Assembly: GCA_035631875.1 (NCBI GenBank)
Contig: DASQHX010000011.1
Coordinates: forward strand, 310,001-374,000
Direction of reading: 5' to 3'
Origin: Nitrosopumilaceae archaeon
Lineage (GTDB): Archaea > Thermoproteota > Nitrososphaeria > Nitrososphaerales > Nitrosopumilaceae
Length of the DNA stretch: 64,000 nucleotides
Shown here: positions 1-64,000 of the stretch, piece by piece
Position numbering within the stretch: position 1 is the first letter of the stretch
How the letters are laid out: each line of letters starts with the position of its first letter
Notes under the pieces: model-generated
The model's input: the letters and a program-made list of their open reading frames with translations, nothing else
Databases searched by the model: none
Told to the model about the DNA's origin: nothing
Made by a program: the position numbers and the translations under genes

Positions 1-384
1 CATCTTTGCAGTATCTGCCGCAATTCTAATATCGCATGCCAGAGCAAGTTCACATCCTCCCCCTAACGCAAATCCATTTACTGCTGCAATTGTTGGTTTG
101 CTACAATTTTCAACTGTGAAAGTTAGAAGGTGTCCTGTCTTTGCATATGCTTCTGATTCAATTGGTGTGATGGTAGACATGTATGCAATGTCTGCACCTG
201 CAGAAAATGCCTTGTCACCTTCTCCTGTAAGTATGATTACCTTGACAGCGTCATCTTTGTCAATCTCGTTGAAAACTGTAATTAGTTCTTTAGCAACTTC
301 AGTATTCATTGCATTATATTTGTCAGGTCTGTTTATTTTTACAGTAGCAACTCCATCTGATTTTGAGACGTTAACTAGTGACAT
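1..384 (-). CDS. 3-hydroxypropionyl-CoA dehydratase / crotonyl-CoA hydratase (crotonase family), 3' end outside window
   Basis: The first 128 residues of an enoyl-CoA hydratase are visible, starting [19 protein letters not shown]; the rest lies beyond the window edge. The oxyanion-hole segment FSAGADI (about residues 60-66) and GGGCEL (108-113, carrying the first catalytic Glu) identify the crotonase fold. In Nitrosopumilus a crotonase of this type, encoded next to the ADP-forming 3-hydroxypropionyl-CoA synthetase, acts as 3-hydroxypropionyl-CoA dehydratase and crotonyl-CoA hydratase in the 3HP/4HB cycle. The same neighbour is present here, 42 bases upstream on the same strand, so co-transcription is likely. 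The substrate assignment rests on this synteny rather than on residues I can see. Confidence 0.85.
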
Positions 385-426
385 GAAAAAACTCCAATTT
401 ACAGGAAATTAAACGTTGTCAGAAGG

Positions 427-2535
427 TTAGTGTTTTCCCCATTGATGTAATGCGGATGCAACTGCTACCCATGTTCTAATGTCATCATATACTGGAACAT
501 TGTGTTTTTCAATCATATCTGAAACCTTTTTTGTATAAGGCCCACCATTTCCACCTACTATGATTGGCTTCTTTTGCTGTTTTGAAAACTCTCCAAGATA
601 ATCAATGATTGTTTCTTCTAATGGATCATCTTGAAATACAAACCATGGCATGATGATATCCACATTAGGATCTTCCATGAATTTTTGAATTGTGTACCTA
701 TAATCATCTGCATTTGCTCCGCCAGTTACATCTACTGGGTTTCCACTTCCAATAACATATGTTACAGGATAATGCGCCTTCATTTCTTTTACAGTATTTT
801 CTGTGACCTTGGCAAGTTCTAATCCAAATCTTTCAAAGTGATCTATTGCTCCAATCATAGGTCCTGCACCATTACTTACAAGACCAATTCTGCCGCCTTT
901 TGCAGCTGGTTGCCATGCAAGTGCCTTTACTGCTCCTGCAAGTTCCTGATAACTATCTACTGAAATTATTCCAGCTTGTTTGAATGCTCCCATAATTATT
1001 GCATTAGAGCCTCCCAATGATCCAGTATGTGATGCTGCCTGTTTTGCTCCTAGTGTTGTTCTACCACTCTTCCAAATTACAACTGGTTTGTGTTTTTCTG
1101 CCATTACACGCTTTGCAGTCTCTATGAATTTGCGGCCATCTCCAAATCCTTCTACATATAGTGCAATTACTTTGGTCTGAGGATCGTTTGCTAGATACCA
1201 AATCATATCTGCTTCGTCTACATCTGATCTGTTTCCATAGCTTACCATCTTTGAAAGACCAAAAGTATCTGCAGTTTCTAAAAAGCTGATTCCCATAGTT
1301 CCGCTTTGAGATAATAATGCAACAGGTCCTAGTTTAGCTCTTACCATTCTTTCCTGTCCTTGGAATGCGCAATCTAGTCTATTTGCTGCATTGAACATGC
1401 CGATACAATTTGGACCAATTATTCTAATTTTGTGTACTTCTGACAAACGTTTTATTTCTGCTTCCATTGCTGCTCTATCACCACCAAGTTCTTTTCCACC
1501 CCCAGACACGATTACAACATTATGTATTCCTTTTTTTGCACATTCTTCTAAAACCGGTGCTGTAATGGAAAGATCTACACAAACCACTACCAAGTCTACC
1601 TTATCTGGAATTACAGATAATGATGGATAGCATTTGAGTCCCAAAATTTCTTCTGACTTTGGATTTATTGGATATACTTTTCCTTTGTAATCGTGTTTTG
1701 CAATACTATCTAAAACAGAATTGCCAATTTTTCCTGGAGTTGCAGATGCTCCAACCAACGCTACTGACTGTGGCGTAAAAAACGTCTCCATAAATTCTGC
1801 ATTTGGTTGTACTTTAGAAATTGCATCTTTTTTGAATTCCTTTCTTAAAAGTATCTTTGCATCAACAACATAGTATGATTTTGGATACACCACAATTGGG
1901 TTAAAGTCAATGCTGTCAAAGTAGCCTGCATTGTCTGTTCCAATCTTTCCTATCTGAACTAGTGCCTTTGCAAGCATGTTTTGGTCTATTGGTTTGCTTC
2001 CCCTGTATCCTTGCAATATTTTTGCACCTTTTAGCTCTTCAAACATAGACTTTGCATCTGCAATTGTAATTGGAAGCATTCTAAACGCAACATCTTTGAA
2101 TATTTCAGTTAATACGCCGCCAAGGCCTACCATTATCACTGGGCCAAACTGTGGATCGTTTTGAAGACCAACAATTAGCTCCACTCCTTGTGGAACCATC
2201 TTCTCAAGAAGAATTCCTTTTAGATGGACACCTTTTTTCTTTGATAGTCTTTTGTACATGTCATTGAAAGCTTGTTTTACATCTTTTTCATTTTGTAATC
2301 CCACCTTGACTCCACCAACATCTGTTTTGTGAAGGATTTGTGGAGAAACAACTTTCATTACAAGAGGATACCCAAGCCTCTTTGCTGCCTTTGTAGCTTC
2401 TTTGGCAGAGTTTACTAGCGCATATCCTGGTACTTTGATTCCGTATTTCTTCAAAATTGCCTTTGAAAGATCTTCTGTGATTACCTTGTGATCTGTAGTA
2501 ATTGTTTGTTCAAAAACTTTGGTGACTGTACTCAA
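427..2535 (-). CDS. ADP-forming acyl-CoA synthetase, probable 3-hydroxypropionyl-CoA synthetase
   Basis: A 702-residue fused-subunit ADP-forming acyl-CoA synthetase. The N-terminal ATP-grasp (beta-type) half covers about residues 15-235, the Rossmann CoA-binding domain begins with [12 protein letters not shown] (261-272), and the ligase domain carries SQSGTMG (409-415) and ASHTGSLGG (501-509), whose His503 corresponds to the phosphorylated His. The enzyme activates an organic acid with CoA and ATP, releasing ADP and Pi instead of AMP and PPi. In thaumarchaea two such enzymes serve the energy-efficient 3HP/4HB cycle. The adjacent crotonase points to the 3-hydroxypropionate enzyme rather than the 4-hydroxybutyrate one, but substrate specificity is not readable from the sequence. 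Confidence 0.85.
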
Positions 2536-2651
2536 TTTGAAAACTCCATTGATTCACTAATGCATTTTAAAAATTTTTGCAGATTGACGATTTTTGATAA
2601 TTTTTTCATAACCAGATCCGAAAGTCTTATCGTCATTATATTAAACTTTTG

Positions 2652-3338
2652 TCATAGATTGAATTTTGACTTAAAATTTTGATAAAAGATTTTCATGTTG
2701 TTCTGTATTGTCTCAATGTTTTCAGGTAACTCTCTGATTATCTCTTCTGGATCAATATATTGCGTCTTACTTAGCTCATCTTTTGATTTTTCTAGCCATA
2801 GTTTGATTGTTTCTTCATCAACTTCTAGGTGAAACTGTACTCCTACAGCACTGCCTATCTGAAATGCCTGATTTTGATAATCTCTAGAGTGTGCCAGTCT
2901 TGTGGAATTTGGGGGCAGATCAAATGTGTCTCCATGCCAATGAAACACCGTGGCAGGACTCTTAATTCCAGAAAATAGACCTGACGCTATATTATCAAAC
3001 TCTATGTCGTGGTAGATTCCTATCTCTTTTTTATTTCCAGGGTATACTTTGGCACCAAATGATTTGGCAATAAGCTGTGAGCCAAGACAAATACCAAGTA
3101 ACGGAATCTCTTTTTTTACAGCATATCTTATCAATTCCATCTCTTCTTTTAGATACAAAAGATCATTATTTGCACTTTCAGGAGCGCCTAAAATTACAAC
3201 TCCAGAGTGCTTTACCTCTGGAATTTTTTCTTTTTTGGCAAAAATGATACTAATTTTAAATCCATCTCTTTCTAGGAATTTGCCTAGATTTGATAATCCT
3301 TCATATTTTGCGTTTTGTATCACAAGTATATCAGACAT
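2652..3338 (-). CDS. class I glutamine amidotransferase (GMP-synthase GATase-like)
   Basis: A 228-residue stand-alone class I glutamine amidotransferase. The nucleophile elbow LGICLGSQL places the catalytic Cys at about residue 84, and QFHLEVD supplies the His170/Glu172 pair, so the triad is intact. FHWHGDTFDLPP (about 132-143) is typical of the GMP synthase-like subgroup found as single-domain proteins. No synthetase partner is fused or adjacent, so the ammonia acceptor or hydrolysed substrate is unknown. It is transcribed away from the small Toprim gene, with a 42-base intergenic gap. Naming it guaA would over-interpret the data. Confidence 0.8.
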   Translation of the reverse strand: MSDILVIQNAKYEGLSNLGKFLERDGFKISIIFAKKEKIPEVKHSGVVILGAPESANNDLLYLKEEMELIRYAVKKEIPLLGICLGSQLIAKSFGAKVYPGNKKEIGIYHDIEFDNIASGLFSGIKSPATVFHWHGDTFDLPPNSTRLAHSRDYQNQAFQIGSAVGVQFHLEVDEETIKLWLEKSKDELSKTQYIDPEEIIRELPENIETIQNNMKIFYQNFKSKFNL

Positions 3339-3380
3339 AATTTTGAAAAGTGCTTAATATGTTAAATACTAAATGATTTT

Positions 3381-3773
3381 GTGAATTTCCACGAGTCAGA
3401 AATATTACAACTTAAAAATTTAATCCATTCATTGAATTCAAAAAAAGACAGCATAGTAGTAGTTGAAGGAAAACGGGACACGTCTGCATTACAAAAACTA
3501 GGATATTCTGGTAATATCTGTGAGTTTCATAGATTCAAAGGGTTGGCAAGATTTGCTGATTCTGTATCAAGCTACAAAAATCTGATCGTATTGTTTGATG
3601 GCGATAGAAAAGGCAAATACCTGACAAGCAAGATAATATCTCAACTAGAACATCGTGTCAGAATAGATCTCTCATTTAAGAAAAAACTTGTATCCATAAC
3701 AAAGGGAAAAGTCAGACATATTGAGGATCTCTTAAAATACGCGACACATGATCGGTTTATAGACGTATTATAG
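3381..3773 (+). CDS. small stand-alone Toprim-domain protein
   Basis: A 130-residue protein with a GTG start that is little more than a Toprim fold. The motif VVVEGKRD (about 27-34) supplies the catalytic-type Glu29, and VLFDGDRKG (about 70-78) supplies the DxD metal-binding pair. Similar small Toprim proteins include RNase M5-like and primase-related families. It lies 62 bases upstream of dnaG on the same strand, whose own Toprim domain is distinct. Possible roles are RNA processing or replication/repair, but nothing here decides between them. The DGDRKG motif and the preserved acidic residues suggest an active metal site. Confidence 0.75.
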   Translation: MNFHESEILQLKNLIHSLNSKKDSIVVVEGKRDTSALQKLGYSGNICEFHRFKGLARFADSVSSYKNLIVLFDGDRKGKYLTSKIISQLEHRVRIDLSFKKKLVSITKGKVRHIEDLLKYATHDRFIDVL

Positions 3774-3835
3774 CAATAGCACTTATATCCGACTCGTACG
3801 AAAATAAATTGATCAAAAATTAAGAGGATTATGAA

Positions 3836-4978
3836 TTGCCACCTACAGGAATTGTCAAGTATCACGTTAAGCTCAGCTTTGACGTCGATGGATTGGTTGA
3901 AAAGGCCGACATAATAGGCGCGATTTTTGGCCAAACAGAAGGTCTGCTTGGACCAGAGATGAACCTAAATGAACTTCAAAAAGTATCGAAGGTCGGTAGG
4001 ATAGAAGTCAACACTACGGCATCGTCTACTCAAACAAAAGGTGATGCCTTGTTGCCCATGAGCACTGATATCAACACTGCTGCTTTGATTGCAGCAGCTA
4101 TTGAAAGCATTGACAAAGTAGGACCATTTGTGGCTCATTTCAAACTAGAAGCAATCGATGATGTTCGTTCCGCAAAAAAAAAAGAGATTGTTGACAGGGC
4201 AAAAGATATTGTCCAAAAATGGTCTACTAAAACAATTAGCGAAGGAGAGGAGATGCTAAAAGATGTCTCAGAAGGTGGAGGCGGAAAACTTGTTACATTT
4301 GGAAGAGAAAAGCTGGCATGCGGTTCTGGCGTTTTTGACTCTCCATGGATAATTTTAGTTGAAGGAAGAGCTGATGTAATTAATTTACTAAGAGCAGGAT
4401 ATGATAATGCACTTGCAATTGAAGGTGCAAGAATCGATGAATCCATTAAAGAACTATGCAATTCAAAATCAAAAGTTGTTGCATTTTTAGATGGTGACAG
4501 AGCTGGTGGGTTCATACTAAAAGAACTCAAAGCTCTAGTTAACGTTGATGTGGTTCACCGCGCACCTGAGGGAGTTGAAGTTGAAGAACTAACGCCAATA
4601 CAGATTGTGGAAATTTTAAAGGAGACTGCAGAAGATATGAAAAAAGAGACGGTTAAACCAAAGTTACAAGATCCAAAAGACGAATCAATTGCAAACGTTG
4701 CAAAAAAAGTCTATCCAGATCTTAATGAATCACTTGAGGCAGTAGCACTAAATGAAGACCTTGGTGAACTTTTCAAGGTTCCAGTAAGTGAGGTTGTAGG
4801 AAAACTTTCTCCAGGATCTGGTATAAAATATCTAGTTTTAGATGGAATCATTACACAAAGACTAATTGATGCTGCAAAACAAGCTGGAATAGAGTGCGTT
4901 ATAGGTCATAGAATGGCTAACCTAAAATCTGCTGATGGTATGGTACTAAAAACATTTACAGAGCTGGGCATAGCCTAA
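3836..4978 (+). CDS. dnaG: archaeal DnaG-type primase / exosome-associated protein
   Basis: A 380-residue archaeal DnaG. The N-terminal archaeal-specific region (about 1-165) precedes a Toprim domain with ILVEGRADV (about 173-181, Glu176) and FLDGDRAGG (about 217-225). There is no bacterial zinc-binding or helicase-interaction domain, as expected for archaeal DnaG, which is a stable exosome subunit and has primase activity in vitro. The start is TTG at 3836, preceded by GAGG about 8 bases upstream; an ATG at 3831 is out of frame. Riboflavin kinase follows 6 bases after the stop, so the two are probably co-transcribed. Confidence 0.93.
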   Translation: MPPTGIVKYHVKLSFDVDGLVEKADIIGAIFGQTEGLLGPEMNLNELQKVSKVGRIEVNTTASSTQTKGDALLPMSTDINTAALIAAAIESIDKVGPFVAHFKLEAIDDVRSAKKKEIVDRAKDIVQKWSTKTISEGEEMLKDVSEGGGGKLVTFGREKLACGSGVFDSPWIILVEGRADVINLLRAGYDNALAIEGARIDESIKELCNSKSKVVAFLDGDRAGGFILKELKALVNVDVVHRAPEGVEVEELTPIQIVEILKETAEDMKKETVKPKLQDPKDESIANVAKKVYPDLNESLEAVALNEDLGELFKVPVSEVVGKLSPGSGIKYLVLDGIITQRLIDAAKQAGIECVIGHRMANLKSADGMVLKTFTELGIA

Positions 4979-4984
4979 ATTTTA

Positions 4985-5671
4985 ATGCCAGAACTCAAAG
5001 TTCAACACATCCTTACACTAGCAGAACTTTTAGCAAAAGGTGCCAGACATAACTTTGTTACAATCACAACACTGTCACTAGGAAAAAGTATAAACAAATC
5101 ACAACAAGCTGCATCAAAACATCTTTTGGAATTAGAAAGAGATGGGTATGTTGAGAGGATGCGAAGTGGACAACGGGTCTCTGTTAGAATCACAACTAAA
5201 GGACATACTGAAATGGCAAGAATATCTACAATTTTAAAATCAAGCTTGGAATCTTCACCATCTTATATAGAATTTAAAGGCACAATAGTTTCTGGCATGG
5301 GAGAGGGTGCATATTATATGTCAATGAAAGGGTATGAAAAACAGTTTAAATCAAAACTTGGTTACATCCCATTTCCTGGAACACTAAATGTTAAACTAAA
5401 AGATAAAGAATTCATCGAAGCAAAACGTACTCTTGATGCACATCCTGGAATAATGATAAATGGATTTTCTGATGGCAAGCGAACGTATGGTTGGGTAAAA
5501 TGCTATCCTTCAAAGATCAACAATTCAATTGATGCTGCATTGATTACTTTGGAAAGGACGCATCATGATGATTCTGTTATAGAATTAATTTCAAAAGAAA
5601 ACATCAAAAAAATAACAAAACTATCAACTGGCTCACAGATCTCAATCAGAGTACCTATTCGTTCAAAATAA
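4985..5671 (+). CDS. ribK: CTP-dependent riboflavin kinase with N-terminal winged helix
   Basis: A 228-residue archaeal riboflavin kinase that makes FMN from riboflavin, using CTP as phosphate donor in this family. The N-terminal winged-helix segment (about 5-80, including SQQAASKHLLELERDGYVE) is followed by the DUF120 kinase core, recognised by FKGTIVSGMGEGAYYMS, FPGTLNVKL and GFSDGKRTYGWVKCYP. The HTH-kinase fusion is common in archaea and may give autoregulation by flavin level. It follows dnaG by 6 bases and converges on the FAD synthase gene, so the two FMN/FAD steps lie side by side. Confidence 0.93.
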   Translation: MPELKVQHILTLAELLAKGARHNFVTITTLSLGKSINKSQQAASKHLLELERDGYVERMRSGQRVSVRITTKGHTEMARISTILKSSLESSPSYIEFKGTIVSGMGEGAYYMSMKGYEKQFKSKLGYIPFPGTLNVKLKDKEFIEAKRTLDAHPGIMINGFSDGKRTYGWVKCYPSKINNSIDAALITLERTHHDDSVIELISKENIKKITKLSTGSQISIRVPIRSK

Positions 5672-5796
5672 TAAATTCATCCAAAAACAGCTTCATTATT
5701 CTTATATGTACAAAATTTGGTATAGAGACAAATGGCTTGAAATGTCTATTATCTGAAAATGAAAAAAATAATTTAAAATAAATTAAAACTTCATAA

Positions 5797-6423
5797 CTAT
5801 GTTCTGTAAATAGAGCTACCGTACTCATTTTCTATTTTAGAGCTTTTAATGTCTGGTATGGGGGATTGTAATCTTGCAATGCTTACATTAACATTAATTT
5901 TCCTGCATCCATCAGTTATGAATTTCTCCTGATGAACTTGATCGTATCCTAGTGCTATGATATCAGGTTTTACATATGCTACCGTCTTGAAAATATCTCC
6001 TTCATATCCTACTACTGCATAATCCACCATTGAAAGCGAATTTACCAAATCGCGTCTTAACTCCATGTTGTGAAGAGGTATTCTACTCTTCATTTTTTGT
6101 GCTGTCTGATCTGTTGCTATTACAACAACTAATACATCACCAAGAGTCTTTGCAGCTCGTAACGTGTGTAAATGGCCAGGATGTATTATATCAAAAACTC
6201 CGCCTGCCAAAACAACTCTTAGTGAAGATCTACCTAACTCTGTAAGCGTTTTTTTATCCGACTCAACTATTCCATGTTTTACAAATGATTCTATCTTTGC
6301 TTTGAGATGATCAGGATTTACAGGAAGCTTCCTTCGAATTATTGAAATAGGATCATCTTTTGAAAGAGCGGCTACGAATAATGCTGAAATTATTTCCTTA
6401 TCGAGTGCATCCAACCATATCAC
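5797..6423 (-). CDS. ribL: archaeal FAD synthase (cytidylyltransferase fold) with N-terminal helical domain
   Basis: A 208-residue nucleotidyltransferase of the archaeal RibL type, which adenylates FMN to FAD. The core starts at about residue 68 with VVLAGGVFDIIHPGHL, where HPGH (81-84) is the nucleotidyl-transfer signature. The N-terminal 65 residues look like a winged-helix extension (SIIRRKLPVNPDHLKAKIES). A glycerol-3-phosphate cytidylyltransferase-like activity is the main alternative, but the riboflavin kinase gene converging on it supports FAD synthesis. It follows the diphthine synthase gene by 37 bases on the minus strand. Confidence 0.85.
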   Translation of the reverse strand: MIWLDALDKEIISALFVAALSKDDPISIIRRKLPVNPDHLKAKIESFVKHGIVESDKKTLTELGRSSLRVVLAGGVFDIIHPGHLHTLRAAKTLGDVLVVVIATDQTAQKMKSRIPLHNMELRRDLVNSLSMVDYAVVGYEGDIFKTVAYVKPDIIALGYDQVHQEKFITDGCRKINVNVSIARLQSPIPDIKSSKIENEYGSSIYRT

Positions 6424-6460
6424 TAAAACAAGATTCCTACCATTAGTTTATCTATAAACT

Positions 6461-7498
6461 CTATGCCCACGGGTCCATTCCTTTTGAAAATCTCAAGGCA
6501 TCTATCAGTCCTTCTGCATATCCTATGCTTAGTACTGCAAGCTCATCCTTTCCTTCACTTTGAAACTTTTCAGCATCTTCCAAGTAAAGATCAGCATTTT
6601 CTAAAACAGATTGAAGTGATTTATCGTCTTTGAATTGTTTTGTTACTTCGTCTAATGCTTTTCTAGCTTTTGGAATGTATTTTTGGAGCATCTGATCTGA
6701 AATTTTTTTAATCTTTGAAGAATTATCAAATGGTTCATCAAGACATTTTGCAAGAACTTTTAACGCATCATGTTCTGTAAAATGCATCTTTCCTGGTATT
6801 ATAATTGTGTGTGGAGGCTTACCGAAACTCGTTTTTTTAAGTGTGGATAATTTTCCTGCTACTATGTTTTGACTTTTTGCACCAATCCTTGATGCCACTA
6901 TTGCAAAACTTGATTCGTCAACAACATTTCTTTTTTGTTCATTTTCAATCCAAAGTAGATTTGTTAATGCATCTTTTGGATCCAAGAAGAATTTTTTATC
7001 ATTATTATATTCTAATATTATTATAGTGTGGCTTCCAGCTATGAGATTTTGATAAATTGTATAATATACACTAGGGACTGATTGTTTCTCATTCATCATG
7101 GTTACAGGCTTTCCTAATTTGTAATAATGTAGACCACATTCTCCAACTAATGAAGTGATAGCAGATGCGGCATGGATTGTTTTTGTTTTAATTTTTTCCA
7201 AAATGGCTCTTGTCCTCAATTCTATGTGAGTTGTTGCTATGTAGGGATCTCCATATGAGACAAGTACAACATTTTTCTTTTTTGCTTCTTTGAGAATTGC
7301 CTTTCCGTCCTCTACAATCCATCTTGGTGCAGTTTTGAACTCGCCTTTTACCATCTTTTTTATTTTTAGCATTTCTGATTGTGGAATAGGACTAGTAAAT
7401 ATTTCAAAAAATACTACGTCTGCACTCTTTAGTATTTTCAATGTATCAAGACCTATTCCATCAGGACCAGAAATTCCTAGACCTACAAACCAAAGCAT
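6461..7498 (-). CDS. dphB: diphthine synthase fused to a C-terminal DUF357-type helical domain
   Basis: A 345-residue protein. Residues 1 to about 260 are the SAM-dependent tetrapyrrole-methylase fold of DphB, seen in MLWFVGLGISGPDG, GDPYIATTH and the HAASAITSLVGECGLHYYKLG stretch, which methylates the modified histidine of elongation factor 2 during diphthamide synthesis. DphB alone is normally about 260 residues. The extra 80 residues (helical, from about SDQMLQKYIPKARKAL to the C-terminus) resemble DUF357, a short archaeal helical domain. The fusion suggests DUF357 works with EF2 modification. It follows lysK by 37 bases. Confidence 0.9.
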   Translation of the reverse strand: MLWFVGLGISGPDGIGLDTLKILKSADVVFFEIFTSPIPQSEMLKIKKMVKGEFKTAPRWIVEDGKAILKEAKKKNVVLVSYGDPYIATTHIELRTRAILEKIKTKTIHAASAITSLVGECGLHYYKLGKPVTMMNEKQSVPSVYYTIYQNLIAGSHTIIILEYNNDKKFFLDPKDALTNLLWIENEQKRNVVDESSFAIVASRIGAKSQNIVAGKLSTLKKTSFGKPPHTIIIPGKMHFTEHDALKVLAKCLDEPFDNSSKIKKISDQMLQKYIPKARKALDEVTKQFKDDKSLQSVLENADLYLEDAEKFQSEGKDELAVLSIGYAEGLIDALRFSKGMDPWA

Positions 7499-7535
7499 AA
7501 TCGAATTTCAGATTTTGGTTATTTTGAGCTTCGTA

Positions 7536-8654
7536 TTATTTACTATGCAATCTTTTTAGATGATAAAGCATTTGCTTGAAAACTTCAATACTTCTAAGAA
7601 ATTCATCTACGGAAACCCGTTCATCTATGGTGTGAGATGCATGTGGATCTCCTGGACCATATGTGACAACAGGTATATTCAATGCATTTCCAATTATGTT
7701 CATATCGCCGGTTCCAGTTTTTCGAATTAACTGAGGCCTTGCTTTTTCAACATCTAGTACTCCCAAAGTTAATGCCCTTACAAGTGGTGAGTTGTGTGGT
7801 GCCTCAAATGGTTCTGTTTCATCAAGTACAGAATAAAATGCATTAACTCCTTGTTTTTTTGCAACCTCTTGTACTGTGGTTGCTATTTTTTCTCCAACTG
7901 TTTTGCAGTTCATGTTTACTGGAATCCTGATATCCATTATTGCATCACATTCTAGTGCTGTTACATTGTGACTAGTTCCTCCTTTTATCTCAGTTAAAGT
8001 AGCTGTTAGGATCATACCCTTTGGTTTGTCAGATTGGTTTGCCTCTAGTGAATCTTTGAGTTCTTTAATGAACACATATGACTCGTCTATTGCATTTTTT
8101 GCAAGCCAAGGAGCGCTAGCATGTGCACTATTTCCTACATTTACTTTGAGATTGATAGCAATTCTTCCCTTGTATGCTATTGTTATATTTCTAATTCCGC
8201 TTGGTTCACCAAAGATGGCATAATCAATATCGAGTTTTTGTTTAACCAAACTTTTGATTCCTGTTGCATTTCCTTCTTCATCTACTACTGCCGCAAATAC
8301 TACAGTTCCACTATTGTTTTGAATTGATGCTGCGGCAAGAAGCATTGCCATAAGTGGAGCCTTTGCATCAGAAGCGCCACGTCCATAAATGTACCCGTTG
8401 TCATTTTTTACTTTTATTTTACCAGGTACTGTATCCATATGCCCACACAAAAGAATTTTTGGAGAGCCAGCTCCTTTTGTTGCAATAAGATTTCCAACCT
8501 CATCAATGTGAATGTTTTCAAATCCCAAATCATCACACTTGTCTGCTAAAAATTCTGCAAGAGGTTTTTCTGCAAGTGAAGGAGTGTAAAGCCTAAGTGC
8601 TTTCTCAAGCATCTTTACTGAAAACCTTGGTGTTACGGTAATTGAAGAGTCCAA
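7536..8654 (-). CDS. lysK: [LysW]-lysine / [LysW]-ornithine hydrolase (M20 metallopeptidase)
   Basis: A 372-residue M20 peptidase that releases lysine or ornithine from the LysW carrier, the last LysW-dependent step. Metal-site motifs are GHMDTVPG (His72, Asp74), GRGASDAKAP (Asp96), VVDEEGN (Glu126/Glu127, general base) and FGEPSG (Glu150). The C-terminal PGDPHASHTIDERV is the usual last-ligand region. It lies 3 bases downstream of lysX in an operon with homocitrate synthase and lysW. As in Sulfolobus, one LysK probably serves both the lysine and the arginine branches, since no second copy lies in the window. Confidence 0.9.
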   Translation of the reverse strand: MDSSITVTPRFSVKMLEKALRLYTPSLAEKPLAEFLADKCDDLGFENIHIDEVGNLIATKGAGSPKILLCGHMDTVPGKIKVKNDNGYIYGRGASDAKAPLMAMLLAAASIQNNSGTVVFAAVVDEEGNATGIKSLVKQKLDIDYAIFGEPSGIRNITIAYKGRIAINLKVNVGNSAHASAPWLAKNAIDESYVFIKELKDSLEANQSDKPKGMILTATLTEIKGGTSHNVTALECDAIMDIRIPVNMNCKTVGEKIATTVQEVAKKQGVNAFYSVLDETEPFEAPHNSPLVRALTLGVLDVEKARPQLIRKTGTGDMNIIGNALNIPVVTYGPGDPHASHTIDERVSVDEFLRSIEVFKQMLYHLKRLHSK

Positions 8655-8657
8655 TTC

Positions 8658-9506
8658 TTATTTTCTCGACTGTAGTGCGTAATCTATCATCATTGCTGGA
8701 ATATCTACACCAGTAACTCTGACGGTATTTTTGTATTCTGTTGTGTTGTTTACTTCATGTACAACAAGGCCCTTTTCTTTACTTTCCATTAGATCTACTC
8801 CTACTATCTGACCGTATACAGCATTTTTTGCCTTGATACAAATATCTTCCAATTCTTTTGTCACCTCGCACACTTCGGCTCTTCCGCCAAGTGCCATATT
8901 TGTTTTCCATTGTCCGTCTCCAGAGTATCGGTATATGGCAGCAACTACCTTGTCTCCTATCGTGATCGCTCTGATGTCTCTGGGCGGTCTTTGCACAAAT
9001 TCTTCTAGATAATATACTTGGTAAATTGGGTACATTCTCTCTCTGCTTTCCATTATTCCTTCGGCAGAATCGCGATCCTTTAACAGTGCGATCATTCTTC
9101 CCCAACTACCTACCGTTGGTTTGAGCACCATTGGGTAACCGTTATTTTCTAGGGCTTCTAGTGCAGCTTCTTCAGAAAAGGCAACTGCACTAAATGGTGT
9201 TGGTATATTTTGTTTTTGCAAAAGCATATGTGTGAACAATTTGTTTCCGGCAAAGATGCTGGTGTTTAAAGAATTTATCACATTTACTCCTTTTCCTTCT
9301 AGTGCTGCTGTTGAGTGAAGACTACGATAGTAACTAACACATCTTTGTAATACGGTATCGAAGTTATCTTTTCCTTTGTCTAAATCTAAAAATAAATTCT
9401 TACAGTCCACCATCTTTATGTCGGTATCTTTTTTCTTGCCTGCGTCAAAGAGTGCTTTTTCTTCCCACCGGATGGTGTCGTAAAGAATCGATAAACCTGA
9501 ACTCAC
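8658..9506 (-). CDS. lysX: LysW-alpha-aminoadipate ligase (ATP-grasp)
   Basis: A 282-residue ATP-grasp ligase of the LysX/ArgX family, which joins an amino acid to the C-terminal Glu of LysW. VLKPTVGSWGRM and VVHEVNNTTEYKNTVRV are the nucleotide and metal-binding motifs. YKNT followed by TGVDIP resembles Thermus LysX as I remember it, whereas the second copy (14450-15307) has FKGL at that position. With homocitrate synthase in the same operon this favours alpha-aminoadipate as substrate. The start is GTG and overlaps the stop of lysW as GTGA, implying translational coupling. The neighbouring LysW ends in Gln, which is odd for this enzyme's acceptor. Confidence 0.85.
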   Translation of the reverse strand: MSSGLSILYDTIRWEEKALFDAGKKKDTDIKMVDCKNLFLDLDKGKDNFDTVLQRCVSYYRSLHSTAALEGKGVNVINSLNTSIFAGNKLFTHMLLQKQNIPTPFSAVAFSEEAALEALENNGYPMVLKPTVGSWGRMIALLKDRDSAEGIMESRERMYPIYQVYYLEEFVQRPPRDIRAITIGDKVVAAIYRYSGDGQWKTNMALGGRAEVCEVTKELEDICIKAKNAVYGQIVGVDLMESKEKGLVVHEVNNTTEYKNTVRVTGVDIPAMMIDYALQSRK

Positions 9507-9667
9507 TGGCCCCAGTCCTCACCAACAGTTTGTGCTGGTTTTAACTCAAAGCCGGTAGATCCTTTTACAAGTTCAAAGCTTGCACCACAATCTGGACATG
9601 TTATTATTTCTCCTGCCATGGAATCTTTTGGAGGGGAGATGTTTGCATCACATTCTAAACATTTCAT
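9503..9667 (-). CDS. lysW: amino-group carrier protein LysW, variant ending in Gln
   Basis: A 54-residue zinc-ribbon carrier protein that protects the amino group of alpha-aminoadipate during lysine synthesis. It has two CxxC pairs (Cys3/Cys6 and Cys24/Cys27). The family ends in EDWGE, and the side chain of that last Glu carries the substrate. Here the end reads EDWGQ: the last codon is CAG (minus strand, 9508-9506) before TGA. One base change would restore GAG. It starts 1 base after the homocitrate synthase stop and overlaps lysX by 4 bases. The other LysW in this window keeps EDWGE. Whether this is genuine biology or a sequence error is open. Confidence 0.9.
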   Translation of the reverse strand: MKCLECDANISPPKDSMAGEIITCPDCGASFELVKGSTGFELKPAQTVGEDWGQ

Positions 9668-9668
9668 A

Positions 9669-10859
9669 TTATTTTCCTGTTTTTATCTTCACTTGGGTGT
9701 CATTAATTATCTTTCTTTCCAGTCTGTCATCTAATGGAATTTCAAGCAAGTCTCCCATTCGCAAGTTCTTAAGACCTGCTGCAACAGCTTTGGCATGCTC
9801 ATCATTTTGTTCTAAACCTAAAAGAGACATTAGATATGCCGCACCGTTTTTACCAGCCAGTTCTCCAAATACTATTCTTCTCCGGTTTCCTACTACTTTG
9901 GGATCAATTGGCTCGTATGCTGCAGGGTTTCTAAGAATAGCAGCTAGATGAGTTCCTGCCTTGTGTTTGTAGGCAGTAGCACCAACTATTGGCTTGGAAT
10001 CATATGGTCTGATAGTAGTATATTGTTCGATTAACCTTGAGAGATCCATTAACATATCTAACCTGAAACTGTTTGGAGATTTGTAAAGATAGGATAATGC
10101 AATTGCAGTTTCTGCTAATGCAGGAATTCCAGTCCTTTCACCAATCCCGTCTATTGTAGTGTGAATTTGATCTGCTCCGGCATCACAACCAGCAAATGCA
10201 TTTGCTAATGCCAGCCCAATATCATTATGACAGTGTACATCAAGTGGTATTTTTATTTGATCACGAACTGTTTTTACTAAATTATACATTCCATTTGGGC
10301 GCATTATTCCTACCGTATCTGGAATACTTATTCTGTCAACACCAACTTCTTCAATTGCCTTACACATCTTTATCAAAAATTCTGGCTCTGCTCTGCTGGC
10401 ATCTTCCATTGTAAATCTCATTTTGAGTCCGTGTGATTTTGCATATTCTACAGTCTCAACTGCTCTGCGTAACGCCTCTTCTCTAGTTATTCTTAATTTA
10501 TCATTTAGATGTATATCTGACATTCCAAGATATGTGGCCATCCAAGTTGCATCGCAATCAAGTGCAATATCGACATCTTCCTTCAAGGCACGTACATGTG
10601 CTACAATATCTGCTCTTAATCCTTGTTTGATTATTGTTTTTGTTGCTTCTTTATGATCACTTGATACAACTGGAGAAATCTCAATTTGATCAACACCAAA
10701 ATAATCAAGCATCCATGCAATTTGGATTCGTTGTTTGTTTGAAAATGTAACTCCTGGATGTTGTTCTCCTTCTCTTAGAGTGCTATCTAGGACATGAATT
10801 TTCTTTGGTTTTACTCCAATTTCATTATATTTGTATGCGTAGTAATTCGGATCGTCCAT
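9669..10859 (-). CDS. homocitrate synthase-like enzyme (DRE-TIM metallolyase)
   Basis: A 396-residue member of the homocitrate / isopropylmalate synthase family. LDSTLREGEQHPGV (about 24-37) is the N-terminal signature with the metal-binding Asp and catalytic Arg, and HCHNDIGLALANAFAGCDAG is the second signature. No regulatory LeuA dimer domain is present, which fits the shorter homocitrate synthases. Condensing 2-oxoglutarate with acetyl-CoA, it would feed the LysW-dependent aminoadipate route; lysW, lysX and lysK follow immediately. A candidate operator palindrome lies 25 bases before the start. Isopropylmalate or citramalate synthase activity is the alternative, but the operon makes it unlikely. 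Confidence 0.85.
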   Translation of the reverse strand: MDDPNYYAYKYNEIGVKPKKIHVLDSTLREGEQHPGVTFSNKQRIQIAWMLDYFGVDQIEISPVVSSDHKEATKTIIKQGLRADIVAHVRALKEDVDIALDCDATWMATYLGMSDIHLNDKLRITREEALRRAVETVEYAKSHGLKMRFTMEDASRAEPEFLIKMCKAIEEVGVDRISIPDTVGIMRPNGMYNLVKTVRDQIKIPLDVHCHNDIGLALANAFAGCDAGADQIHTTIDGIGERTGIPALAETAIALSYLYKSPNSFRLDMLMDLSRLIEQYTTIRPYDSKPIVGATAYKHKAGTHLAAILRNPAAYEPIDPKVVGNRRRIVFGELAGKNGAAYLMSLLGLEQNDEHAKAVAAGLKNLRMGDLLEIPLDDRLERKIINDTQVKIKTGK

Positions 10860-10883
10860 TGCTGATCTAGTACAAAAAACTGG

Positions 10884-10901
10884 CGAATATAAACATATTC
10901 G
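10884..10901. promoter_or_regulatory. 18-bp interrupted palindrome overlapping the homocitrate synthase promoter
   Basis: CGAATAT and ATATTCG form perfect 7-base arms around a 4-base spacer (AAAC). The site is 25-42 bases upstream of the homocitrate synthase start and its centre reads like a TATA box on the minus strand (TTTATATT). Binding there would block transcription factor access. The adjacent Lrp/AsnC gene (10978-11397) is the obvious candidate regulator. The repeat is visible; the regulator is inferred. Confidence 0.55.
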
Positions 10902-10977
10902 TACAGAAATCGGCTATTTTTAGAATATCTAAGCCGCTTTTCGGCATTATGGATAAAAAAGATCCGAACTTCGTTTT

Positions 10978-11397
10978 TTAAGTTACAGTACGTAATATGA
11001 TGACCGTGTTGGTATCAAACACACCAGGAACTTTGCGCAAAGAATCAATACACACATTGATATCTGTAATGGTTGGTGCTCTGATTATAACTGCAATATC
11101 ATACTGTCCAGTAATTTCATAAACAGTATGGACACCGTGTAGCTTTGTTAATTTTGCTGAAACTTTGGATGTGTCAGTTGCAGAATCCACAGAAATCAAA
11201 ATGATTGCACTAGTTGCATTTGCATCTCCTGTTTCTACTGTGAATTTTTTTATGATTCCACCATCAGTAAGATTTTTTACTCTTCTTCTTACTGCAGATT
11301 CAGAAAGACCAAGTTTTTGTCCTATCACTACAAAAGATTCCCTAGAATCTTTTTTTAATATTTCAATGATTGAATCATCTGTTCTGTCTTTAGACAT
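10978..11397 (-). CDS. Lrp/AsnC-family transcriptional regulator, LysM-like
   Basis: A 139-residue Lrp/AsnC regulator. The N-terminal HTH (about 5-50, SFVVIGQKLGLSESAVRRRV) is followed by a RAM ligand-binding domain (about 62-139) with YEITGQYDIAVIIRA. In Sulfolobus the family member LysM controls the lysWXJK genes in response to lysine. The gene overlaps the 3' end of lysJ by 8 bases and sits just before the homocitrate synthase-lysW-lysX-lysK cluster. It is therefore placed to sense lysine or a related amino acid and control both halves of the pathway. The ligand is inferred from context. Confidence 0.85.
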   Translation of the reverse strand: MSKDRTDDSIIEILKKDSRESFVVIGQKLGLSESAVRRRVKNLTDGGIIKKFTVETGDANATSAIILISVDSATDTSKVSAKLTKLHGVHTVYEITGQYDIAVIIRAPTITDINVCIDSLRKVPGVFDTNTVIILRTVT

Positions 11398-12565
11398 TTC
11401 TTCTTTTTTCCTCTTTTCCTATTATCATATCTAATGTTTCTAAAGCTTTGGTTATATCTGATTCAGAAATGACAAGAGGTGGTAGTAATCGCAATATGTT
11501 CTTTCCAGAATATAAAAGTAAAAGGTTGTTTGCTATTCCATCAAACAAAATATCTTTTACTTCAAATTTCATTTCTACTCCAATCATCAAACCCTTACCT
11601 CTTACTTCACGAATAATTTTGTGCTTTTCCTTTAATCTCTCTAATCCTTCTCGGAATAGTTTTCCCATTTTTGCTGCATTTTCAACCAATCCATCTTGTG
11701 TCAAGGCTTCAACTGAAGCAATACCTGCAGCGCATGAAAGAGGATTTCCTCCAAAAGTAGATGATTGCTCACCTTTACTAATACAAGCGAGAATATCCTC
11801 TCGTACCAATGTAGCTCCCATAGGAACTCCTCCTGCAATTCCCTTTGCTAGGCACATAATATCTGGAGTCGTATCCCAGTGTTGACCTGCCCACATCTTG
11901 CCAGTTCTGCCAAGGCCAGCCTGAATTTCATCAAAGATCAAAAGAATGCCTTTTTCATTACATAATTTTCTAACAGCCTGTAAGAATCCATCTGGTGCAA
12001 CATGAATTCCACTTTCTCCCTGTATTGGTTCTATTATGATAAATGCAGTATCAGAATTTATTGTAGATCTTAAAACTTCAATATCTCCAAATGGTGAGAA
12101 TGAAACTTTCTCTACTAATGGTTCAAATGGTTTTCTATATTTTTGACTAAATGTAATTGAAAGAGATCCAAGTGATTTTCCATGATAAGAGCCATTCATT
12201 GCTACCATTCCAGTTTTACCGGTGAATTTTCTTGCAAACTTTATTGCGGCCTCTACTGCCTCAGTTCCACTATTATTTAGATAAACTTGATTTAGATTCT
12301 TTGGAGCTATTTTCATCAGAGTTTCTAAGAATCGTTCACGTGTTTTGTTGTAAAGTGAACTATGTACTGTTATTATTTTATCAAGTTGTTCTTTTATTGC
12401 CTTTACAACACGTGGATTGCAATGACCAACAAGAGCAACACCATATCCACCCATACAATCAATGTACTCTTTTCCGTTAGTGTCCCACACATGTGAACCA
12501 AGACCGCGTTCTATTGTAACAGGAAATCTCTGATAGATATTTCCCATGAATTGATCTTCAATCAT
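11390..12565 (-). CDS. lysJ: [LysW]-aminoadipate semialdehyde / glutamate semialdehyde aminotransferase
   Basis: A 391-residue class III PLP aminotransferase of the ArgD/LysJ type. YLNNSGTEAVEAAIKFAR binds the cofactor phosphate region, IIIEPIQGESG and FDEIQAGLGRTGKMWAG are family signatures, and Lys241 in LAKGIAGG is the expected Schiff-base lysine. It converts the LysW-bound semialdehyde to LysW-lysine or LysW-ornithine with glutamate as donor. Its start overlaps the end of lysZ by 4 bases (ATGA), and its 3' end overlaps the Lrp gene. Only one copy is present, so it probably serves both branches. Confidence 0.92.
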   Translation of the reverse strand: MIEDQFMGNIYQRFPVTIERGLGSHVWDTNGKEYIDCMGGYGVALVGHCNPRVVKAIKEQLDKIITVHSSLYNKTRERFLETLMKIAPKNLNQVYLNNSGTEAVEAAIKFARKFTGKTGMVAMNGSYHGKSLGSLSITFSQKYRKPFEPLVEKVSFSPFGDIEVLRSTINSDTAFIIIEPIQGESGIHVAPDGFLQAVRKLCNEKGILLIFDEIQAGLGRTGKMWAGQHWDTTPDIMCLAKGIAGGVPMGATLVREDILACISKGEQSSTFGGNPLSCAAGIASVEALTQDGLVENAAKMGKLFREGLERLKEKHKIIREVRGKGLMIGVEMKFEVKDILFDGIANNLLLLYSGKNILRLLPPLVISESDITKALETLDMIIGKEEKRRNV

Positions 12566-13362
12566 TTTGTAATCACCGTACAGTTATCGTGTGCAATGGC
12601 AGCTGATATGGGGTTTTCTCTTTGACCGTTTGCAATAAGAGCTTGTTTTACTCCCATCTCGAGGGATTCTGTTGCAGCAAGTATCTTTTTTTCCATACCA
12701 AAGCCTATTTTTGGAAGAATTTCCTTTGCTTCAGCTAAAGAAAGTTTCTTTACAAGTTTTTCATCCATCAGTAAACCATCCACATTAGTCAAAAACAAAA
12801 TCTTGTCAGATTGCATCTTACCTGCTACATATGCGGCGGCTCTATCTCCATCTACATTAAGAAAATCAGATTCTTCGCTTATTGCAATTGGTGATATGAC
12901 TGGAACGTAGCCTTGATCTAGGATTGATTTTATAAGACTCGAATTTACTTCTTTTATCTTTCCAGTATATCCTCCATCTATTGCCATCTTGCGACCTTTT
13001 TCATTAATCACAATCAATTTTTTTTTGCGTTCAGCCTGAATAATTCTTCCATCTACACCTGACAGTCCAACTGCATTGATGCCATTTTTTTGTAACATTC
13101 CTACTATCATTTTGTTTATTTTTCCAGACATTACCATGGTGAAGATCTCTACAGTTTCCTTGTCAGTAAATCTACTTTTTATTCCGCCTGGAGAAACAAT
13201 GAATTTTTGTTCTTTTCCTAATGCCTCTGAAATCTTTGTTACTTCTTTTCCTCCTCCATGTACCAGAATTACTTTTTCTTTTTCTGAAACTTTTTTTAGA
13301 TCAGAAATAGTTGACGGATGAAGTCCATCTACTACACTTCCTCCGATCTTGATTGTAATCAT
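12562..13362 (-). CDS. lysZ: [LysW]-aminoadipate / [LysW]-glutamate kinase
   Basis: A 266-residue amino-acid kinase of the ArgB/LysZ type. KIGGSVVDG (about 5-13) and VHGGGKE (about 34-40) form the phosphate-binding loops, and VSPIAISEESDFLNVDGDRAA is the second nucleotide and substrate region. It phosphorylates the side-chain carboxylate of the amino acid carried by LysW. The gene is coupled by ATGA overlap to lysJ downstream and separated by 4 bases from lysY upstream, inside one operon. Specificity for the LysW-bound substrate is inferred from the surrounding lysW, lysX and lysY genes. Confidence 0.92.
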   Translation of the reverse strand: MITIKIGGSVVDGLHPSTISDLKKVSEKEKVILVHGGGKEVTKISEALGKEQKFIVSPGGIKSRFTDKETVEIFTMVMSGKINKMIVGMLQKNGINAVGLSGVDGRIIQAERKKKLIVINEKGRKMAIDGGYTGKIKEVNSSLIKSILDQGYVPVISPIAISEESDFLNVDGDRAAAYVAGKMQSDKILFLTNVDGLLMDEKLVKKLSLAEAKEILPKIGFGMEKKILAATESLEMGVKQALIANGQRENPISAAIAHDNCTVITK

Positions 13363-13366
13363 TTTC

Positions 13367-14419
13367 TCACACAGGTGTTAACGGAGAATATCTGAGACCT
13401 TCCATCTCGTCAAAACCTGCCATTACATTCATGTTTTGTATGGCAGAACCAGCTGCCCCTTTCATCAAATTATCTGAGGCTGACAATACCACCAATCTAT
13501 GATTGTCTTCATCTATATCAAATCCTACATCACAAAAGTTGGATCCAACTACAAACTTTGGATCCGGAAACTTGTAGAATCCTTTTTTATCACGAATTAA
13601 TCTGATAAATTTTTCATTACCATATTGTTCACGATATAACTTCCAAAGGTCCATCTCGCTCATTGGATTGTTAAGGAAAGTGTGATTTGTACACAATATT
13701 CCTCGTACAATATCTACCGCATGTGGACTCATAGAAACATGAATCTTTTTTCCTGCAACCTCTGTTAACTCTTGTTCTATTTCACCGGTATGTCTGTGCT
13801 TTGCAGGCTTGTATGGTCTGATCACTCCTGACCTTAAAGCATGATGGGTACCAGCCAAAGAACCTGCACCTGCACCAGATGAACCAATTTTTGAATCAAC
13901 AATGATGTGTTCTGTATCAATTAGGTTTTTTTTCACTAGTGGATATAACGCAAGTATTGAAGTTACTGCCATGCATCCAGGACAAGAAACAAGTTGTGAT
14001 TTTTTAATTTGTTCTCTGTGAATTTCTGGAACTCCAAAAACTGATTTTGACAATAATTCTGGATAAGGATGTTGCCAGCCATACCACTTGTCATAATCTG
14101 GGGCATTGTGAAGACGATAATCTGCACTTAGATCAATTATTTTCATTCCACGATCATACAATGCCTTTACTATCTCAGTTGCTGTTCCATGCGGTACTGC
14201 AGTAAAAACAAGATCACACTTGTCTGATAATTTGTCATAATCTAATTCAGAAAATGTAATATCAGTAAATCCTTTCAAGCTTGGCTGAATCCTTGAAACA
14301 TATTCTCCCACATATTGTCTTGACGTTACCATGGAGATCTCTACTTTGGGATGGCTTACAAGTAGTCTGAGCATTTCTCCTCCCACAAAACCTGATGCGC
14401 CGATAACTCCTACTTTCAT
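13367..14419 (-). CDS. lysY: [LysW]-aminoadipyl / glutamyl phosphate reductase
   Basis: A 350-residue NADPH-dependent reductase homologous to ArgC. GVIGASGFVGGEMLRLL (about 4-20) is the dinucleotide-binding loop. LVSCPGCMAV carries the catalytic Cys149, equivalent to the ArgC NPGCY motif but with Cys in place of Asn. It reduces the LysW-bound acyl phosphate to the semialdehyde. It lies between argX (30 bases upstream) and lysZ (4 bases downstream). The same enzyme is likely used for both lysine and arginine, as in Sulfolobus. Confidence 0.92.
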   Translation of the reverse strand: MKVGVIGASGFVGGEMLRLLVSHPKVEISMVTSRQYVGEYVSRIQPSLKGFTDITFSELDYDKLSDKCDLVFTAVPHGTATEIVKALYDRGMKIIDLSADYRLHNAPDYDKWYGWQHPYPELLSKSVFGVPEIHREQIKKSQLVSCPGCMAVTSILALYPLVKKNLIDTEHIIVDSKIGSSGAGAGSLAGTHHALRSGVIRPYKPAKHRHTGEIEQELTEVAGKKIHVSMSPHAVDIVRGILCTNHTFLNNPMSEMDLWKLYREQYGNEKFIRLIRDKKGFYKFPDPKFVVGSNFCDVGFDIDEDNHRLVVLSASDNLMKGAAGSAIQNMNVMAGFDEMEGLRYSPLTPV

Positions 14420-14449
14420 TGATACACTCCTAGCATAAAGGGGTATAAT

Positions 14450-15307
14450 TTATTTTATAGCTTGCTTGATTGCAAAATCAATCATTTCTTTTGGAATATT
14501 CTTTTTTGAAACTTTTGATAATCCTTTGAACTCTACGGTATTGTTTACTTCGTGTACAACTAGTCCTCGTTTTTCATCTTCCATTATATCTACTCCCAAT
14601 ATTCCTCCACCTACTGCTTTTGATGCTTTCATACAAACATCCTCTAACTCTTTTGTTATCTCACACAAAATTGGTTCTGCACCAAGAGCAATGTTTGTCT
14701 TAAAACCGCCAGACGAAGTTCTATACATTGCAGAAATGACTTGATCTCCTACTACAATACCACGAATATCTCTTGGAGGTCTTTTTATCATTTCTTGAAG
14801 GTAGTAGATTCTGTCTAATGGTCCATCACTTAGTTCTCTTACTTCGATTATCGCATCTGCAGTTTCTCTGTCCTTAAGAGGTATGACGCCTCTTCCCCAG
14901 CTTCCTACTATGGGTTTGATAACTAGTGGATATCCTACTTTTTCAAGATTCTCAAGTGCAGCTTCAGGTGAGAATGAAAAATATGTTTTTGGGGTAGGTA
15001 CATTGTGTTTTTTTAACAAAAGTGATGTTATCATCTTGTTGCCACAGTTATTTGCAACTTCATATTTGTTTATGACTGGCACATCAAGAAATTCTAAACA
15101 TGCAGTAAAATGCAGACCTCTGAAATAGCTTACACATCTTTCCAGTACTACATCACCAAAATCAAAATCATTTTTTTTACTTTCAGTACTTACCTGAGTT
15201 ACTTTGGCATCAATCATCTTTGTATCGTGACCAAGCTCGATTGCTTTTTCCTCGAGCATTTTCTCCTCTGTTCTGACTCGATCGTAAACGATACGAATCT
15301 TTGACAT
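14450..15307 (-). CDS. argX: LysX/ArgX paralogue, probable LysW-glutamate ligase
   Basis: A 285-residue ATP-grasp ligase paralogous to the gene at 8658-9506. It has VIKPIVGSWGRGVIPL and VVHEVNNTVEFKGL. The tail reads KVSKKNIP where LysX enzymes have TGVDIP, so the substrate pocket differs. Its operon starts with argininosuccinate synthase, which favours glutamate as substrate and ornithine/arginine as product. It begins directly after the stop of the EDWGE-type lysW. The lysine/arginine split is inferred from motif and context; a LysX function cannot be excluded. Confidence 0.82.
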   Translation of the reverse strand: MSKIRIVYDRVRTEEKMLEEKAIELGHDTKMIDAKVTQVSTESKKNDFDFGDVVLERCVSYFRGLHFTACLEFLDVPVINKYEVANNCGNKMITSLLLKKHNVPTPKTYFSFSPEAALENLEKVGYPLVIKPIVGSWGRGVIPLKDRETADAIIEVRELSDGPLDRIYYLQEMIKRPPRDIRGIVVGDQVISAMYRTSSGGFKTNIALGAEPILCEITKELEDVCMKASKAVGGGILGVDIMEDEKRGLVVHEVNNTVEFKGLSKVSKKNIPKEMIDFAIKQAIK

Positions 15308-15475
15308 TTATTCTCCCCAATCTTCGCCGACTTTTTCAGCGTGTTTGAGTTGACAAGTGGTGCCATTTTTCGAGGCTATCTCAAAATCTGCTCCGCAGTC
15401 AGGACATGAAATTATTTCTCCTACACTTGCATCATCTGGAATTTTTAACATTGCATCACATTCTGGACAATTCAT
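15308..15475 (-). CDS. lysW: amino-group carrier protein LysW, canonical EDWGE terminus
   Basis: A 55-residue LysW with Cys3/Cys6 and Cys24/Cys27 as the zinc-ribbon ligands, an acidic surface, and the canonical C-terminal EDWGE whose last Glu side chain is the attachment point for glutamate or alpha-aminoadipate. It lies 11 bases downstream of argG and directly abuts argX. The copy at 9503-9667 is similar in sequence but has lost the terminal Glu, so this copy may be the only one that can carry substrate in the classical way. Confidence 0.93.
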   Translation of the reverse strand: MNCPECDAMLKIPDDASVGEIISCPDCGADFEIASKNGTTCQLKHAEKVGEDWGE

Positions 15476-15486
15476 ATTTTATTTTT

Positions 15487-16674
15487 TCACCTCTTTTTTA
15501 GTAATTTATTAGCTTCTGTTGATTGGAGTCCCCACAACTCAACAAATCCTTTTGCCAAAGTTTGATCAAATGTGGAACCAGATCCATATGTTGCCAAGTC
15601 ATGGCTGTACAACGAATATTCTGATTTTCTTCCAACTACTATTAGACTTCCTTTAAACATCTTTAGTTTTACAGTTCCGCTAACTCTCTTTTGAGTCGCA
15701 TTGATAAACATATCTAAATCAGATTTTAGTGGATCCTGCCACAATCCGGAATATGCTAACCAAGCCCATTCTGAATCTACAAGTGATTTGAATCTAAGTT
15801 CGTGTTTTGTAAGAACCATCTTTTCCAGATCGGTATGAGCCTCAATGAGACAAGTTGCTGCCGGTGTTTCGTATACTTCACGTGATTTTATACCAACTAC
15901 ACGATCTTCTATGTGATCCACAATACCTACTCCACAAGCGCCTGCCTTTTTGTTGATGTATTGTATTAGTTCAATAGGTTTTAGCTGTTTACCGTCTGCT
16001 GCGACTGGTACACCTTCTTTGAATTTTATCTCTAGATATTGTGGTTTATCTGGCATATTCCTAGTCTTTACCCAAATGAACGCATCTTCTGGTGGTTCCT
16101 TGTATGCATCTTCCATATCTCCTCCTTCAATAGCACGACCCCACAAGTTTTGATCTATACTAAATCTTTTTGCGGCAGTATCTATTTGGATGCCGTGTTT
16201 TTTTGCAAATTTTAGTTCAACATCGCGTGTAAGATTAAGATCCCTAATTGGTGCTATGATAGGAAGTGTAGTACCTGAACGCATTGTAACATCAAATCTT
16301 ACCTGATCGTTTCCTTTGCCTGTGCAGCCATGTGCAAGTGCTTTGGCATTTTCTTTTTTTGCAATATCTACTACCTTTTGTGCAATCAATGGCCTTGCTA
16401 GTGCAGTTGCAAGACAATATTTTTTCTGATAAAGTGCATTTGCCTTTATAGAAGGAAAAATGAAATCATTTACAAATTCTGAACGCGCATCCAAGTTGTA
16501 ATGTTTTACTACTCCAAGTTTTTTTGCCTTTGATGCGATCTTTTTTTGATCATCACCTTGACCTACATCTATTGTAACAGTAACTACATCCAAGTTGTGT
16601 TTTTCTTGGAGATATTTTACAACAACTGAGGTGTCTAAACCACCAGAGAAAGCTAGAACTGCTTTTCCTTTCAT
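15487..16674 (-). CDS. argG: argininosuccinate synthase
   Basis: A 395-residue argininosuccinate synthase. AFSGGLDTSVVVKYL (about 8-22) is the PP-loop that binds ATP, and HGCTGKGNDQVRF (about 118-130) is a family hallmark. It condenses citrulline with aspartate in arginine synthesis. Length matches the family. It is the first gene of the minus-strand operon that continues into lysW, argX, lysY, lysZ and lysJ, which links that operon to arginine. Argininosuccinate lyase is not in the window. Confidence 0.96.
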   Translation of the reverse strand: MKGKAVLAFSGGLDTSVVVKYLQEKHNLDVVTVTIDVGQGDDQKKIASKAKKLGVVKHYNLDARSEFVNDFIFPSIKANALYQKKYCLATALARPLIAQKVVDIAKKENAKALAHGCTGKGNDQVRFDVTMRSGTTLPIIAPIRDLNLTRDVELKFAKKHGIQIDTAAKRFSIDQNLWGRAIEGGDMEDAYKEPPEDAFIWVKTRNMPDKPQYLEIKFKEGVPVAADGKQLKPIELIQYINKKAGACGVGIVDHIEDRVVGIKSREVYETPAATCLIEAHTDLEKMVLTKHELRFKSLVDSEWAWLAYSGLWQDPLKSDLDMFINATQKRVSGTVKLKMFKGSLIVVGRKSEYSLYSHDLATYGSGSTFDQTLAKGFVELWGLQSTEANKLLKKR

Positions 16675-16788
16675 TGAGGTTTTCTGTGATCAGATTTTAG
16701 CATTTATCTTTTGTGCTTTGTAATCTTTTAATTTTATTTTAGGATAAAAACAAAAAATTATTTCTAAAACAATGAGACAAACTAAATT

Positions 16789-16862
16789 AGTCCAAGCTAA
16801 AATTCGAACACTATTTAACCGCATTATTATAACGCTGTTATATGAAATTGATCGCTTGGACT
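16789..16862. repeat. 9-base inverted repeat in the ABC-transporter leader
   Basis: AGTCCAAGC (16789-16797) is perfectly complementary to GCTTGGACT (16854-16862), enclosing 56 bases. It could form a long-range stem in the leader transcript just before the transporter gene, or be two operator half-sites. I compared it by eye with TPP and other riboswitch cores and saw no match. Confidence 0.4.
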
Positions 16863-16913
16863 GAGGCATTTTTAGTGTCTACTGGAGAGAAGGAACGAAT
16901 TTCTTATGACTAA
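16842..16913 (+). CDS. possible 23-codon upstream ORF overlapping the ABC transporter ATPase start
   Basis: An ATG-initiated frame encodes MKLIAWTEAF followed by LVSTGEKERISYD, and its TAA stop (16911-16913) falls just inside the ATPase gene, which starts at 16906. The start of the downstream gene is thus embedded in the last codons of the short frame, an arrangement that allows translational coupling or attenuation. The purine-rich GGAGAGAAGGA within the short ORF may be the ribosome-binding site for the ATPase gene. Chance occurrence is possible for so short a frame. Confidence 0.3.
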   Translation: MKLIAWTEAFLVSTGEKERISYD

Positions 16914-17682
16914 ACTACAAGCAAAAAACATTGTAAAACATTTTGATCATAATGGTAACTCTGTTCTTGCCTTAGATGGAATTAATTTGAATGTAGAAGA
17001 AGGTGATTTCATATGCATTGTTGGTCCCTCTGGATGTGGTAAATCAACATTTTTGAATATTGTAGCAGGACTTGAAAAACCTGATTCTGGTGAAATTTTA
17101 CTTAATGGAAATCAAATCACAACTCCTGGTCCTGATAGAACAATGGTCTTTCAAGAAGGTGCTTTATTTCCATGGCTTAAGGTAATTGATAATGTAGAAT
17201 TTGGATTAAAAATGGCTGGAATTCCAAAAGATGAACGTCGACAAATCTCGGAACGATACTTGGACATGATGCAGCTGACCAAATTCGCAGATTCGTACAT
17301 TTATCAGCTTTCTACTGGAATGAAGCAAAGAGTTGCAATTGCACGAGCTCTTGCTATGGATCCAGAAATTCTTTTAATGGATGAACCATTTGCAGCACTA
17401 GATTCTCAAACAAGAGATTTACTGTTAGTAGAATTGCAATTAATTTGGGAGAGGACAAAAAAGACAATAATTTTTGTTACACATAATATTTCAGAGTCAG
17501 TAATTTTAGGAAATCGTGTTGTTGTATTTAAAAACAGGCCATCTAAAATTAAAAAAGAATTTGTAATTGATTATAGGAGACCTAGACTTGCTGAGGATGA
17601 AAACCTCCAAAAATATTATCATCAAATTCTTGAAGAATTAAAGAGCGAAGTAATGGCACGGATAAAAGATGATAACATATGA
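16906..17682 (+). CDS. ABC importer ATPase, nitrate/sulfonate/taurine family
   Basis: A 258-residue ABC ATPase. Walker A is GPSGCGKST (about 40-48), the Q-loop is VFQEGALFPWL, the signature is LSTGMKQR (about 135-142, with Thr instead of the usual Gly at the third position) and Walker B is ILLMDEP (about 155-161). It resembles SsuB/TauB/NrtD proteins that power importers for sulfonates, nitrate or thiamine precursors. It overlaps the permease gene by 4 bases (ATGA). The substrate is not decided by this subunit. Confidence 0.9.
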   Translation: MTKLQAKNIVKHFDHNGNSVLALDGINLNVEEGDFICIVGPSGCGKSTFLNIVAGLEKPDSGEILLNGNQITTPGPDRTMVFQEGALFPWLKVIDNVEFGLKMAGIPKDERRQISERYLDMMQLTKFADSYIYQLSTGMKQRVAIARALAMDPEILLMDEPFAALDSQTRDLLLVELQLIWERTKKTIIFVTHNISESVILGNRVVVFKNRPSKIKKEFVIDYRRPRLAEDENLQKYYHQILEELKSEVMARIKDDNI

Positions 17683-18482
17683 GTGAAAAATTGATTTCAA
17701 AGAAGACATCTCATGGTAGTTTTGATGATGCTGCTAATGCAGCATTGTTTCTTGCAGTGTTTATTGGTGTATGGCAAGCAGTCTTCATGTTTGGCATATG
17801 GCCAACAATCTCATTGCCTTCACCATTGATGGTTGCAGAATCATTTGTGAAGATACTTTGGAATCATTCTCTACCTGTGAGTATAGGTGTAACTTTGGCA
17901 AGACTTGTAGCTGCATTTGCTATTTCCATAGCCCTAGGTACCCTCATAGGATTAGCCATGATTAAATTCAAGGGATTTGGAAAGACTCTAAGTTCATTTT
18001 CTGCTGGTCTTTTGTCATTTCCAAGTATTGCATGGGTGCCTTTCTCTATTCTGTTGATTGGTTTCAATGACTTTGGAATTTTGTTTGTAGTTGTCATGAG
18101 TTCAATTTTTTCAATAATGATTTCAACATATAGCAGCGTTAGAAACATACCGCCAATCTATCTTGATGCCGCTAAAAATATGGGTGCAAAAGGATTCTAT
18201 TTATTTAGACATGTAACCATACCAGCTGCTACACCTTCATTAATCATTGGCATCAGACAAGCTTGGTCATTTGCATGGCATGCTATCATTGGTGCCGAAA
18301 TATTGATGTCAATTGTTGGACTAGGTCATATTTTGTCTGTTGGGAGAGACTTTCTTGATATGGGTCAGGTAATTGCAAGCATGATTACTATATTTGCAAT
18401 TGGATTGTTAGTTGATAGACTGTTGTTGTTTAAACTAGATGAGCGAGTGAGAAGAAAGTGGGGACTGGATCATCATCGTTAG
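17679..18482 (+). CDS. ABC importer permease, nitrate/sulfonate/taurine family
   Basis: A 267-residue inner-membrane permease with about six predicted membrane segments. The loop DAAKNMGAKGFYLFRHVTIPAATPSLIIG (about 160-188) is the EAA-type motif that contacts the ATPase. It pairs with the preceding ATPase (4-base overlap) and the following lipoprotein-like binding protein. The family includes SsuC and TauC. Residues facing the substrate cannot be assigned from the sequence. Confidence 0.9.
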   Translation: MSEKLISKKTSHGSFDDAANAALFLAVFIGVWQAVFMFGIWPTISLPSPLMVAESFVKILWNHSLPVSIGVTLARLVAAFAISIALGTLIGLAMIKFKGFGKTLSSFSAGLLSFPSIAWVPFSILLIGFNDFGILFVVVMSSIFSIMISTYSSVRNIPPIYLDAAKNMGAKGFYLFRHVTIPAATPSLIIGIRQAWSFAWHAIIGAEILMSIVGLGHILSVGRDFLDMGQVIASMITIFAIGLLVDRLLLFKLDERVRRKWGLDHHR

Positions 18483-18494
18483 AGGGTTATATGC

Positions 18495-19574
18495 ATGACT
18501 CCTAAAATTAAATTTGTAATTGTTGGATTAATAATTGGAATAGTTATAGCTATTAACTTTTTTCCAAATCAGGTTTCTGTGATAAATAATTCTAACTTTA
18601 CAGATACTAAATCCGTTAATGTCACAAAGGTTGATACTCTGCGAATTGGATATTTTGCAAACATAAATCACGCACAAGCAGTAATCGGTCTTGGAAACGG
18701 AGATTTTCAAAAGGAACTTGGAGATATCAAAATAGAAACACAAGTCTTCAATGCAGGTCCATCTGCAATCGAAGCATTATTTGCAAATAAGGTTGACGTT
18801 ACATATGTTGGATCCAACCCTGCAATCAATGGTTATATCAAATCTGATGGACAAGGTTTGCGAATCATTGCGGGTGCAGCAAGTGGTGGTGCAGTTTTTG
18901 TGGTTAGAAATGATGCGGATATAAATTCTGCCGCAGATTTTGCTGGCAAAAAGTTTGCATCTCCTCAAATTGGAAATACACAAGATGTTGCACTACGACA
19001 CTATTTACTAAAAAATGGATACAAAACTACTGAGAATGGAGGAAATGTAACAGTAATTCCTGTGAATAATCCTGATATTGTGACGCTATTTTTAAAAAAG
19101 AGTATTGATGGGGCATGGGTGCCAGAGCCATGGGGCGCAAAACTTGTCAAAGAAGCAAATGGAAAAATTCTGGTGGATGAGAGAGATTTATGGTCAAATG
19201 GAAAATTTGTAACAGCACAAATAGTTGTTAGAACTGATTATTTGAAAAGTCATCCAGATGTTATAAAAAAACTACTAGAAGCACACATTGATGAGACTAT
19301 CTGGATAAATAACAATAAAGATCAAGCCGCTCAAGCATTCAATGTACAATTAGAAAAACTCACAGGCAAGACAATCCCTGATGATGAATTCAAAGATGCG
19401 TTTTCACGACTTGAAATAACATATGATCCAATGAAAGAATCACTTTACAAATCTGCTAATGATGCATTTGAATTAGGTTTTCTTGGAGATAAAAAACCAG
19501 ATTTGACCAACATATATGATTTAGCGCTTCTTAATCAAATTCTTGGGGAAAAAAATCTGTTAACTATACCTTAA
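18495..19574 (+). CDS. substrate-binding protein of the ABC importer (NMT1/SsuA-like)
   Basis: A 359-residue extracytoplasmic binding protein. Residues about 7-23 are a hydrophobic membrane anchor (FVIVGLIIGIVIAINFF), followed by the family core from LRIGYFANINHAQAVIGLG, then VFNAGPSAIEALFANKVDVTYVG and DGAWVPEPWGAKLV. The fold is that of SsuA, NrtA and THI5-like proteins. There is no lipobox Cys, so it is probably anchored by the N-terminal helix. The ligand could be an alkanesulfonate, taurine, nitrate or a pyrimidine. It follows the permease by 12 bases, so the operon order is ATPase, permease, binding protein. Confidence 0.85.
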   Translation: MTPKIKFVIVGLIIGIVIAINFFPNQVSVINNSNFTDTKSVNVTKVDTLRIGYFANINHAQAVIGLGNGDFQKELGDIKIETQVFNAGPSAIEALFANKVDVTYVGSNPAINGYIKSDGQGLRIIAGAASGGAVFVVRNDADINSAADFAGKKFASPQIGNTQDVALRHYLLKNGYKTTENGGNVTVIPVNNPDIVTLFLKKSIDGAWVPEPWGAKLVKEANGKILVDERDLWSNGKFVTAQIVVRTDYLKSHPDVIKKLLEAHIDETIWINNNKDQAAQAFNVQLEKLTGKTIPDDEFKDAFSRLEITYDPMKESLYKSANDAFELGFLGDKKPDLTNIYDLALLNQILGEKNLLTIP

Positions 19575-19588
19575 TGTTGAAAAACTTT

Positions 19589-20698
19589 CTAATCCGTTTT
19601 CTTTTTCCAAATAATGACACTGACAATTACAGCAACAGTGGGTATTATTACCAACAAATAATTTCTAAAATTGGCTACTGAGAGTGAATTTTGTGGTTCT
19701 TCAGTACTATTAGAATTACCTAAATTAATAGCAGGTAAAAGTGGCTGTCCTTGCTCTGCGAATCCTGAAATTAAAACATTGCTAGTTGATTGGTATGGCA
19801 AATTGAAAGCTACATGCCAATATCCGTCTGGGTCTTTACTTTGCAACGCATCAACTGGGTTGCCGTTTAAAGAAACAGAAAATTTTTGGTTATCATTTTG
19901 TAAGGGGATCATGAAATTTACATATGTTACTTGAGGCCAAGGATTTCTGGCAGTAAATGAAAGTGAATTTTGCGAGTCATCAAATTTTGCATTACCTAAA
20001 TTTGCTGCCGTTAAATAGGTAAAAGAAACTCTATCTCCACCCTTTTGTGCATAAAGTGTTAATGTTGGATCCTCACCTAATGCAAAACAACTATAGTAAC
20101 TCACCTTTGACGCAAGCAATGGATCAGGGTACATGGTAAACTTTGTTTTTTCACCGGGTTTCAGCTCAGATATTGTTTCAACACTTTTACCAGTATCAAG
20201 AAATTTTCCATCCTTGCCATAAATTACAGCATATACTTTGACTCCATGTACTGTGACAGTATCATTATTTATGATAAAACCTGACGTGTGACCGTCTGCA
20301 TGTTTGACTAGTGTGGTATTGTAAATTACTTGAATATCTATGGCATTATGTTTTGCAGGTACAAAACTTACATCTGGTTTTTCTAAAATTGCATTTTTAC
20401 TCTCTACTTGCGGTATTTTTATTTTAAATGGTATGTCTTTTCCTGCATCAACTATTGACAGAGTATAGGAATCAGAAATCATACTTACATTATCTTTTAT
20501 GTTTATGGTAATTGTAGGAATTATTGCAACATTTTGTGTATTTTTGACAGCACCAATGACGGTGTATACACCATTTGAATCAAAATATCCTCCAAACTCA
20601 TTATCAGGAATCCAAACTTCAGCACTTGCATGCTGAAAGGAAACTAAACCTATAGCAAATAATCCTACAAATAAAATTGATATTTTAAATAAATTCAT
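19589..20698 (-). CDS. secreted, membrane-anchored protein of unknown function
   Basis: A 369-residue protein with an N-terminal signal sequence (about 1-26, ending HASAEVW) and a C-terminal membrane helix (about 345-364) followed by KKKTD, so most of it should face outside. The N-terminal region (GGYFDSNGVYTVIGAVKNT) looks like a beta-sandwich of the FxLYD type. The rest is beta-rich with many Asn and Ser residues. I do not recognise a catalytic motif. It converges on the ABC transporter operon and is not obviously part of it. Confidence 0.65.
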   Translation of the reverse strand: MNLFKISILFVGLFAIGLVSFQHASAEVWIPDNEFGGYFDSNGVYTVIGAVKNTQNVAIIPTITINIKDNVSMISDSYTLSIVDAGKDIPFKIKIPQVESKNAILEKPDVSFVPAKHNAIDIQVIYNTTLVKHADGHTSGFIINNDTVTVHGVKVYAVIYGKDGKFLDTGKSVETISELKPGEKTKFTMYPDPLLASKVSYYSCFALGEDPTLTLYAQKGGDRVSFTYLTAANLGNAKFDDSQNSLSFTARNPWPQVTYVNFMIPLQNDNQKFSVSLNGNPVDALQSKDPDGYWHVAFNLPYQSTSNVLISGFAEQGQPLLPAINLGNSNSTEEPQNSLSVANFRNYLLVIIPTVAVIVSVIIWKKKTD

Positions 20699-20772
20699 AT
20701 CATGTACACAAACATGATTTGTTATTCTTTAATTTTAATTAGTCGCTGATTTTCAATTCTTATTAGGACTCC

Positions 20773-21528
20773 TCACGCCAGATTTTTCAATATCTCTAAG
20801 GCTCCAATAAAATCATTTGGTGAGCTAATCAATACATTGCCTGAAATTTTGTGTATTTGTTTTATGAAACCAATCATATTTTTACTATAATTTGACCAAT
20901 CCAAATTGAGCATTTTTGCAGATTTTGAATTTTTTTCTGAAGCTAACAAAATACAAGGAATTATCTTGAACCCTTCTGGTTTTAATTTATCAACTATTCT
21001 TGTAACTTGGTCAGTGGAGCTAATGACCTGAGTGACAAATCCTTTTGGTTGAGCTTCAATTTTTTTGTGAATTTTTTCAAAATCTGGATTGCTTGATAAT
21101 GAAAGATAAAGATCAATTTTTTTTCCAAAACCCTGTTCATTAAATTGTTTTACAATATCACTTGGTATAAGCTTAGAATCCTTTGGTCCAACAGGTGGAG
21201 TATCTCCCTTAAGAATAAGAACACCATTTAGATCAAGCAAAATTGCATCAGAAATTGTTTGAGTAATGGAAATAAGATTCCTATCCCTTACTCGTATGCT
21301 TGCAGAGATTCTTATTTTTTTATTAGAATCTCTAATAAAGAAACCTGCGGTAATAGGTGATATTCTTGGTATGCCAAGAACTGAATCAGTCAAGTGGATA
21401 CTTTTACAAACCTTGCCAACCTTCAATGCTTTAGATTTTAATTTATTAAGAGAATCTTGCAGTTCTTTTTGAGATAATACTGTATCTTGAATGATTTTTG
21501 GGGGATTTATCTCATAAGTAATTGTCAT
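20773..21528 (-). CDS. methylenetetrahydrofolate reductase-like protein (MetF family)
   Basis: A 251-residue TIM-barrel protein of the MetF type. It starts with an EINPP segment (about 6-10), similar to the EFFPP of MetF enzymes, and contains VLILKGDTPP (about 107-116), equivalent to the MetF GD motif. It lacks some familiar flavin-site residues, and short archaeal MetF-like proteins are often uncharacterised. It diverges from the two methionine synthase genes across an 86-base region with a strong palindrome, so it most likely supplies methyltetrahydropterin for methionine synthesis. Confidence 0.75.
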   Translation of the reverse strand: MTITYEINPPKIIQDTVLSQKELQDSLNKLKSKALKVGKVCKSIHLTDSVLGIPRISPITAGFFIRDSNKKIRISASIRVRDRNLISITQTISDAILLDLNGVLILKGDTPPVGPKDSKLIPSDIVKQFNEQGFGKKIDLYLSLSSNPDFEKIHKKIEAQPKGFVTQVISSTDQVTRIVDKLKPEGFKIIPCILLASEKNSKSAKMLNLDWSNYSKNMIGFIKQIHKISGNVLISSPNDFIGALEILKNLA

Positions 21529-21547
21529 AGAAGGTTTTTTTGAGTAC

Positions 21548-21574
21548 TTGATTATAACCTTTGAATATAATCAA
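21548..21574. promoter_or_regulatory. 27-bp interrupted palindrome between metF-like and metH genes
   Basis: TTGATTATA (21548-21556) and TATAATCAA (21566-21574) are perfect 9-base arms around a 9-base spacer. The site lies in the divergent promoter, 20-46 bases before the metF-like ATG and about 40 bases before the methionine synthase TTG. The arms include TATA-like sequence for both directions, so this may be a shared promoter core, an operator, or both. Confidence 0.55.
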
Positions 21575-21614
21575 AGCAAGAAATTAAATTGATTAAAACC
21601 ATCTCAACTTTGTC

Positions 21615-22559
21615 TTGGTACAAAAAGTTCCTTTCAATGAGGCAATAAAGAACAAAATTTTGCTTTTTGATGGTGCTATGGGCACAGAGATCCAAAAGCT
21701 AAACCCAAAATCAGAAGACTTTCCAGATGGCAAAGATGGATTCAATGATGGACTATCTTTCACAAGACCTGATTGGATAAAAAATATTCATAGAAGCTAC
21801 CTAAAAGCAGGCGCTGACTGTATTGAAACTAATACGTTTGGATCAAACAAGCTGAAATTAGAGGAATATGGTTATGGAGAAAAAACCATAGAATGGAATA
21901 AAAAAATTGCACAGTTGGCAGTAGAGGTAACTCAAGAATTTATTGACAAGCCAAGATATGTGATTGGAACTATGGGACCAAGTGGATTCTTGCCAAGCTC
22001 AAATGATCCATCACTTGGACAAAAACCTCTTAATGAAATTAGAGAGGCATATGAATTACAAGCAGAGGGTCTTATACTGGGTGGAGTTGATGCATTGTTA
22101 ATTGAAACAAGCCAAGACATTTTAGAAGTTAAACTTGCAATTGAAGCTTCTCATCTTGCAATGAAAAAAACTGGTAAAAAAATTCCATTAATTGCAAATG
22201 TGACATTAGATCAATATGGAAAGATGTTGCTTGGTACAAACATTCAGGCTGCATATACAACAGTATCTGATATGGGGATTGATATTTTTGGATTGAATTG
22301 CTCTACTGGGCCAATAGAAATGACACCAAACATACAATGGCTAGATGAGCAAAACAATTTACCACTACTTGTAGTGCCAAATGCTGGAATGCCAGAAAAT
22401 CAAGGTGGAAAAGCTGTTTACAAAATGTCACCAGACGAAATGGCAAAAGCTCTCAAAGACTTTATCTCTCAATATCCTAACGTGAGAATCATAGGAGGGT
22501 GTTGCGGTACCAATCCTTCCCATATATCACAACTCAGAAAAATAATTGATCAAAAATAG
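21615..22559 (+). CDS. methionine synthase, homocysteine S-methyltransferase domain (split MetH part 1)
   Basis: A 314-residue homocysteine methyltransferase module corresponding to the N-terminal domain of MetH. LFDGAMGTEIQKL, GADCIETNTFGSNKLKL, GLNCSTGP and IIGGCCGTNPSHI are diagnostic; the Cys of GLNCS and the CC pair of GGCCGT bind zinc. The remaining MetH domains are encoded by the next gene, 43 bases downstream, so the enzyme is split in two. The start is TTG. It works with the 833-residue partner and presumably the MetF-like protein encoded divergently. Confidence 0.92.
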   Translation: MVQKVPFNEAIKNKILLFDGAMGTEIQKLNPKSEDFPDGKDGFNDGLSFTRPDWIKNIHRSYLKAGADCIETNTFGSNKLKLEEYGYGEKTIEWNKKIAQLAVEVTQEFIDKPRYVIGTMGPSGFLPSSNDPSLGQKPLNEIREAYELQAEGLILGGVDALLIETSQDILEVKLAIEASHLAMKKTGKKIPLIANVTLDQYGKMLLGTNIQAAYTTVSDMGIDIFGLNCSTGPIEMTPNIQWLDEQNNLPLLVVPNAGMPENQGGKAVYKMSPDEMAKALKDFISQYPNVRIIGGCCGTNPSHISQLRKIIDQK

Positions 22560-22602
22560 GTAATAAACGCTAAGTATTTAGAAAATTCAGTTTACAATTA
22601 AT

Positions 22603-25104
22603 ATGTTGAAAATTCCAAGAGTGAGTTCTGCATTAAAGGCAATTGAACTAAAACAAATCCCTCCGCCATTGATTATTGGTGAGAGACTTAACACCCAAGG
22701 TTCAAAGAAGGCAAAGGAAGCTGTACTAAATGGCAATTTTGATGAATTACTAAACTTAGCAAAGGCCCAAGTTGAAGAAGGTGCACATTGTCTTGATGTT
22801 TGTGTTGCAACTACAGAACGCTCCGATGAACTAGAGTTTATGAAAAAACTTGTCAAACAATTGAGTCTAGAAATAGATGCTCCCTTGGTTATTGATTCAA
22901 CTGAACCAAAAGTAATTGCCACAGCACTTGAACAAATTCCTGGTAAGCCAATAATTAATTCAATTAATTTGGAAGGTGATGGATCTAGATTTCATTCATT
23001 AGCTCCAATGATGGCAAAGTACGGAGTACCTGCAATTGCGATGTGTATTGGTCCAAAAGGAATGGCCAAATCTCCACAAGAAAAACTAGAAACCGCAGAA
23101 TTGCTTTATGAAGCTGGAAAAAAATATGGTCTACAAGAAGATCAATTCATTTTCGATGCTCTAACTTTTACACTTGCTACTGGAGAAGCAGAATTTCAGG
23201 ATGCTGGAAAAAATACACTAGAAGGAATAGCATTAATAAAAAAAAGATTTCCAAATTCATATACCACTCTTGGCCTAAGTAATCTAAGTTTTGGACTTGC
23301 ACCTAATGCACGCAAAGTGCTTAATGCTGTATTTTTGTATCATGCAGTAAAATATGGCCTTGATACAGTAATAATCAACCCAAAGGACGTTATTCCGTAC
23401 TCTGAGATTAGCGAAAAAGAAAGAAAAATTGCAGAGGATCTTATATTTAATAGACATCAAAGTGCACTTGCAGATTTAATAGCATATTTTGAAAACTCAA
23501 AATCTACAAAAACCATTTCTGTAAAAAGAGTTGAAATCGATCCTTCTTGGAATGCTGGTAAACGATCTAACTTTAGAATTGTAAATAGGTTAAAAGATGG
23601 AATTGAAAATGATGTTGTCAGTGCAATTGCTGAAAAGATAACACAAAAACATGAACTAGTTGAAAAAAATAATATTTTGAGCATTCAAGCTCCAAAAGAA
23701 ATAACACATCAGGCTGCAATACAAACGCTAAACGATGATCTTCTCCCAGCTATGAAAGAAGTAGGTGACAAATTTGGAGCAGGAGAACTCATTTTGCCAT
23801 TTGTACTTAAATCTGCAGAATGCATGAAAGCAGCAGTAGGAGAGCTTGAAAAATATCTCTTAAAGGAGGAAGGTACTAGCAAAGGCAAACTCGTTTTGGG
23901 TACCGTTTATGGTGATGTTCACGATATTGGAAAGAACTTGGTAAAGACAATTTTTGAAAATAATGGTTATACTGTTTATGATTTAGGGAAACAGGTTCCA
24001 ATGCAAAAGTTTTTGGAAAAAATCGATGAAGTAAAAGCAGATGCAATAGGTCTCTCTGCACTCTTGGTTTCAACGTCAAAACAAATGCAATTTTTTGTAG
24101 AACATGCAAGGAAAAACAACATGCAGATTCCTATATTATGTGGTGGAGCTGCTATCAACACTAACTATATCAATAGAATAGCAAAAGAGGGTGGAATTTA
24201 CAAACCAGGTGCATTTTACTGCAAAACTATGTTTGATGGTCTAAAAACAATGGACAATCTTATTTCAAATGAGAAAGAACAATTCCTTACTGAGTGGAAT
24301 GCTAAACTAGAGAAATGGACAGAAACTAATGTAAAGACAGAAGTAAGAGATATTCCACATAGCGGAATAAAACCAGTAGAACCGCCACTTGCATCTCACA
24401 TTAATAAACAAATTAGATTTGTGCCTACACAAATTAATTTACAAGAAATTTGGAAATACATCAACAAAAAATCTCTTTTTGTTTTATCATGGGGACTTCG
24501 TGGAAATACTGCAAAAGAATCACAACAAGAACATGAAAAATTATTTGAAGAATGGAAGAAAAGAATTGTTGATGAAGGTCTTTTTGAACCACGTGCAGTA
24601 TATGGTTATTTCAAATGCCATAACAAAGATGGAAAACTTGTAGTTGATCATCCAAATGGGCAACATATTACATTTGATTTTCCACGATCCACAAAATCAA
24701 AACATCTCTGTATCACGGATTATTTTGGTAATGATGATATTGTTGCATTTCAAGCAGTAACAGTTGGAAACAAGACTTCAGAAATAATAGAAAAATGGAA
24801 TAAAGAGGACAAGTATACTGACGCGTATTATTTACATGGTCTTGCTGTTGAGACTGCAGAAGCAATGGCAGAATGGATCAATCAAATAATAAGAGACGAA
24901 CTAAAAATTGGACCAAAAAGGGGGTTGCGATACAGCTGGGGATATCCAAGCTGTCCTGATGTATCACAACACAATTTGGTATGGAAATTATTAGAACCTG
25001 AAAAATCCGGCATGCGGCTTACAGAATTGGGTCAAATTATACCAGATCAATCTACTGCAGCCATAGTTGTACATCATCCTGAGGCAGAATATTTTGTACT
25101 GTGA
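22603..25104 (+). CDS. metH: methionine synthase, pterin, cobalamin and reactivation domains (split MetH part 2)
   Basis: An 833-residue protein with the MetH domains that follow the homocysteine module. The pterin-binding barrel starts near PPLIIGERLNTQGS (about 20-34), the cap helices follow, and the cobalamin-binding domain carries DVHDIG (about 438-443) with the cobalt-ligating His440. The C-terminal AdoMet reactivation domain has KRGLRYSWGYPSCPD (about residues 780-795). All parts needed for B12-dependent methyl transfer and reductive reactivation are present when combined with the preceding gene. Confidence 0.93.
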   Translation: MLKIPRVSSALKAIELKQIPPPLIIGERLNTQGSKKAKEAVLNGNFDELLNLAKAQVEEGAHCLDVCVATTERSDELEFMKKLVKQLSLEIDAPLVIDSTEPKVIATALEQIPGKPIINSINLEGDGSRFHSLAPMMAKYGVPAIAMCIGPKGMAKSPQEKLETAELLYEAGKKYGLQEDQFIFDALTFTLATGEAEFQDAGKNTLEGIALIKKRFPNSYTTLGLSNLSFGLAPNARKVLNAVFLYHAVKYGLDTVIINPKDVIPYSEISEKERKIAEDLIFNRHQSALADLIAYFENSKSTKTISVKRVEIDPSWNAGKRSNFRIVNRLKDGIENDVVSAIAEKITQKHELVEKNNILSIQAPKEITHQAAIQTLNDDLLPAMKEVGDKFGAGELILPFVLKSAECMKAAVGELEKYLLKEEGTSKGKLVLGTVYGDVHDIGKNLVKTIFENNGYTVYDLGKQVPMQKFLEKIDEVKADAIGLSALLVSTSKQMQFFVEHARKNNMQIPILCGGAAINTNYINRIAKEGGIYKPGAFYCKTMFDGLKTMDNLISNEKEQFLTEWNAKLEKWTETNVKTEVRDIPHSGIKPVEPPLASHINKQIRFVPTQINLQEIWKYINKKSLFVLSWGLRGNTAKESQQEHEKLFEEWKKRIVDEGLFEPRAVYGYFKCHNKDGKLVVDHPNGQHITFDFPRSTKSKHLCITDYFGNDDIVAFQAVTVGNKTSEIIEKWNKEDKYTDAYYLHGLAVETAEAMAEWINQIIRDELKIGPKRGLRYSWGYPSCPDVSQHNLVWKLLEPEKSGMRLTELGQIIPDQSTAAIVVHHPEAEYFVL

Positions 25105-25182
25105 TAGAAACCAAACACATCCTATGAAAGATGAATCTCTAACGATAATACCAAATAAACGAATCTTGTATTACTAGTATAA

Positions 25183-25743
25183 TTGGAAATAGAATTACTC
25201 AAAAAAGCACTGTCTAGTAAAATTACACCTGAGGTAAAGTATGACGGAAAAACAAAACTCGCTGCTGTATTGATGGTGATTTATGGAAAAGAACCCATGA
25301 TAATCATGACAGAGAGACCAAAAACAATGAATCAGCACGCTGGCGAGATTTCTTTTCCTGGTGGGACATGGACACAACGTGATGATGATCTGTTGACTAC
25401 ATCTCTTCGAGAAACAAAAGAAGAGATGAATCTTGATATATCTAGACAACAAATTATCGGTCAGATTAAACCGGTGACAACTTTGAATTCTGGTTTCACA
25501 ATAATGCCGTTTATTTGTATTCTAGATGAAATACCACAGCTTATCCCAAATTCAGAAATAGAAACTATATTACACATTCCATTTTTGCCTCTGTTAAACA
25601 CAATAGAAGATGATCTAGATCCTTCACACAAATCAATTCAAGAGATGTATACTTTTAGATATCAACATCATTTGATATGGGGTGCTTCTGCAAGGATGTT
25701 AAAGCAAATGTTTGACATTCTATCAGAAACCGGTTTAGTATGA
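25183..25743 (+). CDS. Nudix hydrolase, CoA pyrophosphatase-like
   Basis: A 186-residue Nudix protein. The Nudix box runs from GGTWTQRD to RETKEEMNL (about residues 61-90); the metal-binding EE pair is intact and the first acidic residue is Asp, as in CoA pyrophosphatases. TERPKTMNQHAGEISFPGG resembles the segment upstream of the box in that subgroup. The start is TTG, 78 bases after the methionine synthase gene. Substrate is not certain; removal of oxidised CoA is the usual role of such proteins. Confidence 0.82.
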   Translation: MEIELLKKALSSKITPEVKYDGKTKLAAVLMVIYGKEPMIIMTERPKTMNQHAGEISFPGGTWTQRDDDLLTTSLRETKEEMNLDISRQQIIGQIKPVTTLNSGFTIMPFICILDEIPQLIPNSEIETILHIPFLPLLNTIEDDLDPSHKSIQEMYTFRYQHHLIWGASARMLKQMFDILSETGLV

Positions 25744-25787
25744 CTAATTTTTTACATGCCATTTTTTACGTAGACTCTTGAGATTCA

Positions 25788-25795
25788 TTTAAAAA
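25788..25795 (+). promoter_or_regulatory. TATA-like element of the L39e-L31e operon
   Basis: TTTAAAAA lies 24-31 bases before the L39e ATG, the spacing expected for a leaderless archaeal transcript. This is a positional inference only. Confidence 0.4.
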
Positions 25796-25818
25796 GAGGT
25801 CAAGGTGTTCAAATTTTT

Positions 25819-25977
25819 ATGGCTGCGCACAAATCTACTCCAAGGAAGATACGCTTAATGAAGAAACTAAAGCAAAGTTCACCTGTGCCAACTTGGGTTG
25901 TAGTTAGAACAAAAAGAAAGGTACGATCAAATCCAAAAAGGAGACAATGGCGCAGAACTGATGTGGGAGTGGGATAA
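25819..25977 (+). CDS. rpl39e: 50S ribosomal protein L39e
   Basis: A 52-residue very basic protein with MAAHKSTPRKIRLMKK at the start, SPVPTWVVVRTKRKV in the middle and RRQWRRTDVGVG at the end. These match L39e, which lines the peptide exit tunnel. It is followed directly by L31e (TTG start immediately after the stop), the usual archaeal pair. Confidence 0.96.
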   Translation: MAAHKSTPRKIRLMKKLKQSSPVPTWVVVRTKRKVRSNPKRRQWRRTDVGVG

Positions 25978-26427
25978 TTGTCAGAAGAAACACTTGAACG
26001 CGTTTATACAATAAATCTTGGTAAAGTTTGGCTTTCTCCAAATAATCAAAGAGCCAAGAGAGCAATTAACATGATCAAAGAATTTGCTACACATCATATG
26101 AAATCTGAAAATGTCAAGATTGAAGAAGATGTAAGCCATCTTGTATGGGCAAGAGGAATACGACATCCCCCAAGAAAGATACGTGTCAAATTAACAAAAG
26201 ATGATGATGGTAATATTCTAATTTCAAAATATGAGGAAGAGAAAAAAGTAGAGGAAAAATCCAAAGGAAAGAAAGTAGACAAAAAAACGGAGAAAAAAGA
26301 AGAAAAGAAAGTAGAAAAAAAAGTAGAAGAAAAACTAATAGAGAAGAAAACAGAAAAAACTAAAGAAAAGAAATCAGAAGAAAAACCTAAGGACTCAAAA
26401 TCTGATAAAAAGACAAAGAAAGATTAA
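25978..26427 (+). CDS. rpl31e: 50S ribosomal protein L31e with long Lys/Glu-rich C-terminal tail
   Basis: The first 85 residues are L31e (ERVYTINLGKVWLSPNNQRA, then ARGIRHPPRKIRVKL). The rest, about 64 residues, is a low-complexity Lys/Glu tail with almost no other residue types, much longer than the 80-100 residues usual for archaeal L31e. The tail is probably disordered and charged. The TTG start directly follows the L39e stop, so the two are translationally linked. The gene converges on the FtsZ-like gene, with only 2 bases between them. Confidence 0.93.
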   Translation: MSEETLERVYTINLGKVWLSPNNQRAKRAINMIKEFATHHMKSENVKIEEDVSHLVWARGIRHPPRKIRVKLTKDDDGNILISKYEEEKKVEEKSKGKKVDKKTEKKEEKKVEKKVEEKLIEKKTEKTKEKKSEEKPKDSKSDKKTKKD

Positions 26428-26429
26428 TT

Positions 26430-27383
26430 CTATTCTATCTGTGTCAAGTTAAGATCTAATTTTATACTGCATTCTGGTTCATCCCAGTCCAGCATGTTCT
26501 GTTTTGGAATAAATCCCAACGGATCATATTTGTCAAATCTAGTTTCCCCATCAATTGATGTCAATAAAACAACTTTAGAACTTTCACCTGACATAACCGA
26601 AAGACTTACTCTAGTGCTATCGTCATTGAATATGCCGCTGATTGTATTTACCATGGAATTTAGTGTTCCTACGGAAATCTTGTTTCCGCCCATCACATAT
26701 AACATTGTACTTTTGACACTGTTGGGAGGTGCATCCTCGTAAAGCATTTTGATAGAATCTCTTAATGATGTCTGTATATCTTGACCTTCTTTACTTGTAG
26801 AAAGAATGTTTGTTCTTAGTGGGAAGGATGCAGACTTTAATGATGAAACGACTTCAAGTAGGGCGGCATTTGTTATGGTATGACATGTATCAGGAGTAAG
26901 ATCCGGATTGCTGTCAAGTAAAGCATCATTATCTACTATTATGGTACAGTCAGAGTTTGCTTTCAATCTCTTCAACGATACACCTGAAAAGAAGATTCTG
27001 TCTTTTTCAAATTTGAACGGCATTATAGCAAAGGAAAGGACGTTCTTACCCATCTCTTTTGCAACTTGTGAGAGAATAGGTGCTAACGCTGCCCCAGATT
27101 TTCCTGCCAAGTTTGCCATTATAATAATAGTAGAATAACCCTCAATCCTTTCTCTAATACTATCAAGGGCACCAAATGATATGCCTCGTATTAGATACGA
27201 AGATGGATTAAGAATCGGATTGGTATTAATCAAAATTTTAGAATTGCTAGAATTGAGGTCTTTTGGGTCATGGCTAATTAGAATGCATTCTGAACCAAGT
27301 TTCTCTTTGGCGTTTATTGCTAATTTGCATCCTGCACCGCCTAATCCTACAACTAGAATAGGTGTCTTTATCTCAAATTCCAT
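26430..27383 (-). CDS. divergent FtsZ/tubulin-like GTPase-fold protein
   Basis: A 317-residue tubulin/FtsZ-superfamily protein. GLGGAGCK (13-20) matches the first nucleotide loop (FtsZ GVGGAGGN), but the glycine-rich T4 loop, GGGTGTG in FtsZ, reads NLAGKSGAAL (91-100). DNDALLD (151-157) occupies the NxDL region. Thaumarchaea divide with Cdv/ESCRT proteins, and their FtsZ-like proteins are known to be divergent and unlikely to form a division ring. With this T4 loop GTP hydrolysis or polymerisation is doubtful. Its role is unknown. Confidence 0.8.
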   Translation of the reverse strand: MEFEIKTPILVVGLGGAGCKLAINAKEKLGSECILISHDPKDLNSSNSKILINTNPILNPSSYLIRGISFGALDSIRERIEGYSTIIIMANLAGKSGAALAPILSQVAKEMGKNVLSFAIMPFKFEKDRIFFSGVSLKRLKANSDCTIIVDNDALLDSNPDLTPDTCHTITNAALLEVVSSLKSASFPLRTNILSTSKEGQDIQTSLRDSIKMLYEDAPPNSVKSTMLYVMGGNKISVGTLNSMVNTISGIFNDDSTRVSLSVMSGESSKVVLLTSIDGETRFDKYDPLGFIPKQNMLDWDEPECSIKLDLNLTQIE

Positions 27384-27458
27384 GACTCTCTTTTGCTTAC
27401 AAAATTAGTTAAAAAACTTTGTTGATTAGTTTTGATCCAATCTTCGATCTAAAAAATT

Positions 27459-28727
27459 TTAGCTTATGGCTCTGCCATAAAGACCACGTTTTGTTGCTTT
27501 TGTGATCTCGACTTTGATTTTTTGTCCAATTTTTACTTCTTTCTCAATAACTACAGGTTTGTAGGCAAAGTTTCTTCCTTTGATTATGCCATCAGCAATT
27601 TCATCAAACAAAACATCACCCTTCCAACCAACCCATTCCAAATTTCTCTCATGTATTATCTTGTCTGTTAATTCAAAAATGATCTTACTTCGCCTTTTTA
27701 CGTCAGAAATATCAATTTGGCTCATTTTTGCAGCATCTGTTCCAGGTCTGGCGCTATATCTTGAAAGATTTGTCACATCAGGTCTTGTTTCTTTAATGAG
27801 ATCTATTGTCTGCGCAAAGTCTTCCTCACTCTCAGATGGGTATCCTACAATGATATCTGTAGAAATGGTAAACCTTTCAAATTTTTTTCTAAATGCGTCA
27901 TTTGTATCCCTAAACACATTTGCTGTATGACCGCGTTTCATCTCTTTTAGAACCTGGTTACTCCCACTTTGTACCGGAATGTGAAGGAATTTGAAGACTT
28001 TGTCGTTTTCAAAGGATTTCAAAAGATCCTGCTTAATCCTTGTCATATACATGGGGTTCATCATACCTACTCTTATCATAAAATTGTGTTTTATCTCAGA
28101 TACATTCTCAATAAGAGTAGGTAGGTTAGTTCCTATATCAAAACCATAACAGCCATTATCTGTAGATGTAAGCCATATTTCACCACATCCATCTTCCACA
28201 TCGTGTTTTACCTGCCTTACAATATCTCCAATCCTATAGCTGTGTAAATCTCCTTTAGATAATTTCGTTTGACAAAAAGTACACTCGCTCATACAACCAC
28301 TTGCAATTTCAATTATTCCTATAGCCGAATTCAATCTGACCTTTGGTAAACCAACTTTAGATACATCCGAGTCTGCAACCTCTATTTTTTTTATTCCTCT
28401 TAGAGTAGAACTTATGACATCAAGAGTTTTTCCTAAAGAATTTGGACCAAGTAAACTAGCTTTTGGACTGAATTTTTCAACAGTGGATTGTTCTGCTTTT
28501 GGTAAACAACCAGCTACAACAAGTGGTTTTGTTTTCATTTTTTTAATTCTATGTATCATTTTGTGTGCGGTAGCATCTTTTACTGAACAAGTAACAATAA
28601 GATTCAAGTCTGAATCAGATGAGCTCTTGGCAAGTGTATGACCTCCATTTAGAATCAAACCAGAGATCATTTCAGAGTCTGCAAAGCTTGCCGCACATCC
28701 ATAGGCTTCAACCCAAATCTTTGCCAT
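27459..28727 (-). CDS. tRNA t6A methylthiotransferase (radical SAM, archaeal MtaB/CDKAL1 type)
   Basis: A 422-residue radical-SAM methylthiotransferase. The N-terminal MTTase domain has Cys11, Cys47 and Cys74 for one Fe-S cluster. The radical-SAM motif is CMSECTFC (Cys145, Cys149, Cys152). A TRAM-like domain closes the protein (about 365-422). Archaeal members make ms2t6A at position 37 of some tRNAs; the eukaryotic homologue is CDKAL1. All six cluster cysteines are present. It lies 2 bases downstream of the fumarase gene on the same strand. Confidence 0.9.
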   Translation of the reverse strand: MAKIWVEAYGCAASFADSEMISGLILNGGHTLAKSSSDSDLNLIVTCSVKDATAHKMIHRIKKMKTKPLVVAGCLPKAEQSTVEKFSPKASLLGPNSLGKTLDVISSTLRGIKKIEVADSDVSKVGLPKVRLNSAIGIIEIASGCMSECTFCQTKLSKGDLHSYRIGDIVRQVKHDVEDGCGEIWLTSTDNGCYGFDIGTNLPTLIENVSEIKHNFMIRVGMMNPMYMTRIKQDLLKSFENDKVFKFLHIPVQSGSNQVLKEMKRGHTANVFRDTNDAFRKKFERFTISTDIIVGYPSESEEDFAQTIDLIKETRPDVTNLSRYSARPGTDAAKMSQIDISDVKRRSKIIFELTDKIIHERNLEWVGWKGDVLFDEIADGIIKGRNFAYKPVVIEKEVKIGQKIKVEITKATKRGLYGRAIS

Positions 28728-28729
28728 TT

Positions 28730-30124
28730 TTATCCCAAAAATGACTTTACTTCTTTTTCACTCATTAATCCTTTTGATATTACCAACTGTCTGATGGTCT
28801 TGCCAGTTTTCAGGGATTCTTTGTATAGATCAGCAGATGTTTGATAACCAAGTTTAGGTGAGAGTAGTGTTACTATTACTGGACTATTCTCGATATATTG
28901 ACGAAGCTTTTCTTTGTTTGCAGATAAACCGTCAATCAAATTATGAGAATAAATTGGAACAAAATTTCTTAACATATCAGTTGAATCTAAAACAGACTTT
29001 AGCATTACAGGAAGCATTACATTTAGTTCGAACTGTCCTGCTTGTGCTGCAAGTGCAACGGTAGAATCATTTCCAATTATGCTAAAACAAACCATGTTCA
29101 TGCATTCAGCAAGCGATGGGTTGACTTTGCCTGGCATTATGGAAGAACCTGCATGTACTGCAGGAATACCAATTTCTGATAATCCTGCAACAGGACCAGA
29201 TGCCATCAACCTAATGTCATTTGAAATTCGGCCAAGTTCAACTGCCAAATTTCTAAGAGTAGAAGACAGGTTTGCCACTGCAAATTTGCTTTGTAATGAA
29301 TACTGCATGTCCTGTTGGGGTTTTAATGGTAATCTTGTAATCTTTGCAAGCTCTGCAATGGCAATATTTCTATAACCTTTTGGAGTATTTGCTCCTGTTC
29401 CAACAGCAGTTCCACCCAATGCAACAAATTCAAGTTCTTTTTTTGCTATAACTATTGCATCACGTGCTTTTGCAATTGCTGTTGCATATGCAGCAAACTC
29501 ACTACCCAAACTTACTGGTAGTGCATCCATAAGATGTGTTCTGCCAATTTTTTTATAACTGGAAAATTCTTTTGCTTTTTTTATCAGAATTTTTATCAGT
29601 TCATCTAGTACGGGAATGACTTGATTAATGCTAAACAAAATTGAAACATGCATTGCAGTTGGGAATGTATCGTTACTTGACTGTGACATGTTTACATGAT
29701 CATTTGGATGTATTACTTCATAATCTCCTTTCTTCTTTTCCAATATTTCTAATGCAACATTTGCAATTACTTCATTGGTATTCATGTTAAATGCAGTTCC
29801 TGCACCAGAATTTATTGCTTCAACGACAAACTGATCAAGATGTTTTCCCGAAAGAATTTTATCACAGGCTTTCACAATTGCATTTCCTTTTTTGGTATCC
29901 AAAGTTTTAGTTTTCATGTTGGCAGCAGCTGCTGATCTTTTAATCATTACAAATGCCATGATCAAATAAGGATGAGTCCTCTGACCAGTTACATGATATT
30001 GTTTTATAGCTCTAGCTGTAAAGGCTCCATAATATGCATCTGCAGGAATCTGAATTTCACCTAGAGAATCTCTATCAATTCTAAACTTCACGTGAAAGCT
30101 AGAATTAATTTTCCTAATATTCAT
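28730..30124 (-). CDS. fumC: class II fumarase / aspartase superfamily protein, probable fumarate hydratase
   Basis: A 464-residue member of the fumarase/aspartase superfamily. GSSIMPGKVNPS is the signature lyase loop and ADAYYGAFTARAIKQY the N-terminal hallmark. HPNDHVNMSQSSNDTFPT carries the substrate-binding residues. Fumarase fits the thaumarchaeal central pathways, but aspartate ammonia-lyase shares every motif I can see. It is divergent from nirK across a 106-base promoter region. Confidence 0.85.
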   Translation of the reverse strand: MNIRKINSSFHVKFRIDRDSLGEIQIPADAYYGAFTARAIKQYHVTGQRTHPYLIMAFVMIKRSAAAANMKTKTLDTKKGNAIVKACDKILSGKHLDQFVVEAINSGAGTAFNMNTNEVIANVALEILEKKKGDYEVIHPNDHVNMSQSSNDTFPTAMHVSILFSINQVIPVLDELIKILIKKAKEFSSYKKIGRTHLMDALPVSLGSEFAAYATAIAKARDAIVIAKKELEFVALGGTAVGTGANTPKGYRNIAIAELAKITRLPLKPQQDMQYSLQSKFAVANLSSTLRNLAVELGRISNDIRLMASGPVAGLSEIGIPAVHAGSSIMPGKVNPSLAECMNMVCFSIIGNDSTVALAAQAGQFELNVMLPVMLKSVLDSTDMLRNFVPIYSHNLIDGLSANKEKLRQYIENSPVIVTLLSPKLGYQTSADLYKESLKTGKTIRQLVISKGLMSEKEVKSFLG

Positions 30125-30200
30125 TCGCTTTTCAAAAATTACAAAAATTTATTAAATATTACAAATAAGTTTCGTCTTTTTCAATCATTCCCCAATAGGT

Positions 30201-30214
30201 TAATATACTTAAAA
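30201..30214 (+). promoter_or_regulatory. TATA-like region of nirK
   Basis: TAATATAC followed by an A-rich run lies about 23-30 bases before the nirK ATG, a normal position for a leaderless or near-leaderless archaeal transcript. Confidence 0.45.
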
Positions 30215-30230
30215 TAGAACATTCGAGACG

Positions 30231-31565
30231 ATGAACAGACGATACAGTATACTCTCTATTGCTGCAGTTGTAGCAGTAGCAGGAATATTGTTCGCTAGTA
30301 CGTATTCTCAGTCACAAATGACTGCAACGAAATACGGCGTTTCAACGGTACAAGACAATTTGATACAAAAGATCGGCGATATGGGTGGTATTCAATTACA
30401 ATTACCATCTGCATTTGCTCAGATTCCAACAGATCAAATTGCTTCTATGGTACAACAAGGACGACATGTAGTGCAAGTTAGTCTCACAGCACAGAGTGTT
30501 GATTTGCCAATTATGGGCGGTGGAAAATACCATGCAATGACCTTTAACGGTCAAGTCCCAGGACCAACAATTAGAGCAACACAAGGAGACATTATAGAAA
30601 TGACTCTAACCGTGCCATCCACTGAATATACTGCACACAGTAACGACATGCACGCATCACAAATATCTGCAACTAACTTTGGTGCAACTCAGCCAGGAAG
30701 TTCAAGAACATATGCATTCATTGCAGAAACTCCTGGTACATTCAAGTACCACTGTGAAGGTGTAAACCTAGCTGCAATGGACCAACACGTCCTTTCAGGT
30801 ATGTATGGATTAACAATAATTGATCCACTGAATGGATACCATCCTCTCTTGGTTACAAAGACCAAAGTAGATAATGGTCAAGTAGTATTAGACAGACAGA
30901 TTGTTCCAGCAGATGCCAAAGAATTTGTGTTAGAGTACAACCAATTGTACTTGAACTCAGATGGTAGCTTCAACGAACAAGCAATGTTCTTACATAATAC
31001 TACACAAACTGTTGTTAACGGACTTGCATTTGGATATACTCCAAATGGAGATATTAACAAGTTAGTAAAAGGCGATGCAAGCAAGAATGTCTTTGCTGTA
31101 CAACCATGGAACGACGCATCTCTAAAACAGTATCAAGGACATCCATTGTTTGTTGATACTGGAGTTCACTACAGAATCTTCGTTGAGAACCAAGGAAATA
31201 TGCCCGTTTTCTTCCACATTGTCGGTGAACAACTCGACCGTGTAACACAAGGAAACGTAATACAAGCTCAAGGAATTGAAACTTGGAACATTGGTGGCTC
31301 TGAAGGTGCAATCGTGGATCTAGTTTTTGACAACCCAGGAGTATATGCAGCGGTCAACCATGACTATGCGGCAATCTTCTCTGGTGCGGGAACGATATTC
31401 GTAGCTGGTGATCCATTCAAGTTAGGATACAACCCAGGAGATATGCCCAACCCATCTGATGCAGTTCCTCCATTAGGAAAGAACAGCATTCCACAAAAGG
31501 AACTTGTCCACTGTGAATGTACTGACGATGAAGCAGCGACAATAGCTAAACAAATCGGTGGTTAA
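30231..31565 (+). CDS. nirK: copper-containing nitrite reductase (thaumarchaeal NirK)
   Basis: A 444-residue two-domain cupredoxin protein with an N-terminal signal anchor (about 7-25). Spacing to known NirK sites is clear: type 1 copper ligands His136, Cys175, His186 and Met191; type 2 ligands His141, His174 and His377; catalytic Asp139 and probably His329. It reduces nitrite to nitric oxide in the pseudo-periplasm; in ammonia oxidisers NO is thought to be an intermediate of ammonia oxidation. A Cys-containing HCEC tail is seen near the C-terminus. It is divergent from fumarase and ends in a T-rich terminator. Confidence 0.95.
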   Translation: MNRRYSILSIAAVVAVAGILFASTYSQSQMTATKYGVSTVQDNLIQKIGDMGGIQLQLPSAFAQIPTDQIASMVQQGRHVVQVSLTAQSVDLPIMGGGKYHAMTFNGQVPGPTIRATQGDIIEMTLTVPSTEYTAHSNDMHASQISATNFGATQPGSSRTYAFIAETPGTFKYHCEGVNLAAMDQHVLSGMYGLTIIDPLNGYHPLLVTKTKVDNGQVVLDRQIVPADAKEFVLEYNQLYLNSDGSFNEQAMFLHNTTQTVVNGLAFGYTPNGDINKLVKGDASKNVFAVQPWNDASLKQYQGHPLFVDTGVHYRIFVENQGNMPVFFHIVGEQLDRVTQGNVIQAQGIETWNIGGSEGAIVDLVFDNPGVYAAVNHDYAAIFSGAGTIFVAGDPFKLGYNPGDMPNPSDAVPPLGKNSIPQKELVHCECTDDEAATIAKQIGG

Positions 31566-31605
31566 AACCCCAAAATCTTCTTTTTTGTTTTTATTTCACA
31601 CAATG
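31566..31605 (+). terminator. T-rich transcription terminator after nirK
   Basis: A run of T-rich sequence (TTCTTTTTTGTTTTTATTTC) just after the nirK stop matches the U-rich terminators typical of archaea. No stem is needed or seen. Confidence 0.45.
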
Positions 31606-31635
31606 ATTATATTCTGTACTTGATGGTTTTCTTGC

Positions 31636-32568
31636 ATGTCAATGAATCAGTCCGTATTAATTTGTGATCAGGTTGCGCCCATTCTAAATGAAATTTTACA
31701 AAAAAATGGTCTGAAAATTACATATGAGCCTGAAATTACTCCAGATCAAATCAAAGAAAAGATTGGTAATTTTGACATTGTTGTAGTCAGAAGCAGAACA
31801 AAGATTACAAAAGAAATGATTGATAGAGCAAACAAATGTAAAATTATTGCACGCGTAGGAGTAGGTCTTGATAACATTGATGTAGGTGCAGCAAAGATAA
31901 AGGAAATTCGAGTCATCAATGCAGTAGAAGGTGCAATGAATGCAGTAGCAGAACTTGTTTTAGGATTGATGCTTTCATTAGCTAGGGAAATTCCAAGGGC
32001 GGACAGGGAAATTAGAAATGGAAAGTGGTTAAAAAAAGAACTAATGGGAACTGAACTTTCTGGAAAGTATCTTGGAATTGTTGGTCTTGGCAATATAGGG
32101 AAAAAACTTGCTAAACATGCAAGAGCACTAAATATGAATATCATTGGCTACGATGTAATTCCAATACCAGAAGATTTTTCACGCGAAGTAGGACTAATAA
32201 AAGCAGATCTTGACACTCTTATTTCAAGTGCAGATTACATATCTTTTCATGTCCCATTTACAGAAAGCACACATCATCTTGTAAACTCACAATTACTTGC
32301 AAAAATGAAAAAGAATGCATGTATTATCAACACATCTAGAGGAGAAATAATAGATGAAAATGCATTGTATGATGTATTAAAAGAAGGAAAAATTGCAGGT
32401 GCTGCCTTGGATGTTTTTGAGTCTGAACCTGCTACTGGAAACAAGCTTGCAACACTACCAAATGTAATTTGTACTCCTCACATAGGAGCTCAAACAAAGG
32501 AAGCTCAGGCTTTAGCTGCAAATGTTATAGCAGAAAAGATAATAATGATTCTTCGTGGCGTTATATAG
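31636..32568 (+). CDS. serA: D-3-phosphoglycerate dehydrogenase-like 2-hydroxyacid dehydrogenase
   Basis: A 310-residue D-isomer 2-hydroxyacid dehydrogenase. GLGNIGKKLAKHARA (about 150-164) is the NAD loop, INTSRGEIIDENAL carries the substrate Arg/Glu region, and TPHIGAQTKEA contains the catalytic His. Substrate-side motifs resemble SerA, the first step of serine synthesis, but the C-terminal ACT regulatory domain is absent, as in several archaeal short forms. A glyoxylate or other hydroxyacid reductase is possible. A secreted-protein gene starts 2-11 bases downstream. Confidence 0.85.
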   Translation: MSMNQSVLICDQVAPILNEILQKNGLKITYEPEITPDQIKEKIGNFDIVVVRSRTKITKEMIDRANKCKIIARVGVGLDNIDVGAAKIKEIRVINAVEGAMNAVAELVLGLMLSLAREIPRADREIRNGKWLKKELMGTELSGKYLGIVGLGNIGKKLAKHARALNMNIIGYDVIPIPEDFSREVGLIKADLDTLISSADYISFHVPFTESTHHLVNSQLLAKMKKNACIINTSRGEIIDENALYDVLKEGKIAGAALDVFESEPATGNKLATLPNVICTPHIGAQTKEAQALAANVIAEKIIMILRGVI

Positions 32569-32570
32569 CA

Positions 32571-33314
32571 TTGGCATACTTGAAATTATTTTTGCCTATA
32601 TTTTTTCTAATAGGCTTGTCTTTTGTTTCTGTATTTGGTGATACTGGTAGTATAACTGTTGTATCTGGTAAATCATTTCAAATTAACTATGACGCAAATT
32701 ATGTTCAGGTTCTAAGTGCACAAGCAAATACACAAGATCAAGGATTGATTTTTTCAATTCAGGTTACTCATCCAACATCTACCTTAGAGTTAACGCTGCC
32801 TAGAGAGTTAATTGATGCTACGAAAAAAGATGGAAGTAATGATAATTTTATTGTACTAGCTGATGGAGCATTTACTTCCTATGTAGAAAAAAACTCAGAT
32901 CAAACAAGTAGAACAATTCTGATTCAACTTGCACCGGAGAACAAAGAACTAGAGATTATTGGAACTAGTCTTGCAAGCTCAGGTAACGATAATACTAGTA
33001 TAACGCAAAATCCAATTCCTGCAAACCCAACTTCACAAAAGCCAAATCAACCTTCACAACAATTAACACAAAATAACCAATCACAACAAAACCAAACTTC
33101 TGTACAAAAGCCAACTGTAAATGCATCCACACAAAATCTATCTGCACAAGAAATTCTTTCAAAGATATTTCATTTCACATTACCAAATCTACCTTTCAAT
33201 ATTACTTATAAACAAATAATAGAATATTCTGTAATAACTGCTGTAATTTTAATTTTAATTGTAGTGATTGCATCATCAAAGAAATCAAAAACAAGAAAAC
33301 AAATTCGCAAATAG
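32571..33314 (+). CDS. secreted, C-terminally anchored protein of unknown function
   Basis: About 248 residues from a TTG at 32571 (or TTG at 32580). Upstream residues in the same frame lie inside serA and are discarded. An N-terminal hydrophobic signal (LFLPIFFLIGLSFVSV) is followed by a beta-rich domain, then a Gln/Asn/Ser/Pro-rich linker (about 155-190), then a C-terminal membrane helix (about 215-235) and a basic tail. The layout is that of a surface protein on a flexible stalk. No family motif is recognised. Confidence 0.6.
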   Translation: MAYLKLFLPIFFLIGLSFVSVFGDTGSITVVSGKSFQINYDANYVQVLSAQANTQDQGLIFSIQVTHPTSTLELTLPRELIDATKKDGSNDNFIVLADGAFTSYVEKNSDQTSRTILIQLAPENKELEIIGTSLASSGNDNTSITQNPIPANPTSQKPNQPSQQLTQNNQSQQNQTSVQKPTVNASTQNLSAQEILSKIFHFTLPNLPFNITYKQIIEYSVITAVILILIVVIASSKKSKTRKQIRK

Positions 33315-33318
33315 AAAC

Positions 33319-33957
33319 TCAAACTGTTATAATTTTGGATTCAATAAGATATTGTATTCCTAATGCAAAATCATTATCTGAAATGAGATCATCTGACCAC
33401 CACCTTGCATCATTTTTAAACCATGATGGTATGTGCACAGAATTTGTTGTTTGATTATTTAATTCAGGAATGTGAATTATGTCATATTGTATGAATTCCC
33501 GAATCACATTTGCAAAGCTTGCATCTGTATACAGTGTGTTCTCTGACCATAATTTGATGATACCTTTATCATACGATGGAATGGCAATTTTATTGGAATC
33601 TTTTAATGTAAACATGGTAGTGGCATTACTTCCAGAATATGTAGCATCAATATGATATGTTCCAGATTTGTATATGGTTTTGTAAAATGCTACAGGAGCT
33701 GTAATCTCTGTTTTTAGATTAGTTATTGGAATTGGCCACGGTGAACTAGAAGTTCCAGATTCGTCCACTATACGAATAGTTATTGGGTCTCCTGTAAGTT
33801 CTGATACATCAAAGATAATGGAAAGGTGATCACCGTATTCGTAAACTGTTTTGTCGGTTTTAATAGAAAATGATGGTGTACCCAATGCATTGTTTAGTCC
33901 AGAAAGGGAAAAAAAGAGTACGCACAAAAAAATAGAACTGGCATATCTTAATTTCAT
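33319..33957 (-). CDS. secreted protein with thaumarchaeal C-terminal IPSWFKNDARWW-type domain
   Basis: About 212 residues from the ATG at 33957 (an earlier ATG at 33975 adds MFYASS). A signal sequence (about 5-25) precedes a beta-sandwich (SIKTDKTVYEYGDHLSIIF, resembling macroglobulin-like domains). The C-terminus IPSWFKNDARWW followed by SDDLISDNDFALGIQYLI is a compact module I recall from many thaumarchaeal secreted proteins. A related tail (IPSWITKNAKWV) ends the protein at 43145-44356. The role of the module is unknown; binding to the S-layer or cell surface is a guess. Confidence 0.65.
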   Translation of the reverse strand: MKLRYASSIFLCVLFFSLSGLNNALGTPSFSIKTDKTVYEYGDHLSIIFDVSELTGDPITIRIVDESGTSSSPWPIPITNLKTEITAPVAFYKTIYKSGTYHIDATYSGSNATTMFTLKDSNKIAIPSYDKGIIKLWSENTLYTDASFANVIREFIQYDIIHIPELNNQTTNSVHIPSWFKNDARWWSDDLISDNDFALGIQYLIESKIITV

Positions 33958-34086
33958 ACTAGATGCATAAAACAAATTTATAATATGTTTTTGGGATAAT
34001 CCTTTTTTATGAAACCGATTTTCGTTATTAGTACCTGTCTTGTGGAAAAGCAGTAGTTCTAACAGAATATTAAGGGGATTTTAGTA

Positions 34087-34554
34087 GTGCCGTTTATGCT
34101 TAGCCATCAGGATCAAACTTGGTTAAAGATGTGGAAGGAAAACGCACCTGAACTGAGAGCGAAAGCAGTAGAATGGAGAAAACAAAATGCACTTACTAGA
34201 ATTGATCGACCAAGCAGAATACAAAAGGCAAGAAGACTTGGATACAAGGCAAAACAAGGAATAGTTGTTGTAAGAATGCGTGTAGGTAGAGGAAACATGC
34301 GCAAGAAAAGACCAGTAGCAGGAAGAAGACCAAAGCACCTTGGTGTTACAAGAATAAAACCAGATGTTTCCATGCAACAAGTTGCAGAACGTCGTGTACT
34401 TGAAAGATTTCCAAACATGAAACTTCTCGGCTCATATTATGTCTATAAAGATGGAATTTATCTTTGGTATGAAATAATTATGGTAGACCCGTCACATCCA
34501 AGGATCTCTAAAGATAAGGAAATGCGCGGTAAGCTTGTAGATTTGAAGAATTGA
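34087..34554 (+). CDS. rpl15e: 50S ribosomal protein L15e
   Basis: A 155-residue very basic protein with EWRKQNALTRIDRPSRIQKAR, RLGYKAKQGIVVVRMRVGRG and RPKHLGVTRIKPDVSMQ, characteristic of L15e. GTG at 34087 is taken as start; an ATG at 34096 would shorten it by three residues. The next gene begins inside its stop (TTGA overlap). Confidence 0.94.
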   Translation: MPFMLSHQDQTWLKMWKENAPELRAKAVEWRKQNALTRIDRPSRIQKARRLGYKAKQGIVVVRMRVGRGNMRKKRPVAGRRPKHLGVTRIKPDVSMQQVAERRVLERFPNMKLLGSYYVYKDGIYLWYEIIMVDPSHPRISKDKEMRGKLVDLKN

Positions 34555-35030
34555 AGACAGAAATTATCATATCATGTGTTCTGATACTAGGATTATTATC
34601 TACACCATCTTTTGCAGACCTTAATCATCCAGGAATAAAATGGGAGTGGAAAATACACGCGGCAAACTATACTTACATTGTTACTACGGTCTCAAACTAT
34701 GATATGAAAAATGTCACTCTAAACTCAAATAACAAGGAATTGATTTTTACCGGTAATAGTACTTACACTGATAGTATTGCTGAAATCCAAATACCAAATA
34801 ATCTCATTGGGGGTAGTCTTACTGTTACACAAGACGGAAAACAGATCTCACCAATTATAATCAATGGTACTGACAGTTCCACGGTGATGCTCAAATTCAA
34901 TCAGACCGGTATAACCACAACTAATATTTTGGGAACGACTTATCTCCCAGAATTTGGTGGAGTTAGTACACTTGTAATGATAATCTCAATTGGAATGGTT
35001 ATATTTACACTAAAAACTCGAAAGTTCTAG
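34551..35030 (+). CDS. secreted protein with PEFG-CTERM-like sorting tail
   Basis: A 159-residue protein with a TTG start overlapping the L15e stop. A signal sequence (about 3-22, LLSTPSFA) precedes a small beta-rich domain with several N-x-S/T sites. The C-terminus has YLPEFGG followed by a hydrophobic helix and a basic end (TLKTRKF). That is the layout of PEFG-CTERM, a thaumarchaeal protein-sorting signal recognised by an archaeosortase-type system. The function of the exposed domain is unknown. Confidence 0.6.
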   Translation: MKTEIIISCVLILGLLSTPSFADLNHPGIKWEWKIHAANYTYIVTTVSNYDMKNVTLNSNNKELIFTGNSTYTDSIAEIQIPNNLIGGSLTVTQDGKQISPIIINGTDSSTVMLKFNQTGITTTNILGTTYLPEFGGVSTLVMIISIGMVIFTLKTRKF

Positions 35031-35740
35031 TAACCACTTGCATAGTCTTCCCACATGTTGGCATGAGCTGTAAGCTTGTTCATCTGATAGAATATTCCAC
35101 CAACAATTCCTGCCTGATAAAATGCATAAAGATAGACTTGGGAGTGTGTTGGGTCGCTATGTGTAAGTGTTATGGATATCATAGAAAAAAAGATAAACGT
35201 TCCAACAAATATGAAAACCTTGCTTAGGAATCCTTCCATTCCTACAATTCGTTTTGTAGCAGCTGCCATTATTGTAATGCTAGATATAATTAGAAATGTT
35301 AGACCACCGTTAACCTGAACAAATTCTGTTGCCCATGGAATTAATCCATCTGTTACAATTGATTTGTGAACTGGACTAGCTCCTCCATGCAGTGCAAAAG
35401 ATACAGACGTAAAAATGGCACCCATCATAAACAAAAATAGAAACATCTTAACAATTGCACGTTTTACTGGACTCCTTGTTTCAGATGGTTTCATAACGCG
35501 GTCTGTCATTCTAAGGCCATAAAGAAAACCTATTCCAAAAGAAGGTGCAAACATTAAGTCAATTAAGATTGGTGACTGCTTGATTGCTTTGTCTATGTCG
35601 GGACCAAAAATCAAATAGGAAATTAATGCCGAGGCTGCTGCCCCTACAAAAATACTGATATCAATCCAACTTCGGTTATGCCTAAGTTCATAGATGTCTG
35701 GTCCCCATTCGTCCATTGGATTTATACTTAAAAAAGACAT
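35027..35740 (-). CDS. conserved polytopic membrane protein
   Basis: A 237-residue protein with roughly six or seven hydrophobic segments (for example ISIFVGAAASALISYLIFG, FLFLFMMGAIFTSVSFAL, FIFVGTFIFFSMISITL). His residues occur near membrane edges (FALHGGASPVH, THSDPTHSQ), but no transporter or respiratory motif can be assigned. It converges on the PEFG-type gene with a 4-base overlap. No function can be named. Confidence 0.6.
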   Translation of the reverse strand: MSFLSINPMDEWGPDIYELRHNRSWIDISIFVGAAASALISYLIFGPDIDKAIKQSPILIDLMFAPSFGIGFLYGLRMTDRVMKPSETRSPVKRAIVKMFLFLFMMGAIFTSVSFALHGGASPVHKSIVTDGLIPWATEFVQVNGGLTFLIISSITIMAAATKRIVGMEGFLSKVFIFVGTFIFFSMISITLTHSDPTHSQVYLYAFYQAGIVGGIFYQMNKLTAHANMWEDYASGY

Positions 35741-35820
35741 TAAAGAAATGAATCAAAATTCTTTTGCCCATTTTATCAACTCTCTTTACCTTTTATTGGC
35801 TATTATTTATAGAATAAATA

Positions 35821-36045
35821 ATGAGAATAGGAAAACTACTGATTGGAATTGGAATAATTATTGCGATTTCTGGAATAGTGTTTTTTCTACAAGGACAGTC
35901 TATAATAGGCCCAAAATCATCTTTCATGTATTCAAATCCTCACTGGATTACAAACGGACAATGGATTGCGATTGCAGGAATAATTGTTTTTGTAGTGGGA
36001 TTGTTAATATCGAAATTAATTCACAATTCCCAAAGTCATAGTTGA
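35821..36045 (+). CDS. small two-helix membrane protein
   Basis: A 74-residue protein with two hydrophobic helices (about 5-23 and 47-65) separated by a short polar loop (GPKSSFMYSNPHWITNG). It overlaps the 3' end of the converging Lrp-type gene. No family is recognised, but the two-helix layout and clean start make it a credible gene. Confidence 0.5.
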   Translation: MRIGKLLIGIGIIIAISGIVFFLQGQSIIGPKSSFMYSNPHWITNGQWIAIAGIIVFVVGLLISKLIHNSQSHS

Positions 36046-36246
36046 TCTTACTTTGTCTAATTTGCGAATTTTTTTTGTTATTATACTATCCATCTGTGCT
36101 TCGGTTTCAGTTTCTACTTCTACGACAATGTCATAATCGCCATATACAATTCTTGCATCTTTGACTTTGTCCATTTTTGAAAGTTTTGACACAATATCGT
36201 TTTCAGATCCAAGTTCACAGCCTATGAGGATATACGCCTTTTCCAT
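36016..36246 (-). CDS. stand-alone Lrp/AsnC ligand-binding (RAM) domain protein
   Basis: A 76-residue protein consisting only of the Lrp/AsnC effector-binding domain (AYILIGCELGSENDIVSKL and ARIVYGDYDIVVEVE), without a DNA-binding domain. Such single RAM proteins are frequent in thaumarchaea and may form mixed rings with full-length Lrp proteins or act as amino-acid sensors. Its 3' end overlaps the small membrane protein gene by 30 bases. Confidence 0.8.
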   Translation of the reverse strand: MEKAYILIGCELGSENDIVSKLSKMDKVKDARIVYGDYDIVVEVETETEAQMDSIITKKIRKLDKVRSTMTLGIVN

Positions 36247-36523
36247 AATATTCTATCATATAACGATCTTAAATCTTTATTCTGCTTATTTTACGATACA
36301 TTGAAAGTACTGAGTCAAATTATGACATTCGTTATCTTTTTTCCTGAATTATAAAAATCTTGAATTGGGACTCGCAATACATACAATTCAAAAAAGCCCT
36401 CTCATGGTTTGTATTCCATAATGCCATTTCCATTTTTGGTAGAGCATATTTTTATGAATATCCAACGTTGGTACATGTAACCATGAATTTCACTTTTTGC
36501 CTTTACGGATGGAGTAGTTAGTT

Positions 36524-37270
36524 GTGTTGGTAGAAAAATCTAAAGAGAAAACATTTGAACAAATTTTTGAAGTAAAGTTTACACCAAAAGAAAATAATAA
36601 ACGACAATCATCTGCAATTAGAAGAGAAACATTACCTTGGATGCAAAAGGATGTAACTAGAAACACTTCTAACGATACAATGAATTTCAATGAGGAAAGT
36701 ATACAGCAAACAAAGAACAGGAATACAACACAATCAACCGTATTTCAAGTGAGGAGTATGGAGAAGACAAGTAAACCTAGTAAAAGAGAAGAAATGATTA
36801 CAAGTATAATTGAAGATCCACTTGTAAATAATAGACAACAAAACATGTCTGATGAAATTTTGCAATATCGGCAAGTAATACAATCACTCAGATCAGAGCT
36901 TGCAGAATACAAAATCAAGATGAATGCTATGCAACCAGAAATTATACGATATGATCAGAACACTAAATCACTCAGATCAGAGCTTGCAGAATACAAAACC
37001 AAGATTAATCCTATGCAACTAGAAATTATACGATATGATCAGAACACTAAATCACTCAGATCAGAACTTGCAGAATACAAAACCAAACTTGAACTTACTA
37101 CAAAGAATCAGCAAAATGACATTGATTCACTCAGATCAGAGCTTGCAGAATACAAAACCAAGATTAATCCTATGCAGCTAGAAATTGTACAATGTGATCA
37201 GGTCATACAATCACTTAGGGGCGAAATTTCTCGACTTACAAATTATCTGGACTTAATGATTTTAAAGTAA
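36524..37270 (+). CDS. cytoplasmic coiled-coil protein with near-identical 28-residue repeats
   Basis: A 248-residue protein, GTG start, with no signal or membrane segment. Residues about 120-235 contain four copies of SLRSELAEYK-type units. The first three start 84 bases apart (36884, 36968, 37052) and a fourth follows 75 bases later (37127), so three periods of 28 residues and a shorter one are seen. The N-terminal 100 residues are polar and probably disordered. It may be a structural or scaffolding protein; no family is recognised. The repeats have nearly identical DNA, which suggests recent tandem duplication. Confidence 0.6.
   Translation: MLVEKSKEKTFEQIFEVKFTPKENNKRQSSAIRRETLPWMQKDVTRNTSNDTMNFNEESIQQTKNRNTTQSTVFQVRSMEKTSKPSKREEMITSIIEDPLVNNRQQNMSDEILQYRQVIQSLRSELAEYKIKMNAMQPEIIRYDQNTKSLRSELAEYKTKINPMQLEIIRYDQNTKSLRSELAEYKTKLELTTKNQQNDIDSLRSELAEYKTKINPMQLEIVQCDQVIQSLRGEISRLTNYLDLMILK
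36884..37200 (+). repeat. tandem 84-base repeats inside the coiled-coil gene
   Basis: Copies beginning TCACTCAGATCAGA occur at 36884, 36968, 37052 and 37127. The 84-base spacing keeps frame, and the copies differ by only a few bases. Confidence 0.85.
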
Positions 37271-37353
37271 ATAATGAATAGAAATGCACATGCAAGATAA
37301 TATGAATTATTTGATGTTACAGTTATATCTACTTGAAAGAGGACTTGAGTAAT

Positions 37354-38031
37354 ATGGCATATGAATTAGTTAAATCAATTCATAGATTAATACAGCAAGG
37401 AATTGGAGATGCAGCTAGGTTAGAATACATACTAGATAGGATTGAGAAGGGAAAAGATCTTTATTCTTCAGATAAAACATATCTTGATAATTTATTATAT
37501 ACAAATGAGATGGTCACAGATGAACAAACAGAGATACAGACTGAATCACACTCAGTTGAAAATCTAGATGCTGACATAAAGAGATTAAACACTCAACTAG
37601 AAAACATTTTGAAAAACAAACAAAAAATAGAGAAAACTAAATCAGGTCATAACATATCAACAATTCAAACACCAGGAAAAACTAAATCGGTTAATGAAAC
37701 TATTGTCACTTATAAAAGTGAGGTAACAACACTTGTTCTTGCAGTTGTGTTAGGACTTGTCTCTTTGCAAGGAATTGGACATATTTACATAGGAAAAATT
37801 GCTAGAGGCACAGGAATTCTTGTATTGTCTTTACTTCTTTCCACTCTCGGTGTTTCTTATTTGATAGGAATCAAAACCTCGGTTCTATCATTTACGTCCA
37901 TTTATTTTCTTCCTGCATTAGTTGTAGGATATTTTGTGTTATATGTATTTCAGATACTTGATGGCCGTAAACTTTGTGTAGTATATAATGAATACTTCTC
38001 TGAACACAACAAAAGACCACCGTGGTGGTAA
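37354..38031 (+). CDS. TM2-like membrane protein with N-terminal helical region
   Basis: About 225 residues from ATG 37354; GAGG at 37339-37342 is a reasonable ribosome-binding site, and TTG codons at 37333 and 37345 are alternatives. The N-terminal half is helical and charged (SVENLDADIKRLNTQLENILK is coiled-coil-like). The C-terminal half has membrane helices beginning with QGIGHIYIGKIARGTGILV, which matches the TM2 pattern of a Gly-rich turn between helices. It lies downstream of the coiled-coil gene, so the pair could be functionally linked. The role is unknown. Confidence 0.6.
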   Translation: MAYELVKSIHRLIQQGIGDAARLEYILDRIEKGKDLYSSDKTYLDNLLYTNEMVTDEQTEIQTESHSVENLDADIKRLNTQLENILKNKQKIEKTKSGHNISTIQTPGKTKSVNETIVTYKSEVTTLVLAVVLGLVSLQGIGHIYIGKIARGTGILVLSLLLSTLGVSYLIGIKTSVLSFTSIYFLPALVVGYFVLYVFQILDGRKLCVVYNEYFSEHNKRPPWW

Positions 38032-38095
38032 TTCGTTAAATTATTACATTAGGATAACTACCACATAAAATTATTTAAGATACAACAATTCTAAT

Positions 38096-39586
38096 CTAAT
38101 TCTTTATTTCAAGAGTTTGTAGTATGTTCGAATTCATATCGTAAACTCTAATCAAATGATTATTTGTATCGGTAATGTACATCTTATCTTGGAATAATTC
38201 TATATCGCTTGGCTCATAAAGACCAAGGGAATCACATGTTGGGTCATCTAATCTACACATTCCATTCATTTCTGTTTTTCCAACTGTTGTCTTTACTTGA
38301 TTAGTTTCTAGATCAATTTCTCTGATTGCAGAGTTGTAAGTATCTGCAACATAGATCTTGTTCTTTGATGCATATACTCCTAATGGGTGTTGAAACAATG
38401 CTTCATCAACATGACCATCTTTGTGCCCAAATACAAATAATCCGTGACCAACTGTTGTCTTTACTTGATTAGTTTCTAGATCAATTTCTCTGATTGCAGA
38501 GACTTCACTATCTGCAAAATATAATTTGGTTCCTGATATAGAAAGCCCACTTGGTTGTGCAAGTTGTGCTTGTTGTTTTTCACCATCGATAATATTTTCA
38601 TATCCATTTCCAGCAAATGGTTTTGCAATACCTGATTCCATATCATATGTCCAAATCTGGTGATTTCCTGCCATTGCAATGAAAATTAGATTACCTTTTT
38701 GTGCCACATCCCATGGCGATGTGATGGAAATTTCTTTTCCCTTTCCACCTTGTGAAATCCACGGACCTTGACGTCCTGTCCCAACAAGGGTGATGACTTT
38801 TTTGTTTATCACGTCTATTTTTCTTATGGCGTGATTTTCAGTATCTGCCACTATTACAGAATCATCTTTCCATACTACTCCTTGTGGCCTGAAAAAAGTT
38901 GCAGTTTCAAAACTGCCATCAGAAAATCCAATCTTCCCACTTCCTATGATGTGTTCGATTTTGCCAGAAAGATTGGTAACAATGATTCTGTTGTGGTTTG
39001 AATCAGACAATACGATTTTACCTTTGGATATTGATATTTTTCCTGGAAAGGAAAGTGTTGCCTTGTTCTGTGATTTTTTATATTCTATATTGAAAGGTTC
39101 TCTTGCAAGAGTTCCTGTTTTGGAATGTTTCTCTAAAAGTACATCTACAGTATCTTCAATTGATTCCTTTTGGCCTTCACCTGATTGTTTGTAAACTATA
39201 GTTCCATTGGGATCTATGATAATGATTGTAGGCCATCCACTAACATCGTACTTACGCCAAATTGACATGTTCCTATCTACGACTACTGGATGGGAAATTT
39301 CATATCTTGCAACAGCACTTTCGATATTTTTTTTGTCTTGTTCATTGAAGAATTTTGCTGAATGTACGCCAATAAAAATGACCGGTTTGCCTTCATATTT
39401 TTTCTCTAATGATGCTAAGGCGGGAAGCATATGCATACAATTTATGCAACAGTATGTCCAAAAATCCAACACTATTATCTGACCTTTTAGTTTTTCAAGC
39501 GAAAGGGGTTCCTTTACATTAATCCAATCATAACCGTCTGGAAAATTTTGTGCTTTTGTTATTCTAGTGAAAACTTCATCAAACAT
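38096..39586 (-). CDS. thioredoxin-fold protein with NHL repeats (NHLRC2-like)
   Basis: A 496-residue protein. An N-terminal thioredoxin/TlpA-like domain (about 25-150) carries a YCCINC motif with the redox pair Cys47/Cys50. It is followed by an NHL beta-propeller (about 180-496). No signal peptide is visible, so it is likely cytoplasmic, as for NHLRC2-like proteins. AIREIDLETNQVKTTVG occurs twice, and the DNA is identical over 54 bases at these places. The function may be redox-linked binding; the substrate is unknown. Confidence 0.8.
   Translation of the reverse strand: MFDEVFTRITKAQNFPDGYDWINVKEPLSLEKLKGQIIVLDFWTYCCINCMHMLPALASLEKKYEGKPVIFIGVHSAKFFNEQDKKNIESAVARYEISHPVVVDRNMSIWRKYDVSGWPTIIIIDPNGTIVYKQSGEGQKESIEDTVDVLLEKHSKTGTLAREPFNIEYKKSQNKATLSFPGKISISKGKIVLSDSNHNRIIVTNLSGKIEHIIGSGKIGFSDGSFETATFFRPQGVVWKDDSVIVADTENHAIRKIDVINKKVITLVGTGRQGPWISQGGKGKEISITSPWDVAQKGNLIFIAMAGNHQIWTYDMESGIAKPFAGNGYENIIDGEKQQAQLAQPSGLSISGTKLYFADSEVSAIREIDLETNQVKTTVGHGLFVFGHKDGHVDEALFQHPLGVYASKNKIYVADTYNSAIREIDLETNQVKTTVGKTEMNGMCRLDDPTCDSLGLYEPSDIELFQDKMYITDTNNHLIRVYDMNSNILQTLEIKN
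38280..38333. repeat. 54-base direct repeat, copy 1, within NHL propeller
   Basis: Identical to 38448-38501; the copies are 168 bases (56 codons) apart, the size of one propeller repeat. Confidence 0.9.
38448..38501. repeat. 54-base direct repeat, copy 2, within NHL propeller
   Basis: Identical to 38280-38333; it encodes the second AIREIDLETNQ segment. Confidence 0.9.
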
Positions 39587-39643
39587 AATTTAATTTTAAA
39601 TTTTTCAATATAAATATTAAATGAAGTAGGCAATGGTGAAAGT

Positions 39644-40843
39644 TTAGAAACCTGCAGCAATAGGATCTGAAGGTTTCATTATCTCACGCAATAGAATAGT
39701 TGCATACGAGCCTCGAGACAATGTAAAACTTACAAATGGCTCTAATGTGGAAAAACTTTCGCATTTTATTGTAGCTTGTCTGAATCCCCCCTCATTACTT
39801 ACCTCTTGCATTTCTTTTGAAAAGAAATCTTTTGCATGAATCTGTTCTTTTTCTAAAACTTGGGAAATTTGATAATCAAATCTATTTTTTTTAGAATAAG
39901 AATAGCCTACTAGAGGTATTGCAAGCCTTTGGTCTGGATCATTTTGATATCTTCCAAGATCGTTTTTCTTATCAAAACAAACGTCTCCTTCTTTTGGTAA
40001 AAATAATTCTTCGCCATACTCAAAAGCTTGACTTACTACACAATTGAATACATAAGACTGGAAGGCTTGAACAAAAAATCTTCTCAGAGAAAGAGGAATT
40101 GTTCTTATGGCCTTGATGGCATCTCCATACTGCACCATTTCATGAAGTACTATTCTTTCAATATCCATCTGATGGGGTATTTCTTGTAAAGCTTTTGAAT
40201 AATTTGACTTGTCTTCAAGCATTTTTCTTATTTTATTATTTTCAACTGAATCATATTCTGAGCTAAAAGAAAGAAGTAGATGAACTGCCAATTCAAAATC
40301 ATTTTGTAGTATTGCTTTTCCTATGAGATGAGATACTGGTCTTTTACTGCCAAATCTCTGATATCCAAAAAAGTTTAAAATCTTCTCATATTCATTAAAA
40401 TTATCAATTTTTGTAAAATCCGCATCTTGGATTTTTATCTTAAAATGATTCCCAATCATGTCTTTTTTTGTAAATGGTTTTGTAACAAACCCTATTCGCG
40501 TAAGATCATATCTGTTGGTGATGAATTTTTCAGGTGATTTAGAGGTACTTGTATCACACACAAATTGTTCGGTTGTAGCACTAGCATCTTTTAGTCCTAA
40601 CGCCTTCAGTCTTATCCCATGAATTTTCAAAATCTCAGAAAGAGCATGATTTGTATCAATTCCATATTTTTTTAACTTGTATACTGCATAACTACCGGTC
40701 TGGGAAATTTTAGATAATGTTCTCTGATCTAAAATTTCAGATACAAAAAAATCCTCTTGATTTGTTCGTATTTTCCCTCCAATGCCTTCAAAATTTGTAC
40801 TGTATGCAAAGATCCCTATACTGGAATCAATCTTTGGAATCAC
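39644..40843 (-). CDS. truD: tRNA pseudouridine synthase D
   Basis: A 399-residue TruD enzyme. ALGLKDASATTEQ (about 81-93) contains the catalytic Asp86, and GYQRFGSKRPVSHLIGKAI (about residues 165-185) is the family signature. FFVQAFQSYVFN is a further conserved block. It makes pseudouridine 13 in tRNA (and may modify other RNAs in archaea). Length and motif order are normal. It starts 3 bases after the stop of the secreted propeller gene. Confidence 0.93.
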   Translation of the reverse strand: MIPKIDSSIGIFAYSTNFEGIGGKIRTNQEDFFVSEILDQRTLSKISQTGSYAVYKLKKYGIDTNHALSEILKIHGIRLKALGLKDASATTEQFVCDTSTSKSPEKFITNRYDLTRIGFVTKPFTKKDMIGNHFKIKIQDADFTKIDNFNEYEKILNFFGYQRFGSKRPVSHLIGKAILQNDFELAVHLLLSFSSEYDSVENNKIRKMLEDKSNYSKALQEIPHQMDIERIVLHEMVQYGDAIKAIRTIPLSLRRFFVQAFQSYVFNCVVSQAFEYGEELFLPKEGDVCFDKKNDLGRYQNDPDQRLAIPLVGYSYSKKNRFDYQISQVLEKEQIHAKDFFSKEMQEVSNEGGFRQATIKCESFSTLEPFVSFTLSRGSYATILLREIMKPSDPIAAGF

Positions 40844-40846
40844 TTC

Positions 40847-42403
40847 TTATTTTATAGTGACTGTCACATACTTTGATATTGTAACTTCGTGATATCGTGC
40901 ACCAATTAGAACTTTGTATGTTCCTGTAAATGCAAAATTATCTGCAGAAATACTAATTGAAACAGTCTTTGGCTGATTTGTCATAGTTACTTGGGAATTA
41001 CTAGAAACAATAAGATCATTAGTATTTGCAGTATTTGATGTAACTATCGTAACAGGATCTATGATTTGTTCATTTGGAGTTATTGTAAATGATATTGTGG
41101 AATTCTCACCTCTATGAAGAGTAATATCTGTTGGAGTTACATTCACATCCGCTGGGAGCGGTACCTTTGGATCTAGAAAACCAATGTTGTTTTCAACCCA
41201 TTCTGTAAACCACACCTTGTCATCCCTTGTTGTAAAATCAAGCACTTGAGCTACTCCACAATCTTGTAAGGCTCCACAGTCAGACCAGTTTGAATTTGCA
41301 GAAGGAACTTGATATTCTACTAGGGTGCCTTTTGCAGGATCAAAAACAGCTATTCTGTTTGCTACCTGCTCATTAAACCAGATTCTGCCACTGTCGTCAA
41401 TCTGATTCCAATATGGTCTAGAAATTGGTGTCTTTATCAACCCTGACGCATTGCCATATGAGGACTCTATAGGCGTTGAAGTGATAAATCTTGTAAATTG
41501 CTGTGACTGTGGATCAAAACTAAAAAACATACTACTTGCAGTATCGGTAATCCATATCTTGCCATTTTTTTCTATTGATATTCCATTTGGAGCCAAAATC
41601 CCTGGAGGAAGATTAAATTGAGTTTTGTTGCCTGTTTGGGGATCGTATCTTACCAGATTTCCTCCTTGTTGATATACCCAAACTGTGTACCAGATTTTTC
41701 CATTAGAATCTACTGCCATGTCGCTAGTAAAGTTGTAATTTCCTGGAGACGATATTGTTGAATAATCTATGGTAGAACCAACCTGATCTAAATTAAAAGA
41801 TGTTATTTTTCTTCCTACAAAATCATTTATTAAAATTTCTTTACCGCTTGTGACAAGCATCTGAGGAAATGCTTCACTTTGACCAGGTGTTTTTGGATAA
41901 TTGAAATTAGCATATTTTGTATCAGTAGGAGAGAATCTCCAAATTAGACCGTGTCCAGAATCTGTATACCACAAGTTTCCATCAGGTGTATAACCAATTC
42001 CCCACATCATTGATTTTTCATGTGATTGCCATAATGGATTTGCATATTCTGTAAAGTTTTTGGTGGAAGGATCAAACTTGGCAATTTTTCCTGTATTTGA
42101 TTCAGCAAACCAGACATTTCCATTTGGATCTGTCGTTATACCTAATGGTTGTGTACATGCAGTAGGAATCTTGAATTCTGTTATGTATTTGTTAGATTTT
42201 GCATCACTAGTTTCACAAAATGTTGGACGGTCCTTGTCCTTGTAATTATCTGCAGGTGTACCAGTTATTGTAGTATCAGTAGTTTGAGCCGTTTTTGGAT
42301 TACCAAAACCGCCAAATAATGCCACAGTTGAACTTCCTACCATTATGGCTCCAAACCCAACAGCCATTATAATCATCAGAATTTTTCTGTTTTTCTTCTT
42401 CAC
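40847..42403 (-). CDS. secreted Vgb-like beta-propeller protein
   Basis: A 518-residue protein with an N-terminal membrane anchor (about 7-30, IMIIMAVGFGAIMVGSSTVALF). Residues about 75-410 form a virginiamycin B lyase-like propeller (PLGITTDPNGNVWFAES, GKIAKFDP, APNGISIEKNGKIWITD). A C-terminal beta-sandwich (about 420-518) follows. Streptogramin-lyase fold proteins in archaea rarely have proven lyase activity, so I call only the fold and the location. Confidence 0.72.
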   Translation of the reverse strand: MKKKNRKILMIIMAVGFGAIMVGSSTVALFGGFGNPKTAQTTDTTITGTPADNYKDKDRPTFCETSDAKSNKYITEFKIPTACTQPLGITTDPNGNVWFAESNTGKIAKFDPSTKNFTEYANPLWQSHEKSMMWGIGYTPDGNLWYTDSGHGLIWRFSPTDTKYANFNYPKTPGQSEAFPQMLVTSGKEILINDFVGRKITSFNLDQVGSTIDYSTISSPGNYNFTSDMAVDSNGKIWYTVWVYQQGGNLVRYDPQTGNKTQFNLPPGILAPNGISIEKNGKIWITDTASSMFFSFDPQSQQFTRFITSTPIESSYGNASGLIKTPISRPYWNQIDDSGRIWFNEQVANRIAVFDPAKGTLVEYQVPSANSNWSDCGALQDCGVAQVLDFTTRDDKVWFTEWVENNIGFLDPKVPLPADVNVTPTDITLHRGENSTISFTITPNEQIIDPVTIVTSNTANTNDLIVSSNSQVTMTNQPKTVSISISADNFAFTGTYKVLIGARYHEVTISKYVTVTIK

Positions 42404-42615
42404 AAAAGACGAACAAATATTCCTCGTTATATCTTATTCTTCTTAATATTATCAGTTCCTATGCTGTAACAGGATACTCAAGGCTACATCCTGATTCATC
42501 GGGAAGTAACTCCACATGTTCTGATCGTGTCACAGCATTTTTTCTTAGTTCTATGCATAAACCATGGTTTCACTAAATGAAACTTGTGCTTAATTTCTAG
42601 GTCTGTTTAGATCAT
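42404..42615. other. intergenic region upstream of the Vgb-like gene
   Basis: This stretch carries the promoter region of the minus-strand Vgb-like gene and one open frame on the minus strand (stop at 42459-42461) that reads ELRKNAVTRSEHVELLPDES, which looks protein-like but has no ATG and only an internal GTG. It may be a very short gene or a remnant. Nothing else is recognised. Confidence 0.3.
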
Positions 42616-42747
42616 TTATCTTTTCACAACTAGTCCCGCTTCTATCCAGGCACATCTAGGACAAAACATGTATTTTTCTGTGCCGCTACAAAGACTCTGA
42701 TCACATTCCCATTCTCCATTGTGTTTTGGACAGTAATGATAACCCAT
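42616..42747 (-). CDS. 43-residue zinc-binding microprotein
   Basis: A short ATG-initiated frame, start MGYHYCPKHNGEWEC, with a zinc-knuckle pattern: Cys6, His9, Cys15, Cys20, and Cys29/Cys32 in FCPRC. Such a Cys/His arrangement is not expected by chance. It lies alone in a 741-base region between the Vgb-like gene and the next small zinc protein. The role is unknown. Confidence 0.55.
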   Translation of the reverse strand: MGYHYCPKHNGEWECDQSLCSGTEKYMFCPRCAWIEAGLVVKR

Positions 42748-43038
42748 TCTAAATTATATAATGTAGTTTTCAATAATAAAAATTGCTCATGATTTCTATG
42801 TAACAAAGTTCTGATAAAAACTGATTAACGATTGAATCTGTAGCAAGATGTTCAGACCAGAATCTGGTCAATTATTCATTTACAAATTTATCTACAGTTT
42901 TACTATCAAATTTATTTTAAATTAAATAAAAATTGTGGAACATTTCTCAATAAAATAGTACTATGATATTTTTTAGGAACATTTAGACTATCATCATAAA
43001 TAAAATAATGAACAAAACAACTCATGGGAAGTTGCTAT
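42748..43038. other. AT-rich intergenic region with a palindrome
   Basis: No gene is seen. It holds a 15-bp palindrome (42855-42869) and two GGAACATTT-like sites (around 42932 and 42972) that resemble a shared promoter motif noted under the findings. Confidence 0.5.
42855..42869. promoter_or_regulatory. 15-bp palindrome, GACCAGA-A-TCTGGTC
   Basis: Perfect 7-base arms around a single base, in the intergenic region between two divergently placed small genes. It is a plausible dimer-binding operator; no regulator can be assigned. Confidence 0.45.
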
Positions 43039-43161
43039 ATGTCTATACTTGAAAGTGATGAAAAAATCACTTGTAGCACTTGCGGTAAAATAATTCCAGT
43101 TAGAAAAGAAGAAGAGCATATTTTTGAATGTGTAGGTAAAAAAAATGGAAATAGGAATTAA
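43039..43161 (+). CDS. 40-residue zinc-finger microprotein
   Basis: ATG at 43039 (or 43024, adding MGSCY) opens a frame starting MSILESDEKITCSTCGKIIP. It has CSTC and a later HIFEC, which makes a Cys-Cys-His-Cys zinc site. It overlaps the next gene's start (43145) by 17 bases. Together with the zinc protein at 42616 it suggests a group of tiny regulators or scaffold proteins, but the function is unknown. Confidence 0.5.
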   Translation: MSILESDEKITCSTCGKIIPVRKEEEHIFECVGKKNGNRN

Positions 43162-44356
43162 AATCATACCTATTTTTATTTTAATTCTACTGATACCATT
43201 AACATCGTATGGACAACAGACAGGTACACTTGAAATTGATTTGAAATCTATGGGGGGTGAGATGACAGATTATCATGGAATGGTCTTGAAGATATATCAA
43301 GACAACCAAAAAATTCCATTTAAAACAATTGACTCAATGTCAGGAAACCCGTACAAAGTTTCTTTACCAATTGGATATCAATACAAAGTCGAAGTATATG
43401 CAAGCAGTATGTATGCTGATGTTGGCTATGTGCATCTACAGGATAATAACGAAAAACTTGGACTTGTCATACCAAATTCAGGAAGTGTTCTTTTTACTGT
43501 TTTATACAACGATAACACTACTCCAATAAACAACGCAACGGTAATAGTAAAATCAAGTAATGGAACGTATCAATATTGGACTCCTAGTACAACAGACGAG
43601 GAGGGAAACACCATTAGGTTTTGGTTACAGCCTACTATTACAAATGATGATCACTATATTGCCAACATTTTAACTGCAACCAATCTATCATATAGTTACT
43701 CTCCAGTCAATATTTTACCAGGTATGTCAAATAATATCAAAATCGTGACACCATGGCCACCTGTTACTCCACCACTGATTGCCACCGTCTACAAATCCCA
43801 GCTTCAAAAAGTTTCGAAATCAGATGGGGATTTTGTGGTACAATTATACGACAACAATGAAAACAAAATTTCTGAATCCAAAGTAGATGTTAGAGGAGAG
43901 GCATATTTTCCTAATCTCAAAGTTGGTAGTTACATTTTGCGTACAATTGATCTAAATGATGACAATAACGTGGCGTGGGGGGTTGCCAATATCGTACTTG
44001 ATGGAAAACAAACATCGGTACAAATTTTTAAAAATCAAACAAACAACAAGATCTTGAATAGAACTCAAAATATATCATACTCAAATGAAACCTCTGTTGT
44101 AACTAATCCTGTTATTATTTCACAAAATTTGCAAACCACAATATCGCCTGATCTGTTGCTTGATATCAAAGAATGGGATGGAAATTCAGCAATTACAGTT
44201 TCAGATTCGAAACTTCTCTCTGATATGGGAATCAAAGGCAGTCATATTCCGTCTTGGATAACAAAAAATGCCAAATGGGTCGTAGGTGGTGAAATAACTG
44301 AGCAGGACTTTGTAAATGCAATCTTGTATATGCATACAAGTGGACTAATAAAATAA
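43145..44356 (+). CDS. secreted beta-rich protein with IPSWITKNAKWV-type C-terminal tail
   Basis: A 403-residue protein. A signal sequence (about 5-23, IIPIFILILLIPLTSYGQQ) precedes carboxypeptidase-regulatory-like beta-sandwich segments (YKVEVYASSMYADVGYV; PPLIATVYKSQLQK). The C-terminus IPSWITKNAKWV followed by a GGEITEQDFVNAILYMHTSG helix matches the tail module of the protein at 33319-33957. The two therefore share a C-terminal domain and probably the same cell-surface anchoring or partner. The role is unknown. Confidence 0.62.
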   Translation: MEIGIKIIPIFILILLIPLTSYGQQTGTLEIDLKSMGGEMTDYHGMVLKIYQDNQKIPFKTIDSMSGNPYKVSLPIGYQYKVEVYASSMYADVGYVHLQDNNEKLGLVIPNSGSVLFTVLYNDNTTPINNATVIVKSSNGTYQYWTPSTTDEEGNTIRFWLQPTITNDDHYIANILTATNLSYSYSPVNILPGMSNNIKIVTPWPPVTPPLIATVYKSQLQKVSKSDGDFVVQLYDNNENKISESKVDVRGEAYFPNLKVGSYILRTIDLNDDNNVAWGVANIVLDGKQTSVQIFKNQTNNKILNRTQNISYSNETSVVTNPVIISQNLQTTISPDLLLDIKEWDGNSAITVSDSKLLSDMGIKGSHIPSWITKNAKWVVGGEITEQDFVNAILYMHTSGLIK

Positions 44357-44491
44357 AAAATTAGTAAGTATCTTTCATAAAATTAGAAAAATTCTCTATC
44401 ACATAAATTCTAATAAAAGAGAAGACGCACTATGTATTTTTGAAACAGGAACTGGTATATTTTTAATTTTTCAAGATTTGTTTGCAATTTC

Positions 44492-44983
44492 TCATTTTGA
44501 TATGGCAGTAAGAAAATCTGTAACAGGTTTCTGTTCAGCTAAATCTTTAAGGCTGGTTTTGATTGCTTCTACAATGTCTTTGAAATTGCTACCAAATAAT
44601 TCCTTGAGAACCTTGTTTAGGTATTCTGGATATTCATAACAATCAGGCAAATAACAATGATAATCTTCATAGAGTTTTTGAATTACCCTTTCATATGTAG
44701 GATCTCCTATTCTGCGTAATGCATCTTCTATAGACAATGATATTAGAGATTTTTTTATAATGTGATTTTTATTATTTACTTCCCTGTCGGTATAGCTTAA
44801 AATCCGTCCACTGTTTGCGTCTATGGATATTCTTCTGATCCGTTTATTCCCTAATCCAATTTTTGCTGCAACTACCCAAATCTCACCTTCTAACAAGACA
44901 GATTCAATTGTGATTGTAGAATGATACTGCTGTAGAAAATTTTCTGCTATTTTTTCTGCTCTTTTTCTGTCCATATGCAGCAT
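44492..44983 (-). CDS. PepSY-like domain protein with C-terminal helical extension
   Basis: A 163-residue protein (second ATG at 44974). The first 75 residues (AEKIAENFLQQYHSTI, IEVWVVAAKIGL-like strand, RISIDANSGRIL) resemble a PepSY-like domain, and a small frame at 46461-46664 encodes the same domain. The C-terminal half is helical with an unusual YHCYLPDCYEYPEYL cysteine-containing segment. There is no signal peptide, so it is probably cytoplasmic. The function is unknown. Confidence 0.55.
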   Translation of the reverse strand: MLHMDRKRAEKIAENFLQQYHSTITIESVLLEGEIWVVAAKIGLGNKRIRRISIDANSGRILSYTDREVNNKNHIIKKSLISLSIEDALRRIGDPTYERVIQKLYEDYHCYLPDCYEYPEYLNKVLKELFGSNFKDIVEAIKTSLKDLAEQKPVTDFLTAISK

Positions 44984-45138
44984 GTTTTTTAATCAATGCC
45001 GCTTTTTTTAAATAATATAGAAGTTAGTTCTAAAAGAATGTTATAATTTTTGATTTTTAACTATGATCACAGATAATTTTGCTAGGATTGGCTTTTTACA
45101 CGTGTAATACTTTCATTGATTTGAAATTCAATACAGAT

Positions 45139-45534
45139 TCAACTTGAGTGTACTGTATTGTTCTCATTTATAGTCGTCATTATCTTTCTTGCAATAGAGA
45201 TGGGGCTAATGTTTGCCTTACTTGTAACAAGTATCACATTATTATCTAATGGAAAAGAGAACATTGACAAATTTTTTCTAGCAACAAAAGTATATCCTAT
45301 CTGGCCAAGATACTCATCAAAATCTCTTCCCATAGATATTGTTAATGCACACTGCATCAAGAGCATCTCGTTTTCTTTATAGGGGATTATGTCTGTAGAT
45401 TCTCTTGTCATGTTTTCTATAGGCCTCCCATTTTTATTGATGACAGTAACAGACTGGATGTTTTTATTGACTGATAATATTGAATTGCATAATTTTTCTG
45501 CCTCTAAGCTTTTCTGAATAGTTGACATTGTCAA
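45139..45534 (-). CDS. small thaumarchaeal protein, roadblock-like fold suspected
   Basis: A 131-residue protein (possible second start at 45528). The strand-helix pattern (IQSVTVINKNGRPIENM; YTFVARKNLSMFSFPL; NVILVTSKANISPISIARKI) resembles the small profilin/roadblock-like proteins that thaumarchaea carry in many copies. It has no signal or catalytic motif. It sits among small regulatory-type genes. A TAGAACA element lies 59 bases before its start. Confidence 0.5.
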   Translation of the reverse strand: MTMSTIQKSLEAEKLCNSILSVNKNIQSVTVINKNGRPIENMTRESTDIIPYKENEMLLMQCALTISMGRDFDEYLGQIGYTFVARKNLSMFSFPLDNNVILVTSKANISPISIARKIMTTINENNTVHSS

Positions 45535-45634
45535 TTGTTATGAACATTGTAGTTATTTAATTTGAGGGAACAATGTTATTGAAAATTGTTCTATTTTTCA
45601 AGGTCTTTGATTATAAATGCGATCATTTAGTATT

Positions 45635-45829
45635 TTAATAAATTCTTTCAAGAAGGGCTTCTTTACCCTCATAATGTAATCGTAATACGGGATTTTCCTC
45701 AAGTGATTTTAATAAATATAAGGTTCCACCGTTTCTGATTTTCTTCATGTCTCTGATACGATAGACAGCACTTGATTTTTTTTCTGGCTCAATTATTCGT
45801 ACTCTTTCCCCACAATTAAAAACAGGCAT
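45635..45829 (-). CDS. 64-residue basic protein of unknown function
   Basis: A short protein with CGERVRIIEPEKKSSAVYRI near the start and a basic, SH3-like strand pattern. A single Cys is present. The palindrome ATCACA-CTA-TGTGAT (45874-45888) and a TAGAACA element lie upstream, which support it as a real, regulated gene. No family can be named. Confidence 0.45.
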   Translation of the reverse strand: MPVFNCGERVRIIEPEKKSSAVYRIRDMKKIRNGGTLYLLKSLEENPVLRLHYEGKEALLERIY

Positions 45830-45873
45830 CTTTTCTGTGTAAAAAAGTAATCATAAATTAATTTTACGCATAA

Positions 45874-45888
45874 ATCACACTATGTGAT
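45874..45888. promoter_or_regulatory. 15-bp interrupted palindrome, ATCACA-CTA-TGTGAT
   Basis: Perfect 6-base arms with a 3-base spacer, 45-60 bases before the 64-residue gene and about 97 bases before the winged-helix gene on the other strand. The neighbouring winged-helix protein is a natural candidate regulator. Confidence 0.45.
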
Positions 45889-45984
45889 GTTCTATAAGAT
45901 AACATAGAATTGTGGAATGATGGAAAGTATACGCAACACTTTATTACGATAATTATTTTCGTTGCATAATAGATTAATTTGAAA

Positions 45985-46302
45985 ATGAGGAGCGTGAACT
46001 ATTCGATACAAAAAATACGAGATAAAAAAGAACTCCAAAGAATAGATTGGGGCATAATAAGGCGACTTGTCATATCGTTATACTATAATAACAAAATGAA
46101 AAAAACACACATTGCAACCAAATGTAATCTGGGATATGACAAATGCCGTCTTTATCTGGATTGGATGGAAATGATGGAATTGATAAAAAGAGAAATCGAT
46201 GAAGATCGCTTTGAGGTGATAATTTTGACCGAGAAAGGCAAAACACTTCATAATAGGAAATTTAATGACATGTCCAAGTTCAAGCATGATCATAGTGATT
46301 GA
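45985..46302 (+). CDS. winged-helix DNA-binding protein
   Basis: About 105 residues from ATG 45985 (TTG at 45979 is possible). KMKKTHIATKCNLGYDKCRLYLDWMEMMELI is a helix-turn-helix of the type called HTH_45 in thaumarchaea, followed by a wing (FEVIILTEKGKTL). It is a probable transcriptional regulator. The palindrome at 45874-45888 in its upstream region would suit autoregulation. The closely related protein at 62772-63044 shares the same architecture. Confidence 0.72.
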   Translation: MRSVNYSIQKIRDKKELQRIDWGIIRRLVISLYYNNKMKKTHIATKCNLGYDKCRLYLDWMEMMELIKREIDEDRFEVIILTEKGKTLHNRKFNDMSKFKHDHSD

Positions 46303-46460
46303 ACATTGATACAAAACAATGTTACTTTGTGGTGAACACAAATTATTAGCAATCTAGAGATGGAGAGGAAAATACTAGATGAATCAAGTGGTTTGATTAT
46401 GAATATCCTCTTTACAGAAGTTTGTCATAATACGAATTAATAAAACAAATATTATTATAA

Positions 46461-46664
46461 ATTACGTTATTAGAGATTGATGCCACAAAGGCAATAGTCA
46501 TTGCTAGGGAATTCCTTAAGCAATCATATACTACTATGAGTTTTAAAAACATAATTCAGGAGAAAAAAGTGTGGATAGTTGAATATAATGTTGGATTTTT
46601 AAAAGATAATATCAAAAAAGTGAGAATAGATGCTAGTAGTGGTAAAATAATTGGTTGTATCTAG
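46461..46664 (+). pseudogene. PepSY-like domain fragment without a canonical start
   Basis: The frame encodes a PepSY-like domain (AIVIAREFLKQSY; VRIDASSGKIIG) matching the N-terminal part of the protein at 44492-44983. In this frame a stop occurs at 46458-46460 and no ATG, GTG or TTG occurs before the domain; the first ATG (46536) removes its first helix. Possible explanations are a decayed copy, a missing start through mutation, or a non-standard start such as ATT. Confidence 0.5.
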
Positions 46665-46771
46665 GCAATGATTGTTTAAATAGATAATAATTTTCGGAAG
46701 TCATGTTATGTAACCGTATTATGGTAGTTTTTATGCATAATCAGATAGCCCATATCTCACAATAATATATT
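46665..46771. other. promoter region of the first FN3/dehydrogenase gene
   Basis: An AT-rich region; ATAATATAT lies just upstream of the ATG. No gene is seen. Confidence 0.35.
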
Positions 46772-49700
46772 ATGAAAAAAATCTTTCTGTTTTTTTATGG
46801 AATGATTATTTTATCTCTTTTTATGTCATTTTCAATTATTCAGTACGCAAATGCACAAATAGGTATTCTACCGCAACCACCGACAAATCTTACTGCCACA
46901 GCAGTCTCAAGCTCTGAAATTGACCTTAGCTGGACAGCATCATCTGATTTGTTGATATCTGGTTACATGATTGAGAGATCAACTGATGGCGGTGCTACAT
47001 GGTCCACTATTGTGTCCGACACTGGCAATACTGCAACAACTTATTCTGATACTGGACTTGCAGCTAGTACCACATACACATACAGAGTATCAGAAGTAAG
47101 TTCAATTGGAACAAGCTCCCCATCAAACACTGCATCTGCAACGACTCAATCTCCTCAAGCTACAGCTCCACAATCTCCAACAGGACTTAAAGCTAGTACA
47201 GTATCATCATCTCAGATCAACCTAAGCTGGACTGCACCTGCAAACAACGGCGGTTCTGCCATTACAGGTTACATGATTGAGAGATCAACTGATGGTGGAA
47301 CCACATGGAGTACAACAGTAGCAAACACTGCAAACACATCAACAATATATTCTGATAAAGGACTGACAGCAAGCACCACATACATCTACAGAGTATCAGC
47401 GATAAACTCAGTTGGAACAAGCTCCCCATCAAACACTGCATCTGCAACTACAAGTGCCGCATCTACTGCACCACAACCACCAACTGGACTTGCAGCTACA
47501 GCTGCATCATCATCACAGATCAATCTATCCTGGACTGCACCTACAAGCAACGGTGGCTCTGCAATAACAGGTTACAAGATTGAGAGATCAGCCAATGGCG
47601 GCACCATTTGGTCTACTATTCAATCAAATACAGCAAACACAGCTACAACTTATTCTGATACAGGACTTGCTGCAAGTACAACCTACATGTATCGAGTATC
47701 TGCAATCAATGCAGTTGGTACTAGCTCCCCATCAAACACTGCATCTGCAAATACATCTGGTACTACGTCAAATTCCATTGTCTTAAACGGTATCCAGACA
47801 ACATCTGGAACGGTATCTGTAGCGCCATTTCAAATCACACTTGCCAACTTTAATGCTGGAACTGGAACCAATCGTGTACTTGTTGTTGGTGTAGAGGCAA
47901 ACAATAATGCCGTAGCCTCAGTTACATTTGGAGGCGTACATTTAACAAGTAAAGTATCTTCATTTTTTAACAATGATGCTGAATTTTGGTACCTCAAAAA
48001 TCCAACTGGTACTGGAAACATTGTTGTTACAATGGTTGGTTCTACATCAGCGGTAATTGGCGCATATTCTTTCTCTGGAATAGATCAGAGCACTCCAATA
48101 CCTACCAGTACAACAAACCACAATAGCGGTACTGGAAGCAGCCCTACCATATCTATAACAACACAAAACCCAAACAGCTGGGTACTAGACACTCCGTCAA
48201 TCTATGGCGGTGTAACACTTGGTTCCCCAACCTGTACTAAACAATGGGATCTCAACATTCCAAATGCAATCACTGGCGCATCAAGCTCAACTATACAATC
48301 ATCACCTGGTACGGTCACTTGTAGCTGGACTGCAAGTGGAGGGGGTGATCTCTGGGATGATGTTGCAATTGAGCTAAAAGCATCAGGTACTGTTACTACA
48401 GCTATTGCACCACAACCACCAACAGGACTTGCAGCTACAACTGCATCATCATCACAAATTAATCTGAGCTGGACTGCACCAAGCAATAACGGTGGCTCTG
48501 CAATCACCGGTTATAAAATTGAAAGATCAACTGATAGTGGCACCACCTGGTCTACTGTTCAATCAAATACAGCAAGTACATCAACAACATATTCTGACAC
48601 TGGTCTTACAGCAAGTACAACATACACTTACAGAGTGTCAGCGATAAATTCAGTTGGAACAAGCTCACCATCAAACACTGCATCTGCAACTACACCTGGT
48701 ACATGTACTACATGTAAACTGACCGTAACCTCACAATTAACAACAGGAGATCCACTTTTAGGAATGTTTAGTACACTAAACGATCAGGCTAGTGGCAAAG
48801 TATTAGAATCAGGTTTTACTCCAGTCAAATTTAATCTAACAAACGCAGCACAATATACCGTAGCAGTAACACTAAGCTTTGGTACCTATTCATTTAACCA
48901 CTGGCAAGATGGTACCACAAGTGATCCAAGACCCATATCAATATCAAGTGATACACAACTGACTGCAGTTTACCAAGATATCTCAGTAACACTTTCTCCA
49001 TCAAGAGGACCTGTAGGGACCAGTATATCAGTGACTAGTGCCAATAAAATATTCTCACCAAATCACACCATCACACTGACATGGGATGGAACAGCTCTTG
49101 CCACAGCAACATCCAACTCTACTGGAGGTTTTACTGCAAAATTCACTGTACCTTCTTCTGCTAATGGTTCACACAAGGTCCAAGCAACAGATGGAACCAA
49201 TATACATTTTGCTCTATTTACTGTAGGTCCTCCAAGTTCCATATCACTTAACACCAGTACTGCCAATGTGGGCACTGGAGTTAGAGTTACAGGCAGTAAT
49301 TTTGCACCAAATTTGCAAATTACTTTCTCATATGATGGTGCTGCCTTGGATGTGGGTCAAGTAAATACAGGTACTGGTACTGCCATTCCATTAGTAGTAA
49401 CAACTGATTCTAACGGTGGTTTTGTTGCAATAATTTCTATACCGCGTTCTGATGCAGGCACCCACACCATAAGCGCCAAAGACACGACAAACGATATGGC
49501 TACACAGAGCATTACAGTCACACCACATGTGTTTATCTATCCAGCATCAGGACATGCAGGATCTCAGGTAATGATTCCAGCAAGCCAAGGAAATGGCTTT
49601 GCAGCAAGTTCTGCTGTTACAATAAAGTTTGATGGTACAGTGATCTCTTCTATGACAACAGATTCTGGGGGCAACTTTGGAGGAAGTTTCACCATACCAA

Positions 49701-50995
49701 GTGGAGCTACAATTGCCAGTCACACTATTCAAGTCTCAGATGGAAAGGGCAATACACAATCTGTTTCATTTTCTGTTACTGATCCAACCACTCCTACATA
49801 CAAGGTTCAAAATGTAACATCAATGTCAGGCCTTGTTTTACCAGACAGGTTTGCATTTATTCCAGATAACGGTCCTGGTATAGATGGTTCTGGGGCATTT
49901 ATGGTTATTGAAAAGAATTCTGGAAAGGTAATCGTATTTAAAAATACAAACGGCAAGTTTGTAAGACAACTAGTACCGTTTGTGAGAGTACCAAATCTTT
50001 TGACAGGACCTGAAGACAATGGACTATTAGGAATTGCCATTGATCCAAACTGGAAAAACTCTATATCCTCGCAGTATGTCTACTTGGACATTACAAGAAC
50101 CATATCAGGATCAAACTTTACAGAGATTATAAGATACCATGCTACAACTGATCCTACTACTGGAAATATTATAGCTGATACATCTGTAGGTGAGCAGCTT
50201 GTACTTGGCAACATTTTGGCCTGGAGAGATGGCCACAACGGAGGTAATCTAGAGTTTGATTCTCATGGACACCTCTACATATCAACAGGTGATGGCTGGT
50301 TGTATACTCCAGGACAGGACCTGACAACATTACAGGCAAAGTTACTCAGAATCACTCCACTTGCATCTCCTGATGCTAGTGGGAAACTATATTCAATTCC
50401 AAGTGACAATCCATTTGCATCAAGTACTGATACATCAATCAAAAAAGAGATCTGGGGCTATGGTGTAAGAAATCCATTTTCATTTGATATAGATTCCCAG
50501 ACAGGCAAGCTGTATGTATCTGATCCAGGTTTCAATACATGGGAAAGAATTGAGGACCTTACTACTGCTGGTAGTAACGTTGGATGGCCAAACTATGAAG
50601 CACCACCATTTGGTAATCCACAAAACTTGGTAAACTATAAACCACCAGTATACTGGTATCCGCACCAGGGAATGGAACCACAGACAGGTATTACTGCTGG
50701 CCTTGAAGCTCTCACAGGAGGTGTATTTTACCACTGTAGTGCAAACTGTTACACATCATCAAATCTACAGGGAGCATATTTCTTTGGTGATTATGGAGTT
50801 GGCTTTATTGCAGCACTCTTGCCATCAAGTACAGCTCCACCTATAACGGATCCTGCAAGTGGAGCTCCAAAAGGACAGATCGTTCCAATATACTATGGAC
50901 TAGCATATGCTCCAATAGACATGCAGGTCTGGAATGGAAAACTCTACTTTCTTGACTTGGCAGTCGGATCAGTTGATGTGTTAAACTATAGCTAA
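46772..50995 (+). CDS. giant secreted protein: fibronectin-III repeats plus soluble sugar dehydrogenase domain
   Basis: A 1407-residue exported protein. A signal sequence (about 1-28) precedes three fibronectin type III repeats (to about 330), a beta-sandwich domain (about 333-545), a fourth FN3 (about 550-640), a CxxC-bearing module (CTTCKLTVTSQLTTG), and IPT/Ig-like modules (about 740-1010). The C-terminal 390 residues are a YliI/PQQ-type sugar dehydrogenase propeller (SEDNGLLGIA-type block, DGHNGGNLEFD with the active-site His, IWGYGVRNPFSFDID). The enzyme may oxidise extracellular sugars or the fold may bind glycans. The FN3 DNA is repetitive, and a paralogue lies at 54118-58005. Confidence 0.85.
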   Translation: MKKIFLFFYGMIILSLFMSFSIIQYANAQIGILPQPPTNLTATAVSSSEIDLSWTASSDLLISGYMIERSTDGGATWSTIVSDTGNTATTYSDTGLAASTTYTYRVSEVSSIGTSSPSNTASATTQSPQATAPQSPTGLKASTVSSSQINLSWTAPANNGGSAITGYMIERSTDGGTTWSTTVANTANTSTIYSDKGLTASTTYIYRVSAINSVGTSSPSNTASATTSAASTAPQPPTGLAATAASSSQINLSWTAPTSNGGSAITGYKIERSANGGTIWSTIQSNTANTATTYSDTGLAASTTYMYRVSAINAVGTSSPSNTASANTSGTTSNSIVLNGIQTTSGTVSVAPFQITLANFNAGTGTNRVLVVGVEANNNAVASVTFGGVHLTSKVSSFFNNDAEFWYLKNPTGTGNIVVTMVGSTSAVIGAYSFSGIDQSTPIPTSTTNHNSGTGSSPTISITTQNPNSWVLDTPSIYGGVTLGSPTCTKQWDLNIPNAITGASSSTIQSSPGTVTCSWTASGGGDLWDDVAIELKASGTVTTAIAPQPPTGLAATTASSSQINLSWTAPSNNGGSAITGYKIERSTDSGTTWSTVQSNTASTSTTYSDTGLTASTTYTYRVSAINSVGTSSPSNTASATTPGTCTTCKLTVTSQLTTGDPLLGMFSTLNDQASGKVLESGFTPVKFNLTNAAQYTVAVTLSFGTYSFNHWQDGTTSDPRPISISSDTQLTAVYQDISVTLSPSRGPVGTSISVTSANKIFSPNHTITLTWDGTALATATSNSTGGFTAKFTVPSSANGSHKVQATDGTNIHFALFTVGPPSSISLNTSTANVGTGVRVTGSNFAPNLQITFSYDGAALDVGQVNTGTGTAIPLVVTTDSNGGFVAIISIPRSDAGTHTISAKDTTNDMATQSITVTPHVFIYPASGHAGSQVMIPASQGNGFAASSAVTIKFDGTVISSMTTDSGGNFGGSFTIPSGATIASHTIQVSDGKGNTQSVSFSVTDPTTPTYKVQNVTSMSGLVLPDRFAFIPDNGPGIDGSGAFMVIEKNSGKVIVFKNTNGKFVRQLVPFVRVPNLLTGPEDNGLLGIAIDPNWKNSISSQYVYLDITRTISGSNFTEIIRYHATTDPTTGNIIADTSVGEQLVLGNILAWRDGHNGGNLEFDSHGHLYISTGDGWLYTPGQDLTTLQAKLLRITPLASPDASGKLYSIPSDNPFASSTDTSIKKEIWGYGVRNPFSFDIDSQTGKLYVSDPGFNTWERIEDLTTAGSNVGWPNYEAPPFGNPQNLVNYKPPVYWYPHQGMEPQTGITAGLEALTGGVFYHCSANCYTSSNLQGAYFFGDYGVGFIAALLPSSTAPPITDPASGAPKGQIVPIYYGLAYAPIDMQVWNGKLYFLDLAVGSVDVLNYS
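46871..48710 (+). repeat. FN3-coding repeats in the first giant gene
   Basis: Repeat units of roughly 290 bases begin near 46871, 47171, 47465 and 48410. The stretch GTTGGAACAAGCTCCCCATC recurs with few or no changes at 47411 and, with one change, near 48653. Similar units lie in the gene at 54118. They invite recombination and copy-number change. Confidence 0.75.
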
Positions 50996-51022
50996 CTACT
51001 ATCTAGATAAAAATCAATTTTT

Positions 51023-52036
51023 TTATTTCTGATCAGAATTTTGCTGCCCTGCCATAAGAAATAACATATCAGAAGTGGCATTCATTTTATGTTTTATTGA
51101 TACTGCGGGAACACCAGCTACCACATCTTGACTTGGTACATCATGTATAACAGAAGCCCCTGAAGCTACAACAACATTATCTCCAACCGTCACATGGTCT
51201 TTCAAAGTTGCATTGAGTCCAACCCAAGTTGAATCACCTATTCTTGCACTTCCTCCAATGATAGCACCTGCAGTAATTTCACAGTTTTTACCAATAATGA
51301 CATTGTGAGAAATGTGTACCAACGAATCAATCTTTGTTCCATCGCCTATTATTGTATCAGAAAGAGACCCTCTAGCAATGTGACTGTTTGCACAAATTTC
51401 TATGTCATTACCAATTACTAATCTCCCAAAATGAGGGAATCGATAAAGCCCTTTCCTGTCCCTTTCAAATGCAAAACCATCATCACCTAATGTGACTCCA
51501 GAATGAATAATACTTCTGTCTCCTACTACGCAATTTTCTACAAGTGTTACTTTATCGTAGATTATAGTGTCATTTCCGATTTTACAATTCTCTCCAATCA
51601 CAGTATAGTCTCCTATGTAACAACGGGCGCCTATCTCTGCAGTTTTAGATATAACAGCTTTCGAAGAAATTCCAACCAATTTTTTTTTCTTTGCAAATTT
51701 CTTATTAGTTAAATTTACAAAAACAAGTCTTGGATTATCAAGGAAAATAAGCTGAGCTCCTTTTTTTGGGTGCACAAGTCCATGTAAACTTTTTTTACAG
51801 AGAATTACACCAGCATTAGATTGTGAAATAAGCTCGATAGCTTTGTCGCCTTCATAAGAACAAAAAGAAAGGTCATCCAATCTGGCGTTTGTAATGGAAG
51901 CTATGTCTTTTATTCTTCCTTCATTAGTTCCTTCGATATTGTAGCTAAGATTCAAACTAGATAATATTGATTTGATATCAAACTCCAATGAATGGTTCGT
52001 ATCTTTATGAGCCAAGTCTATGACACTTGTATCCAT
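51023..52036 (-). CDS. LpxD-like hexapeptide acyltransferase
   Basis: About 337 residues. An N-terminal domain (about 40-115) precedes a left-handed beta-helix of hexapeptide repeats (from about ISSKAVISKTAEIGARCYIG to the end), with SLVHISHNVIIGKN supplying the probable catalytic His. It resembles UDP-3-O-acylglucosamine N-acyltransferase of lipid A synthesis, a lipid archaea do not make, so the acceptor is probably another activated amino-sugar. ATG 52036 is preferred over ATG 52090, because the latter lies inside a promoter repeat shared with the methyltransferase gene at 53906. Confidence 0.75.
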   Translation of the reverse strand: MDTSVIDLAHKDTNHSLEFDIKSILSSLNLSYNIEGTNEGRIKDIASITNARLDDLSFCSYEGDKAIELISQSNAGVILCKKSLHGLVHPKKGAQLIFLDNPRLVFVNLTNKKFAKKKKLVGISSKAVISKTAEIGARCYIGDYTVIGENCKIGNDTIIYDKVTLVENCVVGDRSIIHSGVTLGDDGFAFERDRKGLYRFPHFGRLVIGNDIEICANSHIARGSLSDTIIGDGTKIDSLVHISHNVIIGKNCEITAGAIIGGSARIGDSTWVGLNATLKDHVTVGDNVVVASGASVIHDVPSQDVVAGVPAVSIKHKMNATSDMLFLMAGQQNSDQK

Positions 52037-52050
52037 GATATTAGTTGGAT

Positions 52051-52110
52051 GCAAACAATAAAAAAGGAATTGATAGTTTTTACAGAACAATTTTAGTAAA
52101 CTTTGTTCTA
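52051..52110 (-). promoter_or_regulatory. 60-base promoter/leader repeat, copy 1 (upstream of LpxD-like gene)
   Basis: Matches 53922-53981 at 52 of 60 bases. It ends 15 bases before the LpxD-like ATG (52036). The far end carries TAGAACA. The equal placement before two genes marks it as a shared control element. Confidence 0.7.
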
Positions 52111-52252
52111 TGTATGATTAGATCTCTACATGATAAATTAGTTTTAATTATGATTTTTAACCAAAGACATCCGTCTTTCGTCTAGACATTGTTTTATATA
52201 ATGCCTAATTATTTTCTAGAAGAATCAGATAATGATTGTACAACAAAATAAA

Positions 52253-53125
52253 TTACTGTAACAAATTGGTAATCCCTTCTTCCAGAGAAATCTTTGGTTC
52301 AAAATTTAATTTTTTTCTGGCAGTTTCTATATCGTAATAAAAGTGAGGCGCCTTTTTTTCAATATCCTTAACACTAATTTTTGAATCCGATTTAATATTA
52401 TTTTTTAGAATTTTAATAACATCTTTTACTGTTGCAGCTTTACCTGATGCTATGTTGTAGATGGCATATTTTTTCTTTGAAGATAATGCCTTAATTATTG
52501 CATCACAGACATCATATACGTTAACCAAATCTACTTTTTGGAATCCATTTTTATACCTGTGAAGAAAAATAGGCCTTGACTTCCTGTAACTGTTGATAAA
52601 CTTGCCTATTGTATTTTTCTTTGGATATCTATTACCATAAGTAACTGAAACCCTTAAGATTATTGCGTGAAGGTTAAACTTGGAACTATAATAAGATACA
52701 AGATTTTCCGAGAGTAATTTGGTGCATCCATAATTTGTAAATGGCAGAGTGGGAAAGTTTTCTTTTATTGGAAGTATTTTAGAGGGTGCATATACATTAT
52801 GACCTGAAACAAACACAAATTTTTTTATGTTTTTTTGTCTGGCAAATTCCAGAATATTCAAAGTTGTAACAACATTTTCACTCATCATACTTGAAAGATC
52901 CTTTTCATTTGTGTCTGCTGCCAAGTGTATTATAGCATCAAAATTTGTTCTGATCTTTTTTGCTAGATGATTAGAACGAAGATCTGCTAGATACATCTTG
53001 TGATTTACATTAACTGGTTTTCTTGAAATCCCTTCAACATCATGACCAAGTTTTTGTAATTCTGGCACTAGGTTTGAACCAATAAAGCCAGTGCAACCTG
53101 AAACTAGGATCCTCATGCCGCACAA
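52253..53125 (-). CDS. NAD-dependent epimerase/dehydratase (extended SDR)
   Basis: A 290-residue extended short-chain dehydrogenase. GCTGFIGSNLVPEL (about 10-23) binds NAD. The active site uses NYGCTKL (about 130-136) as the Tyr-x-x-x-Lys motif, and HLAADTNEKD is the dinucleotide region. It is the type that edits nucleotide sugars, such as 4-epimerases or 4,6-dehydratases. It starts 1 base after the TylF-like gene's stop, in the same operon. The exact sugar is unknown. Confidence 0.85.
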   Translation of the reverse strand: MCGMRILVSGCTGFIGSNLVPELQKLGHDVEGISRKPVNVNHKMYLADLRSNHLAKKIRTNFDAIIHLAADTNEKDLSSMMSENVVTTLNILEFARQKNIKKFVFVSGHNVYAPSKILPIKENFPTLPFTNYGCTKLLSENLVSYYSSKFNLHAIILRVSVTYGNRYPKKNTIGKFINSYRKSRPIFLHRYKNGFQKVDLVNVYDVCDAIIKALSSKKKYAIYNIASGKAATVKDVIKILKNNIKSDSKISVKDIEKKAPHFYYDIETARKKLNFEPKISLEEGITNLLQ

Positions 53126-53126
53126 A

Positions 53127-53906
53127 TTATTCTATTATTGCGTAACATGCCCGTGTTGAAAAATCAAATCTTTTCAGCCTTAGATTGCCAAGTCCTATCT
53201 CCTCCATGACCGCAATTGTCTCACCAGGATAATCTTGATGGTTTATTTCATCAAAACAGATAATCCCACCTTTTGGTATTCTGTCAAAGAGTAGACGTAT
53301 TGTGTCCTTGGTTGGCTGGTAAAGATCCATGTCCAAGTAAAGTAGAGCAATAACAAGGTAAGGATTTTCCTTCATGAATAAAGGGAGTGTTTTTGAAATA
53401 TCCCCTTTTACTAGTTGTACTTTTTCAAGATGGCCTAGTGTTCTGTTGTGGTCATAAAGTTTAATTGCATTTTGCAAAATTGAGTATGAATCGTGACGTA
53501 ATCCACCTTTTCTCATATGTACTGCCTTGCTGGTTTTATCTTGTTGTAATAATTCACTAAAACCCTCAAAGGTGTCAAAACCAATTACCTTGCGAAGATG
53601 GTGGTATCCTTCAAAAATTGAGCAAAAGTGAGCATAGGACATCAAGCCAAAACCATCTGCCACGCCACATTCAACAATCGAGCCTGGTACATTTTTTATC
53701 AATTTGTAAAGTTCATATTTTTCAAGAAAGTTTCTTATCTGCTGTCTCCATGTAAATACTGGAAAATTTCTGAGCTTTTCAAGCTCGGTCAAATCAGCAC
53801 CATTTAGAAATTCCTCGACATCGGTGTAAAACTGTAGCATCTCAGGAGTATTCCTACCGGATTCAATATTCCTTAGTACATTATTTAACAAATTTTCATT
53901 TTTCAT
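53127..53906 (-). CDS. TylF/macrocin-type O-methyltransferase
   Basis: A 259-residue class I SAM methyltransferase of the TylF family. GSIVECGVADGFGLMSYAH (about 75-93) is the SAM loop, VIGFDTFEGFSEL the second block, and LLYLDMDLYQPT with ICFDEINHQDYPGE give the metal-binding acidic residues. In antibiotic pathways such enzymes methylate sugar hydroxyls; here the neighbour is an SDR epimerase, which supports a surface glycan role. A 60-base promoter repeat lies 16 bases before its start. Confidence 0.8.
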   Translation of the reverse strand: MKNENLLNNVLRNIESGRNTPEMLQFYTDVEEFLNGADLTELEKLRNFPVFTWRQQIRNFLEKYELYKLIKNVPGSIVECGVADGFGLMSYAHFCSIFEGYHHLRKVIGFDTFEGFSELLQQDKTSKAVHMRKGGLRHDSYSILQNAIKLYDHNRTLGHLEKVQLVKGDISKTLPLFMKENPYLVIALLYLDMDLYQPTKDTIRLLFDRIPKGGIICFDEINHQDYPGETIAVMEEIGLGNLRLKRFDFSTRACYAIIE

Positions 53907-53921
53907 AATACTCTTTTAGAC

Positions 53922-53981
53922 GCAAACAATAAAAGGTGAATCGATAGTTTTTACATAACAATTTTAGTGAACAATGTTCTA
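53922..53981 (-). promoter_or_regulatory. 60-base promoter/leader repeat, copy 2 (upstream of TylF-like gene)
   Basis: Differs from 52051-52110 at 8 of 60 positions. It sits 16 bases before the TylF-like ATG at 53906. Confidence 0.7.
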
Positions 53982-54117
53982 TAGTCTTAATGCATGGAAC
54001 AGTCAAAAATTACGGAATCCTAATTTAATTTAGATCTTTCATTCCAAATTAATGTAACAATCTTCGATTACTTTCTTAGCATATCGACTTATGGAATGAT
54101 AAATATAGAAACATTAA

Positions 54118-57100
54118 ATGAAAAAGAATTATCTTAATATCTCATTAGGGATCTTTTTATTTTTACTATTATTTACCCCTATCACTAACAATCAAGTTGT
54201 AAATGCACTGGGCACTACTTCCACACTAACTGTTAACACACAAGATCTCAACGGTGTTGCTATCTCCGGCGTTTACATACAACTCTATACAAATGGAAAA
54301 CAGATAGCTTCTGGATACTCTCCTGCTACATTTATTGTTAACAATACACAGACGTATACTGTTGCACCCAACAATTATCTTACCTATATCTTTGATCACT
54401 GGCTTGATACCGGTTCAACAACTAGTACTAGAGACATATCAATATCTTCTGATACTGCAATAACTGCAGTTTACAAAACAGTTACTTCTCCTACAAGTGT
54501 TGCACCACAATCTCCAACTGGATTAACAGCTACTGCTGTGTCCTCATCACAAATTAATCTAAGCTGGACAGCTCCCTCAAACAACGGCGGTTCAGCTATA
54601 ACAGGATACAAGATTGAGAGATCAAATAATACTGGAACTACATGGAGTACAACAGTAGCAAATACAGGTTCTACAGCTACAACATATTCTGATACAGGAT
54701 TGTTACAAAACTCAACCTACACTTACAGGGTATCAGCAATCAATAGTGTAGGCACAAGTCCTCCATCAAGTACTGCATCTGCAACTACATCTAGTGCAGC
54801 TACTGTTCCACAATCACCAACTGGACTTGCAGCTACAGCTGGAAACTCTCAGGTATCACTCTCATGGACTGCACCATCATCTAATGGTGGCTCTGCCATA
54901 ACAGGATACAAAATATACCGTGGCACAGCAGCAGGTGGTGAAGGTACAACCTCTGTTGGCACAGTAAGCGGTTCGACGTTATCTTATACCGATACTGGAC
55001 TGACAAACGGTCAAGCATATTTCTACAAGGTAACAGCTGTAAACTCTGTTGGCGAGTCTGCACAGTCAAATGAGGCAAGTGCAACACCTGCAGCTGCTGC
55101 CACAGCTCCACAACCGCCAACTGGATTAACAGCTACTGCTATTTCATCATCTCAAATTAATCTCTCATGGACTGCACCATCAAACAATGGAGGTTCAGCA
55201 ATCACCGGTTACAAGATAGAGAGATCAACTGACAGCGGAACTACCTGGTCTACCATACAATCAAATACAGCAAACACATCTACAACTTATTCTGATACTG
55301 GACTTGCTGCAACTACAACTTACACCTACCGAGTATCAGCGATAAACTCAGTTGGTACCAGCTTTCCATCAAACACAGCTTCTGCAACTACATCCAGTGC
55401 AACTATATCTGGTTCTAGTATCTCACTTAATACAAATTCTGTTAATGTAGGAACATCCGTAAGAATCACAGGTGCCAAGTTTGCATCAAACTCACCGATT
55501 ACCATATCATATGATTCCTATACATATGCATTCAACTCTGCAAACGATGCACCCACTCCATCTAATATTCAAACCGATTCTAATGGAGGTTTTGTCGGAA
55601 TAATTGCGGTACAGCATTCTGTTGCAGGAGCTCACACCATCATAGTTCAGGATGCAGCAAAAAATACAGCTACTGCCACCGTTACTATGACACCACACGT
55701 ATTTATCTATCCAACATCAGGAGCTGCCGGCTCCCAAGTACTGATTCCAGATTCCAACGGTAATGGCTTTGCAGCAAGTTCAACAATTACTATAACATTT
55801 GATAATGCAATGGTTTCCACTTCAAGTACCATAATTTCCGACACCACTGGTAACTTTGGAGGAAGCTTCACAATACCCAGCGGAGCTTCACTTGGCACAC
55901 ACCAGATTCAAGTATCCGACGGTAAGGGTAACGTTTACCCTATTTCCTTTACTGTTGTCAGCTCGTCGACTCCTACATACAACACTCAACCTATAGCAAC
56001 AGGACTCAGTATTCCAGACAGAATGGCCTTTATTCCGGATAACGGTTATGGCGTAGATGGCTCCGGTACATTCATGGTTCTTGAAAAGAATACTGGAAAT
56101 GTAATCGTATTCAAAAATACAGGCAGCCAATTTGCAAGACAGGCAACACCCTTTGTAACCATACCAAACCTGCAAACAGGATCTGAAGACAATGGACTTT
56201 TGGGAATTGCCTTTGATCCAAACTGGAAAAACTCCGCATCCTCACAGTATGTTTACTTTGATGTTACAAGGACCATATCAGGATCTGTCGTAAGTGAGGT
56301 TATCAGATATCATGCTACAACTGATTCATCTGGAAATATAGTAGCAGATTCGTCTATAGGTGAACAGCTTGTACTTACTTCTCCAGCTTGGCAGGATGGT
56401 CATAACGGGGGTTGTCTCAAGTTTGACTCTGCAGGCAACCTCTACATAGCTGTTAGTGATGGATGGACATTTAAAGGACAGGATTTGACAATACTGCAAG
56501 GAAAGATTCTCAGAATTACTCCACTTGCATCTCCTGACGCTAGTGGAAAACTCTACTCGATTCCAAGTACAAACCCATTTGCATCAAGTACCGATCCTAG
56601 TATCAAAAAAGAGATCTGGGGCTATGGTGTGAGAAATCCATATACATTTGATATTGATTCCAAGACAGGCAGAATATATGCATCAGATGTGGGTTACAAT
56701 GCATGGGAGAGCATAAAGAACTTTACAGCTGCCGGTGCAAATGCTGGATGGTCAAACTATGAGAGCCCACCATTTGGTAATCCACAAAACTTGGCAAGCT
56801 ATACACCGCAAGTATACTGGTACCCACACGAAGGAATAGAATCACAGACAACACCAGAGGGTCTTCAGGCCCTTACAGGTGGAATCTTCTATCACGGGAC
56901 CTACTATCCAAATTACGAAGGTGCTTATTTCTTTGCAGACTATGGATTACACATGATTTCTGCACTCTTACCATCGAGTACAGCTCCGCCTACAATTGAT
57001 CCAGCAAGTGGAGTTCCAAAAGGACAGGTTGTACCAATATACTTTGATAAATCTATTGCACCAGTTGATCTGGAAGTCTGGAACGGAGGAATCTACTTCA

Positions 57101-58005
57101 TTGATCTGACTGGTAGCGTTAACGTACTAAACTATGGAGCAAGTCAGCCACCCACCGGAGGAGGTTCTGGAAGTGCACTCTCTCCAACAGGCCTTACAGC
57201 TGCTGCCATTTCATCATCACAAATCAATCTATCCTGGACAGCACCAAATAACATTGGTGGTTTGGTAGCAGGATACAAGATAGAAAGAGTAACTGGTAGT
57301 AACACCAACTGGGTTACTATCGTACCCAACACTGGAAGCACAACAACAACATATTCCGATACTGGACTGTCTCCAAGTACGATCTATACCTACAGAGTAT
57401 CTGCACTGTATGTTGGTGGAGCATCAAGTGACCCATCTAACACTGCATCTGCAACAACACAATGTGCCATATGCAAGTTGACCGTAACAACACAGCTGAC
57501 AACAGGAGAATCTCTTAGCGGGTTGTATACTGAATTGCGTAATTCAACTGGAGTGATGATCTCATCAGGATTCACTCCTACTACGTTTAATCTAAACAAT
57601 GGAGCGCAATACACAGTTGGGATGGGGAATTGGACAACTTTCAGGTTTGATCACTGGCTTGATACAGGTTCATCAGTGAATCCGAGACATATGTCAATAA
57701 TAAGCAACACTCAGATTACTGCTGTTTATCGTGATACTGCACCGCTAATACTGAGTCCATCAAGCGGACCTGCAAACATTACCATAACTGTCACTGGTAC
57801 CGCATTTTCCAACTCCACTGCAATCACTCTAACTTATGATGGCGTTGCACCTCAAATACAAAATCCAGCTAATATAACTACAAACTCAACTGGAGGCTTT
57901 AAGGCTACATTCCAAGTACCTCTAGGGTCAGTTGGTCCACACGAGGTCCAAGCAACAGATGGCACCAACACACACTCTGCTATATTTAATGACACTCCTG
58001 GCTGA
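54118..58005 (+). CDS. giant secreted FN3 / sugar dehydrogenase paralogue
   Basis: A 1295-residue exported protein related to the one at 46772. A signal sequence (about 1-30) is followed by an Ig-like module (TLTVNTQDLNGVAISG), three FN3 repeats (about 130-430), IPT-like modules, then the sugar-dehydrogenase propeller (about 625-1010) with DGHNGGCLKFD and IWGYGVRNPYTFDID. Unlike the first protein, more modules follow the enzyme: another FN3, a CAICKLTVTTQLTTGE module and a final Ig-like domain. There is no C-terminal anchor. The similar module content in a different order shows domain shuffling between the two genes. Confidence 0.85.
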   Translation: MKKNYLNISLGIFLFLLLFTPITNNQVVNALGTTSTLTVNTQDLNGVAISGVYIQLYTNGKQIASGYSPATFIVNNTQTYTVAPNNYLTYIFDHWLDTGSTTSTRDISISSDTAITAVYKTVTSPTSVAPQSPTGLTATAVSSSQINLSWTAPSNNGGSAITGYKIERSNNTGTTWSTTVANTGSTATTYSDTGLLQNSTYTYRVSAINSVGTSPPSSTASATTSSAATVPQSPTGLAATAGNSQVSLSWTAPSSNGGSAITGYKIYRGTAAGGEGTTSVGTVSGSTLSYTDTGLTNGQAYFYKVTAVNSVGESAQSNEASATPAAAATAPQPPTGLTATAISSSQINLSWTAPSNNGGSAITGYKIERSTDSGTTWSTIQSNTANTSTTYSDTGLAATTTYTYRVSAINSVGTSFPSNTASATTSSATISGSSISLNTNSVNVGTSVRITGAKFASNSPITISYDSYTYAFNSANDAPTPSNIQTDSNGGFVGIIAVQHSVAGAHTIIVQDAAKNTATATVTMTPHVFIYPTSGAAGSQVLIPDSNGNGFAASSTITITFDNAMVSTSSTIISDTTGNFGGSFTIPSGASLGTHQIQVSDGKGNVYPISFTVVSSSTPTYNTQPIATGLSIPDRMAFIPDNGYGVDGSGTFMVLEKNTGNVIVFKNTGSQFARQATPFVTIPNLQTGSEDNGLLGIAFDPNWKNSASSQYVYFDVTRTISGSVVSEVIRYHATTDSSGNIVADSSIGEQLVLTSPAWQDGHNGGCLKFDSAGNLYIAVSDGWTFKGQDLTILQGKILRITPLASPDASGKLYSIPSTNPFASSTDPSIKKEIWGYGVRNPYTFDIDSKTGRIYASDVGYNAWESIKNFTAAGANAGWSNYESPPFGNPQNLASYTPQVYWYPHEGIESQTTPEGLQALTGGIFYHGTYYPNYEGAYFFADYGLHMISALLPSSTAPPTIDPASGVPKGQVVPIYFDKSIAPVDLEVWNGGIYFIDLTGSVNVLNYGASQPPTGGGSGSALSPTGLTAAAISSSQINLSWTAPNNIGGLVAGYKIERVTGSNTNWVTIVPNTGSTTTTYSDTGLSPSTIYTYRVSALYVGGASSDPSNTASATTQCAICKLTVTTQLTTGESLSGLYTELRNSTGVMISSGFTPTTFNLNNGAQYTVGMGNWTTFRFDHWLDTGSSVNPRHMSIISNTQITAVYRDTAPLILSPSSGPANITITVTGTAFSNSTAITLTYDGVAPQIQNPANITTNSTGGFKATFQVPLGSVGPHEVQATDGTNTHSAIFNDTPG

Positions 58006-58120
58006 TAGATATCACTTCTAGTCCATTGTAACAATTATTGTCCGGGGCTTATTTTTGCAAATTAGTTTATTGAAAATAGTGTTTCATTTATTATGATTTC
58101 TTCATAAACTTGAAAAATCT

Positions 58121-59206
58121 CTAAGTTGCAGGTAGACTAAAGGAGAATGTGGCTCCATTCTTATCAGTATTATTTTCTGCCCACATCTTTCCACCATGTG
58201 CCTCTATGATGTTTTTACATATGTAGAGTCCTAATCCAGTTCCTTTGTATGATTTTGTTACAAACTTTGAAAACAAAACTGGCAATATCTGCGGATCTAT
58301 CCCATGCCCATTGTCATGTACCTTAACAATTATTTCATTTCCAAGTTTTTTTGAAGTAATCATAATAGTCCCATTGCTTGTAAATTTGATTGCATTATGA
58401 AGCAGATTAGAAATGACTTGCATTATTCTATCTCTATCAGCTTCTACGTACATTTTATCTTGGGCATCTTTGTGTTTTAGGTTTACATTGTTATTTTCAA
58501 TCTGAGTATTTGCATCTCTTATGGCAAATGACAACACATCATTGACTTCAAACATCTCTTTGTTTAATTTTAATGTCTTGCTTTCAATTCTTGATACACT
58601 AAGTATGTTTTCAGTGAGATGTTGTAGTCTTTTGGCGTTTCGTATAATTGTTTTTATCTCTTCTCTATCACTGCCAATCTCTGATTCTAATAATTCTATA
58701 TTTACCAAGATGGGCATGATTGGAGTACGCAACTCATGAGCTGCAATATTGATGAATTCGGTTTGCATTATGAGTTGTTTTTGAATGGATTTGAAAAAGT
58801 CAGATGTTATGATCTTTCTTGCTTCAGTTTCAACAGAACTAAAAATTATTGGATCTTGAATAGCTTTTTTGAGCATTTCTTCCTCTAGGTTGGTTTCTCT
58901 CAAAATTTGAATAAATTTTTCAAGTGCTTCAAGACCTCTGTTGACTCGAATGTTTGCCTCCCTGTGAATCGCCTCTTGGTTTAACCTATTTCTTATCACA
59001 TCATGTTTGGTTTGGATGATTCTGGTAGTCTCTCTTAGCTTTTCTCTTACTTGTTCTATTTTTTTACTTCTGTTTTCTAACATCTCTTCTCTTGCAACAA
59101 AGGTTCTAACTCGTATGTTTTCTACTTGCTCCCTGATATGATTCTGAATATTTGTTACTTGGTGTTCATGCTGAATTATTCTATCTACTATTTTTGGATG
59201 ATTCAA
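58121..59206 (-). CDS. soluble histidine kinase at the end of the gas-vesicle operon
   Basis: A 361-residue kinase with no membrane helix. Residues 1-145 are a long charged coiled coil, followed by the phosphoacceptor region (HELRTP, His157), an N-box (NLLHNAIKF), a G1 box (DNGHGID, about 298-304) and a G2 box (GTGLGL, about 322-327). All ATP-binding motifs are intact. It overlaps the GvpG-like gene by 4 bases, so it belongs to the gvp transcript. No response regulator is adjacent. It could sense an intracellular cue and control buoyancy. Confidence 0.88.
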   Translation of the reverse strand: MNHPKIVDRIIQHEHQVTNIQNHIREQVENIRVRTFVAREEMLENRSKKIEQVREKLRETTRIIQTKHDVIRNRLNQEAIHREANIRVNRGLEALEKFIQILRETNLEEEMLKKAIQDPIIFSSVETEARKIITSDFFKSIQKQLIMQTEFINIAAHELRTPIMPILVNIELLESEIGSDREEIKTIIRNAKRLQHLTENILSVSRIESKTLKLNKEMFEVNDVLSFAIRDANTQIENNNVNLKHKDAQDKMYVEADRDRIMQVISNLLHNAIKFTSNGTIMITSKKLGNEIIVKVHDNGHGIDPQILPVLFSKFVTKSYKGTGLGLYICKNIIEAHGGKMWAENNTDKNGATFSFSLPAT

Positions 59207-59448
59207 TTAAACCCCTTTTTTTGTTCTAATACACTGTTCAAATCTTTCAAAATTTCAGATTCATTTTTGTGATATGTTTCTTCATCTATGTCACCACTTT
59301 GATATTCTAAATTTAATTGCATTAATCTTGATTTTATTAATCGTATATGTTCTTGTGAAATATGTTCTGCTGTAATACGATTACATTCTTTTAAAATCGA
59401 ATCAAGAGTCAATTTTATTATGAGATATGTTATAAACATCATTTTCAC
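59203..59448 (-). CDS. gvpG: GvpG-like gas vesicle protein
   Basis: An 81-residue protein with LEYQSGDIDEETYHKNESEIL (about 49-69), the helical segment typical of GvpG. GvpG is an accessory protein needed for gas-vesicle assembly in known systems. It sits between gvpF/L (1 base) and the histidine kinase (4-base overlap). The assignment is weaker than for GvpA or GvpF/L, because the family is short and divergent. Confidence 0.7.
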   Translation of the reverse strand: MKMMFITYLIIKLTLDSILKECNRITAEHISQEHIRLIKSRLMQLNLEYQSGDIDEETYHKNESEILKDLNSVLEQKKGFN

Positions 59449-59449
59449 C

Positions 59450-60184
59450 TCAACAAAATGAATATGGCGCCCATGGCCCGCTTAGATGAAACGTTAGGCT
59501 GTCTTTCTTGTATTTTTCTTCCAATTTTTTTAATTTTAAATTGAAACTGTCATGATCATTTTTTTTTATCAGATATGCAACATTTAAGATGACTTGGTCT
59601 ATGTCAGTTTTTAATAATCTGCTATCATCAGCTAAGCTTACAAGATCATGGTGAATCTCTCCACTTAACTCATCTATTTTTTTAAGTGTCTCATTTTTGA
59701 TGGCCTCATCCATCTTCATTTTAAGAAAATATGCCGCACCATCTCCTGCATTAGACATTTCTTTTTTGATTTTTTTAACTTCATAAGATATGTCATGTGT
59801 AGTTTTCTTGATTTTTTTTACGTTGTTTTTGTCAAAGATCACTTTGACGCCAAATTCATCTTTATCTTTGAATTTGGTTATTTTTGATCTGAAATCTCTA
59901 TATGACTTTACAAGTAAATTTTTTACTCCTTCTTCTGTCTTTATGATTACGCCAAATCTCACCGGCAATGTAGTGCCTATTTTTCTTGATGCTTCAACAA
60001 CTCTCTGGTGAGCTACGATGTTGTCTACATTAGCTTGTGTTTCTTTGAATGGTATTGCACTTACTATTGCGTTAAGATCCTTATGACCTATTGTATACAC
60101 ACTGCTATCAAATAATCCTATATTTCCAATATCTGGCTTTTTTTCGCTTTCTAATATGCAGTAAACGTATCTTCCTTTAATCAT
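59450..60184 (-). CDS. gvpF: GvpF/GvpL-family gas vesicle protein
   Basis: About 244 residues from ATG 60184 (a TTG at 60199 would add 5). KGRYVYCILESEKKPDIG opens the domain; NIVAHQRVVEASRKIGTTLPVRFGVII is the strongest family block, and LTFHLSGPWAPYSF closes it. GvpF/L proteins bind GvpA and help start vesicle assembly. Known clusters usually encode two such proteins; only one is seen here. Its 5' end overlaps the GvpK fusion gene. Confidence 0.9.
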   Translation of the reverse strand: MIKGRYVYCILESEKKPDIGNIGLFDSSVYTIGHKDLNAIVSAIPFKETQANVDNIVAHQRVVEASRKIGTTLPVRFGVIIKTEEGVKNLLVKSYRDFRSKITKFKDKDEFGVKVIFDKNNVKKIKKTTHDISYEVKKIKKEMSNAGDGAAYFLKMKMDEAIKNETLKKIDELSGEIHHDLVSLADDSRLLKTDIDQVILNVAYLIKKNDHDSFNLKLKKLEEKYKKDSLTFHLSGPWAPYSFC

Positions 60185-60680
60185 TGCTAATATTATCAAT
60201 AGTTTTTACTGATTTATTTTTCTTTGTAGGTAAAGAAGAAAGTGTTGCAAGAAGGTCTAATGCTATTAAATCAACATCTGCTACTGAAATTGTTACTTGA
60301 CCCGTAACCATTACTCCTTTGTCTAGTAATTTGTCAACTACATCTACAATTGAAATCTTGTCAAAAGGTACATTTTCGGACTTTATTAGAGAGCCAAGAT
60401 TAAGATCAAGTTCTTCCGCGCTACACCCAAACACTTTGGAAATCTCTATTATTTTTTGTCTGGTTTGCATAAAAGCAAGCCCTAACCTCTCTATCTCCTC
60501 ACTTGTCAGAGTGCCTGATTCGATTCTCCGCCGAGCTTGTCTTTCAAGAATCTGGCGAAGTATTTCAACAAGAGTTAATACAAGCTTTCCAAGTCCATTT
60601 TGTAACTTTTGTCCGTCTAGATTTATTTTTTCAACACTTACTAATTCTGTTTTATGATTTTTAGAAAAATTTCCCAACAA
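60177..60680 (-). CDS. gvpK: GvpK fused to a GvpA-family (GvpS/J-like) domain
   Basis: A 167-residue protein. Residues about 24-98 are GvpK: LGKLVLTLVEILRQILERQA, RRRIESGTLTSEEIERLG and AEELDLNLGSL. Residues about 106-148 are a GvpA-type segment, ISIVDVVDKLLDKGVMVTGQ continuing into SVADVDLIALDLLATL, closest by eye to GvpS/GvpJ. In Actinobacteria gvpS and gvpK are neighbouring genes, so a fusion is a natural outcome. It starts 2 bases after the GvpJ-like gene's stop. Confidence 0.85.
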   Translation of the reverse strand: MLGNFSKNHKTELVSVEKINLDGQKLQNGLGKLVLTLVEILRQILERQARRRIESGTLTSEEIERLGLAFMQTRQKIIEISKVFGCSAEELDLNLGSLIKSENVPFDKISIVDVVDKLLDKGVMVTGQVTISVADVDLIALDLLATLSSLPTKKNKSVKTIDNISND

Positions 60681-60682
60681 GA

Positions 60683-60931
60683 TTATCTCCTAATACTTTT
60701 TGTCTCTGAACGCTTGGTAATTCCTTTATCCCATTTTTCCCAAGGAAGTTTCATTCCGTATCGTTTTGCAGTTTCAAGTGAAGCTATTACAAGATTAATT
60801 TTTAAAGAAAGTAAGTCTACCCCCACAATCGAGACTGTAATGTCACCATTTATTACTACTCCTTTATCCAAAATTCTGTCAATTAGATCAATGATCGTTA
60901 ATTGTCTTGGAGTGAGTGTCTTAAGCGACAT
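60683..60931 (-). CDS. gvpJ: GvpJ-like minor gas vesicle protein
   Basis: About 82 residues from ATG 60931; a GTG at 60949 would extend it by six residues, and GAGGG just before the ATG suits a ribosome-binding site. The core IDLIDRILDKGVVINGDITV is the GvpA-family hydrophobic segment with the later GVDLLSLKINLVIAS. The C-terminal tail is charged, as in GvpJ. It overlaps the zinc-ribbon gene by about 11 bases. It may cap or nucleate the vesicle with GvpA. Confidence 0.85.
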   Translation of the reverse strand: MSLKTLTPRQLTIIDLIDRILDKGVVINGDITVSIVGVDLLSLKINLVIASLETAKRYGMKLPWEKWDKGITKRSETKSIRR

Positions 60932-61172
60932 TTTCGTTATATCCCTCACGTTTCATTTTACAGTACCCGCAAATGCCACTGTCTTTAAACCAATGTTTAT
61001 CGCAAAATCCTTCCAGGTATTTTTCACCAACAGTTTTTGAAAGATACGTGACAATAATGTCAAATTGGTTTCCGCGCTGACACTCAGGACATCGTGTAAA
61101 GACCCAACCATTACTCATGGCTTTTTTTAGGTCTACCTCATCATATTTACCACATATTAGACAGATAGCCAT
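60921..61172 (-). CDS. zinc-ribbon protein of unknown function in the gas-vesicle operon
   Basis: An 83-residue protein with four metal-type pairs: Cys4/Cys7, Cys28/Cys31, Cys57/His60 and Cys68/Cys71. The first half (ICLICGKYDEVDLKKAM, RCPECQRGN) is a rubredoxin-like or zinc-ribbon arrangement. I know no gas-vesicle component with this design. It lies between gvpA (16 bases) and the gvpJ-like gene (overlap), so it is surely co-transcribed and may be an assembly factor, regulator or redox sensor. Confidence 0.75.
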   Translation of the reverse strand: MAICLICGKYDEVDLKKAMSNGWVFTRCPECQRGNQFDIIVTYLSKTVGEKYLEGFCDKHWFKDSGICGYCKMKREGYNENVA

Positions 61173-61188
61173 GCAAACTCGCCTGTTG

Positions 61189-61410
61189 CTACTTTTGTGG
61201 GAGTCCTGGCGGCGCTGCTAGTCCTAATGCAGATGCATATCTAAGGAATGTGTCAATACCTGAAACCACTATTCTGGCTCTTATAACAAGTATTTCTATG
61301 CCTACTAATGATACAGAAAGATTTGCATCTATAACTAGTCCTTTATCCAGTACTCTGTCTACTAGGTCGTAAATGTTTAGCATCGGTCTACTATACATTT
61401 GTTGAGACAT
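61189..61410 (-). CDS. gvpA: major gas vesicle structural protein GvpA
   Basis: A 73-residue hydrophobic protein. NIYDLVDRVLDKGLVIDANL and VSLVGIEILVIRARIVVSGI match the two conserved helix-strand units of GvpA, and DTFLRYASALGL is the second helix. GvpA polymerises into the gas-permeable shell. It heads the operon, 16 bases before the zinc-ribbon gene. The promoter region is shared with the MEDS gene on the other strand and contains TAGAACA (minus strand) 58 bases before the start. Confidence 0.94.
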   Translation of the reverse strand: MSQQMYSRPMLNIYDLVDRVLDKGLVIDANLSVSLVGIEILVIRARIVVSGIDTFLRYASALGLAAPPGLPQK

Positions 61411-61622
61411 TTCTGATCTAGATTCCTAGAAGATTCTTACATATAAGATGATATGGTAGATTGTTCTAGTTCCTTCTTATACAAAATGATGTCAAAATCT
61501 TTTTTTAGAATAATTCAGGATGAATACATTGCAATCTACTGAAGATACTTAACTGAAGTATAGAAATAATCGCTAGAAGAATGGTACCATATTAATAAAA
61601 TAAAGAACTCACAATTAAAAAC
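61411..61622. promoter_or_regulatory. divergent promoter region of gvpA and the MEDS gene
   Basis: A 212-base AT-rich region. It contains TAGAACA (minus-strand orientation, 61462-61468), CTTATATG at about 50 bases before gvpA as a TATA candidate, and short palindromes (TCTAG-ATTC-CTAGA and ATGGTACCAT). No gene is seen. Confidence 0.45.
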
Positions 61623-62168
61623 ATGTTAGTACGTACAAAACGATGTCACACAGTAGAAACTGGGAATCATATAGCAGTAGTATATTCACATAAAGACGAA
61701 GAACTTGAAGAAGCTTTTGAATTCTTAAAATCTGGTCTAGAAAAAAATGAAATTATTATGTTAATAACGGATGACCTCTCCAAAGATGAAATTCGTAAAA
61801 AAATTAACAATGAATGGAATGTTGATGCTAACACTCTTGAAAAAAATGGTCATCTTATCATAAAGACTACACCAGAATGGTATTTTCCATATGCACCACC
61901 TAGTGTTCATAAGCTAAATACAGTGTGGATTTCAATGATTGATTATCCATATATCAAAAGAAAAAACGGGGTGAGAGTATTTGCTGACATGTCTGCATTT
62001 TTTAGATATGGCTTTTTACGAGAACTAGTTCTTTATGAATCAACATTAGAAAAGGAATTTGATTTTCCATTTACAATGGTCTGTGCCTATAAATCTAAAG
62101 ATTTTGAAACTCTAAATCAAAAACAACAAAATATGTTAATTGAACATCACCATTTGATGTGGAAATAA
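61623..62168 (+). CDS. MEDS-domain sensor protein (DcmR-type)
   Basis: A 181-residue single-domain protein of the MEDS family. GNHIAVVYSHKDEELEEAF at the start, FLKSGLEKNEIIMLITDD and VRVFADMSAFFRYGFLREL near the end match the family. MEDS domains often precede signalling domains and are thought to bind small molecules; here it stands alone. It diverges from gvpA, which suggests a signalling link. No output domain is present, so it may act with the kinase or another partner. Confidence 0.78.
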   Translation: MLVRTKRCHTVETGNHIAVVYSHKDEELEEAFEFLKSGLEKNEIIMLITDDLSKDEIRKKINNEWNVDANTLEKNGHLIIKTTPEWYFPYAPPSVHKLNTVWISMIDYPYIKRKNGVRVFADMSAFFRYGFLRELVLYESTLEKEFDFPFTMVCAYKSKDFETLNQKQQNMLIEHHHLMWK

Positions 62169-62299
62169 AACTCACGTTTTATCTATAGTGCATTTTCTTG
62201 TTGACCTTACTTGATTCAAATTTAGATTAACTGTAATTAATTTTTAAAAACTAGAAGATTGTAGCATGGTCATTTAAGTAAATCAATGTTGTATATGAA

Positions 62300-62656
62300 A
62301 TGCCACAGAATATGAAATACTCAGATGATATTATTTGGAAGGTTTGGTCAAAAGGTGAAATTTTTGCTGGTAATGATCCTGTTTTTTGGAGAAAGGATCA
62401 ATGTGGTGCCTGGATATTTCGTGGTCATTACGGGAGAAAAGATTCAGAATATGGGTGGGTAATTGATCAGATAAAACCATTATCAGAAGGTGATACAGAT
62501 AAAATTTCAAAGCTGCGTCCTATGCATTGGGATAACACTACTAGAAAATCAGATGGTAATATTGAATGCCGTGTAACATCTGCTGGTGTTCATAATGATA
62601 AACCTCCAGAAAACAAAATTACTGAATATCCAAATTTAAACATCTTTAATTTCTAA
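62300..62656 (+). CDS. degenerate HNH-type nuclease-like protein
   Basis: A 118-residue protein resembling small HNH proteins around WRKDQCGAWI, YGRKDSEYGWVID and LRPMHWDNTTRKSDG. The catalytic HNH pattern is damaged: DHI is DQI (His replaced by Gln at about 55), the central Asn of SNL is Lys (ISKL), and only the last His (MHW) remains. Nuclease activity is therefore unlikely. It may be a retained nucleic-acid or protein-binding module. Confidence 0.55.
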   Translation: MPQNMKYSDDIIWKVWSKGEIFAGNDPVFWRKDQCGAWIFRGHYGRKDSEYGWVIDQIKPLSEGDTDKISKLRPMHWDNTTRKSDGNIECRVTSAGVHNDKPPENKITEYPNLNIFNF

Positions 62657-62710
62657 ATGATAATCTGGAAAAATCTATTTTTATCATGAATTTTAACAAT
62701 TAATGTAAAC

Positions 62711-62733
62711 TAGAACATTGTTTACTAAAAATA
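62711..62733 (+). promoter_or_regulatory. TAGAACA element before the winged-helix gene at 62772
   Basis: TAGAACATTGTTTACTAAAA lies 61 bases before ATG 62772. It matches the upstream sequence of the TylF-like gene (TAGAACATTGTTCACTAAAA) at 19 of 20 positions. Confidence 0.5.
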
Positions 62734-62771
62734 TAGCAAATTTTTTTAGCAGATTATACCTATGTTTAAAT

Positions 62772-63044
62772 ATGAAATATCGTAGTAGAACTGAAATCTC
62801 AGCCATGATCCTAGAGGCTGTAAGGTCGGGAGCTACGAAGACAAAGATAATGTATAGGGCATATCTTTCCTATACGCTTGTTAAACAATACATTGCATTT
62901 CTACAAGAAAATGATCTTTTAAGATATGAAAAACTGACAAAACAATATAGAATAACTGAGAAGGGACTAAAATTCTTACACTCGTATGATCAAATTATTG
63001 AATTGCTCTCTTCAAAAAACAAAGAAAAGAAAATTGTTATCTAA
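62772..63044 (+). CDS. winged-helix DNA-binding protein
   Basis: About 90 residues from ATG 62772; a longer reading from a TTG at 62718 is less likely because it runs through the promoter motif. SRTEISAMILEAVRSGATKT and YRAYLSYTLVKQYIAFLQEN form a winged helix, followed by YRITEKGLKFLHSY as the wing. This is the thaumarchaeal HTH_45 type. It is a probable local regulator; the target is unknown. Confidence 0.72.
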   Translation: MKYRSRTEISAMILEAVRSGATKTKIMYRAYLSYTLVKQYIAFLQENDLLRYEKLTKQYRITEKGLKFLHSYDQIIELLSSKNKEKKIVI

Positions 63045-63226
63045 ATAAATCAATAGTATGGCATGTAATGTTTTGTTACATACAATTTAACTTAAACAAA
63101 TTATTCTGATTTTTATAAAATAATTTTATCACGATAATTAATTTTATTTAAAATTAAAAACGAAGTTTGTATACATATTTCTTCTACCCATCCCTTTAAT
63201 ATTATAGAAGATTGTTCTAGGTTGAA
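63045..63226. promoter_or_regulatory. promoter region of the spherulin-4-like gene
   Basis: A very AT-rich region. TTTAATATTATAG is a TATA candidate about 28 bases before the ATG; TGTTCTA (the inverse of TAGAACA) at 63213-63219 lies just after it. Confidence 0.4.
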
Positions 63227-64000
63227 ATGAAGGTACAATCATCTAGAACATTTGTCGGGATTTTTATGATCATGTTGATGGTCTTTGTACCATTTTCAAC
63301 AACAATACACCCAGCAGTTGCAGCAACACCAACTGGAGTCATAGTACCACTGTATTCATATCCTGGAAACTATTGGACCCAACTAATTCAAGCAAAGAAT
63401 GCACACCCATCAGTTCCAGTCATAGCAATTATCAATCCTAGTAGCGGTTCTGGTAGTGCCTCTGATTCTAATTACGTAACAGGCATTAAAAATCTTCAAT
63501 CTGCAGGCATTACTGTACTAGGATATGTCTATACATCATATGCTGCAAGATCAATTACTGCAGCAGAAGCCGATATAAACTCGTACAAAACTTGGTACAA
63601 CGTTAACGGAATAATGTTTGATGAGATGTCAAACGTTCCAGGTAATGAGAATTACTATTCTACTTTAACTCAATATGTAAAATCTCATGGTATGACCATG
63701 ACAGTAGGTAATCCCGGTGCAAGTACATTAGCAAGTTATGTAGGAACTGTGGATAACATTACCATATACGAGGGTAGTGGAGTGCCAACAGCATCAACTC
63801 TTAGCACTAGGATCTTCTCTCCGACATATCCAAGCTCAGACTTTTCAATGGTGTCATTTGGTGTTAGCACACTAGACACAACAGCAGAAAAAAATGCGTC
63901 TCCATATGTGAGTTATCTGTATATCACAAACGATGTCTTGTCAAATCCATATGATACTGTTCCACCATACATTGGTAACGAGGTAGCTGCTCTTGACACA
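63227..64000 (+). CDS. secreted spherulin-4-like protein, 3' end outside window
   Basis: The first 258 residues of an exported protein are visible. A signal sequence ends near HPAVAATPTG. The following domain (GVIVPLYSYPGNYWTQLIQAK, VPVIAIINPSSGSG, GYVYTSYAARS, NGIMFDEMSN) matches the spherulation-specific family 4 fold, a TIM-barrel related to polysaccharide-active enzymes. The acidic FDE near residue 128 could be catalytic. It probably acts on, or binds, an extracellular polysaccharide. Confidence 0.8.
   Translation, partial: MKVQSSRTFVGIFMIMLMVFVPFSTTIHPAVAATPTGVIVPLYSYPGNYWTQLIQAKNAHPSVPVIAIINPSSGSGSASDSNYVTGIKNLQSAGITVLGYVYTSYAARSITAAEADINSYKTWYNVNGIMFDEMSNVPGNENYYSTLTQYVKSHGMTMTVGNPGASTLASYVGTVDNITIYEGSGVPTASTLSTRIFSPTYPSSDFSMVSFGVSTLDTTAEKNASPYVSYLYITNDVLSNPYDTVPPYIGNEVAALDT

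Follow-up and report, generated by a model that had tools for sequence, protein, structure and literature searches.

A LysW carrier protein encoded with a terminal glutamine is conserved in most ammonia-oxidizing archaea

The LysW carrier protein encoded at positions 9503-9667 of the window, by which is meant the whole 64,000-nucleotide stretch of DNA that was analysed, ends in EDWGQ, and this terminal Gln is conserved in most ammonia-oxidizing archaea (AOA) and is not, as the original prediction had treated it, the mark of one odd copy. Judged from sequence, the Gln-ended protein is very probably a working carrier, either after modification or without it. The chemistry of the lysine/arginine carrier in these organisms probably differs from the textbook scheme, the encoded protein being either an amidated pro-carrier that is switched on by deamidation or a carrier that is loaded on its α-carboxyl group. 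In the accepted reaction, the amino group of the substrate is joined to the γ-carboxyl group of the terminal Glu of LysW, and the GSWGR motif of the ligase is said to recognize EDWGE (PMC10433800). The original prediction was right to regard a Gln as foreign to this chemistry, for the terminal Glu bears the substrate, and an E54A substitution in ArgW from the haloarchaeon Natrinema gari abolishes function, leading to arginine auxotrophy (PMC10433800).

The final codon of the gene, referred to here as LysW1, is CAG (9508-9506), which begins, as had been proposed, with base 9508. It is followed by a TGA stop (9505-9503) that overlaps, as GTGA, the GTG start of LysX1 (8658-9506). By sequence the encoded protein is a true LysW. 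It scores 81.4 bits against the curated LysW model NF041070 (cut-off 75) and 42.7 against Pfam PF21344 (cut-off 27), it displays the paired and invariant cysteines of the zinc ribbon (C3, C6, C24, and C27), and it is partnered with LysX and the LysZ/Y/J/K genes in a cluster that is conserved across the order. The one defining feature that it fails is the C-terminal EDWGE with its attachment-site Glu, EDWGQ being encoded both in the window and in most AOA. A profile search of the source genome revealed two LysW genes only, LysW1 and LysW2, and a direct reading confirmed the ends given for both in the original prediction. The relevant features of the window are as follows.

7536-8654, minus strand: LysK-like [LysW]-lysine hydrolase, a candidate Gln-to-Glu enzyme (TIGR01902, 260 bits, above cut-off; PRK04443, below cut-off)
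8658-9506, minus strand: LysX1, ATP-grasp ligase and partner of LysW1, GSWGR kept (TIGR02144, 329 bits, above the cut-off of 275.6; 3vpd, E = 8.6e-60)
9503-9667, minus strand: LysW1, 54 amino acids, ending in EDWGQ (NF041070, PF21344, and likeness to the solved LysW proteins 3vpb_E and 3wwl)
9506-9508, minus strand: terminal Gln codon CAG where a Glu codon is expected (direct reading; conserved across the family)
9669-10859, minus strand: homocitrate synthase-like protein, HCS/IPMS family (TIGR02146, 383.7 bits, cut-off 413.55, and PRK00915, 427.6 bits, cut-off 517, both below; synteny with LysW1)
10978-11397, minus strand: LysM transcription regulator (NF040947, 185 bits, above cut-off)
11390-12565, minus strand: LysJ-like aminotransferase (TIGR00707, 434 bits, above cut-off)
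12562-13362, minus strand: LysZ, [LysW]-aminoadipate/glutamate kinase (NF010662, 301 bits, above cut-off)
13367-14419, minus strand: LysY/ArgC reductase (TIGR01850, 420 bits, above cut-off)
14450-15307, minus strand: LysX2 (X2), second LysX/ArgX ligase (TIGR02144, 303 bits, above cut-off)
15308-15475, minus strand: LysW2, ending in the normal EDWGE (NF041070, 86.2 bits)
15487-16674, minus strand: ArgG, which from its position and its sequence we take to be argininosuccinate synthase (adjoins LysW2 in most syntenic loci)

The gene order, namely ArgG, LysW2, LysX2, LysY, LysZ, LysJ, LysM, the homocitrate synthase-like gene, LysW1, LysX1, and LysK, is kept throughout the archaeal order, whether or not a lineage has ammonia monooxygenase. 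The LysW1-LysX1 pair is flanked by the homocitrate synthase-like gene and LysK, a position that suggests membership of the lysine branch; likewise, the location of LysW2-LysX2 beside ArgG suggests the arginine branch. In Nitrosocaldus (L128-L134) the cluster is split, with LysW1-LysX1-LysK lying apart from the rest. The gene at 6461-7498, presumably diphthine synthase-like, adjoins LysK in most loci of the window's own family (f1, which includes Nitrosopumilus, Nitrosotalea, and Nitrosarchaeum) and of family f8, and has no obvious link to the pathway. Two very long open reading frames are also found in the window, at 46772-50995 (1407 amino acids) and 54118-58005 (1295 amino acids).

A pattern search for EDWGQ followed directly by a stop codon retrieved 219 of the 250 genomes of family f1, including 126 of the 131 good genomes and all 22 of its genera, and the reversed control pattern gave no match in the same 250 genomes. 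At all family loci that were translated the motif falls in the homologous gene. For the 31 genomes without it, a protein search revealed a Glu-ended LysW1 in five (G142, G214, G228, G246, and G238) and a LysW1 cut by contig ends in three; in the remainder that search did not find LysW1. The five represent reversions to Glu (GAG TGA) in two separate lineages of the genus Nitrosopumilus (L185-L189). In G046, a Cenarchaeum-like MAG of f1 (L051/L264), it is LysW2, normally Glu-ended in this family, that ends in Gln.

In an order-wide sample, Gln ends were also observed in f8 (Nitrososphaera, Nitrosocosmicus, and Nitrosopolaris) and in Nitrosocaldus (f2, genus g23). A search for AmoA marked f1, f2, f3, and f8 as ammonia oxidizers, the other tested families being negative, and in the families without AmoA all LysW proteins found end in Glu. 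The sole Gln-carrying genome without an AmoA match is G046, which is 72% complete. As far as the search extended, Gln ends thus appear to be limited to ammonia oxidizers, yet f3 and genus g50 of f2, also ammonia oxidizers, keep Glu at the end of both LysW copies. When 84,980 species were scanned for VGEDWGQ followed by a stop, at least 120 loci were obtained, and among the matches listed all but three are LysW proteins of AOA-type thaumarchaea. The three, from outside the archaea (Chloroflexi/Streptacidiphilus/Anaerolineae), are chance matches that lack a stop or a LysW sequence, and pattern-only matches such as that on contig C60 of G259 were rejected given that no LysW surrounds them.

Within f8 the Gln changes place. 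Both LysW1 and LysW2 are Gln-ended in Nitrososphaera (g51), LysW1 ends in Glu and LysW2 in Gln in g53 and g74, and the reverse holds for g44. These patterns led to rejection of the notion that Gln simply marks the lysine branch: in two genera it is LysW2 that bears the residue, and in others both paralogues do. Nitrosocosmicus (g29) possesses a single LysW, which is Gln-ended, and retains LysX2. Indeed, in genomes of the Nitrosocosmicus type (G287, G256, G294, and G306; L141-L144) LysW2 has been lost and LysX2 kept, which means that a single Gln-ended carrier has to work with both ligases.

On the ligase gene tree, some nodes of which are weak, parsimony indicates approximately nine changes between Glu and Gln, of which six affect the LysW1 role and three affect the LysW2 role. 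A set of 276 non-redundant LysW sequences, part of which came from patterns permitting only these two residues, contains 129 that end in Glu, 147 in Gln, and none in anything else; nor was a third residue observed among the LysW proteins retrieved through protein search or synteny. Both Gln codons, CAG and CAA, are used, and all three stops follow them. Recoding of the stop codon was rejected in that the Gln may be followed by TGA, TAA, or TAG, and many of the genomes show no overlap with lysX. From its distribution the Gln end is under selection, because it occurs in every genus of f1 and in two further AOA families.

The most telling genomes are those that encode no other kind of LysW. In six single-contig genomes, three from Nitrososphaera (G300, G370, and G386) and three from Nitrosocosmicus (G256, G287, and G294), the LysW profile finds Gln-ended copies only, the other matches being weak zinc-finger noise. 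Alternative routes to lysine and arginine were rejected, for DapF and ArgJ are absent from the Gln-only Nitrososphaera and Nitrosocosmicus genomes while the control genomes are positive. The examined loci of these lineages retain the genes for LysX, LysZ, LysY, LysJ, and LysK, and lysine and ornithine synthesis must therefore depend on the Gln-ended LysW; that it is loaded we infer. Cultured members of the same lineages grow on mineral ammonia media. The original prediction had held that the oddity would fall away if Gln-ended LysW proved both common and functional in the group. Common it is, whereas its function is a deduction from these gene sets.

None of the partner enzymes displays a matching change. 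The GSWGR motif is present in all 163 of the Gln-partnered ligases among 293 non-redundant LysX proteins, and a column-by-column comparison within the AOA LysX1 clade revealed no position that separates Gln- from Glu-partnered ligases. The LysX1 proteins of ammonia oxidizers (8658-9506 in the window) contain His 93 and Glu 168, where nearly all other LysX proteins have Ser/Thr and Gln, respectively. A co-adapted ligase was rejected, however, as these AOA-specific residues are largely common to Glu-partnered AOA relatives (f3, G292). The apparent differences in X2 are lineage marks that also occur in a Glu-partnered relative (L135). In LysK, LysZ, LysY, and LysJ no change at a near-invariant site follows every Gln lineage. 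Residue 120 of LysZ (12562-13362) is an Asn in 26 of 28 sequences from Gln-carrying families and an Asp in 17 of 18 Glu-only genomes.

The explanation that we favor, tentatively, is that the Gln represents an encoded amidated pro-form. The side chain amide of the terminal residue would be hydrolyzed to Glu ahead of first use, most likely by LysK or by another amidohydrolase, after which LysX would load α-aminoadipate (or Glu) onto the γ-carboxyl group as usual and LysZ/Y/J/K would perform the standard cycle. One maturation event per LysW molecule would be enough, given that the carrier would be recycled as Glu. If both forms end as the same mature Glu, one would expect what was observed, namely that Glu and Gln exchange freely, no third residue occurs, and the enzymes are unchanged. 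In its normal reaction LysK breaks the bond between the γ-carbonyl of the terminal Glu of LysW and the amino group of lysine. The side chain of Gln is the γ-glutamyl amide of ammonia, and LysK is thus the simplest candidate for maturation, for it would encounter the same γ-amide that it cuts, with ammonia replacing lysine. Both the conversion and the role of LysK in it are putative. It counts against the model that the usual product released by LysK is an amino acid, so that cleavage of a bare amide would be a hypothetical further activity. The cluster contains no recognizable gene for a dedicated deamidase. If the model is true, deamidation, possibly by LysK, would release ammonia and tie the pathway to the nitrogen state of the cell.

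The main rival, which we consider unlikely though worthy of serious attention, is that LysX joins the substrate to the terminal α-carboxyl group through an ordinary peptide bond, with the Gln or Glu side chain simply filling a recognition pocket and LysK acting as a carboxypeptidase. In line with this, Gln and Glu are interchangeable with the same ligase, and the absence of a ligase change fits this model as well. The family model places LysX in the RimK ATP-grasp superfamily. Counted in its favor also are that RimK from Escherichia coli adds α-linked Glu residues and that the M20 enzymes, of which LysK is one, include carboxypeptidases. Against it, the recognition motif and the near-invariant positions of the ligase are mostly as in its γ-ligating relatives, and each of LysZ, LysY, LysJ, and LysK would have to tolerate a shortened linker with no corresponding change of its own. 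Moreover, an idle side chain predicts residues beyond Glu and Gln in some species, and none was seen. Far less probable is that a minor, Glu-ended fraction of the translated protein does the work. Archaea make Gln-tRNA indirectly by amidating Glu-tRNA(Gln), and incomplete amidation, possibly greater under nitrogen shortage, would generate such a fraction. The indirect route is established, the use of both Gln codons and all three stops makes a special recoding signal unnecessary, and the pathway would be linked to nitrogen status in ammonia oxidizers. All Gln codons would be affected, however, and selection should have restored Glu in the carrier, yet 22 genera hold Gln.

Strongly disfavoured is the proposal that the Gln-ended LysW is a regulator or a ligase subunit, with the Glu-ended LysW2 carrying both substrates in the manner of the single LysW of Sulfolobus. 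The window does keep a normal LysW2, and the overlap of LysW1 with LysX1 suggests coupled translation. Nitrososphaera has no Glu-ended LysW, though, the only LysW of Nitrosocosmicus is Gln-ended, and in two other genera of f8 it is LysW2 that carries the Gln and LysW1 the Glu. The regulatory, non-carrier copy entertained in the original prediction is made unlikely by such genomes. A dead or regulatory paralogue is rejected on the same evidence, for a degenerate copy should be accompanied by a Glu-ended carrier in every genome that has it, and Nitrososphaera and Nitrosocosmicus encode none. Of the other options in the original prediction, deamidation and attachment to the α-carboxyl survive as the two leading models above, and a sequence error gained its appeal from a difference of one base; as an error of sequencing, assembly, or annotation it is refuted, since the same codon recurs in over 200 species whose genomes were assembled independently, single-contig genomes included.

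Few microbes in soil and sea are as abundant as the AOA, and in making two essential amino acids they rely on a carrier encoded without the chemical group that the pathway supposedly needs. Whether this carrier matures by deamidation, as in the pro-form that we favor, or is loaded through a new linkage, the accepted mechanism and the annotation of these genes would change. The Gln-only genomes sharpen the question of how a Gln-ended carrier is loaded, which can be tested in cultured strains.

No mention of a Gln-ended LysW was found in the open-access literature searched, the main LysW enzymology being in subscription journals beyond that scope, and the same literature gave nothing usable on AOA proteome data or on LysK specificity. 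A genome-scale model of Nitrosopumilus maritimus gives LysW (Nmar_1287) and ArgX (Nmar_1288) the same group and pathway assignment, and the passages found assign the pathway with no mention of the terminal residue (PMC6038301). As far as searched, the Gln-ended LysW is a variant, specific to AOA, in which one defining feature of the protein, the terminal Glu of the encoded sequence, is missing. The LysW proteins from Thermus, Sulfolobus, and Thermococcus (3wwl, 3vpb_E, and 5k2m_E) have the same size, zinc-ligand cysteines, acidic tail, and EDWG motif as LysW1, and their genes likewise adjoin LysX in the same pathway cluster; they end, however, in the substrate-bearing Glu, whereas LysW1 is encoded with a Gln in last place. 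ArgW from N. gari is similarly an archaeal carrier for arginine synthesis with an EDWGE end recognized by GSWGR (PMC10433800). Its terminal Glu is essential in vivo, whereas the AOA genera Nitrososphaera and Nitrosocosmicus live without any encoded terminal Glu.
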